From Deltaproteobacteria bacterium (lineage in GTDB: Bacteria; Myxococcota_A; Polyangia; Polyangiales; Houyiibacteriaceae): DNA of 47,551 nucleotides. How positions within the stretch are numbered: position 1 is the first letter of the stretch; each line of letters opens with the position of its first letter. A program made the position numbers and the translations under genes. Shown here piece after piece: positions 1 through 47,551 of this stretch. Below the pieces are notes generated by a model. The model saw only the letters and a program-made list of their open reading frames with translations. It did no database searches and was not told where the DNA came from. The stretch lies in NCBI GenBank assembly GCA_019313915.1, contig JAFDAJ010000013.1:1-47551 (forward strand). Direction: 5' to 3'.

Positions 1-630
1 GTGTTGGTGGAGCACGTTCTGGTAGGCGTGCGCCGCGTACTGCACGCCGCGGTCCGAGTGATGCATGAGCCCGGGCTCGGGCATACGACGCCCTAGGGCC
101 ATGCGTAGGGCCTCAAGCGCGAGCTCGGCTTGAAGATGCGGCCTCATCGCCCAGCCGACGACACGCCGCGAGAACAAGTCCATCACGACCGCCAGATACA
201 TCCAGCTCTGCGATGTCCATACGTACGTGATGTCGGTCGCCCATCGTTGATTGGGACGCTCCGCTTTGAAGTCACGCTGCAGGAGATTCGGAGCGACCGG
301 CGCATCGTGGTCGCTGTCAGTCGTGCGCACGAAACGCCGTTTCGGCGTGCCACAGCGCTGCAATTCACGCATCAAACGAGCCACCCGGTCGCGGCCCACT
401 TCAAATCGTTCGTGGCGCATCTGCTTGTGGACACGCGGGCTTCCGTACGTGCCGTCACTCTGTTCGTGAATCGCCACGATGTGCACCTTCAGCTCGGCAT
501 CCTGCCGCTTTCGCGGGCTCGGCGCGCGCCGCAGGGAGGCGTAGTAGCCGCTCGGCGAGACCTGGAGCACGCGGCACATCGTCCGGACCGAATGATGCGC
601 CTTCTCCGCGTCGATGAATGCAAATCTCAT
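1..630 (-). CDS. IS3-family transposase OrfB (DDE integrase core), 3' end outside window
   Basis: An open frame of 210 codons without a stop, starting MRFAFIDAEKAHHSV at 630 and running off the left edge. It contains the HTH_21-like region (VRTMCRVLQVSPSGYY), the rve integrase core with the first catalytic Asp in RWATDITYVW, and the second in HHSDRGVQY. The third residue (Glu) of the DDE triad lies beyond the window. Its ATG overlaps the orfA stop. The frame is open upstream into the A6G run of orfA, so a -1 fusion OrfAB is readable. No internal stop or frameshift is seen in the visible part, so the element may be intact. Confidence 0.88.
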   Translation of the reverse strand, partial: MRFAFIDAEKAHHSVRTMCRVLQVSPSGYYASLRRAPSPRKRQDAELKVHIVAIHEQSDGTYGSPRVHKQMRHERFEVGRDRVARLMRELQRCGTPKRRFVRTTDSDHDAPVAPNLLQRDFKAERPNQRWATDITYVWTSQSWMYLAVVMDLFSRRVVGWAMRPHLQAELALEALRMALGRRMPEPGLMHHSDRGVQYAAHAYQNVLHQH

Positions 631-923
631 TTGCTTTCTTTCGCGAAGAAGGCCGCCGCTTTTTTCAGAATCTCACGCTCCTCCTCAAGGGTGCGGACTC
701 GCCTCCGCAGCTTGCGAAGCTCTTCTCGCTCCTGGGTGGTGAGCGCTTCGGGAGGCCCTTTGCCTCGATTGACTTCGTCTTGCTTCACCCATTGGCGAAG
801 CGCCGACAAGGTCACGTCGAGCTCGCGGGCGACCTGGCTCACATTGCCATCCCCCTCTCGGACCAGACGGACCGCCTCTCGCTTGAACTCGTCGGTGAAC
901 TTCCTTCGTTTCCGTTTCGTCAT
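627..923 (-). CDS. IS3-family transposase OrfA (helix-turn-helix subunit)
   Basis: A small basic protein of 98 residues that begins MTKRKRRKF. It has the IS3/IS911 OrfA helix-turn-helix (DEFKREAVRLV, then VSQVARELDVTLSALRQWV), followed by a leucine-zipper-like coiled coil (LRKLRRRVRTLEEEREILKKA). The start at 923 is chosen over the longer open frame because GGGAGG sits six bases upstream. Near the end, the codons for KK are AAA AAA followed by G, the A6G slippery run that IS3 elements use for -1 frameshifting into orfB. The stop overlaps the orfB ATG as ATGA. Both coupled initiation and frameshift fusion are therefore possible. In the family, OrfA binds the terminal repeats. Confidence 0.88.
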   Translation of the reverse strand: MTKRKRRKFTDEFKREAVRLVREGDGNVSQVARELDVTLSALRQWVKQDEVNRGKGPPEALTTQEREELRKLRRRVRTLEEEREILKKAAAFFAKESK

Positions 924-984
924 GGACGCCTCCCAGCGCATTGTTGCGCCTTCTTCGGTGTCCACAAATTCCAGGGAAGTCTAC

Positions 985-1044
985 AGTGCCAGTGCCAGTG
1001 TCAGTGTCAGTGTCAGCGTCAGTGCCAGCGTCAGTGCCAGCGTC
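985..1044. repeat. Hexanucleotide tandem repeat, 10 units of AGYGYC
   Basis: Ten consecutive 6-bp units, read as AGTGCC x2, AGTGTC x3, AGCGTC, AGTGCC, AGCGTC, AGTGCC, AGCGTC, with a decayed unit (AGCGAG) after them. The array lies between the inferred end of the IS3 element and the AI-2E-type gene. It has no stop in any forward frame, but no plausible protein contains it. Such arrays arise by polymerase slippage and can vary in copy number. Confidence 0.9.
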
Positions 1045-1089
1045 AGCGAGTTACGGGCAGGCGCCCTGCTGTTTCACTGACTGGTCAGG

Positions 1090-2079
1090 GTGGCTGCATT
1101 CGGCGTGTTCCTAGTTGTCCTGCATTTGGGTCAGCCGATCGTCATCCCCGTTCTTCTTGCCACCCTGATCGCGATCAGCCTCTCGAAGATCCTGGACCTC
1201 ACCGAGAAGGGGCTTCCCTACTGGGCCGCTGTATCGCTCGCGTGTCTTGCGGCGGTGGCTGTCGTGATGGCGCTTGGCTTTCTCACCACGCGGGCCGCTA
1301 CCGACTTTGCCATGGCGTTCAGCCAGTACCGAGACGATTTCAGTCGTTTGCAGTTCGAGGCCTCCTCGTGGCTTTGGGCTCAGGGGTTGGGTATTCCGGC
1401 CACCGCGGTGGAGCAGTTCGACCCGAACGAGCTGGTGCGGGGGCTGACGGTTCCGGGGCTGACTCTCGCGTTCAGTGTCGTGTCGGCGGGTTCGCTCGTT
1501 CTATTGATTACGGTGTTCCTCGTCGTCGAGAGCGGGTCGATCTCTCAGAAGCTCAGGGGCACAGATCGGTTGGGTCGGCTCGACGTGCAGGCGCTCAAAT
1601 CGGCGGCTCGGGACGTGCAGCGCTACCTCTTGATCAAGACCGTCACCAGCGCTGCAACGGGCTTGCTCGTCGCCGGCCTGACCAGCGTCGTCGGACTCGG
1701 ACATTCTCTCTTGTTCGGATTGACCGCCTTCATCCTCAACTACATCCCCAGCATCGGCAGCATCCTCGCTTCGATTCCGGCCATTGCCCTGTGCTTGCTC
1801 ACGCTCGGCTGGCTTCCGGGGCTCGGGCTGGCCGCCGGCTACTTCATGATCAATCTCCTCATCGGAATCGTGATCGAGCCGCGCTGGGCGGGGCAGGCGA
1901 CCGATCTGTCGCCGTCGGTGGTCGTGCTCTCGATGGTCTTCTGGGGCTTCGTGCTCGGGCCGATCGGGGCGCTCCTGTCAGTACCACTGACAATCATCGT
2001 GCGGATGACCGCAGGGCAGTCGAAGGAATGGTCGTGGCTCGCGATGCTCCTGAGCTCCCCTAGGAGCATGACGACGTAA
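1090..2079 (+). CDS. AI-2E family transporter (PerM/YdiK type), possibly short at the N-terminus
   Basis: A 329-residue polytopic membrane protein of the AI-2E/UPF0118 family. The C-terminal hallmarks are present: the NYIPSIGSILASIPA segment, then a GIVIEPRWAGQATDLSPSVV stretch and the closing GPIGALLSVPLTIIVRM helix. Family members are permease-like; some export autoinducer-2 and others act as Na+/H+ antiporters, so the substrate cannot be assigned. The start is a GTG with no clear Shine-Dalgarno site, only four codons after an in-frame stop at 1078. The usual cytoplasmic N-terminal tail of about 20 residues is missing. Given the IS3 end and hexamer array just upstream, the original 5' end may have been lost, although all core helices appear to be present. 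Confidence 0.82.
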   Translation: MAAFGVFLVVLHLGQPIVIPVLLATLIAISLSKILDLTEKGLPYWAAVSLACLAAVAVVMALGFLTTRAATDFAMAFSQYRDDFSRLQFEASSWLWAQGLGIPATAVEQFDPNELVRGLTVPGLTLAFSVVSAGSLVLLITVFLVVESGSISQKLRGTDRLGRLDVQALKSAARDVQRYLLIKTVTSAATGLLVAGLTSVVGLGHSLLFGLTAFILNYIPSIGSILASIPAIALCLLTLGWLPGLGLAAGYFMINLLIGIVIEPRWAGQATDLSPSVVVLSMVFWGFVLGPIGALLSVPLTIIVRMTAGQSKEWSWLAMLLSSPRSMTT

Positions 2080-2092
2080 CCCCGCGCGCGGT

Positions 2093-2578
2093 TCAGCCGC
2101 CCACGGCCTCGGACATGCCGGCGAGGATGTACGCCCCCGAAGGGACTTCTTGTCCATCCGCTTCGATCCCCTCGACGCACCATCGAGCCGCATCGCGCAC
2201 GTTCGCAAACGCCTTGTTCGGTGCAGGCTGTGGCGAGATCCAGCGCAGTGCCGTGTATGCGCCTCGAACCAACGAGTTCGACAACACGATGGCGCTTCCG
2301 ATGTTTCTCTCGCGGATGATCGGACGCCGACCGTCTTCAAACTCTTTCATGCGGCGTCGCAGGGTTGCATCGGGAATGCTTTGGAGCGGGGTCGTATCGA
2401 CGACGAGCGCGTGGCGCGTCGGCGCTGCGAAAACATACTCGTACGACTCCTGCAGATAGACGATGTCGTCGACCTGGAGGGTTGCCGGCATCGATACCAA
2501 GACGAGCGGCCACAAGGACACATCGAACTCGATGCCCACACCAGCCGGTCGTGCACCTATCTCAGGACGTCCCACCAT
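2093..2578 (-). CDS. Conserved hypothetical protein, STAS/SpoIIAA-like
   Basis: A 161-residue soluble protein. The order of elements (a beta strand ending in VVDTTPLQSI, a long helix RRRMKEFEDGR, then GSAIVLSNSLVRGAYTALRWI and a terminal helix ANVRDAARWCVEGI) resembles the small STAS/SpoIIAA-like proteins common in Myxococcota, but this is a pattern judgement, not a firm family match. The longest open frame begins with TTG at 2584; ATG at 2576-2578 is preferred. It converges with the AI-2E gene, with 13 bases between the stops. No signal peptide or membrane segment is seen. Function unknown. Confidence 0.55.
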   Translation of the reverse strand: MVGRPEIGARPAGVGIEFDVSLWPLVLVSMPATLQVDDIVYLQESYEYVFAAPTRHALVVDTTPLQSIPDATLRRRMKEFEDGRRPIIRERNIGSAIVLSNSLVRGAYTALRWISPQPAPNKAFANVRDAARWCVEGIEADGQEVPSGAYILAGMSEAVGG

Positions 2579-2690
2579 CCACAAAATGGTATCCAGAACC
2601 CGGACCGACTTGCAACGAATTCACAAGAACCGTGGCCAGCCGTCCAACCTAACCTGCCGAGAGCGCCCTAGGCACCGTCGAGCGCCAGGG

Positions 2691-3380
2691 CTAGAGATGC
2701 TTCTGGGCCGCCTGGTTGATCTTTGCTTCGAAGAGGTCTTCCTGAAAACCAATGTAGACCTGATCGTCGATCTGGAAGGTAGGGATCGTCCGGCCCGGGT
2801 TGAGCTCTCCGAGACGCTCACCAGCGACCGAGCTCTCGTCGGTATCGAGCTCGATGAAGTCGATGCGATTCGTTTGCATGTATTCGCGCGCCTTTCGGCA
2901 CACCCCACACCATTGAGTCGCGTACATCGTAATCATGACGCGCCGCCGAGCGATGTTCCATTTCCACTCCGGGATGTTGGCGGCAGTTGGCGGCGTCCCG
3001 CGGGGAGCGCCTTCGTCTAGGCGCGTGCTCGTTGGACTTGGCCCCGGAATGGGAACGTCGTCACCGGGGACCGGCGGCGGTTCCGGGACTGTTTCGGGCC
3101 CCGGAACACGCGGTTCCTCTCTCGGGGGTGGCGAGCTCACGGGTCGAGGCGCAGCCACTCGGACGCCCCGGTGCGGCACATCGCCGGGCTCCGATTCAAA
3201 TGAAACGAGAGCCCACGCGGTGCCCCCCGCAACGAGCACGAGGGGGATGATCAGCGCCCACCACGCGCTTCGAGCAGGTGGCACCTTGGAAGGCATGTCG
3301 CTCAGGCGGCACAGCTCACATTCACCATTCCGATCCAGCGGGAGCTGATGCTTTTCGCAAATCCCCATCCGTTCCACCAT
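2691..3380 (-). CDS. Membrane-anchored glutaredoxin-like protein with N-terminal zinc-ribbon motif
   Basis: A 229-residue protein with three parts. Residues 8-25 hold a C-x2-H ... C-x2-C cluster (CEKH ... CELC) that looks like a small metal-binding ribbon. Residues about 40-60 are one transmembrane helix (WWALIIPLVLVAGGTAWALV). After a long Pro-rich linker, the C-terminal 80 residues form a glutaredoxin fold with the redox motif WCGVC followed by RKAREYM, and TIPTFQIDD containing the cis-Pro. By orientation the thioredoxin-fold domain is probably on the periplasmic side and the ribbon in the cytoplasm. The start at 3380 has GAGG six bases upstream. The partner protein is unknown. Confidence 0.8.
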   Translation of the reverse strand: MVERMGICEKHQLPLDRNGECELCRLSDMPSKVPPARSAWWALIIPLVLVAGGTAWALVSFESEPGDVPHRGVRVAAPRPVSSPPPREEPRVPGPETVPEPPPVPGDDVPIPGPSPTSTRLDEGAPRGTPPTAANIPEWKWNIARRRVMITMYATQWCGVCRKAREYMQTNRIDFIELDTDESSVAGERLGELNPGRTIPTFQIDDQVYIGFQEDLFEAKINQAAQKHL

Positions 3381-3563
3381 CGATGCCTCAGTCTATCATG
3401 GTGCCAGCAGGTCGGTTACGTGTGCATCAGGTCGGTCAGGCCGCTTTCTCGAGGCTTGCGTGGCCGAAATCATCGCCGCATCCCTAAGGGGGTAGGCGTC
3501 CGAGCCACCTTTTCCCTCGTGTGCCCACACGGACCGCGCAAGATCCCGTGCTAATGCACTCGA
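3381..3563. other. Intergenic region between the glutaredoxin-like gene and tesB
   Basis: The two genes diverge here, so both promoters should lie in these 183 bases. No consensus promoter stands out. A short element at 3482-3501 (CCCTAAGGGGGTAGGCGTCC) matches 17 of 20 bases of a segment at 28656-28675 downstream of the NSDHL-like gene, which suggests a small dispersed repeat. Confidence 0.4.
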
Positions 3564-4427
3564 GTGTCAAACCTCCATGGCCTTCTCGAGCGACTCGATC
3601 TGGAGCGGCTCGATACCGATCTCTTCCGCGGATTCAGTCCCCACGACGGTCGCCCGAGAATCTTCGGCGGCCTCGTGGCTGCGCAGTCGCTCATCGCGGC
3701 GTGCCGGACGGTCGACGGCCGCGTCGCACATTCGCTGCACGGGTACTTTCTGCGCGAAGGCGATACGTCAGCACCGGTCATCTATCATGTCGATCGCATC
3801 CGCGACGGACGCTCGTTTGCGACCAGGCGCGTCGTCGCGAAGCAACATGGCAAGGCTATTTTCAACCTTTCGGTTTCGTTCCAGGCGCCAGAGGAAGGGT
3901 TCGAGCACCAGGCGCCGATGCCCGACGCGCCTGCGCCGCAAACCGTTCCCACCAACGAAGAGCGCCTGCGCGTTTACCAGGAGCAGTCGAGTCATCCGGC
4001 GGTCGATTTCTTGTTGTTACTCGACCGGCCGATTCAGCGCCGGGAGGTGGACCACGTCGACCTCTTGGCACCGAAGGCCCACAGCGGCATGCAGCGGACC
4101 TGGTTTCGAGCGAACGGAGCGCTTGGCGACGATCCCGTGATTCATCAGGCGGTCCTCGCGTACGCCAGCGACTACGGCCTCCTCGAGGGATCGTTCAACC
4201 AGCATGGATACAGCTTCCTGACGCAGGAGCTGATCATTGCTAGCCTCGACCACGCGATTTGGTTTCATCAGCCGTTTCGCGCCGACCAATGGATGCTTTA
4301 CGTCACCCACAGCCCGCGAACATCGGGCGGCCGAGGGCTCAACTTCGGTCACATCTACTCTCAAGAGGGAGCGCTCGTCGCTTCGGTTGCGCAAGAGGGT
4401 TTGATTCGCATTCGAAAGCCGAAATGA
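3564..4427 (+). CDS. tesB: Acyl-CoA thioesterase II (TesB family)
   Basis: 287 residues with the double hot-dog fold of TesB. It hydrolyses acyl-CoA to free fatty acid and CoA in the cytoplasm. N-terminal family features are FRGFSPHDGRPRIFGGLVAAQSLIAA and HSLHGYFLREGD. The catalytic set is visible: Asp in YASDYGLL, the Thr/Ser-containing SLDHAIWFHQPFRADQWMLY block and a late Gln in SVAQEGLIRIR. Length matches the family (about 285-290). The start is GTG at 3564. The stop overlaps the start of the following MscS gene (ATGA), so the two are probably cotranslated, an unusual pairing. Confidence 0.9.
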   Translation: MSNLHGLLERLDLERLDTDLFRGFSPHDGRPRIFGGLVAAQSLIAACRTVDGRVAHSLHGYFLREGDTSAPVIYHVDRIRDGRSFATRRVVAKQHGKAIFNLSVSFQAPEEGFEHQAPMPDAPAPQTVPTNEERLRVYQEQSSHPAVDFLLLLDRPIQRREVDHVDLLAPKAHSGMQRTWFRANGALGDDPVIHQAVLAYASDYGLLEGSFNQHGYSFLTQELIIASLDHAIWFHQPFRADQWMLYVTHSPRTSGGRGLNFGHIYSQEGALVASVAQEGLIRIRKPK

Positions 4428-7400
4428 CCAGCGAGAACAATCCACGGTCGGCCGTGCTTGCACTAGGCCTCTGTCTGTCCATCATGATTGCTGCGTTCCC
4501 GGCGGCTGCGCAGCAAAGCCCGCTTCCTGTCCCCGCCGAAGATCCCGCACCTGCCGAGGTGTCGCCGGAGCTGGCGGAGGTCGAGCGCAAGACGCAGGAC
4601 CTTCGGTCGCGGCTCGAGGAGTGGCAGCTCAAGGCAGCCGAGTATTTGGCGGCGGGGCAGGACGCCCAGGTGCGTGCCGATGTCATCGATCAGGAGACCG
4701 CTCTCCTCCAGCAGCGCAAAGCGATGGACGTCTCTGGCGCCGCAAGCGCCGCCGAGGTCAACGTGAAGCTCCTCGAGGCAGAGCAAGACCTCGTGACGGC
4801 GCGACGGGAGGCGATTGAGCTCGATGTGGAAGCCGAGCAACGGGCAGAGCGGCGGAAGCGAATCCCGGAGCTGTTCTCGGTCGTGAAGCAACGGCTCAAA
4901 GAGCTCGACAACGCCCCGCCGCCGCCCAGCGGTGACTCCGCCGTGGCTGCGGCGCTCCGAGAGCTAGACGCCCTGAAGCGCACGCTGGCGCGAACTACGA
5001 TTGAAGCCTATCAGAACGAGCTCGGGAGCTACGACGCCCGCGGCGCCCTACTTGCCAAGCGGCATGACCGCGCGACCGTGCGGATCGCCTTCTACGGGAG
5101 CCTGATCAACAAGCTGCGCGATGAGAAGCAGCGGCTGGAGCGGCTGGAGGTCGAGCGCCAGAATGAGGCGACCCGGCAGCTCTTGGAGGAGCTAACGGCC
5201 CTGCCCGCGGGGTTCAAGAAGACCCTGCAAGATCTCTATGAACGAAATGAAGCGCTCGCTTCCGTCTGGACCAGCGAGGGTGGGCTTCACGCGCAGATCG
5301 AGGACGTCAGCGAAAAGCTCTCGCGAGCCGAGGCCAAAGTTGCAAAGCTCGAGGCAGAGCTCACCCGGCTTGCGGCTCGGGTCCAGGCAGTCGGTCTTGC
5401 CGATTCGGTCGGGGTGCTTCTCCGGCGTCATCGGGCGGAGGCGCCCGACATCGGCATGTATCGCCGGTTCATACGCATGCGCCAGGAGCAGATAGGCGAT
5501 GTGCAGCTTCAGCAGATCAAGCTCCGGGAGCAACGGCAGGCGTTGGCCGACATCGATTCGCTCGTGGACGACGCGATGGCGTCGATTGAAGACCCCCTGA
5601 ACCCGGAACAGCAGCAAGAGCTCAGTCGGCTCATCCGACGCCTCTTCGAAACTCAGCGTAAATACATGGATGCGCTCATCGAAGACTATGAGACGTATTT
5701 CCAGAAGCTCGTCGACTTCGACGCCCAGCAGCAAGAGCTGATCGCTCGCACCCAAGATCTCCTCGACTTCATCGACGAACGCATCCTTTGGATCCCCAGC
5801 GGCAAAGCCGTGCAGCCCGAGCTTCTCTCCGATGGGCGCGACGCCATGGCTTGGCTCTTCGGGACGAAGCAGTGGGCGCAGCTTGGCAGGGGGGTTCGCG
5901 ACGCTGCGACGCGGTTGTGGCCGGTGAACCTGGTCGCATTGCTTCTGGCGATCCTGTTCCTTCCTTTCGCGCGACGGGTTCGCCAAAGGCTTCAAAGCCT
6001 CGGCGAGCAAGCCAAGCGCCCCGACTGCATCCGTTTCGGACCGACCAGCGAGACGCTTGCGCTCACCGTATTGCTCGCGATCTGGTTGCCGGCACTCGTG
6101 GCTTATGTGGGCTGGCGCCTGGGTCTCTCGCCGGTGGCGACCCAGTTCACTCGAAGCGTAGCGCACGGGTTGTTCGCGACGGCGGGCTTTTGGGCGACGC
6201 TTCGGGTGTCGCGGCAGCTCGTTCGACCTGACGGCATCGCCGAGGCGCACTGCGCGTGGTCCGACAAGGCAACTCACGCCCTTTGGCGTGACCTTCGCTG
6301 GCTCACCATCGTTCTCGTCCCTGCGGTGTTCGTGATCTTCGTGTTCGAGACGCGCGGGGAAGACCTATGGCGCGAATCGGTCGGACGGTTTGCGTTCTCT
6401 ATCTCGATGCTTGCGGTGGCCGTGTTCAACTACCTGGCCCTCCGGTCCGGAGGCCCGCTCGCCGAGCTCTTGCGCGGAAGAGGCCGGCGGCGTCCTTGGG
6501 CATGGCGGGCAGTTCAGCTCTCCGCGTTGGCGCTCCCACTGCTCCTGAGCGCCGCCGCCTTGCGCGGCTTCTATTGGACGGCGCTTCAAGTCGGGGCTCG
6601 ACTAAACGTTACCCTAGCGTTTCTCTTCCTGTTGGTGATCGGCATTCAGCTGGCTGCCCGTTGGTCGATGATCGCGCAACGTCGCGCCGCCCTCGAGGAC
6701 GAAGGCCTCGACGAGAAGCCCGTTAGACCTGTTCCCACCATGGAGGTCAGTCGATTGATGATCGGCACTGGCCTCCTCCTCGCGATATTCGGCTCATCCG
6801 CAATCTGGGGTGACCTGGCGCCCGCCACGAGAATTCTTCAACAAGTCGAGCTCTGGACCGTGACGCAGACGGTCATCGAGTCGGAGCTCGACCCGTCTGG
6901 GGTCGAACGCTTCTCCACCGAAGCCCAGTTGGTGGCGATCACGCTGGCCGATTTGTTCCGTTCGTTCCTGATCGGGTTGCTCACCTTGGCCTTGATTCGC
7001 GCCTTGCCGGGGCTGCTCGCGGCAACGTTGTTCCGCCGTCTCGGCCCCGGTGAACGATATGCGTATTCGACCATCGTCAAGTACGCCATCGTGCTGGGTG
7101 GTTTGGCGCTCGCGTTCGATGCGATCGGCATCGGCTGGTCGAGCATTCAATGGTTGGTGGCCGCAGTCGGCTTGGGTCTCGGGTTCGGGCTCCAGGAGAT
7201 TTTTGCGAACTTCATCTCCGGGCTCATCATCTTGTTCGAGCGGCCGATTCGCGTGGGCGACACCGTCACGGTTGGCGCGGTCAGCGGAACGGTCACGAAG
7301 ATCCGGATTCGAGCGACGTGGATCACAGCATTCGACCGCAAAGAGCTCATCGTGCCCAACAAAGAGTTCGTCACCGGACAGCTGATCAACTGGACGCTGT

Positions 7401-7744
7401 CCGATGCAGTCCTGCGCATCGAAATACCCGTCGGCATCGCGTACGGATCCGACACGAAGCTCGCGATAGAGGTTCTGGACCGGGTGGCCCGTGAGTCGAG
7501 GCGAGTGCTGCGGGATCCAGCCCCTCAGGTCCTGTTCCTCGGTTTCGGAGATAGTTCGCTTTCGTTCGAGCTCCGCGTCTTCGTCCGGCACGTCGCCCAG
7601 TTGTGGCGCACTCGGCACGAGCTTCACATGAGCATCGATGAAGCGTTCCGGGAGGCCGGCATCGAGATCGCGTTCCCGCAGCGGGACCTGCACCTACGGT
7701 CGCTGCCAGCCGACTTGAAGCTACCATCCGGGCCCCCAAAGTGA
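4424..7744 (+). CDS. Large MscS-family mechanosensitive channel (MscK/MscM-like)
   Basis: 1106 residues from the ATG that overlaps the tesB stop; the frame is open upstream but only this start gives a signal peptide (SAVLALGLCLSIMIAAFPAAAQQ). Residues about 35-430 are long periplasmic coiled coils rich in Leu, Glu and Arg. About ten hydrophobic segments follow between 500 and 870. The C-terminus is a complete MscS core: pore helix around 905-930 (LGLGFGLQEIFANFISG), then the beta domain (ERPIRVGDTVTVGAVSGTV, VPNKEFVTGQLINWT) and the alpha/beta cage ending in FPQRDLHLRSL. The architecture and length match MscK/KefA-type channels, which release solutes on hypo-osmotic shock. Confidence 0.9.
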   Translation: MTSENNPRSAVLALGLCLSIMIAAFPAAAQQSPLPVPAEDPAPAEVSPELAEVERKTQDLRSRLEEWQLKAAEYLAAGQDAQVRADVIDQETALLQQRKAMDVSGAASAAEVNVKLLEAEQDLVTARREAIELDVEAEQRAERRKRIPELFSVVKQRLKELDNAPPPPSGDSAVAAALRELDALKRTLARTTIEAYQNELGSYDARGALLAKRHDRATVRIAFYGSLINKLRDEKQRLERLEVERQNEATRQLLEELTALPAGFKKTLQDLYERNEALASVWTSEGGLHAQIEDVSEKLSRAEAKVAKLEAELTRLAARVQAVGLADSVGVLLRRHRAEAPDIGMYRRFIRMRQEQIGDVQLQQIKLREQRQALADIDSLVDDAMASIEDPLNPEQQQELSRLIRRLFETQRKYMDALIEDYETYFQKLVDFDAQQQELIARTQDLLDFIDERILWIPSGKAVQPELLSDGRDAMAWLFGTKQWAQLGRGVRDAATRLWPVNLVALLLAILFLPFARRVRQRLQSLGEQAKRPDCIRFGPTSETLALTVLLAIWLPALVAYVGWRLGLSPVATQFTRSVAHGLFATAGFWATLRVSRQLVRPDGIAEAHCAWSDKATHALWRDLRWLTIVLVPAVFVIFVFETRGEDLWRESVGRFAFSISMLAVAVFNYLALRSGGPLAELLRGRGRRRPWAWRAVQLSALALPLLLSAAALRGFYWTALQVGARLNVTLAFLFLLVIGIQLAARWSMIAQRRAALEDEGLDEKPVRPVPTMEVSRLMIGTGLLLAIFGSSAIWGDLAPATRILQQVELWTVTQTVIESELDPSGVERFSTEAQLVAITLADLFRSFLIGLLTLALIRALPGLLAATLFRRLGPGERYAYSTIVKYAIVLGGLALAFDAIGIGWSSIQWLVAAVGLGLGFGLQEIFANFISGLIILFERPIRVGDTVTVGAVSGTVTKIRIRATWITAFDRKELIVPNKEFVTGQLINWTLSDAVLRIEIPVGIAYGSDTKLAIEVLDRVARESRRVLRDPAPQVLFLGFGDSSLSFELRVFVRHVAQLWRTRHELHMSIDEAFREAGIEIAFPQRDLHLRSLPADLKLPSGPPK

Positions 7745-7761
7745 GCCTCACACCGGCGCGT

Positions 7762-8748
7762 TCACTGCAGGTTGTAGTTGATCGTCATCGATTCACCACC
7801 GCGCCGGATCGTCAAGTTGAACTTGTCGGCCGTTCTCAAGGTAGTGTAAGCACCCAGCGCCGCGTCCGGGTTGCTCAGCGACTGTCCATTGATACTTTCG
7901 AGAAGGTCGCCGTTCTGGATACCGAGCTTGGTTAGCAACGTATCGGGTCGAATGCCCCGGATCTCCATGCCGATCGATTTGCCACCCTCCATCTTGGGTG
8001 CGACCGCGGCGATGCCGATGATCTTGCCGGCGTTGTCGAGCACCTTGGTGAGCATGGAACGCGAGAGATTGTAGTTGGTGTCGTTCACTTTCTCGATGCC
8101 GCTGGCCATCTCCTCTTCGGTCAGGCCGGCGTTGCGATCCGCTGACGGGACCTTCCGGCCCTTCTCTTTCTTCTTGGCCGCGACCGGACGGCGCGGCCTG
8201 GGCTTCCTGGTGACGACGTCGACCTCGAACATTGCCAGGCGGCAAAGGCCGCTCGAATCTTGAAGGACGACGCTGTCGGAATGAATTGCGCGGATCTTGG
8301 CGCCTTCGACTTCCGCCCCACCTAGGTGCAGCCCCGTTTTTTGGTCCGTCCCGACGATGGCGGCGAGCGAGCGCTCCAGGTCTCCCGGAAGCACGACGGT
8401 CCCAATGAGCCGCATCTTTCCCTTGCACGGCGTTTCAACGTCTTCGGCGGGCAAGTCCTCCAACGGTAGGTCGGGGCTCTCCATGGGTGCTGCGGAAAGG
8501 TCACCTTGTGCCCAGCTGAAGATGTTCCGCCTCAATATGATGCTGGGATCCCGTTTGCGTTGGGTTCCGATGGCGGCGAAGGCTCTCCTCCACGGAGCCG
8601 AGGCGGGGGCCGAGGCAGCGTCGGGCTCGGCGCTCAGCACTTTAGCGGCCAGCAGGGCGGTCGCCGCCTGAGCCCAGAAAAACGCGCATAATGCTAGCGT
8701 TGCCAGCACGAGCACGTTCCTCACCCGGTTGTCCGCGGCCGTCGCCAT
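7762..8748 (-). CDS. gspC: Type II secretion system protein C (GspC) with PDZ domain
   Basis: 328 residues. A single N-terminal membrane helix (VLVLATLALCAFFWAQAATALL) is followed by the homology region that contacts the secretin (RDPSIILRRNIFSWAQ, then a beta-rich stretch KMRLIGTVVLP ... LERSLAAIVG). A Lys/Arg-rich linker follows, and a C-terminal PDZ domain (about 230-328) with GIRPDTLLTKLGIQNGDLLESINGQ. GspC links the inner-membrane platform of the type II secreton to the outer-membrane GspD. No other gsp gene is present in the window, so it is either an orphan or belongs to a dispersed set. It converges with the MscS gene and diverges from the CPBP gene across a palindrome. Confidence 0.88.
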   Translation of the reverse strand: MATAADNRVRNVLVLATLALCAFFWAQAATALLAAKVLSAEPDAASAPASAPWRRAFAAIGTQRKRDPSIILRRNIFSWAQGDLSAAPMESPDLPLEDLPAEDVETPCKGKMRLIGTVVLPGDLERSLAAIVGTDQKTGLHLGGAEVEGAKIRAIHSDSVVLQDSSGLCRLAMFEVDVVTRKPRPRRPVAAKKKEKGRKVPSADRNAGLTEEEMASGIEKVNDTNYNLSRSMLTKVLDNAGKIIGIAAVAPKMEGGKSIGMEIRGIRPDTLLTKLGIQNGDLLESINGQSLSNPDAALGAYTTLRTADKFNLTIRRGGESMTINYNLQ

Positions 8749-8805
8749 AAGGCTAAAGCTTAGCCTACAATCGGTCCGGTCAATCGGTTATAGTCCCGCG
8801 CCCCA
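8749..8805. promoter_or_regulatory. Divergent promoter region with palindrome, gspC / CPBP gene
   Basis: 57 bases separate two divergent starts. A perfect palindrome, GGCTAA-AGC-TTAGCC, lies at 8751-8765, two bases from the gspC ATG. A direct repeat of CAATCGGT follows (8768-8775 and 8781-8788). The palindrome could be an operator or a small hairpin in the gspC leader. No regulator is encoded nearby. Confidence 0.4.
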
Positions 8806-9609
8806 ATGAAGAGAATCAAGCTGTTCTTCCGCCGAGTCTTGTTGGATTCCTGGCGAGACGCGGATGCGCAGGCCGACACCGCGGGTGCCGAGGAGCTGGA
8901 TTGGCGGCCGATCGTCATCCTGGTCACGACGGCGGTTGTCCTCACGCTCGCGCGCTACTTTGGCGGCAACGCGACCTTTTCACAGCTCGTCCCGTTCGAT
9001 TCGAAAGTCTACACGCGCGACGAGTGGGAGCTGCTCGCGAGGGCCTGGTGGTCGGGGACCCGGGTCGTCATCTACGTGGTGATTCCCATGCTGACCATCG
9101 TGTTGATGCCTGGCGAGCGGATTCGCGACTACTACATTTCCTTTCGAGGCTTTGGTCGGCGTCTTTGGATCTACATCGGACTCTATCTCCTCGTCCTGCC
9201 CTTCGTGATGCTGGTTGCGACGCAAGATCAGTTTCTGAGCACGTACCCGTTCTACAAGTACGCCAACCAGTCGCTCAGTCACTTTCTACGCTGGCAGGTG
9301 CTGTATGCAGCGCAGTTCCTCGCGCTCGAATTCTTCTTCCGCGGCTACATGCTCCAAGGACTCAGACACAAGTTCGGCTACGGCGCCATCTTCGTGATGA
9401 TCGTGCCCTACTGCATGATCCACTACCCGAAGCCGCTTCCCGAAACACTCGGCGCGATCCTTGCGGGCATCGCCCTCGGGACACTAGCGATGCGGACACG
9501 CTCGATCTGGGGAGGTGTGCTCATCCACGTGGGCGTCGCGCTCACCATGGATTGGCTCGCCGTTGCGCAATGCCCGCCTCCCGGCGAAGGCCCCTGCCGC
9601 CGCCACTAG
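8806..9609 (+). CDS. CPBP-family intramembrane protease-like protein with variant active-site motifs
   Basis: 267 residues with about eight hydrophobic helices and the CPBP (Abi/Rce1-like) C-terminal core. The first motif reads [11 protein letters not shown], so it has E-x3-R but Leu in place of the first Glu of the usual EExxxR. The second motif is [10 protein letters not shown]. The third is [12 protein letters not shown], where Asn is normally expected four residues after His. The altered residues may mark a distinct subfamily or a protein without protease activity. Family members cleave or process membrane-anchored peptides. It converges with the Rieske gene with one base between the stops. 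Confidence 0.78.
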
Positions 9610-9610
9610 G

Positions 9611-10597
9611 TCACGCGTAGAACTGTTTGGTCCAGCGGCGGAACTTCGCGATCGGGCCGTCGCCTGGGATCAATGCCGGGGTGTCCATCGGCACGCGGTG
9701 CTCCCAGATCTCTTTGTCTTGCAGCACATCGGAGATGATGAAGCGGTGGATCAGGCGGATTTGGGCGCGGGTCGCCGCGCGCCACGGAAGGGGCAGTCCA
9801 CGCATCGCTCTGGGCACGAAAGGCGGTGGAAATTCCGAGCTCACGCCGATGCCGAAAGACATATTCTCCTCATCGAGTTGTGTAGCGGTGAGGAGGACGC
9901 GGTAGTGGATGCCGAGCTTGGGCACGCGGAGGTCGGTCACGGACAACCCTAGTCCGTGCACATCGGTATCGAAGATCGACTGGATCTCACTGATCGGAAG
10001 GAACGGATTGCGCCGTGTGAATCCGAATTTCGAGTACATCCGTGGGCCTTCGATTCGCAGCACCGGGTCCTCGAGGTCCGAGTACTTGTGGACGGCGGCA
10101 AAGTGGCCGAAGTCGACCGCGTTCTCGGCGACGTCCTGGACGTGTCCTTTGAGTGTGAGCACCTTCGTGACCGGCTCGGTCCACCCTGTCGTGTCGTACT
10201 CGGGCAACTCCCAGGTTGGTGCGGCGCCGTCGTGACCAGCATGTACGAAGATGCATCCGAGTTGCTCCATGACCGGCCACGATCGCAATGACAGCTTGAC
10301 CTCGGGGTTGCCTGGATACTCCGTTCCGACGCACTTACCGCCGGTGTCGAATCGTAAACCATGAAATGGGCAGCGCACGGCGCCATCGACGACAGTGCCT
10401 CCATAGCCGATGTGCGCTCCCATGTGCGGACAGATCGGGTCGAGGACCGCGACCTTGCCTTGCCGATCACGGAACGCAACGACTTCCTGGCCATTGATCT
10501 CGAAGACTCGGACCGATCCCGCTGGAACGTCGGCAGTGGTTGCGATGCGAAACCAGCCTGACGGCATGGGCAGCCTTGGCTTGAGCTGCTGGCCCAC
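9611..10597 (-). CDS. Rieske non-heme iron oxygenase, KshA / DAF-36 / SdmA-like
   Basis: About 328 residues. An N-terminal Rieske domain binds 2Fe-2S through C56-P-H58 and C76-x2-H79. The catalytic mononuclear iron site follows as ENAVDFGHFAAVHK (D162, H165, H170). The C-terminus, DVLQDKEIWEHR then PIAKFRRWTKQFY, is like that of 3-ketosteroid 9-alpha-hydroxylase oxygenase (KshA) and of cholesterol 7-desaturase; the bacterial C-4 sterol demethylase SdmA belongs to the same broad group. Substrate is not decidable from sequence. GTG at 10597 is preferred, seven bases after GAGG; a TTG at 10603 overlaps the ferredoxin stop. The tight coupling to the ferredoxin makes that protein the likely electron donor. 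Confidence 0.87.
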   Translation of the reverse strand: MGQQLKPRLPMPSGWFRIATTADVPAGSVRVFEINGQEVVAFRDRQGKVAVLDPICPHMGAHIGYGGTVVDGAVRCPFHGLRFDTGGKCVGTEYPGNPEVKLSLRSWPVMEQLGCIFVHAGHDGAAPTWELPEYDTTGWTEPVTKVLTLKGHVQDVAENAVDFGHFAAVHKYSDLEDPVLRIEGPRMYSKFGFTRRNPFLPISEIQSIFDTDVHGLGLSVTDLRVPKLGIHYRVLLTATQLDEENMSFGIGVSSEFPPPFVPRAMRGLPLPWRAATRAQIRLIHRFIISDVLQDKEIWEHRVPMDTPALIPGDGPIAKFRRWTKQFYA

Positions 10598-10599
10598 GC

Positions 10600-10791
10600 T
10601 CAATCCTCGACGGTGATCGCCATGGTTGGGCAGTACTTTTTCGCCTGCAAAACCTTCTCACGAAGCTCTTCTGGAGGCTCCTCCTGGAGCACGGTCAGCT
10701 TGCCATCGTCGTTCAGCTCGAAGACCTCGGGCACCTCGCCCTCGCACTCCCCATGTCCCTGACAAAGATCGAAATCCACTTTGATCCGCAT
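10600..10791 (-). CDS. P450-type ferredoxin (3Fe-4S or 4Fe-4S)
   Basis: 63 residues starting MRIKVDFDLC. Cluster ligands are C10, C16 and C54 followed by Pro; position 13, where a [4Fe-4S] ferredoxin would have Cys, is His, as in the single-cluster [3Fe-4S]-type ferredoxins that sit beside bacterial P450s including mycobacterial CYP51. The acidic body (ELNDDG, EEPPEELRE) suits docking to a P450 or Rieske partner. The start at 10791 has an AGAGG site upstream, so the nine-residue-longer frame is not used. It is the first gene of the minus-strand pair and diverges from the TetR and CYP51 genes. Confidence 0.88.
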   Translation of the reverse strand: MRIKVDFDLCQGHGECEGEVPEVFELNDDGKLTVLQEEPPEELREKVLQAKKYCPTMAITVED

Positions 10792-10906
10792 TGACACCTC
10801 TCCCTGGCAGATCGCCAAGATCCCGGAATAACAGATAATTTAGCTAACTCAAGAGCTTCGTTTGCCGAGTATAAAATAGGGTTGCAGAAAATAGAAGCTG
10901 ATTCTA
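10792..10906. promoter_or_regulatory. AT-rich divergent control region of the sterol locus (left)
   Basis: 115 bases between the ferredoxin and the first TetR gene, clearly more AT-rich than the surroundings. A TATAAAAT box at 10870-10877 is a possible -10 element toward the TetR gene. Inverted hexamers AGCTTC (10854-10859) and GAAGCT (10894-10899) flank it and could be operator half-sites for the adjacent TetR protein. ATAGAAGCT next to the TetR start resembles ATAGAGGCT upstream of the ALDH gene at the second TetR. Confidence 0.45.
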
Positions 10907-11539
10907 ATGTCCGCAACAATGTCGCAGGCTACGGCAAAGGCGCGCAACGCGAAGACCTCGATGTACCGCTCGCTGATCATCGATGCGGCGGAGCGCCTGT
11001 TCGCCAGCCGGGGTTATGAGGGCACCAAGATCCAGGACATTGCCAGCGAGTCCGGGATCTCTCTCGGGACGCTGTATTCGGTTTTCGATGGCAAGTCCGA
11101 CATCTACGAGGCCGTCCAAGACGAGCGGCTAGGACGGCTGTTTCTCCTCGCTGGCCGCACGATGGCAAGTGATGACAAGGCCGCCGAACGCCTGATGCGG
11201 GGCAACCGTGTGTTCATCCGCTGGTTGACCGAGCATCCCGACTTCCTTCGCATTCACCTCAACAACAGCGGTGCCTGGGCGTCGAATCCGCAAGAGGTTG
11301 GTGAGGGTCTCGTCAACGCTTGGCGACGGGGCATCGACTTGATTGCGCTCGTGATCGATGAGGCCATGCGCGAAGGGGATGCCTTCCAAGGAGATTCGGT
11401 GATCGCTGCGCGCACCATGGTGGCGATCCAGCAGGTTCACATGTCGGCATGGGTTGAGTCGGGGATGCAAAGTGACGCCGACCACCTCGCCGACCGGATT
11501 GAAGAACAACTTCGACGCACGCTATTTAGGAGCAAATGA
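10907..11539 (+). CDS. TetR-family transcriptional regulator (sterol locus, left)
   Basis: 210 residues. The TetR_N helix-turn-helix occupies about residues 18-65 (IIDAAERLFASRGYEGTKIQ, then IASESGISLGTLYSVFDGK). The C-terminal ligand domain contains VFIRWLTEHPDFLRIHLNNSGAW. It closely resembles the second TetR at 24947, which also has the LYSV turn and a similar C-terminal domain, so the two appear to be paralogs. It is the first gene of the plus-strand operon and its stop overlaps the start region of the CYP51-like gene. It probably represses this divergent region and may sense a sterol, but neither point is shown by sequence. Confidence 0.88.
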   Translation: MSATMSQATAKARNAKTSMYRSLIIDAAERLFASRGYEGTKIQDIASESGISLGTLYSVFDGKSDIYEAVQDERLGRLFLLAGRTMASDDKAAERLMRGNRVFIRWLTEHPDFLRIHLNNSGAWASNPQEVGEGLVNAWRRGIDLIALVIDEAMREGDAFQGDSVIAARTMVAIQQVHMSAWVESGMQSDADHLADRIEEQLRRTLFRSK

Positions 11540-12939
11540 TGACGACAGCAGCGAGCATAGGCACGGCGCCCGCAAGGGCCGCCCGCCTCAAGAAACCGCC
11601 CCGGTTGAAAGGCGGCTTCCCACTGATCGGCCACACCATCGACTTTGCGCGAGACCCTGTCGGCCTCTTGCAAAGGGCGTACGACAAGTGCGGCCGTGTC
11701 GCCCAGTTCAAACTGGCTGGCAAGAACGTCACCCTTTTCACCGGGCCCGAGGCGCACGAATCGCTTTTTCGGCTGCCGGACGAGGTGCTGAGCCCGACCG
11801 AAGCTTACAAAATGATGATCCCGGTTTTCGGCAAGGGCGTCGTCTACGACACCACGCCAGAGCGCATGTTCGAACAGCTGCACATGCTGCACCCGGCGCT
11901 CCGCAACAAGCGCATGCGCACCTACACGGAGATCATCGCGGACGAAACCCACAAAATCATCAGCAACTGGGGCGACGAAGGACAGATCGAGGTTTGCGAG
12001 TTCTTCGCCACCTTGACGAGCTTCACCTCGAGTCGCTGTCTACTCGGTGAGGAATTCCGAAACGACATGAGCGAGGAATTCGCGAGGGTATATGAAGACC
12101 TCGAGGCGGGTATCGTTCCGTTGGCGTACATCAATGCGTACCTGCCCATTCCGGCGTTCCGGAAGCGCGACCGCGCGAGAGTGCGCCTTGGAGAAATGGT
12201 GTCGAGCATCATCGAGCGACGACGGCGCAAGGGCATCCACTCGGAGGACTTCACGCAGACCCTCATGGAGTCCAAGTACGCCGATGGGACTTCTCTCACC
12301 GATCACGAGATCGCCGGCATCCTCATCGCGGCGATGTTCGCCGGACACCACACCAGCTCGGTGACCACCGCTTGGTCCCTGCTCGAGCTCCTACGAGCGC
12401 CGGACTACTACGAGAAAGTTTGCAAGGAGATTCGCGAGCGTTTCCCGGAAGACGAGGGCTACAGCTTTCAAGCGATGCGCGACCTCGAGCAGACCGAGTG
12501 GGCCATCAAGGAGGCGCTGCGCATTCACCCGCCCCTCTTCATGCTTTTCCGTGCTGCCATGGAGGATTGCGAGATCTACGGCTACCAGATCAAGAAGGGC
12601 GACTGGGTCTCGGTCTCGCCGATCGTTGCCCATCGTGAAAACGAGGTCTTCGAGAATGCCCTCGAGTATGATCCGGATCGCTACGGGCCTGGGCGCGAGG
12701 AAGACAAGCGTCCCTTCGCGTACGTCTCGTTTGGCGGCGGCCGGCACAAATGCCTCGGCAACGCCTTCGCCATCCTACAGATGAAAACCATCTTCGGCGT
12801 CTTGCTCAACAACTACGACTTCGAGCTCGTAGGAGATCCGATGGATACCGACTTTGGACGGATCGTGCTTGGCCCCAAGCCCCCAATCAACGTTCGCTAC
12901 CGCAAGAGAGGAACAAGCAATGCCCGCGTTTCCGCGTGA
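11539..12939 (+). CDS. Cytochrome P450, CYP51-like (sterol 14-alpha-demethylase)
   Basis: 466 residues with no membrane anchor. CYP51 diagnostic stretches are present: YKMMIPVFGKGVVYD (about 90-104, the B'/C substrate-recognition signature) and FAGHHTSSVTTAW in the I helix (267-279). General P450 features are E325-x2-R328 of the K helix and FGGGRHKCLG (398-407) with heme-ligand C405. CYP51 removes the 14-alpha methyl of lanosterol-type sterols in three oxidations. Two ATGs are adjacent; the second (11539) is chosen because AGGAG is six bases upstream. A ferredoxin divergent from it and a reductase at 25627 could supply electrons. Substrate specificity is inferred from family. Confidence 0.88.
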   Translation: MTTAASIGTAPARAARLKKPPRLKGGFPLIGHTIDFARDPVGLLQRAYDKCGRVAQFKLAGKNVTLFTGPEAHESLFRLPDEVLSPTEAYKMMIPVFGKGVVYDTTPERMFEQLHMLHPALRNKRMRTYTEIIADETHKIISNWGDEGQIEVCEFFATLTSFTSSRCLLGEEFRNDMSEEFARVYEDLEAGIVPLAYINAYLPIPAFRKRDRARVRLGEMVSSIIERRRRKGIHSEDFTQTLMESKYADGTSLTDHEIAGILIAAMFAGHHTSSVTTAWSLLELLRAPDYYEKVCKEIRERFPEDEGYSFQAMRDLEQTEWAIKEALRIHPPLFMLFRAAMEDCEIYGYQIKKGDWVSVSPIVAHRENEVFENALEYDPDRYGPGREEDKRPFAYVSFGGGRHKCLGNAFAILQMKTIFGVLLNNYDFELVGDPMDTDFGRIVLGPKPPINVRYRKRGTSNARVSA

Positions 12940-12991
12940 AGAGTTGGAAGAGATGATGGAGCGGTGGCTCGAAGCCAATCGCAATGCCGAA
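12920..12991 (+). pseudogene. N-terminal fragment of an NTF2-like gene, separated by a frame change
   Basis: A good start (ATG at 12920, AGAGG upstream, overlapping the P450 stop) opens a reading frame MPAFPREELEEMMERWLEAN that looks like the first helix of an NTF2/SnoaL-like protein. After about 24 codons the coding sense moves to another frame (+1 relative), where EEIKEVALG continues the family pattern. The usual strand and loop between helix 1 and that segment are absent. An internal deletion that is not a multiple of three explains this best; a sequencing error alone would not remove residues. Confidence 0.6.
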
Positions 12992-13424
12992 CGAAGAGAT
13001 CAAGGAAGTCGCGCTTGGCTACCATATGGAGGGCTTCGAAGACTGGGCGTATCCGTACGACACGGTACTCATCGACGAGAAGCAGGGCCAAGTGGTTGGG
13101 TTCTGGCGGCAAGTAGCGCCGTTCAAGCGCGCCGATGGGAGCGACTACGAAATCGCTGGGGTCGGCGGTTCGTGGTTCAAGTATGCGGGCGACTTCAAAT
13201 GGAGCTGGCAACGTGATTTCTTCGACTTCGGCAATGCCAAGTCGATATTCATCGAGCTCGCCGGCGGTGGCCATCTGAACCCCACGATTCGCAAGAAGAT
13301 TCATCGCCAAGCCAAGGCGGGAGCCGAGCTCTTGCCGGGTCACGAGACGCTTCGGCCGGAGCCCAGCAAACTCGAGAAGCTGAAGAACCTTCAGGCGATG
13401 GTTCGTATCGCCCTCTTTGGATGA
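12984..13424 (+). CDS. NTF2/SnoaL-like protein, C-terminal part (146 residues)
   Basis: The frame from ATG 12984 encodes a beta-rich domain with many aromatics (EDWAYPYDTVLIDEKQGQVV, FWRQVAPF, GSWFKYAGDFKWSWQRDFFD) typical of the curved sheet of NTF2-like proteins, the fold shared with ketosteroid isomerase and SnoaL cyclases. Its natural N-terminus appears to lie in another frame at 12920. This remnant may be translated from the internal ATG by coupling, but it would lack helix 1 and probably part of the pocket. It sits between the CYP51-like and cycloisomerase-like genes. The family assignment is moderate and no active-site residue can be named. Confidence 0.6.
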   Translation: MPNEEIKEVALGYHMEGFEDWAYPYDTVLIDEKQGQVVGFWRQVAPFKRADGSDYEIAGVGGSWFKYAGDFKWSWQRDFFDFGNAKSIFIELAGGGHLNPTIRKKIHRQAKAGAELLPGHETLRPEPSKLEKLKNLQAMVRIALFG

Positions 13425-13428
13425 GCAC

Positions 13429-14238
13429 ATGACGACCGACGGCGCCCCACGCTGGTTCTCCCAGAACCCCAGCAAAGCGTGGGGCGAGAAGTTCTTCCTA
13501 GCCTACTCGCCGATCTGGATGACCATGATGGGGCTGGTGATGGGTCTCGGCGTCACCGCTCGGGTAGGCGAGTGGGGTTTCCTGGCCATCGGCGTTGCCG
13601 TAGCGCTCCCGTTGGTGGCGGTGCCTGCCCTGATTCGTGACGAGAGGCCGCTCGGCCGGCGTTGGTATCAAGCGTATTGGTTCAAAGCGAACCTGTACGT
13701 CGCGATCTTCAACTTCGCTGCCAACTACTTTGGCACGGAGTACTTCTTCGACATTCTTGGGATGGTCTACGAGTACCCGATGATCGAGCTCACCCTCGAT
13801 GCGACGCTCGTCGGATCGGGCGAGCAGCGCGTCCCGGTCATGATGTATCTGCTCACGCAAGCGTACTTCGTCACCTACCACACGACGGCGATCATCGTGC
13901 TCCGGCGGATCCGAACGTCTCGGATTCCGATTAACAGAATCCTCTGGCCGGTCTTGGTTCTGGTAGTCGCCTACTTCTGGGCCTGGATGGAAACCAAGGC
14001 GATGGCCAACCCGTGGATCGAGAGCCAGTTCTACTATCGAGACGTGGGGCGTATGCTCGCATACGGCTCGCTCTTCTATTCGCTCTACTTCGTCGCGAGC
14101 TTTCCGATCTTCTACCACCTCGACGAAGAGCGGGACGCAAACTGGAGCTTGCCGATCACCGCTGCCGCCGCTTGCACCGCAAGCATGATCATGATGTTCC
14201 TATTGGACTTTGCGGCGGCGATATTCGGGCCAATTTGA
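13429..14238 (+). CDS. Cycloeucalenol cycloisomerase-like membrane protein
   Basis: 269 residues with about seven hydrophobic segments. The pattern follows plant cycloeucalenol cycloisomerase (CPI1) almost along its whole length: NPSKAWGEKFFLAYSPIW, WYQAYWFKANLYVAIFNF then NYFGTEYFFDILGMVYEYP, YHTTAIIVLRRIR, YFWAWMETKAMANPW, and LFYSLYFVASFPIFYHLDE. CPI1 opens the 9-beta,19-cyclopropane ring of cycloeucalenol to give obtusifoliol, a step needed only when sterols derive from cycloartenol. The start is ATG 13429, five bases after the stop of the preceding gene. Adjacent CYP51-like and other sterol genes support the assignment. Activity on a bacterial sterol is an inference. Confidence 0.75.
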   Translation: MTTDGAPRWFSQNPSKAWGEKFFLAYSPIWMTMMGLVMGLGVTARVGEWGFLAIGVAVALPLVAVPALIRDERPLGRRWYQAYWFKANLYVAIFNFAANYFGTEYFFDILGMVYEYPMIELTLDATLVGSGEQRVPVMMYLLTQAYFVTYHTTAIIVLRRIRTSRIPINRILWPVLVLVVAYFWAWMETKAMANPWIESQFYYRDVGRMLAYGSLFYSLYFVASFPIFYHLDEERDANWSLPITAAAACTASMIMMFLLDFAAAIFGPI

Positions 14239-14270
14239 ATCACTAATCACTAATCACTGGAGAACATGAG

Positions 14271-15368
14271 ATGAGATCGACGCCCCTGAAAGTATTTCAG
14301 TTCGCCACCGGCAATGTGGGCACCGAGATGGTGCACAAGACGGTCCTGCATCCGGACCTCGAGCTGATCGGCCTGTATTGCTACAGCGAGGACAAGGTTG
14401 GTCGCGATGCGGGTGAAATCGTCGGTATCGGCCCCATTGGCGTCCAGGCAACGAACAGTGTCGAGGACGTCATTGCCGCCAAGCCCGACTGTGTGACGTA
14501 CTTCGGTGTGTGGCCGGACATCGATCTTTTCTGCCGGCTGCTCGAAAGCGGCATCAACGTCGTTACCACGTCGGATTGGATTACCGGCTACTCTCGCAAC
14601 CAGAGCCACCCGCATCCGTCCGGGAGGCCGCTAAGCGAGCTCGTCGATGAAGCTGCAAAGCGTGGCAATGCAACGCTCTATGGCACGGGTATGAATCCGG
14701 GGCTTGCGCAGATCCTAGCGATCGTAAACACCGCAGGCCTGTCGCGCCTCGACCACATTCAAGTGATCGAAACGGTCGACGTTTCCTGCCACCACTCGGT
14801 CGACACCTGGAAAAGACACGGCTACGGGCGGCCTGTGGACGATCCGGAGGTCCCGCGGATGCTGGAGGCGGGTGCCACGGTCTTCGTGGATTCGATTTAC
14901 ATGATCGCGGACTGCTGCGGTATCGAGATCGACGAGATTGCCTTCGAGTGCGAGCTAGGGGCCTGCAAAGAAGAGGTCGACCTCGGATGGTGGGTGCTTC
15001 CAAAAGGGTCTGTTGGCGCGAGCCTAGCGAAGTACATCGGCAAGGCGAAAGGCGAGCCCAAGATCGAGGTTCACTTGGAGTGGCAAATGACTCCGAACAC
15101 CGAGCCGAAGTGGAACGTGCAGAACTGCTACATCATGACAATCCGGGGCAATCCGCAGATCATGAACCGTCACATGATCCTCCCAGCAATGGACTCGGGA
15201 CAAATGGACTGGAGCGACCCGGCGTACATGGCCTCAATCGGCATGACGATCACGGGCATGCCCGCGCTCAACGCCGTCGCGTCGGTTTGTGCAGCGCGTC
15301 CCGGCCTCATTACCAGCGCCGATTTGCCGCTACGTGCGTTCGCCGGCCGCTTTCACGATAACCGCTGA
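14271..15368 (+). CDS. NAD(P)-dependent dehydrogenase, dihydrodipicolinate-reductase-like
   Basis: 365 residues. The N-terminal Rossmann motif is FATGNVGTEMV. GTGMNPGLAQILAIV and a conserved central domain follow, as in the family of dihydrodipicolinate reductase-like proteins that includes 2,4-diaminopentanoate dehydrogenase. Proteins of this type often occur in actinobacterial and proteobacterial lipid or steroid clusters without a proven substrate. The start ATG at 14271 has GGAG eight bases upstream; an out-of-frame ATG at 14266 ends at once. An 8-bp unit (aatcacta) is repeated almost three times just before the ribosome site (14238-14257). Confidence 0.75.
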   Translation: MRSTPLKVFQFATGNVGTEMVHKTVLHPDLELIGLYCYSEDKVGRDAGEIVGIGPIGVQATNSVEDVIAAKPDCVTYFGVWPDIDLFCRLLESGINVVTTSDWITGYSRNQSHPHPSGRPLSELVDEAAKRGNATLYGTGMNPGLAQILAIVNTAGLSRLDHIQVIETVDVSCHHSVDTWKRHGYGRPVDDPEVPRMLEAGATVFVDSIYMIADCCGIEIDEIAFECELGACKEEVDLGWWVLPKGSVGASLAKYIGKAKGEPKIEVHLEWQMTPNTEPKWNVQNCYIMTIRGNPQIMNRHMILPAMDSGQMDWSDPAYMASIGMTITGMPALNAVASVCAARPGLITSADLPLRAFAGRFHDNR

Positions 15369-15413
15369 GGTGCTAGTGCCCCTCGATCTCACAACGGCGA
15401 CCTGCGAGACGAT

Positions 15414-16658
15414 TTGACCAAGACACTCGAAATCCATGGAACCTACGAGCCGCGATTCGAACCGGTTGCGAAGCTCATGCGCAAGCAGATCAAGCACTAC
15501 GGCGGTGGTGCGGCGGCGGCGGTGTTCTTGGACGGCAAACCCGTCGTCGATGTTTGGGCCGGGCCGGCGCGCAAGGACGGCACGCCCTGGCAGCAGGACA
15601 CCATGTCGATTTGCTATTCGGGGACCAAAGGGATCACCTCGACCGCGCTGCACATGCTCGCCACCGATGGTCTGATCGACTACGAAGCCCCCGTTGCCGA
15701 GTACTGGCCGGAGTTCGGCTGCAACGGCAAAGAACAGATCACGGTTCGGCATTTGCTGTCTCACCAGGCCGGCCTTCACAAGGTTGTGCACCTCATCGAC
15801 GAGCTCACCGACATTCTGGACTGGGATCTGATCGTTTCACGCCTTGCCAAGACCGAGCCGGATTTCCACCCGGGCACGGCCAACGCCTATCAGGCAATGA
15901 CCTTTGGTTGGCTCGTTGGGGAGCTGATCCGGCGGGTTTCGGGCCTGGCTGTGCCCGAGTTCATCGAGCAGCGGATCGCCGGTCCTTTGAAGCTCGACGG
16001 CTTGTACATCGGCAACGCCCACACGCAGATGCATCGCCTTCCGGATTGCATAGGGCTCCCCGAGCTCCAAAGAAGCGGTGCCAAGCCCCTGACGACCGAC
16101 AATCGCGTCCCATTCTGGGTGCGCCCTGCGCAGATGCGAGATCTGTGGCGCCGAGGCTTGTCGCCGCGAAATGCCAAGGAGCTTTTCTCGCACCCCGCGT
16201 TCTGGGAGGCGAGCTTGCCGGCGATGAACGGCGTCGCGACCGCGCGTTCGCTTGCCAAGATGTACGCGGCGCTTTCGTTGGGTGGCGAGCTCGACGGGGT
16301 GCGGCTCGTCTCGGAGGAGATCGTCCGAAAGTCCGCCGAGGTCCAAACGAAGCGGGCCGACAAAGTCATCTTCTATCCGCTTCATTGGAAGCTCGGATAC
16401 CATCGCACGGACGCATTCCTGATGGATGTGCCTGAAGCCTTCGGGCATTTCGGCCTGGGTGGCGCCGGAGGATGGGCCAACCCGGAGCTGAAGCTCTCGT
16501 TTGCTTTCCTCCACAGTGGCTTCCCGTTCTCGATCATCGGCCAGACCCGCACGGTCATGATGACCGCGGCGGTCTACGAGTCCCTGGGAATCTACAAAGG
16601 CACCTGCCACACCTTGCGCCACGGACCGATCGTCGATTTGGTGCCGAAGCGCGCTTAA
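15414..16658 (+). CDS. Serine hydrolase of the beta-lactamase / EstB esterase family
   Basis: 414 residues with a class-C-beta-lactamase-like fold. The nucleophile motif S-x2-K is CYSGTKG (S69, K72). Tyr159 in NAYQAMTFGWLVGE fits the second catalytic position, and GLGGAGGWANPE near the C-terminus takes the place of the KTG loop. There is no signal peptide, so a cytoplasmic esterase or lipid hydrolase is more likely than a beta-lactamase. The only suitable start is TTG at 15414; its ribosome site is weak. It is in line with the upstream dehydrogenase and the FAD oxidoreductase. A possible role is hydrolysis of sterol or acyl esters, which is an inference from location. Confidence 0.8.
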   Translation: MTKTLEIHGTYEPRFEPVAKLMRKQIKHYGGGAAAAVFLDGKPVVDVWAGPARKDGTPWQQDTMSICYSGTKGITSTALHMLATDGLIDYEAPVAEYWPEFGCNGKEQITVRHLLSHQAGLHKVVHLIDELTDILDWDLIVSRLAKTEPDFHPGTANAYQAMTFGWLVGELIRRVSGLAVPEFIEQRIAGPLKLDGLYIGNAHTQMHRLPDCIGLPELQRSGAKPLTTDNRVPFWVRPAQMRDLWRRGLSPRNAKELFSHPAFWEASLPAMNGVATARSLAKMYAALSLGGELDGVRLVSEEIVRKSAEVQTKRADKVIFYPLHWKLGYHRTDAFLMDVPEAFGHFGLGGAGGWANPELKLSFAFLHSGFPFSIIGQTRTVMMTAAVYESLGIYKGTCHTLRHGPIVDLVPKRA

Positions 16659-16681
16659 CGAACGGTTCATTGGAGATAGAA

Positions 16682-18058
16682 ATGACGGAGAAGATAGGCA
16701 TCGTTGGAGGTGGCATTGCCGGCGTCGGGGCGGCCTGGTCGTTGCACCGCGCAGGGTATGAAGTCGAGCTCTTCGAAAAGGGTCCGGCTCTCGGCGGAAA
16801 CGCGAAGACGTTTCGTTGGACGGTCGACGATGGCCACGCGGAGTCCCCACTGCTCGTCGTCGCGTGGCCGCAGATGTACTACCACAACTACGAGTTGTTG
16901 TTGGACGAGGTCGGTGTCGGTATCGAGACGCTGCCCATCTCCTACTTCGTGCAAACGCCCGAAGGGCATTTCTGTCAGGACGGCCAGACGGCGGTGCAAA
17001 AGCGCTTTGCACCGGAGCTCAGGCGCTGGCGGAAGCTGGTGGCGTTCATCACGAAGGTCAACGACTTCTTCCTACCCAAGAAGAAGCACGATTCGCTCTA
17101 CCACTTCTCGTATTTCAATCCGATGAATCTCATTCCGCTCTATTGGATGGCGAGGCTCTTCGGTATTTCGAGCGAGTTCTGGGACACGATCTTCGTTCCA
17201 ATTCACTGCGCGACGTTCATCACGACCTCGATGCGCGGCGTGCCAGCGGTCATCTTGCCCCTGCTCGAAAGCATCGTGCCGCTCGAGGAGCCCACGCAGA
17301 TGGGAACGTGGCGAGGCGCGCCCCGCCAGGTTTTCGATCGAATGACCGAGCCGTTTGCCGACAAGGTGCACACCGACCACGAGATCACCACCGTCAGGCG
17401 TCGTAATGGCCGTTTCACGATCGGAGACGCAAAGGGGCGCACCTACGAAGTCGATAGGGTGGTGTTTGCTTGCGATGCGACGGCGGTGTTGAACGCGCTC
17501 GAGTCTCCGAGCTGGCTGCAGCGGCTCCTTCTTAGCAATGCGGAGTACGTTGACGACGTCGACCCGTCGTTCTCGAGGTTCGTGATTCACTCCGACACGA
17601 GCATCTTTCCCGAGAAGCACCGGCAGAGAATTCTCTCCGACTTCAACACGTACTCCGAGATCGACGAAGCGGGCGCGCTCGAGTGCACGTTCGTCATTTC
17701 CGCGCAGAACCCGAGCACCAAGGATGAAGGCGTGCCCATGTTGGTCACTTTCAATTCGAAGAAGGCGATCGACAAGGTGCAGAAACGAATCGACCTACCT
17801 CATCCGACGCACACGATGTCCCTCCGAAACATGATCATCATGTCGATGATACGCTTCCTGCAGGGCAAAGACGGCATCCACTATTGTGGCACGTTCACGA
17901 CGCCCGAGGGCGGCCATGACTTGTCGTTCATGTCCGGCCTCGTTGCGGCACACGCGATCGGCGCCCCGTATCCATTTTCGCAGGACAACTCCGATGCCGT
18001 CGCAGACTTCAAGCAGATGCAGAAGATGATGCTGACATCACGAGCTCGGGCGACCTAG
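16682..18058 (+). CDS. FAD/NAD(P)-binding oxidoreductase, amine-oxidase / COG2907-like
   Basis: 458 residues. The N-terminal dinucleotide fold GIVGGGIAGVGAAW is followed by the EKGPALGGNAKT flavin motif. The closing FAD segment is IHYCGTFTTPEGGHDLSFMSGLVAAHAIG. The overall plan matches COG2907-type proteins (related to amine oxidases and phytoene desaturases). An Asn/Gly-rich substrate region could not be matched to a known reaction. ATG 16682 has GGAG upstream. The gene ends four bases into the convergent EXPERA-like gene. In this setting a sterol desaturase, reductase or isomerase role is possible but unproven. Confidence 0.78.
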   Translation: MTEKIGIVGGGIAGVGAAWSLHRAGYEVELFEKGPALGGNAKTFRWTVDDGHAESPLLVVAWPQMYYHNYELLLDEVGVGIETLPISYFVQTPEGHFCQDGQTAVQKRFAPELRRWRKLVAFITKVNDFFLPKKKHDSLYHFSYFNPMNLIPLYWMARLFGISSEFWDTIFVPIHCATFITTSMRGVPAVILPLLESIVPLEEPTQMGTWRGAPRQVFDRMTEPFADKVHTDHEITTVRRRNGRFTIGDAKGRTYEVDRVVFACDATAVLNALESPSWLQRLLLSNAEYVDDVDPSFSRFVIHSDTSIFPEKHRQRILSDFNTYSEIDEAGALECTFVISAQNPSTKDEGVPMLVTFNSKKAIDKVQKRIDLPHPTHTMSLRNMIIMSMIRFLQGKDGIHYCGTFTTPEGGHDLSFMSGLVAAHAIGAPYPFSQDNSDAVADFKQMQKMMLTSRARAT

Positions 18059-18756
18059 AGGAAGAGGCTGTACGACCCGTCGAGGATCAACCGGACGCTC
18101 GTGCTCAGCCCCCAGATCGGGAAGATGAACCACATCAAGTTGGTGATGCCGACGAACAGCAGCAAGTCTCTGAGCGAGTGCCCTTTGTGGCGGCCGTTGT
18201 TGAAGAACTGGAAGAAGTAGACGGCCGTGCCGTAGAACATCTGCCAGAAAATGATGACGCCGATGATTCCGAGGACGCGGGCGGGCATGAGATCAAGCGT
18301 CATCCCAAATGCGAACAGCGTTGCAGGGATGAGCGTCGTGAAGCCGTTCCCAACATCGATGTTGTAGCCGTACGAGCGTCGGTCTGAATACCCGGGATCG
18401 AACAACGAGTAGCTCGACCAGATGGTCGTCCATTGAGAGAACGAGAGCACGCGGAACAAAGGAATAGGCCGCGCGAAGACCTCGGCGATGCGCGTCATCT
18501 CGCGTCCCCGGTAGGGTTCCTTGATCGCTTCGTACTCGGAGCGAATCTGGTCCTGGCAGACAAAGAGCGCGATCTCCCACCAGGCGATCATCACGTTGAT
18601 CACCAAGAAGAATGCCAAGCCGACTTGCGTCGCGTTGTAGACGCCGTGAACGCGCTGGTGCAGCCAGGTGTGAAAGAGAGTGCCGATGACGACGACGATA
18701 CCGATGACCGCCGCCGTTGGGATCGTGAGGCCTTTCGGCTGCGTGGTGGATTCCAT
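18055..18756 (-). CDS. Putative EXPERA / emopamil-binding-like membrane protein
   Basis: 233 residues with six or so hydrophobic segments. Two regions resemble the EXPERA domain of sterol delta8-delta7 isomerases: SSYSLFDPGYSDRRSYGYN with an acidic/aromatic pattern before a helix, and NLMWFIFPIWGLSTSVRLI near the end, matching the N-x2-W-x3-P feature. The match is weak by eye, so a plain membrane protein remains possible. The start is ATG at 18756 with GGAG seven bases upstream, and the TTG one codon earlier is not needed. The gene lies between the FAD oxidoreductase and the HsaC-like gene, on the opposite strand. Confidence 0.5.
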   Translation of the reverse strand: MESTTQPKGLTIPTAAVIGIVVVIGTLFHTWLHQRVHGVYNATQVGLAFFLVINVMIAWWEIALFVCQDQIRSEYEAIKEPYRGREMTRIAEVFARPIPLFRVLSFSQWTTIWSSYSLFDPGYSDRRSYGYNIDVGNGFTTLIPATLFAFGMTLDLMPARVLGIIGVIIFWQMFYGTAVYFFQFFNNGRHKGHSLRDLLLFVGITNLMWFIFPIWGLSTSVRLILDGSYSLFL

Positions 18757-18815
18757 CAACTTTCTCCGTAGCCAGATGCGGCCTCCGTACTATGATCTGC
18801 TCCGAGGCGAAGCAA

Positions 18816-19736
18816 ATGATCGCGGTGAAGCAGTTGGGGTACTTGGTCTTCGAGGTGAGCGACCTTGCGGCATGGGAGGATTTCGGGACCAAGATTCTCG
18901 GCCTTCAACTGGTCGATCAGCGTGGCGACACCGGTTTTTCCCTGCGAATGGACGGTTACCACCAGCGCTTCTTCATCGAGCGGGGGCCTGCGGACGACCT
19001 TGTGGCGCTCGGCTGGGAGGTCGAGGGCCCCGCTGAGCTCGAAGAGTTCGTAGGGCGCTTCGAGGACGCCGGGCACAGCGTCACACAGGGTACCGCAGAC
19101 GAAGCGGCACGGCGGAACGTCGAGGCTCTCATCCGTGTGAACGACCCGGCGGGAAATCCAAACGAGATTTTCTACGGGCCCAAGGAGGCCACAGAGCCGT
19201 TCGTCTCGGAGGTCGTCCGCTCGGGCTTCGTGGCTGGCGAGCAGGGGTTCGGGCACGTGGTGGTCGCCGCGAACGATCAAGAGGAGCACGAAGCGTTCTA
19301 CGCGACGATGTTCGGGCTCGAGCTCAGCGACTACATCCGTTGTGAGTACTTTGGACACGAGATCGACGTCACCTTCATGCATGCCAACGCGCGGCATCAC
19401 TCACTCGCTTTCGGAGGCGGGCAGCTCAAGCGCATTCACCACTTCATGGTCCAGGCAAAGTCCATCGACGAGGTCGGGATGTGCTACGACCGCTTCCTGT
19501 TTTCGGGCGGCATGGTTCACCAGACGCTTGGGCGGCATCCGAACGACAAGATGCTTTCGTTCTATGGGTACACGCCTTCCGGCTTCCACTTCGAGTTTGG
19601 CTCTGGCGCCATCGAAATCGGTCAGGGTTGGGAGAGCACGACCCATGGCAAAGTCAGCGAGTGGGGGCATCACCCGCCGCAGCTCCTCACCAAGGCATAC
19701 CGCCGCGCCAAGGAATCGCGCGACAAAAAGGGCTGA
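18816..19736 (+). CDS. Type I extradiol dioxygenase, HsaC/BphC-like
   Basis: 306 residues with two VOC modules. The Fe(II) triad of the C-terminal module is visible: H147 in QGFGHVVVAAND, His at 194/195 in ARHHSLAF and E260 in FHFEFGSG, spaced as in BphC and HsaC. These enzymes open a catechol ring beside the hydroxyls; HsaC acts on 3,4-DHSA in cholesterol degradation. ATG 18816 (MIAVKQLGY) is preferred to 18792 because GAGG lies eight bases upstream and the family begins close to this residue. The next gene is an HsaD-like hydrolase, the normal following step. Confidence 0.87.
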   Translation: MIAVKQLGYLVFEVSDLAAWEDFGTKILGLQLVDQRGDTGFSLRMDGYHQRFFIERGPADDLVALGWEVEGPAELEEFVGRFEDAGHSVTQGTADEAARRNVEALIRVNDPAGNPNEIFYGPKEATEPFVSEVVRSGFVAGEQGFGHVVVAANDQEEHEAFYATMFGLELSDYIRCEYFGHEIDVTFMHANARHHSLAFGGGQLKRIHHFMVQAKSIDEVGMCYDRFLFSGGMVHQTLGRHPNDKMLSFYGYTPSGFHFEFGSGAIEIGQGWESTTHGKVSEWGHHPPQLLTKAYRRAKESRDKKG

Positions 19737-19797
19737 CCGGGCATTGGACCGGCTCAGAACGTTGCGCTAGAACACGTTCTATTCCGAGGTTTGAAGC

Positions 19798-20634
19798 ATG
19801 GTCGTAGAAGCAGTCCCCGAAGGAGAATACGCCGATGTCGGCAACGGCATCACGATGCACTACCACGAGGCCGGTAGCGGTGATCGCGGGGTCATCCTGT
19901 TCGTGCACGGGAGCGGACCGGGGGCGAGCGGCTGGAGCAACTTCAAAGGGAACTACCCGTTCCTCGCGGAGCATGGCTACCGGACGATCGTGCCTGACAC
20001 GATGGGCTACGGGTATTCGACCAAGCCCGAAGAAGGAGCGTTCAGTCTCGACGACGTTGCCGCGCAATACAAGGCGCTGCTCGACACGCTCGCTGTGGAT
20101 CGGGCGATCGTGGTGGGGAACTCACAGGGTGGGGCGATCGCGATCACGATGGCGCTCAACTACCCGGACCTCGTCGACAAGCTCGTCCTGATGGCCCCCG
20201 GTGGTCTCGAGGCGCGCGAGACGTACATGCAGATGGAGGGCATCAAAGCGATGATTCGCGTGCTCTACAAAGAGGGCATCAGCAAAGAAACGATGCGAAA
20301 GGTCTTCACGCTCCAGCTGCAGGACGAATCGAAGATCACCGACGAAGTCATCGAAGAGCGCTACCAGGTCGCGATGACGCAGCACAAGGACAACATCGCT
20401 CGCATCCAAGTTACAAACCTGGAAGAGCGGCTATCGGAGATTCAGTGTCCAGTGCTCTGCTTCTGGGGCGCCAACGACAAGTTCTGCCCCTCGACCGGCG
20501 CATCCAAAATCGCAACCAGTTGCCCCAACTCCCGCACCATGCTCATCGCCAACTGCGGCCACTGGGTCATGGTCGAGTACCAAGAGCTCTTCAACAACCT
20601 AACCCTAAGCTTCCTCGACAACGAACTAGGCTAG
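19798..20634 (+). CDS. Meta-cleavage product hydrolase, HsaD/BphD-like
   Basis: 278-residue alpha/beta hydrolase. The HGSGPGASGWSNF oxyanion loop is characteristic of C-C bond hydrolases of meta-cleavage pathways. The catalytic triad is S109 in VVGNSQGG, D227 in WGANDKF and H255 in NCGHWVMVE. BphD and HsaD hydrolyse the ring-opened product of BphC/HsaC. It follows the dioxygenase by 61 bases in the same direction, so both should act in sequence. Length matches the family (about 285). Confidence 0.85.
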   Translation: MVVEAVPEGEYADVGNGITMHYHEAGSGDRGVILFVHGSGPGASGWSNFKGNYPFLAEHGYRTIVPDTMGYGYSTKPEEGAFSLDDVAAQYKALLDTLAVDRAIVVGNSQGGAIAITMALNYPDLVDKLVLMAPGGLEARETYMQMEGIKAMIRVLYKEGISKETMRKVFTLQLQDESKITDEVIEERYQVAMTQHKDNIARIQVTNLEERLSEIQCPVLCFWGANDKFCPSTGASKIATSCPNSRTMLIANCGHWVMVEYQELFNNLTLSFLDNELG

Positions 20635-20655
20635 AAAAGGGGACTGTCCCCTTTT
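20635..20655. terminator. Perfect 21-bp palindrome between convergent genes
   Basis: Arms AAAAGGGGAC and GTCCCCTTTT enclose a single T. The symmetrical hairpin with A-run and T-run on opposite sides can act as a terminator in both directions for the HsaD-like and TRAP-binding-protein genes. The same motif is seen as a dispersed repeat in other bacteria, so a mobile miniature repeat is an alternative. Confidence 0.7.
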
Positions 20656-20670
20656 CACAGCGGTCGATGG

Positions 20671-21684
20671 CTATTTGTTGGCGACGGCCTTTTCGACGGC
20701 TTCTAGGAGGCTTTTGCTGTAGACACGGCCGGTGAGCTTCTCCCGCGTCTTTGTAGCGACGGCGTCCCACTCGGCCTTGTAGGGCGATGTGTCGACCTCG
20801 ATCATGCCGCGCTTGACGAGAGACGCGTAGGCTCGAGCGTCGTCACGGCGCGCCATCGTGTCGCCGGCACGTGCCGCTCGTTCGCTGGTGTCGATCAGAA
20901 CCTTCTGGTCATGCTCGGTGAGCTCGTCGAATTTCTCTTGTTTGATGAGTGACCCGCCGATGAGGATGCCGAAGTTCTCTTTCGCCATGTAGTTGAGACG
21001 CGTGTACCACTGGAGCGCGACGGCAGCGAGGGCGGAAGCAGGCACGGTGTCGAGCATGCGCGTTTGCAGGCCACCATACACCTCGGGCACGCCCATCCGA
21101 ACGGGGTTGGCGCCGATCGTGGTGATGTATCCGGCGAACACCGGGTCGTCTTTCCATGCCCACGGGCGGAGCCTCTTCAGATCGTCGGGTTTGGCAAACT
21201 CGTCCATGGAGAATATGCGGTTCTTCCCAGCCTCACCCCAGGCCAACAGCATGAAGCCGTTGTCTTTGAACAGCTTCGCAAAGCGGTCCCCGAGCTGCGT
21301 GCGCGCGCGTTCGAGTTGGTCGTACTCGGTGATCAACCCCGGCGCGGTCAGCACCAACACGGGTCGAGCTACGATTCCAAGTCCGGTGGTGGTCACGCCC
21401 GCCGCATCCATTTGCCCAGCGCGCACCTTGCGAATGAAATCGCGCTCGTCACCCTGACTGCCGCCGGAATAGAAGCGAAGCTCCACACGGTTCTCGGTCT
21501 CTTTCTTCAGGCTCCGGTTCCAAGCCTTCATGAGCTTCATGAAGCCGGAGCCCGAAGGCGCCAGAGACGCGAAACGGATGATGATAGGGGATGCAGCGTT
21601 GGCTTGCGGCGTCGACACCGCGCCGGGTAGCAGGAGCGCACTCGCGGCGAGGAGTGCGACAAACACGTGTTTCATTCTGTTCAT
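20671..21684 (-). CDS. TRAP transporter substrate-binding protein (DctP family)
   Basis: 337 residues. A signal peptide (KHVFVALLAASALLLPGAVSTPQANA) is followed by a DctP/TAXI-like fold: PIIIRFASLAPSGSGFMKLMKAW, a conserved ELRFYSGGSQGDERDFIRKVRAGQMDAAGV block, and the closing helix KSLLEAVEKAVANK. It should capture an organic acid in the periplasm for a DctQ/DctM membrane pair, but neither is encoded in the window. Position beside the GMC and ALDH genes on the same strand suggests a shared promoter. A role in taking up an acidic steroid or another carboxylate is possible. Confidence 0.82.
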   Translation of the reverse strand: MNRMKHVFVALLAASALLLPGAVSTPQANAASPIIIRFASLAPSGSGFMKLMKAWNRSLKKETENRVELRFYSGGSQGDERDFIRKVRAGQMDAAGVTTTGLGIVARPVLVLTAPGLITEYDQLERARTQLGDRFAKLFKDNGFMLLAWGEAGKNRIFSMDEFAKPDDLKRLRPWAWKDDPVFAGYITTIGANPVRMGVPEVYGGLQTRMLDTVPASALAAVALQWYTRLNYMAKENFGILIGGSLIKQEKFDELTEHDQKVLIDTSERAARAGDTMARRDDARAYASLVKRGMIEVDTSPYKAEWDAVATKTREKLTGRVYSKSLLEAVEKAVANK

Positions 21685-21737
21685 GGTGTTCTTGCTGGGG
21701 AGGGCGCCATACTAGCGCAATTGCCGCGGTTCGACAC

Positions 21738-23321
21738 TCACGCGCTTCGGATGAGCTTTGCCGCGCGGTAGCCGATCAGCATGCTGGGCGCATTGAGCGC
21801 CGAGACCGGAGTCCAGGGGATCGCAGAGGCGTCGGCGACGCGCAGACCGCTCACGCCCCGGAGGCGAAGCTGAGCGTCTACAGGGTCTGTCTCGCTCGTC
21901 CCCATCCGGCAACTGCCAGCGAAGTGATAGGTCGTGATCGTGTTCTTCCGGACGTAATTCGCGATGGCCGCGTCACTGTTGACGTGCTTGCCGGGCATGA
22001 GCTCCTTGGCGCCCCATCCCGCGAGGCCACTCGCGCCGCCAATTGCACGGGCGATTCGAACGCCTCTAACCATCGTGTCCATATCTTGCGAATCCGAGTA
22101 ATAGGCCGGGTCGATCAAGGCTTGAACCGACACGTCGGTCGACTGCAGTCGCAGCGTGCCTCGGCTCTTTGGCTTTCCCAGGATCAAAATGATGCCGAAC
22201 ATGTGATCGGTGAACTGTTGAACGGCGCCGATCTTGAACGCTGCCCCGATCATGCCGCGCACCATTTGCCGGGACCGCGGCCCGTAGAACGCGTGCGGGA
22301 CGACCATCGGCGGGAGCATCCGTTGCACCATCTGCCGCATTGCCGAGGGGGCGGGCCAGTACACGTAGCAAGTGTCGCTTTGCGACGCGGGAAGGTCGCT
22401 GCCCTCGTTCGTTCGGAAGAAGCTGTAGAGCTGTGGGTAGAAGCAGTCGATATCCTTCTTGGCCTTGAAGAACACTGGCACGTTTGGATGGTCGTGAAGC
22501 CCGTTCCCGATCGCGGGCCGGTCGGTGACGACGGGGATGTCGAACGTGCGGAGGTGCTCACTCGGGCCGACGCCCGAAAGCATCAGAAGCTTGGGTGTTT
22601 CGAGCGCACCGGCGCATAAGATGATCTCTTTGGCGGAAGCAGCTCGCTTGAGGGCGCCGTCATGTTCGAACTCCACCGCTCTGGCGCGCTTCTCCGGGGT
22701 GAACATGACACGGTGGGCGCGCGCGCCGGTGAGCACCGTGAGGTTTGCTCGCTCGCCCGCGTCTTTGACGAACGCCACGTATGAGCTTCGCCGGTCCTCG
22801 CCTTCGTACGACATCCATTCGTAGCCGATGACGTTGCTCATGTTGCCGTCGTTCAGATCTTCTTTGCGGTTGAAGCCAAGCTCTTGTGCCGAGGCGATGC
22901 ACGCTTCAGTCCACTTGGTCGCCGGGCGTCGATGGGGCCGCAACCTCTTCTCGATCGCCTTGAAGTCTTCCTGGACGTCGTTCCAGTGCCAGCCTTGCGG
23001 CCACTCCGCATAGTCCTCTCGCGAGCCACGCGTGTAGACCATGCCGTTCACCGAACCGCTGCCTCCCATCACCGTGCCGGTGCCCGCGAAGATCCGGTGC
23101 TTGGCGGAGTGTACTTGCGGAATGGAGAAGCGCTCCCCCATCACGGCGTCGTTGATGAATGCCTCTTTGTAGCCCTCGGCGATCAAGGTCTCTGGATGCT
23201 CTTCGGCAGCCGGCCCGCTTTCGAGGAGGAGCACGCTGTTGCTCGGATCATTCGCCAGCTCCGCGGCCACGATGCATCCAGCCGAGCCCCCGCCGACCAC
23301 GATGTAGTCGTATTCGTTCAT
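21738..23321 (-). CDS. GMC-family FAD alcohol oxidoreductase
   Basis: 527 residues starting MNEYDYIVVGGGSAGC, with the ATG overlapping the ALDH stop by one base. GMC features in order: FAD motif GGGSAG, the GGSGSVNGMVYTRG signature, GALETPKLLMLSGVGP, and the C-terminal catalytic region TYHFAGSCRMG with the His followed by PVSALNAPSMLIGYRAA. GMC enzymes oxidise primary or secondary alcohols (choline, glucose, cholesterol, polyethylene glycol). Paired with an aldehyde dehydrogenase it could convert an alcohol to an acid. The longer open frame (to 23360) is not needed. Confidence 0.88.
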   Translation of the reverse strand: MNEYDYIVVGGGSAGCIVAAELANDPSNSVLLLESGPAAEEHPETLIAEGYKEAFINDAVMGERFSIPQVHSAKHRIFAGTGTVMGGSGSVNGMVYTRGSREDYAEWPQGWHWNDVQEDFKAIEKRLRPHRRPATKWTEACIASAQELGFNRKEDLNDGNMSNVIGYEWMSYEGEDRRSSYVAFVKDAGERANLTVLTGARAHRVMFTPEKRARAVEFEHDGALKRAASAKEIILCAGALETPKLLMLSGVGPSEHLRTFDIPVVTDRPAIGNGLHDHPNVPVFFKAKKDIDCFYPQLYSFFRTNEGSDLPASQSDTCYVYWPAPSAMRQMVQRMLPPMVVPHAFYGPRSRQMVRGMIGAAFKIGAVQQFTDHMFGIILILGKPKSRGTLRLQSTDVSVQALIDPAYYSDSQDMDTMVRGVRIARAIGGASGLAGWGAKELMPGKHVNSDAAIANYVRKNTITTYHFAGSCRMGTSETDPVDAQLRLRGVSGLRVADASAIPWTPVSALNAPSMLIGYRAAKLIRSA

Positions 23322-24934
23322 CACGATTTTCGGGTGAACAGTTTCAAGAAGCCCCGCCATCGTTGCGCGAGGCCCCTCCCGTAGATGAGCTCGATCACGC
23401 CGCTGAAGACGCCATAGTCCTTCTCGGCCACCGGGAAGACACGGCTGGGCTGGTGGATTGGCAAACGGTCGTCAACCACGGCTTTGATGTTGCACATCGA
23501 GCGCAGGCCCTCGCGCCCATTCATGCGCCCGTAGCCCGATGCCTTGACGCCACCGAAGGTCAAGTCTTGTGCCATGTACGTGACGCCGCCGAACTCGTTG
23601 ATCGAGCTCATGCCGGCTTCGAGCTCCGTGGCGATCTTCCGGGCGCGCGCGCGGCTCTTGGAGAAGACCGACGACGACAGACCATAGGAGACACCGTTCG
23701 CAACCTTCACGGCGTCCGCGTCGTCACGCACTCGGATGAGCAGCATCACCGGCCCGAAGACCTCTTCCTGTGCGATGTCCATATGGGGCGTGACGTCGGC
23801 CAAGATGGTGGGCTCGAAGTAGTCGCCTTTGTCGCCGAGCGTTCGCTTGCCGCCGGTGACGACTCGTGCGCCTTGCTCCACTGCGCCGTTGACTGCCTTC
23901 TCGATGATGTCGATCTGGAGCGGGGTGACGATCGCGCCGACATCGACGACTCTCTCGCGGCTACTGCCCTGACGAAACTCACGAACCAATTCGGAAGCGC
24001 GCTTCTCGAAGGCGTCGTAGATGGCGTCGTAGACGAGGATTCGCTCTGAAGCGACGCAGTTTTGCCCGCAATTGATGTAGCAACCGGCGAGCGAGGAATG
24101 AACCGCCTGTTCCAAGTCTGCGTCGTCACACACGATGAACGCGTCTTTGCCGCCGAGCTCCATGACCACCGGTATCACTCGCTCGGCACTGGCTTCGACC
24201 ACGCGCCGCCCGTTGTTGACGGAGCCGATGAAAAGAATCGTATCCACCGCCGAGCGCGCAAGTGCCGCACCGGTCGGTCCGTATCCCTGCACGGCTTGGA
24301 TGAGGTCTGGGTTGTGTCCGGCTTCTTCGACGACCTCACGGAGCGCGTCGATGAACTTCGCGCTCGACCATGCAACCCACTCAGACGGCTTGAGTACGAT
24401 CGCGTTGCCCGACATCAGCGCGGGGATCAACGGATTGACGATGTTCTGAAACGGATAGTTCCAAGGAATGATCGCAGCCAGGACACCGAGCGGGTGATAC
24501 TCGAGATGCGCCTTCTTGTGCACCAACAAGCCGGAAGACACTCGCTCCGGGCGAAGGTGCTTCTCCCCATTGTTGATCGTCCATCGAAACTTCTCGCAGG
24601 TCGGCCAAATCTCCCCCATCAGTGCGTTCTCACGCGTCTTGCCCGAGTCCCGCTGCACTGCGAGACAGATCTCGTCCTTGTTCTCGACCGTGTATGCGAG
24701 CAGCTGGCGCAACACCTTGCGGCGCTCCTCGAACGAGGTCTTGCGCCAGGCCTGCTGGGCGACCTTCGCGCGAGCGACTGCGGCATCGACATCCTCGGGA
24801 GAGTCGATGCGCACCTCACCCAAGGGTTCCCGTGTTGCAGGGTCGACGCAGGGGATATGCGTGGCTTGCTCGGCAGGCTCGGAGTGCTGCTCTAGCGAAA
24901 TCGGAATTGACATTCTGATTTTAGCCTCTATCAT
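23321..24934 (-). CDS. NAD(P)-dependent aldehyde dehydrogenase
   Basis: 537 residues of the ALDH superfamily. The catalytic Cys is C293 in CGQNCVASERI and the general base is E259 in VMELGGKDAF. PWNYPFQN and the SMGSVNN-like FIGSVNNGRRV loop match the coenzyme site. A second ATG at 24913 (MSIPISLEQ) is an equally good start, with GAGG eleven bases upstream. The C-terminal tail after the catalytic domain (IELIYGRGLAQRWRGFLKLF) is moderately hydrophobic, as in membrane-associated fatty aldehyde dehydrogenases. It is translated together with the GMC oxidoreductase. It diverges from the second TetR across very few bases. Confidence 0.88.
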   Translation of the reverse strand: MIEAKIRMSIPISLEQHSEPAEQATHIPCVDPATREPLGEVRIDSPEDVDAAVARAKVAQQAWRKTSFEERRKVLRQLLAYTVENKDEICLAVQRDSGKTRENALMGEIWPTCEKFRWTINNGEKHLRPERVSSGLLVHKKAHLEYHPLGVLAAIIPWNYPFQNIVNPLIPALMSGNAIVLKPSEWVAWSSAKFIDALREVVEEAGHNPDLIQAVQGYGPTGAALARSAVDTILFIGSVNNGRRVVEASAERVIPVVMELGGKDAFIVCDDADLEQAVHSSLAGCYINCGQNCVASERILVYDAIYDAFEKRASELVREFRQGSSRERVVDVGAIVTPLQIDIIEKAVNGAVEQGARVVTGGKRTLGDKGDYFEPTILADVTPHMDIAQEEVFGPVMLLIRVRDDADAVKVANGVSYGLSSSVFSKSRARARKIATELEAGMSSINEFGGVTYMAQDLTFGGVKASGYGRMNGREGLRSMCNIKAVVDDRLPIHQPSRVFPVAEKDYGVFSGVIELIYGRGLAQRWRGFLKLFTRKS

Positions 24935-24946
24935 TCCGACCCTAAC
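24914..24946. promoter_or_regulatory. Compact divergent region, ALDH / second TetR
   Basis: Only 12 bases separate the longest ALDH frame and the TetR GTG start; with the shorter ALDH the gap is 33 bases. On the ALDH strand it contains ATAGAGGCT, which resembles ATAGAAGCT in the first TetR control region (8 of 9). With promoters this close, binding of the regulator would affect both directions. Confidence 0.35.
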
Positions 24947-25630
24947 GTGTCAACGACGGCCTCATTCGCAAAAGCGCAAGAATCCCTGCGGGGTAAGAAG
25001 CGCGAGCTCTACCGCGAGGCCATCCTCGATGCGGCTGAGCGGGTGTTCGGCGAGGAGGGGTACGAGGCGACCAAGGTGCAGCGGATCGCCGCCGAGGCAG
25101 GCGTTTCGCTCACTACGCTTTACAGCGTCCTGCAGTCCAAGTGGGAAATCTACCGTGCGGTCCACCGCCGGCGCCTGAGCGAGGTCATGGGTCTAGCCCA
25201 AGGTATCGTCCAAGAGGACATGTCGTCACTCGATACCCTCATTGCCGGGACTCGCATGCAGCTCGCCTTCTTCATGGAGCATCGGGACTTCACCAAGATG
25301 CAGCTCAAGGAAGTTACCGCGTGGTCGACGATCGGGCTCCTGCGCAGTCCCGAGCAAATTGAAGCGTTAGGTGCCGGCTTGCAGCTTTTCGCAGATCTGT
25401 TTCGGCAAGGCGTCAAAGACGGCTATCTCATCGATGATGATCCGGATCTCATGTCGAGAATGGTGATCGCATCCCAACAAGTGAGGCTAGGGATGTGGAT
25501 GGATCGCGGCTGCAAGGAAGATCCGGACCGCGTCGCCGACGCTGCACTCCGGCACCTGCTTCGGAGCTTCTGCAAGACCGAACGCCTCGCATCGTCGTTC
25601 GCTGCGGCTGGTTTGGGGGATGTGCCATGA
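24947..25630 (+). CDS. TetR-family transcriptional regulator (sterol locus, right)
   Basis: 227 residues. The helix-turn-helix lies around residues 24-70 (ILDAAERVFGEEGYEATKVQ, then IAAEAGVSLTTLYSVLQSK). The ligand domain carries LAFFMEHRDFTKMQLKEVTAWS. Strong similarity to the regulator at 10907 suggests a duplicated sensor pair at the two ends of the sterol locus. The start is GTG at 24947 without a clear ribosome site. Its stop overlaps the start of the reductase gene (ATGA), so regulator and reductase are coexpressed. Confidence 0.87.
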   Translation: MSTTASFAKAQESLRGKKRELYREAILDAAERVFGEEGYEATKVQRIAAEAGVSLTTLYSVLQSKWEIYRAVHRRRLSEVMGLAQGIVQEDMSSLDTLIAGTRMQLAFFMEHRDFTKMQLKEVTAWSTIGLLRSPEQIEALGAGLQLFADLFRQGVKDGYLIDDDPDLMSRMVIASQQVRLGMWMDRGCKEDPDRVADAALRHLLRSFCKTERLASSFAAAGLGDVP

Positions 25631-26790
25631 GCGTTCAGTTTCACGAGCTCAGGGTCTCGGCGGTGGTTCGCGAGACGGCGGAATGCTGCTCGTTCGAGCT
25701 ATCCGTCCCGGCGGAGCTCCGCGAGGCGTATCGGTACAAGGCAGGCCAGCATCTCACGTTCGAGCTTCCCTGGGAGGACTTCAAGATCACTCGCTGCTAC
25801 TCGCTGTCGAGCTGTGCTGACCTTGGTGAACCACTGAAAATTGGGGTAAAAAGAGTCGAAGGCGGGCGGATCTCCAACTGGCTGAACGACAACCTGAAAG
25901 TTGGTGCTCCGATCATGGCGAGTGTGCCGGAGGGCCGCTTCGTCCTCGACCCGGAGACGCGGTCGAGCGCACCGCTGTTCCTCTTTGCCGGCGGAAGCGG
26001 GATCACGCCGATCATTGCCCTGCTCAAGAGCGCGCTAGCGATCACGAAACGATCGGTCACGGTGCTCTACGCGAACCAAGACCGGAACTCGGTGATCTAT
26101 GGCGAGGAGCTCGATCGGCTTGCCACCGAGCATTCGGATCGGCTGGTCGTGCGCCATCACTTCGACTCAGAGGGCGGTTACCTCGCGCCGGGAGAGGTTC
26201 GCGCGCTCATCCACCATACCGACATCGCCGAGTTCTACATTTGCGGTCCGGAGCCGTTCATGGAGCTCATCGAGACGACCCTCGACGAGGCCGGCGTCCA
26301 CGAAGAGCTCGTCTACATCGAACGCTTCGTCTCGCCCGCCGATCCCGATCGCGTCGAGGTTGAGGCAGTCGACGTTGCGTCACTCGAAGCGCCCGACACC
26401 TTCAGCCTTTGGCTCGACGGCCGCTCCAGGACGGTTCCGTACATGAAGGGCAAGACGCTTCTGCAGTGCGCCCAAGCCGCAGGCCTGCAGCCAACCCACT
26501 CATGCGAGTCAGGATACTGCGGCTCGTGCATGGCCAACGTGAAGACCGGCAGGGTTCACATGCGGACGCACGAAGCGCTCTCTGACCGGGACATCGCGCG
26601 CGGCGTGGCGCTTCTTTGCCAAAGCGTCCCCGCGAGCAGCGAGCAGCTCGAGCTCGATAGCGACTCGACTTCCTTTCGCACGGCGTCCGCCGTGAAGTCC
26701 TCCTACAGCAAGCGCGTATCCCAGCTGGTGGCAGTCGCCGCGTTCGCATTCATGGTCGCAGGGACGCTTGTTCTCAGATTGGTGCACTAG
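25627..26790 (+). CDS. Flavin / 2Fe-2S oxygenase reductase, KshB-like, with C-terminal membrane helix
   Basis: 387 residues. An N-terminal flavin domain has the ITRCYSLSS motif. The NAD(P)-binding domain follows with LFLFAGGSGITPIIALL and FYICGPEPFMELIE. A plant-type 2Fe-2S domain follows with cysteines in HSCESGYCGSCMANV and a fourth in LLCQS. This is the order found in KshB, the reductase of 3-ketosteroid 9-alpha-hydroxylase. Unlike KshB it ends with one hydrophobic helix (SQLVAVAAFAFMVAGTLVLRL), so it is probably tail-anchored to the inner membrane. It begins at ATG 25627, overlapping the TetR stop. It could serve the Rieske oxygenase or the di-iron hydroxylase next to it. Confidence 0.88.
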   Translation: MSVQFHELRVSAVVRETAECCSFELSVPAELREAYRYKAGQHLTFELPWEDFKITRCYSLSSCADLGEPLKIGVKRVEGGRISNWLNDNLKVGAPIMASVPEGRFVLDPETRSSAPLFLFAGGSGITPIIALLKSALAITKRSVTVLYANQDRNSVIYGEELDRLATEHSDRLVVRHHFDSEGGYLAPGEVRALIHHTDIAEFYICGPEPFMELIETTLDEAGVHEELVYIERFVSPADPDRVEVEAVDVASLEAPDTFSLWLDGRSRTVPYMKGKTLLQCAQAAGLQPTHSCESGYCGSCMANVKTGRVHMRTHEALSDRDIARGVALLCQSVPASSEQLELDSDSTSFRTASAVKSSYSKRVSQLVAVAAFAFMVAGTLVLRLVH

Positions 26791-26818
26791 GTGGTAAAAT
26801 GAGCTCTCAGGAATCCAC

Positions 26819-27493
26819 ATGAAGGTCTTGTTCGTCATCCTTGCAAGCTACACGTCGGCCGGACTAGCGATCGCGCTCCTGCTCTATGCCTATCGCTCGA
26901 CGGCGGCACAGCAGTACTTGATCAGCGACGATCCGCACCGGTCGACCGGCGACCGGGAACTCTATTGGAGAGTCGCTTTAAACACGACGGTTTCGATCAC
27001 ACTCATCTTCGCCGTGATGTACGGCCTTGGCACCTACCTCTACTACGACCACGCCGCCCCGGCCTGGCGTTACCTGCTCGAGGCAGCGACGGTCATCCTG
27101 ATCTACGACTTCGGCTACTACTTCGTACATCGTTATCCGTTTCACGAGTGGAAAATCCTCCGCGGTGTGCACTCGGTTCACCACGCCTCCAGGAATCCGC
27201 GGGTCATCGACAGCCTCTTGCTGCATCCCGTCGAGACCATCCTCGGGCTCGGCTTGTTCTTTGGGTCAGTGGCGCTCGTCGGCGGCGTGCACATCTACAC
27301 CCTGGGTGTGCTGTTCACGACCTACACTGCGTTCAACATCCTCAATCATGCAGGCGTCGATGTGCCGCACTTTCCCCTCAAGACCTTGGGAGTTCTCGCA
27401 GCGAAGCACGACCGGCACCATCACAGCATGCTCTCAGGCAACTACGCGTCGATTACGCCGTTGCCCGACATCATCTTTGGCACAGTAGAGTAA
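26819..27493 (+). CDS. Sterol desaturase / fatty acid hydroxylase family membrane protein
   Basis: 224 residues with three or four membrane helices and the di-iron histidine clusters of the family: H104-RYPF-H109, HSVHH (118-122), an isolated H177 in NILNHAGV, and HDRHHH (197-202). Members include sterol C-4 methyl oxidase, sterol C-5 desaturase and lipid hydroxylases. The protein is short for a eukaryotic C-4 methyl oxidase (about 300) but complete in metal ligands. It follows the KshB-like reductase by 28 bases, which offers a membrane-bound electron source, and precedes an NSDHL-like dehydrogenase by three bases. C-4 methyl oxidation is the favoured guess. Confidence 0.86.
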   Translation: MKVLFVILASYTSAGLAIALLLYAYRSTAAQQYLISDDPHRSTGDRELYWRVALNTTVSITLIFAVMYGLGTYLYYDHAAPAWRYLLEAATVILIYDFGYYFVHRYPFHEWKILRGVHSVHHASRNPRVIDSLLLHPVETILGLGLFFGSVALVGGVHIYTLGVLFTTYTAFNILNHAGVDVPHFPLKTLGVLAAKHDRHHHSMLSGNYASITPLPDIIFGTVE

Positions 27494-27496
27494 TTC

Positions 27497-28516
27497 ATGA
27501 CCGTTAGTTTGGTAACAGGGGGCTGCGGCTTCGTCGGCGCTGCGATAGCACGCGCGCTCAAGGCCCGTGGCGACGACGTCATCGTGCTGGATCTGGCGCC
27601 CGAGTGTCCTGTCGAAGGGGTGGACTACAGGCGCATCGATATCACCGACAAAGCAGCGGTCATGGAAGCCTGCCGCGGCGTGGACACGATCATCCACAAC
27701 GCGTCGATTGTCCACACGAAGCGGAACAAGCAAGACGTGGTGTGGTCGGTCAATCTCGGCGGCACCGAGAACATGCTCGAAGCAGCCCAGCAACAAGGCG
27801 TCCCGCGTTTCGTCTACATCAGCTCGGGAAGCGTCGTCTACGAGGGCAAAGACATCGAGAATGGCGACGAAAGCCTGCCATACTCCTCGGTCTCCCAAGC
27901 TCCGTATGCCGACAGCAAGATCGCGGCGGAGAAGCTCGTCCTCGCGCAGAACGGAAAGGGCGGCGTGGCCACCTGCGCGCTCCGGCCCCACGTGATCTTC
28001 GGTCCCGGTGACAATCGCTTCATGCCTGCGCTTCTGGCCAAGGGTCGCAATGGGCAGCTGCGCGTTCAGATTGGACGAGGCGTCTGGCTTTCCGACTATA
28101 CGTACGTGAGCAACCTGACCGACGCAGTGCTACTCGCCGATGAAGCGCTCGCCAAGGACGGCTTGAACAGCATCGCCGCAGGCCAGGCCTACTTCATCAC
28201 GAACGGCGAGCCGATGCCCTTCTGGGACTTCATTCGCAAAGTCGCCGCACGCCTCGGCTTCCCTCCGGTCAAGTACCGAGCGCCCAAGACGCTCGTCTAC
28301 ATGATTGCGACGGTCATGGAAGGCATCGACACACTCAAGGGTGGCACTCTCAACGCTGAGGATGGCCTGACGCGCTTTGCTATCCGCTACATGTGCACCC
28401 ACCACTACTTCAGCATCGAAAAGGCGCGCCGCGACCTCGGCTACAATCCTTCGGTCACGGTGGACGAAGGCATCGAGCGAACCTGCCAACACCTCGAAGC
28501 AACGGGCGCGGTCTAA
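27497..28516 (+). CDS. NAD(P)-dependent sterol 4-alpha-carboxylate 3-dehydrogenase-like (NSDHL/Erg26/SdmB type)
   Basis: 339 residues of the extended SDR / 3-beta-hydroxysteroid dehydrogenase family. The Rossmann motif is TGGCGFVG (8-14), the catalytic Tyr and Lys are Y137-x3-K141 in PYADSKIAAEK, and the SSGSVVYEG and RPHVIFGPGD stretches are those of Erg26-type enzymes. Such enzymes oxidise the 3-hydroxyl with loss of the C-4 carboxylate during sterol C-4 demethylation; bacterial SdmB is in the same group. The location directly behind a di-iron hydroxylase fits a C-4 demethylation module. A generic sugar epimerase is less likely given these motifs. Confidence 0.85.
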   Translation: MTVSLVTGGCGFVGAAIARALKARGDDVIVLDLAPECPVEGVDYRRIDITDKAAVMEACRGVDTIIHNASIVHTKRNKQDVVWSVNLGGTENMLEAAQQQGVPRFVYISSGSVVYEGKDIENGDESLPYSSVSQAPYADSKIAAEKLVLAQNGKGGVATCALRPHVIFGPGDNRFMPALLAKGRNGQLRVQIGRGVWLSDYTYVSNLTDAVLLADEALAKDGLNSIAAGQAYFITNGEPMPFWDFIRKVAARLGFPPVKYRAPKTLVYMIATVMEGIDTLKGGTLNAEDGLTRFAIRYMCTHHYFSIEKARRDLGYNPSVTVDEGIERTCQHLEATGAV

Positions 28517-28584
28517 CGGTGGGGGGCCGGACATCCCTTGCGGTCAGGCAGGGGATTGGACCCGCTCCGGCACCCAGAGTTGGT

Positions 28585-28619
28585 GGGCGGGCCGTCGTCC
28601 CCCCGACGCGGCCCGCCCC
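28585..28619. terminator. GC-rich hairpin after the sterol locus
   Basis: GGGCGGGCCG pairs with CGGCCCGCCC, and the stem extends inward by GTCG/CGAC with a small bulge. There is no T-run, so it may slow or stop transcription with Rho or protect the 3' end rather than act as a classic intrinsic terminator. Confidence 0.5.
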
Positions 28620-28635
28620 CGGCTCCCCCGATTAC

Positions 28636-28664
28636 CCCTTAGGGTCGGTATGAAGCCCTAAGGG
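28636..28664. repeat. 9-bp inverted repeat CCCTTAGGG / CCCTAAGGG
   Basis: Perfect 9-bp arms at 28636-28644 and 28656-28664 with an 11-base loop. The right arm and following bases resemble the element at 3482-3501. It may be a second 3' hairpin or part of a dispersed repeat. Confidence 0.65.
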
Positions 28665-28869
28665 TGTAGGTGTCTAGGAACCTCGACAGTTCATTACAAT
28701 GTTATTCATCCATTAGGTTTAAGTTTTGTGCTCTTTCTTGTCCGGTAGATCAGATAGAAAAGCCCACTGGACGCCTTGCAATGCGGTAAAACGGCGGGGT
28801 TGCTGCAGCTGGTTCAGCTGGTAGAAAGGCACGCGTTCGGGGCTTCTTGATCCAGTCGGGGCGAGTCGA

Positions 28870-30066
28870 GTGTCTAACGAGATTGTCATCCTTCTCACGG
28901 CGTGTGGCGTCCTCATCGCGATGGGGGTGCTCGAGTTCATCGTGCATCGCAAGCGCCTCGCGCGGATTCCCATTCGAATCCACGTCAACGGCACTCGCGG
29001 CAAGACCAGCGTGACGCGGCTAATCGCTGCGGGGCTTCGCGAGGCCGGCGTGCGTTGCGTGGCCAAGACTACGGGCACCGTTCCGCGCTTCATTCTTCCG
29101 AACGGCCGCGAGGTGCCGGTGTACCGCCCCGGCGGGCCGAACGTGATCGAGCAGAAGCAGTCGGTCACGATGGCGGCCGCGCAGCGCGCCGAAGCGCTCA
29201 TCGTCGAGTGCATGGCGCTCCAACCGCATCTGCAATGGCTTTCCGAGTCCAAGCTCGTCCGAGCGACTCATGGCGTCATCACCAATGCGCGGCCGGATCA
29301 CCTCGACGTGATGGGTCCGACCGAAGATGATGTCGCCCGCGCGTTGGCCGGGACGGTACCGTGCGATGGCGTGTTCCTGACCGCCGAACGAAAACATCGC
29401 GAGTTCTTTCAGCAAGTCGCCGAAGAGCGAGGTTCGCGCTTTCGTGCCGCGGAAGACATCAGCCGGTCGCTCACACCCGAAGACATGGAGTCCTTCCCGT
29501 ACCTCGAGCATCAGGATAACGTGGAGCTCGCGCTCGCGGTTTGTGAGGAGCTCGGCGTCACCAACGAAACGGCGCTTCGCGGCATGTGGCGGGCGAAACC
29601 CGACCCCGGCGCGATGACCGAAGCCAAGATTGAGTTCTTTGGCCGACACGTCATCTTCGTCAACGGGTTCGCCGCCAACGACCCCATCTCGACGCGCTAC
29701 ATCTGGGAGAGCTCGCTGCGCCGGCACCGCGACCTGAAAAGGCGCATCGCCGTGTTCAACTGCAGGTCCGACCGCCCTGATCGCTCCGAGCAACTTGCCG
29801 AGTCGTATGCAGGATGGACGCAGGCAGATGAAGTCGTCCTGCTCGGTACCGGGCAATACATCTTTGCCCGCGCTGCCGTGAAGAACGGGCTCGATCCGAC
29901 GCGATTGGTTTTCGTCGACCGGGATCATCCGGCCGACATCTTCGAGATTCTGCTGGGCCTCTCGGAGTCCTCGGCCCTGGTGATGGGGCTTGGGAACATT
30001 GCGGGGCCAGGGTTGGCATTGGCCGAGTACTTTGCCAATCGGGGGATAGATAATGCCAGAGATTGA
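28870..30066 (+). CDS. pgsB: Poly-gamma-glutamate synthase subunit PgsB/CapB
   Basis: 398 residues with an N-terminal membrane helix and a Mur-ligase-like ATPase. The P-loop is VNGTRGKTSVTR (41-46 core). Family blocks are VAKTTGTVPRFILPNGREV, IVECMALQPHLQWLSESKLV and ITNARPDHLDVMGPTEDD. PgsB with PgsC ligates glutamate into gamma-linked polyglutamate at the membrane. The start is GTG 28870. It overlaps pgsC by 14 bases, so the two are cotranslated. Confidence 0.93.
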   Translation: MSNEIVILLTACGVLIAMGVLEFIVHRKRLARIPIRIHVNGTRGKTSVTRLIAAGLREAGVRCVAKTTGTVPRFILPNGREVPVYRPGGPNVIEQKQSVTMAAAQRAEALIVECMALQPHLQWLSESKLVRATHGVITNARPDHLDVMGPTEDDVARALAGTVPCDGVFLTAERKHREFFQQVAEERGSRFRAAEDISRSLTPEDMESFPYLEHQDNVELALAVCEELGVTNETALRGMWRAKPDPGAMTEAKIEFFGRHVIFVNGFAANDPISTRYIWESSLRRHRDLKRRIAVFNCRSDRPDRSEQLAESYAGWTQADEVVLLGTGQYIFARAAVKNGLDPTRLVFVDRDHPADIFEILLGLSESSALVMGLGNIAGPGLALAEYFANRGIDNARD

Positions 30067-30511
30067 GTTGTTGACCCTGTCCATCGGGCTCGGGCTCGCA
30101 GCCAGCCTTCTTTATGGCGAGCTCTTCGGGTTGGCCGCTGGAGGCATGGTCGTCCCAGGCTACGTCGCCCTTTTCGCCAACAAGCCGGTCGACATTGGGC
30201 TCACGCTGCTTGCCGCGCTCGTGACCTTCGGTTTTCTGAAGGGGCTTTCGCAAATCGCTATCGTGTACGGCCGCCGGCGAACCGCGCTCACGATCCTCGT
30301 CGGTTACATCGTTGGGCTGGCCTTCCGGATGTGGTTGGACAGCCCAATCACGCCGTTTGCCGAAGGGGCGATCATCGGCTTCATCATCCCGGGGCTCATT
30401 GCGATCTGGTATCAGCGCCAAGGCGTGCTCGAGACGACGCTCAGCCTCATCACGGCGGCGATTCTCGTTCGCATGGTCTTGGTCGTGTTCATCGGAGACG
30501 TAGCGATATGA
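30053..30511 (+). CDS. pgsC: Poly-gamma-glutamate synthase subunit PgsC/CapC
   Basis: 152-residue membrane protein with five hydrophobic helices. The signature GELFGLAAGGMVVPGYVAL near the N-terminus and IIGFIIPGLIAIWYQRQG are typical of PgsC, which with PgsB forms the catalytic synthase. Length matches the family (about 150). It begins inside the end of pgsB and its stop overlaps the pgsW start. Confidence 0.92.
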   Translation: MPEIELLTLSIGLGLAASLLYGELFGLAAGGMVVPGYVALFANKPVDIGLTLLAALVTFGFLKGLSQIAIVYGRRRTALTILVGYIVGLAFRMWLDSPITPFAEGAIIGFIIPGLIAIWYQRQGVLETTLSLITAAILVRMVLVVFIGDVAI

Positions 30512-31788
30512 GGGGGATGTATTGGAAGCCCGAGGGCGCGTCTCAGGTGCAGCGAGCACTCGTCGCGGCTCTTGCGGTCGTCGGCCTCGTGGCCGTCGAG
30601 GTGTTTCCCACGGAAGAGCAGCAACCGCACTACGCGGAGAAGATGCTCGCTGCCCGAAAGGCACAGGACGCGCTGGACGTGATCCACGACGCGTCCGCGC
30701 GAAGGGGCCTCTACCTGCGAGCCAAGACGGATCCCGCGGCCTCCAGGTTGATCGGCGAAGTGCTGTCGCCCATCACCAGCGGAAGTGGAAGCCTAGTTTC
30801 CAAACAGACCTCGGTGAACCCCAACTTTGCCGCGGTCCTGGTGCAATGGCTCAAGGACCTTCGAATCAAGAGCGGTGATGTGGTTGCCGTCGGGGTGTCC
30901 GGTTCCTTTCCCTCCATGAACATAGCGGTCTATTCGGCGCTTCACGAGCTCGGTGTCGAACCGATCATCATTTCCAGCACTGCGGCGTCGCAGTGGGGTG
31001 CCAACGATCCCAACTTCACCTGGCTCGACATGGAAGCCGTCCTACGAAAGAACGAGATCTTTCCGTACAAATCGGTGGCTGCCTCTCTTGGTGGCGTGGG
31101 CGACGACGCGATTGGCCTGACCAAGCGGGGCCGGCGCATGCTCGAGCGCGCCATCGAGCGCAACGAGATCCCGCTTCTTGCTGACATCGAACCCGAGAAG
31201 AAAAAGGCGGAGATCGTCGACGAGGAGGAAGGTCAGCCTGCACCGAACTTGGCGTTGGTCGATGAAGACCGCGTCCGTGAGCGAATGCGCGTCTACTACG
31301 AAATGGCAGGGGACCGCGCAATCGACGCTTACATCAACGTTGGCGGCGGCACGGTGTCTGTCGGCACGAAGGTGGGCAAGCGCAAGTTCTTACCGGGCGT
31401 CAATGCACGTCCTCCGAAGGGCATCCAGGAGATGCCGCCTTCGGTGCTCGGCGCCTTTCTCGAGAGCGGTGTGCCCGGCATTCATGTGACGCGAATCATC
31501 GACCTCGCCGAAGAGTATGGTTTGGAGATCGCGCCACGCATCACGCCGGAGCCCGGCACCGGTGACGTCTTCCAGAAACGCCAGCCAAATCGGTGGCTCG
31601 CTGGCATCGTGATGGCTCTGATCCTGTTGTCGCTCTTCGTGGTTGCTCGCGCCCCATGGGGCACTCGAATGCTCCGCACGACGATTCCCCCGGAGAGCAT
31701 TCTGCCGCCTCCGCCGCGAACGCCGAGTGGGTTTGTGCCTCGTGCCGACAAGCACGATGGCAACGGCACGGCGACGGATCCTCCATAG
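30508..31788 (+). CDS. pgsW: Poly-gamma-glutamate system protein PgsW
   Basis: 426 residues. One membrane helix is near the N-terminus (ALVAALAVVGLVAVEVF) and another near the C-terminus (WLAGIVMALILLSLFVVA), with a large soluble domain between. Conserved blocks such as GDVVAVGVSGSFPSMNIAVY and AYINVGGGTVSVGTK match the poly-gamma-glutamate system protein (TIGR04332-type) found in Gram-negative pgs operons. It begins with ATG 30508 in an ATGA overlap with pgsC. The C-terminal tail after the second helix is Pro-rich. Its exact role in polymer release or regulation is not established. Confidence 0.85.
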   Translation: MRGMYWKPEGASQVQRALVAALAVVGLVAVEVFPTEEQQPHYAEKMLAARKAQDALDVIHDASARRGLYLRAKTDPAASRLIGEVLSPITSGSGSLVSKQTSVNPNFAAVLVQWLKDLRIKSGDVVAVGVSGSFPSMNIAVYSALHELGVEPIIISSTAASQWGANDPNFTWLDMEAVLRKNEIFPYKSVAASLGGVGDDAIGLTKRGRRMLERAIERNEIPLLADIEPEKKKAEIVDEEEGQPAPNLALVDEDRVRERMRVYYEMAGDRAIDAYINVGGGTVSVGTKVGKRKFLPGVNARPPKGIQEMPPSVLGAFLESGVPGIHVTRIIDLAEEYGLEIAPRITPEPGTGDVFQKRQPNRWLAGIVMALILLSLFVVARAPWGTRMLRTTIPPESILPPPPRTPSGFVPRADKHDGNGTATDPP

Positions 31789-31838
31789 GATTGAGACCAC
31801 TAGCCGTCGTGCTATGCCAGCGGCACTTGGAGGTTCAC

Positions 31839-32474
31839 ATGCTTCGTCATTCACCCTTTGTCTTTCTCATCGTTTCGTCTTTTTTGGCCCTTAGTTGTAA
31901 CAATGCGGTCGTGAAGACCGGCGAAATTACCGTCCGATCCGACGACACAGTCGACTTCACACAGTTCGAGACCTTCAGCGTCGTCACGAGCGCTCTCGCG
32001 CCGCCCGAAGCGCCAGAGCCAGGCCCCGAGGAGGAGTTCTTCAACAACCTCGTCAACGACCTCATCATCGAGGCCATGCAAGCGGCACCGGTTTGTCTGA
32101 CTTTCATTCCGCCGGATGAGGTGACCGAGGAGAACCAGCCCGACCTGTGGGCGGCGAACGGGCTCGGACGAACGACAGACGGTGGCTACTACTACGAGTG
32201 CCGCGGCGGCTGGTGGTGGGGCTACTGGGGCTGGTACTGGGACCCCTGCGCGATTTGGTATCCGGTCTACGTCGAGTACGATGTGGGCAACCTGCTCATC
32301 CCCGTCGGCCCGCCGCCTGCCGAAGGCGAGGAGCCGGCGCCGATCTTTGCCGGCCTCGCACAAAAGATTGTGGGAACTGGTTCAGGCGTAGAAACGGAAG
32401 TTAGGCGTGCCGTTGACGCCATCTTCCAGCAATGGCCAGTCCCACCACGGACCTCCTGCACACCGCCGCAGTAG
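31839..32474 (+). CDS. Lipoprotein, DUF4136-like
   Basis: 211 residues. Signal peptide with lipobox LALSC (Cys20). The early FTQFETFSVV strand resembles DUF4136 proteins, and the middle is unusually aromatic (GGWWWGYWGWYWDPC), a pattern often seen in Myxococcota lipoproteins. The C-terminal helix VETEVRRAVDAIFQQWP is also typical. GGAGG is six bases before ATG 31839. It follows pgsW on the same strand at 50 bases, so it could be part of the same transcript, but no link to capsule is known. Confidence 0.72.
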   Translation: MLRHSPFVFLIVSSFLALSCNNAVVKTGEITVRSDDTVDFTQFETFSVVTSALAPPEAPEPGPEEEFFNNLVNDLIIEAMQAAPVCLTFIPPDEVTEENQPDLWAANGLGRTTDGGYYYECRGGWWWGYWGWYWDPCAIWYPVYVEYDVGNLLIPVGPPPAEGEEPAPIFAGLAQKIVGTGSGVETEVRRAVDAIFQQWPVPPRTSCTPPQ

Positions 32475-32476
32475 GG

Positions 32477-33838
32477 TTAGCGCTGCCGGCGGCGGGAGCG
32501 TCGGTGCTGCTTTGCTAGCTCGGCCTGATGACGTTTCGTCAGCTTTGGCGGGAACACGTAGGCCGCCAGATGATCGAGTGGATTCAGCACCTCGCCGTTC
32601 TGGAACATGCCGAAGTGTAGGTGGGCGCCCGAGTCTCTGATTCCGGTGCGGCCCACCTCGCCAAGGCGCTGGCCCGCTTTCACTTGGTCGCCGACCTGGA
32701 CGTCGTAGCTCGCGAGATGCGCATAGAGCGAAACCACGCCGTGGCCGTGGTCGACTTCGATGAACAGGCCACGCGGGCCCATGTGCCTCTCGTGGACGAT
32801 CACGGCGCCCCACGGTTCGAGCGGGATGTGGGCGCGGCGTTCCCAGTCCACGCCCGCGAACGTCACGGTGCCCGCAGCCACCGAGCGGACGGGCTCACCT
32901 TGCTCCGACGCGAAGTCGATGCCGTGATGCGGACGCCGCCCATTGTCACGGAACTCGCCTAGGCCACTGATTGCGATTCGCGGATATCCATCGAGAGGAC
33001 TGACGAATGAGATCCCGCCAACTCCTCGACCACCGCGACTGAGCAACGCAAAGCTGCTCAGCAAGCGGCGCCTGGCGGTGAGGATGCGGTCTTCCGGAGC
33101 CGTGTCCCCCACACGATCCCCCCACACGAAGTGAGAAACCACGTGCCGATGACGCGCGGAATCGAACGCGCCGTCGATGTGCGGGCACTGTTGACCGAAC
33201 ACGTTCAACATCGCCGCCGCGAAGTACAGGTTCGGCTCCGGGCTCGACAGCACGCCACGGCGAAATGCAAACGCGCTCACGTCCAGCTCTTTGCGAGTCC
33301 ATCCTTGGTCGGTCCAGACGCCAAACCGATAGACGCCCTCGCGGATGTTGCCCTCGTGCATCCCCCGGTTGATCAACGTGAGCCCGGTGCCATAGCTGTT
33401 GTCGATGTCGGCGTTGCAGTCGCTCTGGGCGTACACCAACGCCGCCAGGAGCCACGGATCGACATCGAACTCGAGGCTGTACCGAACGATCGCGTCCGCG
33501 TAGCGTTCGAGGTGCTGAGCCCTCGTCGAATCGGGGCACACATGGGCCATGGCCTGTGCAAGGTCGGAGGGCGCGACGTGTGCCGGCGAGGCAGGTTCGT
33601 CCGGCCAGTACGACAGATCGACTAGGCCACGTCCCCGAGGGCGAAGGCCCAAGCGACGCATCTCCTCCGCCGTCAGAGGCCCCTTCGGTCCCGGCGCCTG
33701 AACCGCTGGAGAGTCGTTCAGCACCACACCCTTTCGGATCCGCCGCTTCCACGGCGCGTCCTGCGCGTGGCTCGGCTCCAGGGTGGCTGTGAACACGGCG
33801 AGGAAGGCGAGGGTTAAAAGACTGGCAAGAATTCTCAA
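32477..33838 (-). CDS. Secreted M23 metallopeptidase with lysozyme-like N-terminal domain
   Basis: 453 residues. A TTG start at 33838 gives a perfect signal peptide (RILASLLTLAFLAVFTATLEPSHA) with GGAG six bases upstream; the longer frame (to 33925) lacks one. Residues about 110-250 look like a transglycosylase-type helical domain (FDVDPWLLAALVYAQSDCN, TGLTLINRGM). The C-terminal LytM domain has H304-x3-D308 in HHGIDF and HLHFG at 406-410, the zinc ligands of active M23 endopeptidases. A basic tail (RRSRRRQR) ends the protein. It should cut peptidoglycan cross-links. It converges with the lipoprotein gene. Confidence 0.85.
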   Translation of the reverse strand: MRILASLLTLAFLAVFTATLEPSHAQDAPWKRRIRKGVVLNDSPAVQAPGPKGPLTAEEMRRLGLRPRGRGLVDLSYWPDEPASPAHVAPSDLAQAMAHVCPDSTRAQHLERYADAIVRYSLEFDVDPWLLAALVYAQSDCNADIDNSYGTGLTLINRGMHEGNIREGVYRFGVWTDQGWTRKELDVSAFAFRRGVLSSPEPNLYFAAAMLNVFGQQCPHIDGAFDSARHRHVVSHFVWGDRVGDTAPEDRILTARRRLLSSFALLSRGGRGVGGISFVSPLDGYPRIAISGLGEFRDNGRRPHHGIDFASEQGEPVRSVAAGTVTFAGVDWERRAHIPLEPWGAVIVHERHMGPRGLFIEVDHGHGVVSLYAHLASYDVQVGDQVKAGQRLGEVGRTGIRDSGAHLHFGMFQNGEVLNPLDHLAAYVFPPKLTKRHQAELAKQHRRSRRRQR

Positions 33839-33988
33839 GCGGCTCTCCGGAGCTTTAAGGATGCCGTCCTCAGAGGAACCCTCCAACTTAATGGCGTAAG
33901 TCCGCGGACTGTTTGGCGTCTTCAAAGCTTTTGCGACCTTGGGCCATGTCCGCTAGGGTGCCGGTCAGGCAATGCGGCGAAACGCGCG

Positions 33989-34924
33989 ATGAGCACTCAC
34001 ATGGGGACAGAAATTTTGGGGGAGCGCCTCGCATCGCTTGCAAACCGTCAAGAGCTTTTCGCTCGGCGGCAATACGAGCCTGTGATCTCTCACCAAGCGC
34101 TCGAATCGACCACGTCGGTTTGGTTTGGCGTTGGTGTCGCTGCGGACGACGCGAGCTGCGGTCTTCCGGTTGACGTTCTCGTCCTCGTCTTCGCCCAGGA
34201 GATGGTCCGTCGCGAGCTCGGGCTTGCCAAGAGCTCCATTCTCATCGCCGACAGCAACGCATGCAATGCCGGCGTGCCGAGGCTGGACGTGCATCGGGCG
34301 GCATCGCTTGCACAAGCGCCGTTGGAGGCGCTGATCGATCGCTTTGGCTTCCCCGTCGATATCCGTCGCTCATCTGCGTTAGCGCCAGCCTCCGAGGTGG
34401 AGCGCAAGCAAGAGGCGCTCGAAATTGAAAACGGTTACGTCGCACAGCAACTCGTTCAAACCGAGATCATGCGTACCCGCGGTGCTGCGGTCAAAGTCGG
34501 TTGGGCCCTCTCCGCCTGCACCTACGACGAAACGTACTTCGACCGCCTGTATCGCAACCGCTTTGGCGACCAGGTCACATTTGCGTATACGATTGGCGGT
34601 CGGACGCTCAACACACAGCGTCCGCGCGCCTGTCCGTACCTCTGCCGTGAACCGCAGGACCGCTTGCTGCTTGGCACCAAGGAAAACGCAGTTCGAAAGC
34701 TCTACAATGACGCGGCTTCGCCTGCCGTCCGCGGGTACCGCCGATTGATCGGCAAGCTTGCACGCGCGTATCATCATCTCACCGGGGACGACCCGGGCAC
34801 GCCTGAGACCTTCCTCCAGTTCGTCGTCGATGCATCGGCCGGCCCCATTAATGGAGCCGCTACCGCAGGAAAGAGGCCAGCCCGCGAATCGCGAGCCGGC
34901 GCCCCGTCGAGCTTCGCCCCCTGA
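33989..34924 (+). CDS. Hypothetical protein, possibly related to class I aminoacyl-tRNA-synthetase-like folds
   Basis: 311 residues, no signal or membrane segment. Blocks such as VDVLVLVFAQEMVRRELGL, SSILIADSNACN, VKVGWALSACTYDETYFDRLY and QVTFAYTIGGRTLNTQRPRACPYLC are conserved-looking. The VxxGW ... DExYFDxxF ... FxYxxGRT ... RPRxxPY run resembles pieces of archaeal tyrosyl-tRNA synthetase-like proteins, but the HIGH and KMSKS motifs are not seen. Assignment is therefore tentative. Its 3' end overlaps the convergent sulfotransferase gene by 65 bases and has a low-complexity tail. Confidence 0.5.
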   Translation: MSTHMGTEILGERLASLANRQELFARRQYEPVISHQALESTTSVWFGVGVAADDASCGLPVDVLVLVFAQEMVRRELGLAKSSILIADSNACNAGVPRLDVHRAASLAQAPLEALIDRFGFPVDIRRSSALAPASEVERKQEALEIENGYVAQQLVQTEIMRTRGAAVKVGWALSACTYDETYFDRLYRNRFGDQVTFAYTIGGRTLNTQRPRACPYLCREPQDRLLLGTKENAVRKLYNDAASPAVRGYRRLIGKLARAYHHLTGDDPGTPETFLQFVVDASAGPINGAATAGKRPARESRAGAPSSFAP

Positions 34925-35774
34925 TCTCACGCGCCTGCGCATCACTCAGCACGTCTGCGCCTCGTCCGCTTTGACCGGAGCGAAGAAACGACTCCGGCTT
35001 CACGCCGCGTTCCAGCAGCAGTGCCGTCGCATGGTCGAAGACCGACTCACGCTGCTTCATCGCATCGAAGCTGCTCTCGATGACGGCCCGGTCGACCCAC
35101 CGTTCGCTACGGTCCCAGCCGAGGAAGTCGACGATGCGTTCGATCGATGCCTTGCGATCGGTCAACAGGTCCTCGTAGCGGACGATCAGTACGTCGGGGT
35201 CCGAGGCGAGTTCGCGCCACCCAGCGACATGCTCGAACCACGAGCCGTACTGCACCCGCCCATCCATGAAGCGCCGGTAGAAGTCGTCGAGCGTCCCCTC
35301 GAACCCGAGGTACGCACGATAGAAATGAAAGTACGATACCAGCACATCCAAGCCATCCCGTTCGACGTAGATGTAGCGCGCCCCATCGGGGAGCCATTGT
35401 CTGGGCAAGTGGCTCTTGAACACCCGGGGGGAGGCGAAGCGCTCCAAGTCCGAGGCGGTGAGCTCGCCGATCGCGAGCGACCGCTCGAACCAGGGTGACA
35501 CCTTCGTGAGATGCGCAGGATCGGGCTGCTCCTCGTGCATCAATAGATACAAGATCCATTGGGTCAACGTCGTGCCCGATCGTGGGTAGCTCGAGATGAA
35601 TACGTCGGTTGGCCGCACCTCGAACTCCATCCGGCCTCGCAGGAAGTTGGCGATTCGGCGGGCGTTGTCCAGATTGCGAACTGCGACGTCGATCGCGCTC
35701 GTCGCCGCGCCCAGGACGCGGCTCGCCGTCTTCTGAAGAGGGTCTCGAGTGTTGGTCGTCTTCGTTGGCCGCAT
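34860..35774 (-). CDS. PAPS-dependent sulfotransferase (SULT-like)
   Basis: 304 residues. The 5'-phosphosulfate-binding loop is SSYPRSGTTLTQWI (61-74) and the 3'-phosphate region is YIYVERDGLDVLVSYFHFYRAY; FKSHLP carries the usual catalytic His. The organisation is that of cytosolic small-molecule sulfotransferases that act on phenols, alcohols or steroids. The acceptor is unknown. The sterol locus is 6 kb away with other genes between, so a link to it is only a suggestion. It diverges from a TauE-type permease with 30 bases between starts. Confidence 0.85.
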   Translation of the reverse strand: MRPTKTTNTRDPLQKTASRVLGAATSAIDVAVRNLDNARRIANFLRGRMEFEVRPTDVFISSYPRSGTTLTQWILYLLMHEEQPDPAHLTKVSPWFERSLAIGELTASDLERFASPRVFKSHLPRQWLPDGARYIYVERDGLDVLVSYFHFYRAYLGFEGTLDDFYRRFMDGRVQYGSWFEHVAGWRELASDPDVLIVRYEDLLTDRKASIERIVDFLGWDRSERWVDRAVIESSFDAMKQRESVFDHATALLLERGVKPESFLRSGQSGRGADVLSDAQAREIRGRSSTGRRLAIRGLASFLR

Positions 35775-35804
35775 GATCAGACGTTGACTACCCTAGCACC
35801 GCCG

Positions 35805-36545
35805 ATGGAAGCCCTAGCACATATCACGACGCCGGAGTTCGCTGTGGCGTTCATCGTGAGCTTCCTTGCGGCCGCGCTTCACAGCACCGTGGGGTTTGGC
35901 TTCGCCCTGCTCAGCGTGCCTCTCCTTTCGCTCCTCAACCCATTGTTTGCGCCGGTTCCCCAGCTTCTCGTCGTGTTCCCGCTGACCCTCGCGATCGTGT
36001 GGCGTGAGCGTCACGCTGTCGAGGTTCGGAGCACGCTTTGGATCTTCGCCGGGCGAGTGCCGGGAGCGCTCGTCGGGGTCGCTCTGCTCAAGTTGCTTTC
36101 GACCGCCGCACTCGATGTGTTGATGTCTACGATGGTGATCATCGGGGTCGTGATCGTCATCAGCCGTGGGACCTTTCGCCGAACCGCTGCTCGGGAGTTC
36201 GGTGCGGGCGTTGCCTCAGGAACGATGGCCATGGTGTCGGCGATCGGCGGGCCGCCCATTGCGCTCCTCTATCGGAACGACGCCGGACCCACCGTGCGCG
36301 CCAACCTCGGCTTGGTGTTTGCGGTCGGCCTCTGCATCACCATCAGCGTGCGCGCCGCTGCCGGAGAGGTTAGCTGGGACGAGGTAGTCGTTGGCGCCGC
36401 CCTGCTGCCGTCGGTGTGGCTCGGGCTAAGGGCGAGTCACAGTCTAATACCGCGCGTCGATGGCCCGCGATTGCGCAACATCATCGTTTTCGTTGCCGGC
36501 GCCGCCGCGCTCTTGCTACTCGCGCGGGGCGCGCTCAACTGGTGA
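35805..36545 (+). CDS. TauE/SafE-family permease (sulfite exporter-like)
   Basis: 246 residues, about eight membrane helices arranged in two repeats. The first opens with VAFIVSFLAAALHSTVGFGFALL, and the second contains ASGTMAMVSAIGGPPIALLY with the GGPP motif characteristic of the family. Members export sulfite, sulfoacetate or other organic anions. ATG 35805 is the only suitable start near the divergent sulfotransferase. The 3' end overlaps the convergent L,D-transpeptidase by 11 bases. Confidence 0.85.
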   Translation: MEALAHITTPEFAVAFIVSFLAAALHSTVGFGFALLSVPLLSLLNPLFAPVPQLLVVFPLTLAIVWRERHAVEVRSTLWIFAGRVPGALVGVALLKLLSTAALDVLMSTMVIIGVVIVISRGTFRRTAAREFGAGVASGTMAMVSAIGGPPIALLYRNDAGPTVRANLGLVFAVGLCITISVRAAAGEVSWDEVVVGAALLPSVWLGLRASHSLIPRVDGPRLRNIIVFVAGAAALLLLARGALNW

Positions 36546-37932
36546 AGTGAATCCAGGTCGTTTCCCGCTGGAAGCGTATGGCATGCCAGGCGGTCGGGAC
36601 CTCGGGTTCGCTCCAGTAGTAGAGCCAGCGCGCGTCGACCGGCGCGATGTTCGTGCAGCCATGACTGCGTACTTTGCCGAAGTCGGTGTGCCAGTAGGCG
36701 CCGTGAAGCGCGTAGCCGCCATGGTAGTAGAGCGTCCACGGGACTTCTTCGACCTCGTAGAATCCGTCGATCGGATCGGTCGCGTTCATCGTGGTCGAGA
36801 TGTATTTTTGCTCAACTTCGAAGAGCCCGGTTGGTGGCTCGTAGCCTTCCTTCCCGCTCGAGATCAGCGTCGCGTAGACTGGGTCGTCGCCTTCGTAGGC
36901 CACGAGAGTTTGCTCTGAGAGGTCGACGTGAATCCACTTCCCGTTGGCCGGAACGTCGCTCGGACGTTTGGTTCGGCGCGCCACACGGACCTGGTCACGG
37001 CGAACCGCGCCGGGCGTGCCGGAGACATACGCCACGTTGCCCTTGGTTAGCTCTTCTTTGATCACGAATCGTGCGTGCTTCTTGGCAGTGCCCGTCACCC
37101 GAGGCGCGCTGCCCTCGATGTTCAGCAGCTCGCGATCCTCGCCGTACACGATTGCAAGGGGGAGGGCCCAGCCATCGTGGCCGAGCTCTTCGCCGCGAAC
37201 CACGTCTGGATTGCGCAGCTCGACGTCGCTTTCGCGAACGAAGCGGCCTCGGACGGTGCGGTAGAAGACGGCCCCGTCGGCCTTGCGCGTCTCTTTCTCG
37301 GCCAGTGCGAGGAAGTAGTCCCCTTCCATCAGGGACGAAACCGCTTCAGGCGTGGCGCCCTTCTTCTCCATTGCGCGGCGCGCCTGCTTCTCTTCCTGCA
37401 CGGTCGGAATGCGGTAGTAGCGCGGGGCACGTTTGGTGATGACCCGCGAGTACTGATAGGGAAGGTGGTTGCTGACCTTTGCCGGCGGCACGCCGTATCG
37501 GTTCGTGCTCGGCGTGTCGCTGACGTGGAAGCCGAGAGACGTGCAGACGTACCCGAATGGTGCGGCTTTATACCAAGAGCCGTCGTTGCAACCAGAGCCA
37601 CCGACTTTGTCGCCGACTTTGACTACGCTTCCTCGGCGCACGACGCCGGCGACCCGGGGGCTACTCGCGGCTTTGTCGTAGACGAACGAATCGTAGTGAA
37701 ACGCGGACCCGAAGCGTCCCGCCTTGCCAGGATTGTTCTTCGGGCTTCGTTGCAGCTCGTTCCAGCCGTCGAGGCCGGGGGCCTGCAGGACGCTTCGCCC
37801 ATCAATGACTTCCACGGGTTGGCGCCGCTCGCTAGTTGCATGTTCGCCGAGGGCGACCGCTCCACCACTCACTCCCGCGATGAGGACCGCCAGGAACAAC
37901 AAAGACCATCGATTCGAAAAAAACCGCAGCAT
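36535..37932 (-). CDS. L,D-transpeptidase (YkuD) with SH3-like N-terminal region
   Basis: 465 residues beginning MLRFFSNRWSLLFLAVLIAG, a signal anchor or signal peptide. Residues about 80-150 form a beta-rich segment (SVVKVGDKVGGSGCNDGSWYKAAPFGYVC) like a bacterial SH3 domain. The YkuD domain starts near KWIHVDLSEQTLVAYEGDDP and has the catalytic HGAYWH ... SHGCTN (423-428, nucleophile C426). These enzymes form 3-3 cross-links or attach proteins to peptidoglycan. The longer frame to 37965 lacks a good start. It converges with the TauE gene. Confidence 0.85.
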   Translation of the reverse strand: MLRFFSNRWSLLFLAVLIAGVSGGAVALGEHATSERRQPVEVIDGRSVLQAPGLDGWNELQRSPKNNPGKAGRFGSAFHYDSFVYDKAASSPRVAGVVRRGSVVKVGDKVGGSGCNDGSWYKAAPFGYVCTSLGFHVSDTPSTNRYGVPPAKVSNHLPYQYSRVITKRAPRYYRIPTVQEEKQARRAMEKKGATPEAVSSLMEGDYFLALAEKETRKADGAVFYRTVRGRFVRESDVELRNPDVVRGEELGHDGWALPLAIVYGEDRELLNIEGSAPRVTGTAKKHARFVIKEELTKGNVAYVSGTPGAVRRDQVRVARRTKRPSDVPANGKWIHVDLSEQTLVAYEGDDPVYATLISSGKEGYEPPTGLFEVEQKYISTTMNATDPIDGFYEVEEVPWTLYYHGGYALHGAYWHTDFGKVRSHGCTNIAPVDARWLYYWSEPEVPTAWHAIRFQRETTWIHFTS

Positions 37933-38086
37933 ATGACGTCGCTTCGAAATCGGCGCTCGACCCACCGTGCACCGGAGCCCGAGGATAGCGCCACTTTCGC
38001 TGGATTCAAAAGATCGGCCGGAGCGCCGATTTTCGGCGCAATTTCTGCACTAGGAGGTACCCGATCACAGGTGCTAAGCCGCGATC

Positions 38087-38719
38087 ATGCCTTCCGAACA
38101 CGCGCAACAAGCCCTTTCCCATCTTCGCGATCCGTCCGACTTCCAATGGTACGTGATTCCGTTCCTCGTAATCGTGCTCTACATCTACCACGACCAGATA
38201 GGCCGAAAGAACTACAGCGTCGTCTTCGCCGGCCTCGCGCTATGGGGCATGGATTGGTTCAACGAGATTTGGAACTCGCTGATCTTCCACTTCAGTGGCT
38301 ACGCGCCCGCATGGTCTGCGCCTGGCGAAACCGCGTACTTGATTCTGATCGGACTCAACATCGAGATCTGTTTCATGTTCGCGATCCTCGGAATCGTGAC
38401 GACCGTCATGCTCCCCGCCAAGGAAGCGAAGATCCTCGGCTTGCCCAACCGTTGGGTGTTCGCGGTGTTCTTCAGCGCGCTCGCCGTCTTCATCGAGTAT
38501 GGCCTCAACGCCGTCGACGCCCTGACCTGGGATTACTCGTGGTGGAATCGCTCCGCGCCCTGGCTGATCTTCTTGCTCGGCTACCTCCCGTTCTTGGTCG
38601 TCGCCTACTGGGTGCACGACATGAAATGCATCAAGAGGCAGGCCGCAGCCGTCGGCGTGATCTTCACCTTCGACGCCATCTGCTTGATCGTGTTCGGCGC
38701 TGTGCTCGGCTGGATCTAA
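38087..38719 (+). CDS. Polytopic membrane protein of unknown function
   Basis: 210 residues, about six hydrophobic helices. WGMDWFNEIWNSLIFHFSG and NAVDALTWDYSWWNRS are the most polar, conserved-looking stretches, with Asp, Asn, Glu and His inside helices, which suggests a buried active site or ligand site. No family could be named. It stands alone on the plus strand, 154 bases after the divergent transpeptidase gene. Confidence 0.7.
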   Translation: MPSEHAQQALSHLRDPSDFQWYVIPFLVIVLYIYHDQIGRKNYSVVFAGLALWGMDWFNEIWNSLIFHFSGYAPAWSAPGETAYLILIGLNIEICFMFAILGIVTTVMLPAKEAKILGLPNRWVFAVFFSALAVFIEYGLNAVDALTWDYSWWNRSAPWLIFLLGYLPFLVVAYWVHDMKCIKRQAAAVGVIFTFDAICLIVFGAVLGWI

Positions 38720-38744
38720 CTGCGCGCCGCAGGCGCTCCGGCTT

Positions 38745-40829
38745 CTAAGGGGCCGTGAGGTCGTCTTCGTTGCAAGGGCCGATGCAGGGGTTCGAGGCAA
38801 CGCCGTTGTCGTAGAAGTCGACCAATACGGGGCCCAGCGCCGTGAGCTCCGTTGCCCGGCCGTGCGGATCCTGCATCGTATCGGCCCAATGCGGGATGTT
38901 GGTGATTGGCGCGTCCGGGTTGCCGAAGTCGACCTCGATCATCGCCGAGCCAACGTGCACGCGATTCACGACCTCGATGCCCCACACCTCGCGGATCAGA
39001 GGCGCGAGATTCACGACGCCGCCGATGGTGCGGGCCATGATATGGGCGCCGAGGTTGGTCACCTGATGGTCGGCCTTCGAGACTTGAATCAGCACCTCAT
39101 GGGGGGGCGTGCCCGGCAGCAGGTTGGTCCGGACGTACTTCGAGTATCCCGTGGGCTCGGCGCGATCCCACAGCCCCTGAATCAGGGCGAGGTTCATCTG
39201 GGTGTCGAGTGCGTTCCAGTCGTAGTTCCCGTAGAACGCAGTCGCGAACTCGTCGAAATTCACGCTTCTATTCAGGAGCAGGTTGTACGACTGCCCCGGC
39301 ACCGCGAGCAGGCCCCTTTCGATGTCGGTGTTGATCGCCATGAGGCTGGCGCCCAGGATCCCGCCCTGGCTGCCGCCAAAGTAGTAGCGCTTCGACCCGT
39401 CCACCGTGGCCCCGCCGCAATCATTGGTGAGGGCTTGGTTGAATATCGTCGAAGGTCCGCCTTCGGCCTCCCGTGACAAGGTTCGCATTGCGATCAAGAA
39501 GTTCAAGAAGCCTTGGTGCATGCGCTCGGGGATCGCGCGGAACGTCGACAGGTCGCCACTGATGATAGCGGCGATCACGGTCGGCACATCATCGTGAGAG
39601 AAGCCCTTCCAATCGAGTCCGAACGTGGCGAAGTTCCCCTGCGCCGCGATCTCTTGGAAGCCAAGCACCTGTTCCTTGGCCCCGAGTTGACCGTGGCCGA
39701 ACTCCACGAGCGACGCCGGTTCAGCCTGCGCGCTCACCGGTACGATCATGGCTGCCCTGTACTCGAATGTGCCGTTCTGCTCGGGCAAGCCGTCATCGCC
39801 TAGGTTGAGCAGGCCACCGGTGTCGCCCTGGGTCATGTACAAGGGCACGTCGAACGTGATCTCGAGGCGGCAGGCGATGATGTCCTGGTCGATGTTCTCG
39901 TTCTTGAGCTCGATCGTGTAGGGCACGCCGTTGGGAAAGTTCTCGAGCGCATCGTCTCGCATGTGCACCATCGCGCGCGTGTTGTTCTCGCGGCTGCTCG
40001 TCGTGAAGTCCCAGGCGATTTGCAGGTCGTCGCGTGAAATGCCCGCATCCTCGAGGGTCGCGAAGATCTCTTCGAAGTGCGCGCGGCGCGACTCGATGAC
40101 GTCATCGACGTCATCGCCCGATGGGACATCATCGCGCAACGCTTGGAACCCAGGGGAGGGTGCAACGAGCTCCCCGTCGCCATCGCGGACGTTCCGAATC
40201 GCGACGATGTAGCGGGTTGCATCCTCAGGCCGGATAGCGGGTCGCAGCATCAGCGCTTGCTCTTGCCTGAGCTCCTCGATGTCGCGATCGATCGTGAACT
40301 GCGGCTTGTCTTCGGCTGCATCAATGCGGAGCTTCGCCTGCACCACGTACTCATCGAGGTCGACCCAGTGCGCCAACCTCTCGCCCGTCGTGGTGTTGAG
40401 GATGACCGTGGGTGACGCTGCGCTCAGCGAGTCCTGGATCGAGTCCGGCGTTGCGAGTCCCATCACCGTCGCGCCCGCAAAGTGCGTCATCGCTGCAATC
40501 CCGGGGGAGAAGCCGTCCATTTCGTTGAAGGCATCCGGGTTCGAGCGGACGCCGATCCCGGTTACCGGCATTGTGACCTCTGGCAACGCGAGACGAAGAC
40601 CCGTGACCGTGCTCGAATCCGCGACGGTCCAGTAGTCGTTGGGATAGGGGAAGCCGCAGTAGCTTGGCGTTAATGGATCGCATCCGAGAGGTGGCGCAGG
40701 AACCGTGCCGCCGGAACCGCCCGTCCCCGCGGTACCTCCGGAGCCCGCCCCACTACTGCTGTCGCTGCCGCAGCCGACAGTGAAGAGCACGAGGGACGAT
40801 ACGACAAGCCAGCAAGAAAGGGTTTTCAT
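38745..40829 (-). CDS. Lipoprotein with alpha/beta-hydrolase (lipase-like) domain
   Basis: 694 residues. Lipobox FTVGC (Cys20) followed by a Ser/Gly-rich tether (SDSSSGAGSGGTAGTGGSGG). The C-terminal half has a hydrolase nucleophile motif YFGGSQGGILG, an upstream VEFGHGQLG and a late SKADHQV region that could supply Asp and His. The N-terminal half (FPYPNDYWTV ... LRLALPEVTMP, YIVAIRNVRD) resembles bacterial virulence-factor lipase-type proteins. It is likely an outer-membrane or periplasmic esterase. The substrate is unknown. Confidence 0.7.
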   Translation of the reverse strand: MKTLSCWLVVSSLVLFTVGCGSDSSSGAGSGGTAGTGGSGGTVPAPPLGCDPLTPSYCGFPYPNDYWTVADSSTVTGLRLALPEVTMPVTGIGVRSNPDAFNEMDGFSPGIAAMTHFAGATVMGLATPDSIQDSLSAASPTVILNTTTGERLAHWVDLDEYVVQAKLRIDAAEDKPQFTIDRDIEELRQEQALMLRPAIRPEDATRYIVAIRNVRDGDGELVAPSPGFQALRDDVPSGDDVDDVIESRRAHFEEIFATLEDAGISRDDLQIAWDFTTSSRENNTRAMVHMRDDALENFPNGVPYTIELKNENIDQDIIACRLEITFDVPLYMTQGDTGGLLNLGDDGLPEQNGTFEYRAAMIVPVSAQAEPASLVEFGHGQLGAKEQVLGFQEIAAQGNFATFGLDWKGFSHDDVPTVIAAIISGDLSTFRAIPERMHQGFLNFLIAMRTLSREAEGGPSTIFNQALTNDCGGATVDGSKRYYFGGSQGGILGASLMAINTDIERGLLAVPGQSYNLLLNRSVNFDEFATAFYGNYDWNALDTQMNLALIQGLWDRAEPTGYSKYVRTNLLPGTPPHEVLIQVSKADHQVTNLGAHIMARTIGGVVNLAPLIREVWGIEVVNRVHVGSAMIEVDFGNPDAPITNIPHWADTMQDPHGRATELTALGPVLVDFYDNGVASNPCIGPCNEDDLTAP

Positions 40830-40927
40830 CCGGCCGATGCTAGATGGGACGGCCCCCGATGTCTACAGCCCCTGAAGCCGTTTCTGTGGTTTGGCGAGCG
40901 CCAACGTCGCAAGACGAACGGCGAACG

Positions 40928-42730
40928 CTAGGCTTCGTCGTCTTCGCCTGGCACCACGGTTTGCGCAGTGGAGTTCGTCCTCGAGCGCTGCATTTCGTTG
41001 CCGGCGCTGGCCGCGTCGCCCGCGTCCTCGCGATAGATGTGCACGTCCCGCTGCGGGAACGGGATCGAAATGCCCTCTTCATCGAAGCGGCGCTTCACCT
41101 CACGGGTGATGTCCCAATAGACATCCCAGTATTCATCCGTCTTGCTCCAAGGACGCACGACGAAGTTGACCGAAGAGTCCCCCAGCTCGTGCAAACGAAT
41201 GACAGGTTCCGGGTCTTTCAGGACCTTCTCGTGGCTCGTCACAATATCGGCGAGCACTTTCTCCGCCTTCGGAATGTCGTCTGAGTATCCAATCCCAAAC
41301 TTCATGTCGACGCGCCGCGTGTCCTGATGAGTGACGTTGCGAATGACACCACCCCAAATCTGCTGGTTCGGCACGACGAGCAGCTGATTGTCGAAGGTGA
41401 GCACCATCGTCGATACGAGATTCATCTGGTCCACTTTGCCCATGACGCCGCCGGCCTCGATCACGTCTCCGACGTCGAATGGCCTGTAGACCAAGATCAT
41501 CAAGCCCGACGCGAAATTCGAGAGCGTGTCCTGCAACGCAAATCCAATCACCAAGCCTGCGATGCCTAGGCCGGCGAGCAGTGGGGCGATCTCGATTCCG
41601 AGTTGAGCGATCGCGATGAGCAAGCCAAACAGCATGATGATCCGGCCGGTCATCTTGATGAAGAAGTCTTGTGCAAGGCTGGAGATGTGCAGCTTCGATC
41701 GACCGAGACCGCGGCGCACTGTTCCGCGCCCAAGCCGGGCGATAAACCAGAACGCGACCAATATTAGAAGGAAGGTGAGAACCTGGAAGATCAGAGCGGT
41801 GCCGTTACTTCGGAACCAATCGGTCGAGTTGGCAATCCACTGCTCCACCAGGCCCGCAGCGACGTCCTTGTTGAGGATGTCCTGCGAGAGCTTGCCTGTG
41901 GCGGTGATGATGCCTTGTTTCAGATTGGCCGTCTCGAGGCCATACTCGTCCATTAGGCGCACGTTCGACCGTTGGCTCTTGGCAAGCGCGTCTCGCTTGC
42001 CTTTGAGAGCGGCTAACTCTTTTTGAGCCTCGACATCTTGATCCGAACCCGGCCGAGCCACGATCTCGTCGATCTCCTCCTTGCTGTTCTGCAGCAAGCC
42101 CGCAACGAAGTCTGCGCGGATGCCGAGTCGCTTGATGATGAACGCCGTGTCGGCTTCGACGTCGAGACCGAGTTGCTTGCGCTCGTCGATATTGACATCG
42201 AGATACTCGATCAAGCGGCTCGATCGGGGAATCGCGCTCGCGAGCGCCTTTCGCGCTTCCGCGACTTCTTCGTCACTTCCGCTTGCGGTGACGTCGATCA
42301 GCTGAAGGGTCTCCGCGGCGAGCGCCTGCAACTTCTCGCGCATCGATCGCGCATCTTTCTCCAAGAGGTCCGCTGCAAGGGCGCGCCCGTCTGCGACCGT
42401 GGCACCGGCGTCCTCACCTGTCAGCACGAGAGTCACGAGCTTCGACACGTCTCTTCGATAGCGAGCACGGCGGTCCGAGAGCTCTTTGTCCATCATCGGC
42501 GCGGTCGCGCTGTCGTCGTGCTTCTCGATCGTTTTCTTCAGCTCTTCGAGATCGGCGCCGCGCGCGCGCAGATCCTCACTCAACTCCTGGACTTTCTGTT
42601 CGGCGGTTTTCTCCTCGGCGGCGCTGCCTTGCTGTCCAAATGCTGCCAGCGAAGGCAGTGAAGCCAGCGTCAGAACCAATAGGAGGGTCGCGGTTGGCCG
42701 AAGCCGACCGCATCGCGCTGCGGTGTGCAT
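40928..42730 (-). CDS. MscS-family mechanosensitive channel with coiled-coil N-terminus
   Basis: 600 residues. ATG 42730 gives a signal peptide (RPTATLLLVLTLASLPSLAAFG) and has GGGGA six bases upstream. Residues about 35-300 are helical and charged, probably a periplasmic coiled coil. The membrane region begins near VLTFLLILVAFWFIARL. The pore helix is LGIAGLVIGFALQDTLSNFASGL, followed by YRPFDVGDVIEAGGVMGKV, VPNQQIWGGVIRN and the closing SIPFPQRDVH. It is smaller than the MscK-like channel at 4424 and forms a second emergency valve. Confidence 0.88.
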   Translation of the reverse strand: MHTAARCGRLRPTATLLLVLTLASLPSLAAFGQQGSAAEEKTAEQKVQELSEDLRARGADLEELKKTIEKHDDSATAPMMDKELSDRRARYRRDVSKLVTLVLTGEDAGATVADGRALAADLLEKDARSMREKLQALAAETLQLIDVTASGSDEEVAEARKALASAIPRSSRLIEYLDVNIDERKQLGLDVEADTAFIIKRLGIRADFVAGLLQNSKEEIDEIVARPGSDQDVEAQKELAALKGKRDALAKSQRSNVRLMDEYGLETANLKQGIITATGKLSQDILNKDVAAGLVEQWIANSTDWFRSNGTALIFQVLTFLLILVAFWFIARLGRGTVRRGLGRSKLHISSLAQDFFIKMTGRIIMLFGLLIAIAQLGIEIAPLLAGLGIAGLVIGFALQDTLSNFASGLMILVYRPFDVGDVIEAGGVMGKVDQMNLVSTMVLTFDNQLLVVPNQQIWGGVIRNVTHQDTRRVDMKFGIGYSDDIPKAEKVLADIVTSHEKVLKDPEPVIRLHELGDSSVNFVVRPWSKTDEYWDVYWDITREVKRRFDEEGISIPFPQRDVHIYREDAGDAASAGNEMQRSRTNSTAQTVVPGEDDEA

Positions 42731-42882
42731 ATTCAATCCCCGTGAAACTCGAGTGCCCGGCCGAGGGTTCACCCTTTGAAAGAGCGCTAGTGCTACTCGA
42801 ACTCGCGACCCGGCTCAAGGCGGCCAGGACGTTGGACAATGGCGTTAAGCGGGGTAGGGTTTTGCAGATCGGGGAGGTTAGG

Positions 42883-43626
42883 ATGACGAAAGCTGAATTG
42901 AGGTTTGTGGCACTGTTGGTGGCGCTTTGGTTGCCCGCCACGTTGGCATCGGCTCAGTGGGATGCATCGACCCAGGAGGGCACATCCACCACGGCCACGA
43001 CGGCCCCCACGCCGCCGCCGGCCCCGTCCGATCAAATGGTCTCGGCCACGCCGCCGCCCGCGGTGCAGCAGCCTCAGGAGAAGGAAGGCCTCGAGGTCGG
43101 CTTCACCTGGGGGCTCAGCATCGGCGTGCCGATCGTCTTGGACGTCAATCGTGACAATGTTCGCCCCGGCGCAAACATCAATTTCTTCGGCGGTGCCGAC
43201 TTCGGTTGGTTCGTCATCGGTGGGGACGTCGGTCTTCAATGGACTCCGATCGATCTGGATGGCCTCGGCGTCGGCCTATCCGGACGGCACCCACTGACGC
43301 GCATCTACCTCACGCTTCCCGAAGTCCGCTTCCAGGTTCCCGACCTCAAGGTCGTGCTCCCGTACATTACGGGCGCATTCGATATGAACTTCTGGAACTT
43401 CGCGGAGACCACAGTGGGTTGTGGCTACTGGTACTGCAGCCAAGTCTCGGTGTACCGTTTCACACCCGGCTTCACTGGCAAGGCTGGACTCGGCTTCGAG
43501 GTCTCGTCGAGCGGTGTCTATATCGACGCCGGCTTCCAGTACTCGTTCACCGGCAAGGGCAACTTCTTCGATCAAAGCGGCTGGTGGCTAGCGCCCTACG
43601 TCGGTGTCCTCGTCCGCCGGAGGTAG
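42883..43626 (+). CDS. Outer-membrane beta-barrel-like protein
   Basis: 247 residues. Signal peptide (RFVALLVALWLPATLASAQ), then a Thr/Pro-rich spacer, then alternating hydrophobic strands with aromatic ends (EVGFTWGLSIGVPIVLDV, WFVIGGDVGLQWTPIDL, GVYIDAGFQYSF, WWLAPYVGVLVRR). The last residue is Arg, not the usual aromatic, though the final strand is barrel-like. GGGGAGG lies upstream of ATG 42883; the open frame extends further 5' but without a signal peptide. Function unknown. Confidence 0.72.
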   Translation: MTKAELRFVALLVALWLPATLASAQWDASTQEGTSTTATTAPTPPPAPSDQMVSATPPPAVQQPQEKEGLEVGFTWGLSIGVPIVLDVNRDNVRPGANINFFGGADFGWFVIGGDVGLQWTPIDLDGLGVGLSGRHPLTRIYLTLPEVRFQVPDLKVVLPYITGAFDMNFWNFAETTVGCGYWYCSQVSVYRFTPGFTGKAGLGFEVSSSGVYIDAGFQYSFTGKGNFFDQSGWWLAPYVGVLVRRR

Positions 43627-43636
43627 GCTTGCTCAC

Positions 43637-44722
43637 CTAGCGGCGTCTGCCCCCGCCACGACGCCCACCGCCGCTGCGGGTGCCACTGCGGTTGCTGCCC
43701 GACGTCGAGCCGCTTCGATTTGAAGGTTGCGTCGAGGGCTTGGTGCTCGGCTGCTGGGACGGCTTGGTCGACGGCTGCGTCGAGGGCTTGGTGCTCGGCT
43801 GCTGGGACGGCTTGGTCGACGGCTGCGTCGAGGGCTTGGTGCTCGGCTGCTGGGACGGCTTGGTCGACGGCTTGGTGCTCGGCTGCTGGGACGGCTTGGT
43901 CGACGGTTGCGTCGATGGCCTTGTCGAGGGCTTGGTGCTCGGCTGCTGCGAGGGTCTCGTCCCGGGCTTGGTGCTCCCGCCGTGGCCCGGCTTGCTGCCA
44001 TGGCTCGGCGGGTTGTTGTGATGGCGATAGTGCGCTTTGCGGTGCGTCTGCGAGTAATGGTAACGCCGGTGGCGATACGCGGGCGCCCGACGGTAGTGCG
44101 CGTGCCGGTGATACCAGTGATAGTGGTACCAGGGGTGCCAGATCGGATAGACGATCAGCGGCGCGACATACACACCCGTATACACATAGACGGTTGTCGT
44201 CGACGCTTGCGGCTCGACCGCTTGGGTCGATGCCGCGGGGGCCGCCTCGGCATTGGCAGCCACGTCTGGCCCGCCCGGCGCAGGCGTCGCGCGATAGACG
44301 ACTTCTTTTGTTCCCGACTTCGCCCAACCAGCACTGTGGAACACCCACTGCTTACCGTCCCAATCCCAGTGCGGCGGAACGAGGATCATGTCCTTGACCT
44401 TGTAGACCCACTCGCCGCTCTTCCACTCGAACTGCTCGCCCGTCCATATCCAATGACCGGGGAACCAGTGGTACGACGTCTTCGCCAGCAGCTCCGCGGT
44501 TGGCTGCAGCTCTTCGAGATCCTCAGGCGTCTCGGGGTGAGGCGGCCTTTCGTCGGTCCCACCTACGGGAGGCGCTTCGGCAGGCGGCGCATCCTCGGGC
44601 GGAGGCGGCATGTCCTCCGGAATTTCGTCCGCGGAGCGAACATCGTCTCCCTCCGCGGATTCCTGGGCCAAGCTCGCAGCAGAAAAACCCAAAGCCAACA
44701 TCAGCACCAAGAGCAGTCGCAT
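43637..44722 (-). CDS. YXWGXW-like secreted repeat protein
   Basis: 361 residues. Signal peptide MRLLLVLMLALGFSAASLA with GGAG five bases before ATG 44722. After a Pro/Glu region come aromatic repeats (YHWFPGHWIWTGEQFEWKSG, VPPHWDWDGKQWVF) resembling YXWGXW repeats, then a His/Tyr/Arg-rich stretch (WYHYHWYHRHAHYRR), and a C-terminal Pro-Ser-Thr-Lys-Gln tandem repeat ending in GGGRRGGGRRR. The repeat unit is 16 residues. It is probably exported and positively charged at the end. Role unknown; adhesion or surface matrix are guesses. Confidence 0.72.
   Translation of the reverse strand: MRLLLVLMLALGFSAASLAQESAEGDDVRSADEIPEDMPPPPEDAPPAEAPPVGGTDERPPHPETPEDLEELQPTAELLAKTSYHWFPGHWIWTGEQFEWKSGEWVYKVKDMILVPPHWDWDGKQWVFHSAGWAKSGTKEVVYRATPAPGGPDVAANAEAAPAASTQAVEPQASTTTVYVYTGVYVAPLIVYPIWHPWYHYHWYHRHAHYRRAPAYRHRRYHYSQTHRKAHYRHHNNPPSHGSKPGHGGSTKPGTRPSQQPSTKPSTRPSTQPSTKPSQQPSTKPSTKPSQQPSTKPSTQPSTKPSQQPSTKPSTQPSTKPSQQPSTKPSTQPSNRSGSTSGSNRSGTRSGGGRRGGGRRR
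43729..43906. repeat. 48-bp tandem repeat inside the YXWGXW-like gene
   Basis: Three near-perfect 48-bp units (43729-43776, 43777-43824, 43825-43872) and a 36-bp partial unit. Each encodes 16 residues of the PSTKPSQQPST type. Copy number could vary by slippage in frame. Confidence 0.8.
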
Positions 44723-44750
44723 GGTCTCTCCGACTTTGGAGGCGCAGACG

Positions 44751-45140
44751 TTATTCATCGTTTCCTATGCGTATCGTCAGGACTGCCCAATTCTTCTTCG
44801 AGCCCTTGAGCCGCGCGCCCCAGTCCACGAGAGTCATCTGCCAACCGTACTTCTTGTGGAGTGCTCGAAGTGCGGACTGCTTCTCCGCTTCATTGTCGAC
44901 GATTCGCCCCGTGCCGTCGTGCCAAGGGCCCTTGAGCGCACCGCGGACTCCGCACTCGGCAATGCGGATCCTCGGGTCGCGGCGCAATCGCTTGACCTTG
45001 TACGAGTCTCCCTCGGTGAAAATCACGATGTCGTCCCCGTCGCGAGCCGACCAAACTGGGGTCCGGACTCCGATCCCATTCTTTCGGAACGTTTCGAGGT
45101 TCACGTACTGGGCTTTTCCAAGAGCGTCGATGGCGGACAT
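44751..45140 (-). CDS. PPOX-class, probably F420-dependent, oxidoreductase
   Basis: 129 residues with the split-barrel fold of pyridoxamine-phosphate-oxidase-like proteins. Blocks are YVNLETFRKNGIGVRTPVWSAR, GDDIVIFTEGDSYKVKRLRRD, RIRIAECGVRGALKG. The sequence pattern fits the Rv2061-type F420-dependent family, more usual in Actinobacteria. It is 28 bases upstream of the YXWGXW-like gene on the same strand, so may share its transcript. The cofactor cannot be decided by sequence alone. Confidence 0.75.
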   Translation of the reverse strand: MSAIDALGKAQYVNLETFRKNGIGVRTPVWSARDGDDIVIFTEGDSYKVKRLRRDPRIRIAECGVRGALKGPWHDGTGRIVDNEAEKQSALRALHKKYGWQMTLVDWGARLKGSKKNWAVLTIRIGNDE

Positions 45141-45212
45141 GGCCCGATCATAGTGCGGTTTGGCTCCCGCGCATCCGCACGCGACGCACTTAGCCCGCGC
45201 TAGGTGGCGCCG

Positions 45213-45680
45213 TCAGTTGATCGGTGCGCCGGCGTCGATCCACTCACGAATCACGTCGATCTTCGGGGTGCACAGACCATCGGGGTCGAGCTGGGGCATT
45301 CGAGTCGTGCCCAGTGCCATATCGACTCCCAGGAGTTTGTTCATGAGGTACGAAGCGCTGCTGTCGCCTGACGTGACCCGATTGCCACCGACCTGCTCGG
45401 CAGCGACGTCGATGAGACTCGTTTCCGATGCAGAACGAGAGCTCAGGTCGAGCATCTCGGCCGGAAGATCGGCATCGTGGCAGGAACTGGCTGTGCAGCT
45501 CACCTCGAGGATGCCGGTCTGAATCGATGTGAGCGTCGGCTGGATCTCGTCGATGCAGACGCCGTCGCACAGCACCTGACCGCTTTCGCAGCCTCCATCC
45601 CCGCTGCCGCTGTCGCCACAACCAACCACCCACAAGCCCACGCTGCAGAGCAAGGACAACCCAAGAGCGAATTTCTTCAT
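45213..45680 (-). CDS. Lipoprotein with cytochrome-like cysteine-histidine motif
   Basis: 155 residues. Lipobox VVGCG (Cys21) after MKKFALGLSLLCSVGLW, followed by SGSGDGG tether. The core has VSCTASSCHD, a C-x4-C-H variant, and ends with RMPQLDPDGLC ... VIREWIDAGAPIN. This layout (C..CH, then MPxxxxxL, then WIxxGA) is that of small c-type-cytochrome-like lipoproteins of Myxococcota and Planctomycetes. Whether heme is bound is uncertain since the spacing is four, not two. Confidence 0.7.
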   Translation of the reverse strand: MKKFALGLSLLCSVGLWVVGCGDSGSGDGGCESGQVLCDGVCIDEIQPTLTSIQTGILEVSCTASSCHDADLPAEMLDLSSRSASETSLIDVAAEQVGGNRVTSGDSSASYLMNKLLGVDMALGTTRMPQLDPDGLCTPKIDVIREWIDAGAPIN

Positions 45681-45828
45681 GAGAGGCGTATAGTTTCTGC
45701 GCCAGCGGGCGTAAAGGTTTTTGGCTGCGGCCAGCAGCATGCTCGGCCACGAGATACTCGCAATGGGCCGCTTTTGGAGGGCTTGCCTTGGTCAGTGCGC
45801 CCCCATACCCTCTGCGCCGGAGGCGTGC

Positions 45829-47551
45829 ATGGGCAAGAATTCGTGGGTCGGTAGAGTCGTTCTTTTCCTTGCATGCTTGGCAGCGTTTGGCTGCGACTCG
45901 AGCTCATCCGTGGTCACGGTTGCGGGCGTGCTAGTCGCCTCACCAAGCGGCGACGTGCGAATGGCGGTCGCGACCGACGCCGAGGGCCGCATGACGTACA
46001 CCGTCACGCGGGGCGACATCATTGTCGTTGAATCGAGTCCGCTTGGTTTGTCTGCGACGACCCACGATCTCACGACCGGCGTGACGATGAGCAGCAGCTC
46101 GGGCCGCGCAATCGACGAGTCTTACACGATGCTCGTCGGGAAGCGGAGGGATCGCCAGGCCGTTGGAAACGAAATCACGGTGCCGTTGAGGGATGTCAAC
46201 GGCGCTCGGGCCGAGCTGATCATGAGAGCGCACGAAGATGGAGTTGCGTTTCGCTATCACCTACTCGGCGGCGGCATGTCGCAGGTCAATGATGAGGCGA
46301 CGGGCTTCACGATTCCGTCTGGCGCACGCGCGCTCCTTCGGCCGTATGACGGCGGGGATATCGCCTTCATCTTCACTGCGGGTTCATACGAACAACCCGC
46401 GGAAATCATGCCTCTCGGCACTTCGACAGACGTGACAGGCTTCGCGTTCCCCGCGCTTTTCGAGCTCGAAGAGGGCAGTCGCTATGTCATGGTTGCCGAG
46501 TCGGATCTCACCCGGACCTATTGCGCGATGCGGCTAGACGAGATGCCCGAGGGCGGTCTCTATCGTCTGCGGTTGCCCGATGAGGGCGAGGGCCTTGGTG
46601 TCGGAGATGTGCTTCCACGGGCGGAGCTACCATTCATGACGCCTTGGCGCGTCATCACCATTGGAGATCTGTCGACAATCTTCGAGTCGACCCTGGTGGA
46701 CGACTTGAGCCAACCGTCGGTCGTCAGAGACTCGAGTTGGATTGCGCCTGGGCGTGCGGCCTGGTCCTGGTTCAGCCAAGAGACAGGAACCCCAGAGCTT
46801 CAATCCGAGTACATCGACTTCGCCGGCGAGTATGGCTGGGATTATGTCTTGATCGACGCGAAGTGGGACCAATGGGACAACGCCGAGCAGGCGGTGCGAG
46901 CCCTGGTCGCCCAAGCCGACGCCGTCGGGGTGAGGCTCTTGCTTTGGTACAACTCCGGCGGAGAGCACACCGCCTTTCGCGGCGAAACACCGGTTGATCG
47001 CATGCTCGATCCGGCCGTCCGCCGCCCCGAGATGGAGAAGATCTCGGCTTGGGGAATTGCGGGCATCAAGGTCGACTTCTTCAGCAGCGACAAGCAGGAC
47101 CGCATCAACCAATACATCGGCATCCTGGAAGATGCGAAGGACTATGAGCTTCTGGTGAACTTCCACGGAGCGACGGTGCCCCGCGGTTGGCAGCGCACCT
47201 ACCCGCACCTAATGACGCACGAAGCGATCAATGGTGCCGAGTACTACAAAGAGAGTGTCAATTCGCTTGGCGACCGCGCGCCGACAGCGATGATGAACGT
47301 GCACTCCGCGCTGTTGCGAAACGTCGTTGGCTCGATGGACTACACCCCGGTCGTTTTCGACACCGCGCTGACCGAGAAAGACCTTCCCTACGCGCACTCG
47401 CTCGCGCTGTCCGTCCTGTTCGAATCGGGCATTCAGCACTTCGCCGACCAAGCCGACTCCAACACAGAGGTCGGGTACCGCGCGGTCTTTGGAGCGTATC
47501 CTTACGTCGGCGACTTCATGTCGACCGTTCCCGTGGCTTGGGACGACACGC
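45829..47551 (+). CDS. GH97-family glycoside hydrolase lipoprotein, 3' end outside window
   Basis: 574 residues are visible, open to the right edge. ATG 45829 has GGAGG five bases upstream. The signal sequence (VGRVVLFLACLAAFGC) has a lipobox Cys. The N-terminal beta-sandwich contains VRMAVATDAEGRMTYTVTRG. The (beta/alpha)8 barrel has SWIAPGRAAWSWF, YGWDYVLIDAKWDQWD, LLLWYNSGGEH and GIAGIKVDFFSSDKQD, then LVNFHGATVPRGWQRTYPHL and THEAINGAEYY. Members are alpha-glucosidases or alpha-galactosidases. Asp in KVDFF is at the position used as nucleophile by the retaining (alpha-galactosidase-type) subgroup. No sugar transporter or regulator is nearby. Confidence 0.88.
   Translation, partial: MGKNSWVGRVVLFLACLAAFGCDSSSSVVTVAGVLVASPSGDVRMAVATDAEGRMTYTVTRGDIIVVESSPLGLSATTHDLTTGVTMSSSSGRAIDESYTMLVGKRRDRQAVGNEITVPLRDVNGARAELIMRAHEDGVAFRYHLLGGGMSQVNDEATGFTIPSGARALLRPYDGGDIAFIFTAGSYEQPAEIMPLGTSTDVTGFAFPALFELEEGSRYVMVAESDLTRTYCAMRLDEMPEGGLYRLRLPDEGEGLGVGDVLPRAELPFMTPWRVITIGDLSTIFESTLVDDLSQPSVVRDSSWIAPGRAAWSWFSQETGTPELQSEYIDFAGEYGWDYVLIDAKWDQWDNAEQAVRALVAQADAVGVRLLLWYNSGGEHTAFRGETPVDRMLDPAVRRPEMEKISAWGIAGIKVDFFSSDKQDRINQYIGILEDAKDYELLVNFHGATVPRGWQRTYPHLMTHEAINGAEYYKESVNSLGDRAPTAMMNVHSALLRNVVGSMDYTPVVFDTALTEKDLPYAHSLALSVLFESGIQHFADQADSNTEVGYRAVFGAYPYVGDFMSTVPVAWDDT

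Follow-up and report, generated by a model that had tools for sequence, protein, structure and literature searches.

A 47,551-nt stretch of DNA from an uncultured Polyangiales bacterium (the window) carries a homolog of plant cycloeucalenol cycloisomerase (CPI) in one operon with CYP51, and the same neighbourhood recurs in Pseudomonadales. On balance, we think it likely that this CPI opens the cyclosterol ring to give a Δ8 sterol, as part of a module that readies exogenous 4,4,14-trimethyl-9,19-cyclosterols for steroid catabolism. The observations behind this reading are the homology itself, the operon structure, the synteny across phyla, the absence of a cyclase and the presence of steroid-degradation genes.

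A CPI homolog in a bacterial genome

The open reading frame lies on the + strand, with an ATG at 13429 and a stop codon ending at 14238, and encodes 269 aa; an alternative TTG start is possible at 13417. The protein is 77–89% identical to its counterparts in congeners, with a dN/dS of about 0.08–0.12 against six of them, and it is a genuine coding sequence under purifying selection. For Arabidopsis CPI1 (At5g50375) we used a reconstructed reference sequence, not one drawn from a database record. BLASTP aligned it to the window protein at 34% identity over 274 aa (E 1e-52), confirming for this exact reading frame an earlier sequence-only reading that the gene follows the plant CPI1 pattern. The homology runs end to end, at a length of 269 aa compared with about 270–280 aa for the family. 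The reconstructed plant sequence was closer to proteins retrieved afterwards, those of the Myxococcota genome G070 (38%) and of L066 (36%), than to the window CPI, so that the similarity does not stem from any influence of the window on the reference. An alignment of five bacterial CPI proteins with the reconstructed sequence contained 46 invariant columns, and the plant-like motif NPSKxWGExFFLxYxPxW is present in the window protein.

The structure model (pLDDT 85.8, pTM 0.88) predicts a polytopic membrane protein with seven long helices. Searches of Pfam-A, NCBIfam and PDB sequences returned no match, and no CPI family model among them. Comparison of the model with PDB folds gave no significant match: the best Foldseek E was 0.21, and the best VIA-align Z was 4.4, a value that means only a common arrangement and that leaves room for, but does not support, a link to the EBP/EXPERA or another sterol isomerase fold. 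BLASTP, tree and predicted structure place this bacterial protein in the CPI family, and its most likely action is to protonate the 9β,19-cyclopropane of cyclosterols and so open it, as plant CPI1 does. With the reconstructed plant CPI1, the bacterial clade shares end-to-end homology at 34–38% identity, a similar length and CYP51 as pathway partner, whereas it differs in sitting in an operon, in genomes without a cycloartenol synthase, and in that its ring opening is a predicted activity.

To our knowledge, no genes have been assigned to cyclopropane ring opening in bacteria, and of the described routes known to us, none with assigned genes takes 9,19-cyclosterols as its starting point. The literature searched, which did not extend to automatic annotations in public databases, yielded no report of a bacterial CPI; a text match to ‘CPI1’ (PMC1821046) turned out to be a Frankia strain name and not the enzyme.

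CYP51 and a broken 8,14-sterol reductase gene in the same operon

Upstream of CPI on the + strand lies a gene for a sterol 14α-demethylase of 467 aa without a fused ferredoxin (11536–12939), assigned from Pfam p450, its position in the tree and PDB, where all top matches were CYP51s (best 6mcw, ‘Cytochrome P450 51’, E 2e-136; M. tuberculosis CYP51, about 1e-113). Heme and I-helix motifs (FGGGRHKCLG and AGHHTS) are found in the translation, which by sequence is that of a real CYP51. At the B-prime site, considered and set aside as a guide to mono- versus dimethyl substrates, the window has M. Upstream of CYP51 is a TetR-type regulator (10907–11539, + strand), recognised as an ORF with a motif seen by eye and conserved in congeners. 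Within the genus, two CYP51 types occupy the CPI locus, one in the window, L036 and L037, the other in L033, L034, L035, L039, L043 and L044. The second type has the CYP51 of the biosynthesis clusters described below as its closest relative and, where readable, carries the altered motif VAYGAEP in place of VVYDTTP.

The two genes had been described as neighbours in one operon. The shared operon holds, but strict adjacency does not, for between them lies a broken gene for the NTF2-like bacterial 8,14-sterol reductase (8,14-Bsr; 12920–13424, + strand). Aligned to the intact copy in the congener L036 and to L037, it shows a 101-bp deletion by which the Y37/Y43 stretch is lost and the reading frame displaced, leaving an ORF at 12984–13424. 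At the same place, L036 has an intact NTF2-like 8,14-Bsr of 200 aa, the same length as the homolog at the Pseudomonadales locus L063. The six residues examined in the study of 8,14-Bsr (Lee et al. 2026, PMC13277303), namely Y37, Y43, Y78, Y80, D133 and D136, all occur at identical numbers in these intact L063 and L036 homologs, as compared by residue number. The gene is also interrupted in L037, and the breaks there and in the window may be assembly errors. No Bsr was found between CYP51 and CPI in L033, L034, L039 or L043.

A CYP51/8,14-Bsr pair is known from Methylococcaceae, Mycobacteriales and uncultured Myxococcota (Lee et al. 2026, PMC13277303), in a paper whose text makes no mention of a cycloisomerase. 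As in that pair, CYP51 adjoins an NTF2-like protein which, in the intact homologs here, has the six probed residues. What differs is the addition of CPI and, in many genomes, of a set of genes resembling those for C4 demethylation, together with the break in the window Bsr. Furthermore, the Pseudomonadales CYP51 is fused to a ferredoxin, as in Methylococcus, whereas that of the window is not.

Candidate C4-demethylation and ring-cleavage genes around CPI

Pfam/NCBIfam profile searches identified three + strand genes downstream of CPI: a DapB/diaminopentanoate-dehydrogenase-like oxidoreductase (14271–15368), a LipL-like esterase/beta-lactamase (15414–16658), which could free sterol esters, and an FAD amine-oxidase/desaturase-like oxidoreductase of uncertain start (16529–18058). 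They are followed on the − strand by a conserved multi-helix membrane protein without a family match (18055–18759). This protein is strongly conserved, always adjoins HsaC in the genus and is possibly another sterol enzyme or a transporter; its structure model (pLDDT 54) was too poor for use. Next come, on the + strand, an HsaC/BphC-like extradiol dioxygenase (18792–19736; TIGR03213 299 bits and HsaC 220 bits, both below cut-off) and an HsaD-like meta-cleavage hydrolase (19798–20634; NF045632 194 bits, below cut-off but the best family), and on the − strand, by profile search, the TRAP transporter substrate-binding protein DctP (20671–21684).

Candidates for C4 demethylation lie farther along. 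On the − strand, a GMC oxidoreductase (21738–23360), found also beside CYP51/CPI in Pseudomonadales and in the sterol cluster L032, is proposed to convert 4-hydroxymethyl to 4-formyl, and an aldehyde dehydrogenase (ALDH; 23321–24934), assigned by profile and from the Pseudomonadales modules and congeners, to convert 4-formyl to 4-carboxy. On the + strand, an FA_hydroxylase-superfamily protein (26819–27493; superfamily of ERG25/SMO, with a 32–35% identical homolog in the Pseudomonadales modules) is a candidate C4-methyl oxidase, and a 3β-HSD/NSDHL-like protein (27497–28516; homologs of 52–60% in the Pseudomonadales modules) is a candidate decarboxylating sterol-4-carboxylate 3-dehydrogenase. 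The best PDB match of the latter was NSDHL (6jkg, E 1e-38; next match 1e-18); NCBIfam places OleD first, with a score below cut-off. Between ALDH and the FA_hydroxylase are a second TetR-type regulator (24947–25630, + strand; motif seen by eye) and an FNR-type reductase with a 2Fe-2S ferredoxin domain (25627–26790, + strand; profile search), a candidate electron donor. On the other side of the operon, a Rieske oxygenase with a KshA-type C-terminal domain (9611–10603, − strand) is kept in the congeners L037 and L039. The gene order from CYP51 to ALDH is largely preserved across congeners. The sterol module is followed immediately, at 28870–31788, by genes of the poly-gamma-glutamate synthesis type (PgsB and a system protein).

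Like ERG25/ERG26 (NSDHL) and the bacterial SdmA/SdmB, the locus thus combines an FA_hydroxylase-superfamily oxidase with an NSDHL-like, putatively decarboxylating dehydrogenase. It differs in the GMC enzyme and ALDH that sit alongside, and its Rieske protein matches SdmA weakly. The earlier point that the linkage of CPI and CYP51 repeats the step order of the plant pathway stands, with the putative NSDHL-like C4 decarboxylase, the FA_hydroxylase and the 8,14-Bsr remnant as additions.

Conserved linkage in two phyla

Of the 19 genomes of the genus, whose contigs are titled Myxococcales bacterium SG8_38 and similar, 17 contain CPI (one of them in fragments). Sampling across the phylum showed it in 40 of 379 genomes (22 of 236 genera), and sampling across the order of a Pseudomonadales relative in 32 of 391. 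At 18 of 20 Pseudomonadales loci, a CYP51 lay within about 3 kb of CPI, these proteins being about 42–48% identical to the window CYP51, and 8,14-Bsr usually sits between the two genes. The arrangement CYP51–Bsr–CPI was seen in L063 and in most of L173–L186, Bsr–CPI in the Myxococcota genome G070, and the complete GMC–ALDH–FA_hydroxylase–NSDHL-like set at nine Pseudomonadales CPI loci as well as in the window. A distant branch of CPI adjoins CYP51 too (L069, L072, L075 and L077). As the search for CPI genes was made without reference to CYP51, this linkage is no selection effect.

No CPI relative was detected on the viral contigs searched. An archaeal match (L067, a Bathyarchaeota record), comprising 57 aa at a contig end and 88% identical to the window, is most likely contamination of the archaeal bin and was set aside. 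One Pseudomonadales genome (G058; L192 and L063) has two CPI–CYP51–Bsr loci of different subtypes. In the single-contig genome G014 (L038), CPI is shortened at the N-terminus, with no CYP51 within the 20 kb read, and this may be a decaying locus.

Sterol synthesis and steroid-degradation genes

Plant-style biosynthesis, tacit in the sequence-only reading, is not borne out by the genome to which the window belongs. Pfam profiles detected neither a squalene epoxidase nor an oxidosqualene cyclase in this genome (448 contigs, estimated to be 100% complete), and a protein search likewise gave no cyclase; the genome contains HsaA/HsaC/HsaD-type genes, and some congener cyclases carry V453. Similarly, no cyclase was found in any of the 30 CPI-bearing Pseudomonadales genomes, in seven f32 genomes or in G070; as a positive control, the same cyclase query matched cyclases elsewhere at 28–52% identity. 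The missing endogenous source of cyclosterols speaks against biosynthesis, not against CPI activity.

An HsaA–HsaE–HsaG–HsaF operon is located on contig C446 of the same genome, and for its HsaA the HsaA model was the best family (407 bits against a cut-off of 450). The genome resembles those with the 9,10-seco route (HsaA–G) in having HsaA-, HsaC-, HsaD-, HsaE-, HsaF- and HsaG-like genes, and differs in that HsaA, HsaC and HsaD score below the curated equivalog cut-offs. HsaA–G are also present in the Pseudomonadales genome G478. According to the account given in PMC13277303 (its refs 66 and 67), a Mycobacterium converts cycloartenol, 24-methylenecycloartanol and lanosterol to C19 steroids, that from lanosterol having an 8(14) double bond.

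Since the sterol-making genes are absent, the module probably serves to eat algal or plant sterols. In this species and in the gammaproteobacteria, CPI would probably act on sterols from outside, in the catabolism of cycloartenol-type sterols and not in biosynthesis. Flanked by TetR regulators, the module is probably inducible. Its input would be exogenous cycloeucalenol- or cycloartenol-type sterols of algae or plants. The FA_hydroxylase would oxidise a C4 methyl, the GMC enzyme and ALDH would carry it on to the acid, and the NSDHL-like enzyme would decarboxylate it. CPI would open the cyclopropane by protonation, CYP51 would remove the 14-methyl, and 8,14-Bsr, whose gene is broken in this assembly, would reduce and shift double bonds. 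The output would be ordinary desmethyl sterols, and Hsa-type enzymes would cleave the rings as the last stage. We infer the chemistry of each step, the substrate and the order, taking the steps from family membership.

Alternative functions and history

A different activity, which we regard as unlikely, is that of a sterol double-bond isomerase that works on a non-cyclopropane substrate (e.g. Δ8 to Δ7 or Δ8(14)) among lanosterol-type sterols, with cyclopropane opening having arisen in the plant branch. Among bacterial cyclases, valine at residue 453 accompanied lanosterol as the product, and isoleucine cycloartenol (PMC4919349; its Table 3, which gives cycloartenol for two Nannocystaceae termed lanosterol producers in the text, was left out of account). 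Every one of the 18 cyclase motifs that could be read in CPI-bearing class and phylum mates shows V453, many Myxococcota pair CPI-family genes with such lanosterol-type cyclases, and the only clear cycloartenol-type cyclase found is L089 (Y/H/I). These counts favour a double-bond isomerase, as does the family's greater diversity in bacteria than in the single plant sequence. Three cyclase-bearing CPI genomes (G378, G404 and G407) have no HsaA, and the presence of CPI in genomes with V453 cyclases and without HsaA suggests that CPI-family proteins may serve as a different kind of isomerase in such organisms. Beside lanosterol-type cyclases, CPI may act on an outside cyclosterol or on a cyclase side product, or may carry out another isomerisation. 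The statement that ring opening is only needed for cycloartenol-derived sterols is reasonable in plants but may not hold for the bacterial family, members of which also sit beside these cyclases. Against a double-bond isomerase in the window, however, its CPI branch groups with the plant sequence and not with the most distant bacterial family, and no lanosterol is made by its genome, which lacks a cyclase. In addition, 8,14-Bsr already performs double-bond adjustment in intact operons, and a separate EBP homolog has been reported in Nannocystis (PMC10152446).

Slightly less probable again is that the module remodels imported sterols for membranes and does not supply carbon. Loss of the C4 and C14 methyls together with opening of the ring would yield a membrane-type sterol, and G070, which has Bsr–CPI and CYP51, gave no match to HsaA or HsaC. 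This is countered by the HsaC and HsaD homologs in the locus, by the HsaA operon found both in this genome and among the Pseudomonadales carriers, and by the TetR regulators, which suggest induction.

That the locus serves de novo sterol biosynthesis, with CPI acting on endogenous cycloartenol, appears improbable, even though five of the 19 genus members have a cyclase. One of their clusters (L029, G012:C21) comprises the mevalonate pathway, FPPS, squalene synthase, squalene epoxidase, a 662 aa cyclase and CYP51, and L030 (G010:C161) has a sterol C24-methyltransferase beside sterol-biosynthesis genes. Such clusters (L029, L030 and L031, G002:C45) are patchy in a genus that otherwise carries steroid-degradation genes. 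Outside the genus, Polyangiaceae OFTM3 (G066) joins the Y/H/I cyclase L089 with CYP51 followed by a distant CPI homolog (L075), which makes this bacterium a candidate for processing cycloartenol as plants do. Biosynthesis at the window locus is opposed by the missing cyclase and epoxidase of its own genome, by the lack of a cyclase in most near-complete congeners, and by the position of the CPI locus, which in the genus is separate from the biosynthesis cluster and holds ring-cleavage genes. In the genus cyclases (L029:9955-11943 and congeners), positions 449, 453 and 381 hold H, V and G, respectively. Their V453 would predict lanosterol, not cycloartenol; taken together, the three residues match the plain set of neither product. 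A cycloartenol synthase as the reason for CPI in the genus was rejected in view of the V at 453 and the G at 381 in these cyclases and of the missing cyclase in the own genome.

Recent transfer from a plant or alga into the genus, to which the plant-like motif could point, is very improbable, as the window CPI is nested among bacterial proteins of Pseudomonadales, f32 and two other Myxococcota lineages, G070 and G378 (support 99/98, 100/97 and 98/92).

The phylogeny proposed earlier to see whether the gene roots with plants or with bacteria places it inside a bacterial clade; the plant sequence joins at the base of the window CPI group, between two bacterial sets. This tree contains one plant sequence, the reconstructed CPI1, and any transfer between bacteria and plants may have gone in either direction. 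The window CYP51 groups with Polyangia CYP51s (100/99), several of which neighbour CPI of the distant type. Because the CPI and CYP51 trees disagree, the pair was either assembled more than once or CPI was exchanged in place; under either history, the two functions are kept together.

Implications for CYP51 and the CPI family

The neighbourhood is a conserved module, shared across phyla by bacteria that apparently make no sterols, which makes the observation more interesting than first stated. CYP51 in bacteria that do not make sterols, with M. tuberculosis as the famous case, has had no clear purpose so far, and plant and algal matter commonly contains cycloartenol-type sterols. We see an even chance that Pseudomonadales and Myxococcota have in common an undescribed catabolic module that dismantles these plant and algal sterols and that would give CYP51 such a purpose. 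As the extra methyls and the cyclopropane set cycloartenol-type sterols apart from those of known pathways, the genes of the module could account for the way these compounds turn over in sediments and water. The diversity of bacterial CPIs, and their placement to either side of the plant sequence, bear on the origin of the plant enzyme; as part of the same evenly balanced reading, plant CPI may derive from the more diverse bacterial family. If true, CYP51 in steroid degraders without a cyclase would have a concrete, testable role, namely preparing triterpenoid sterol precursors of algae, plants or animals for degradation.
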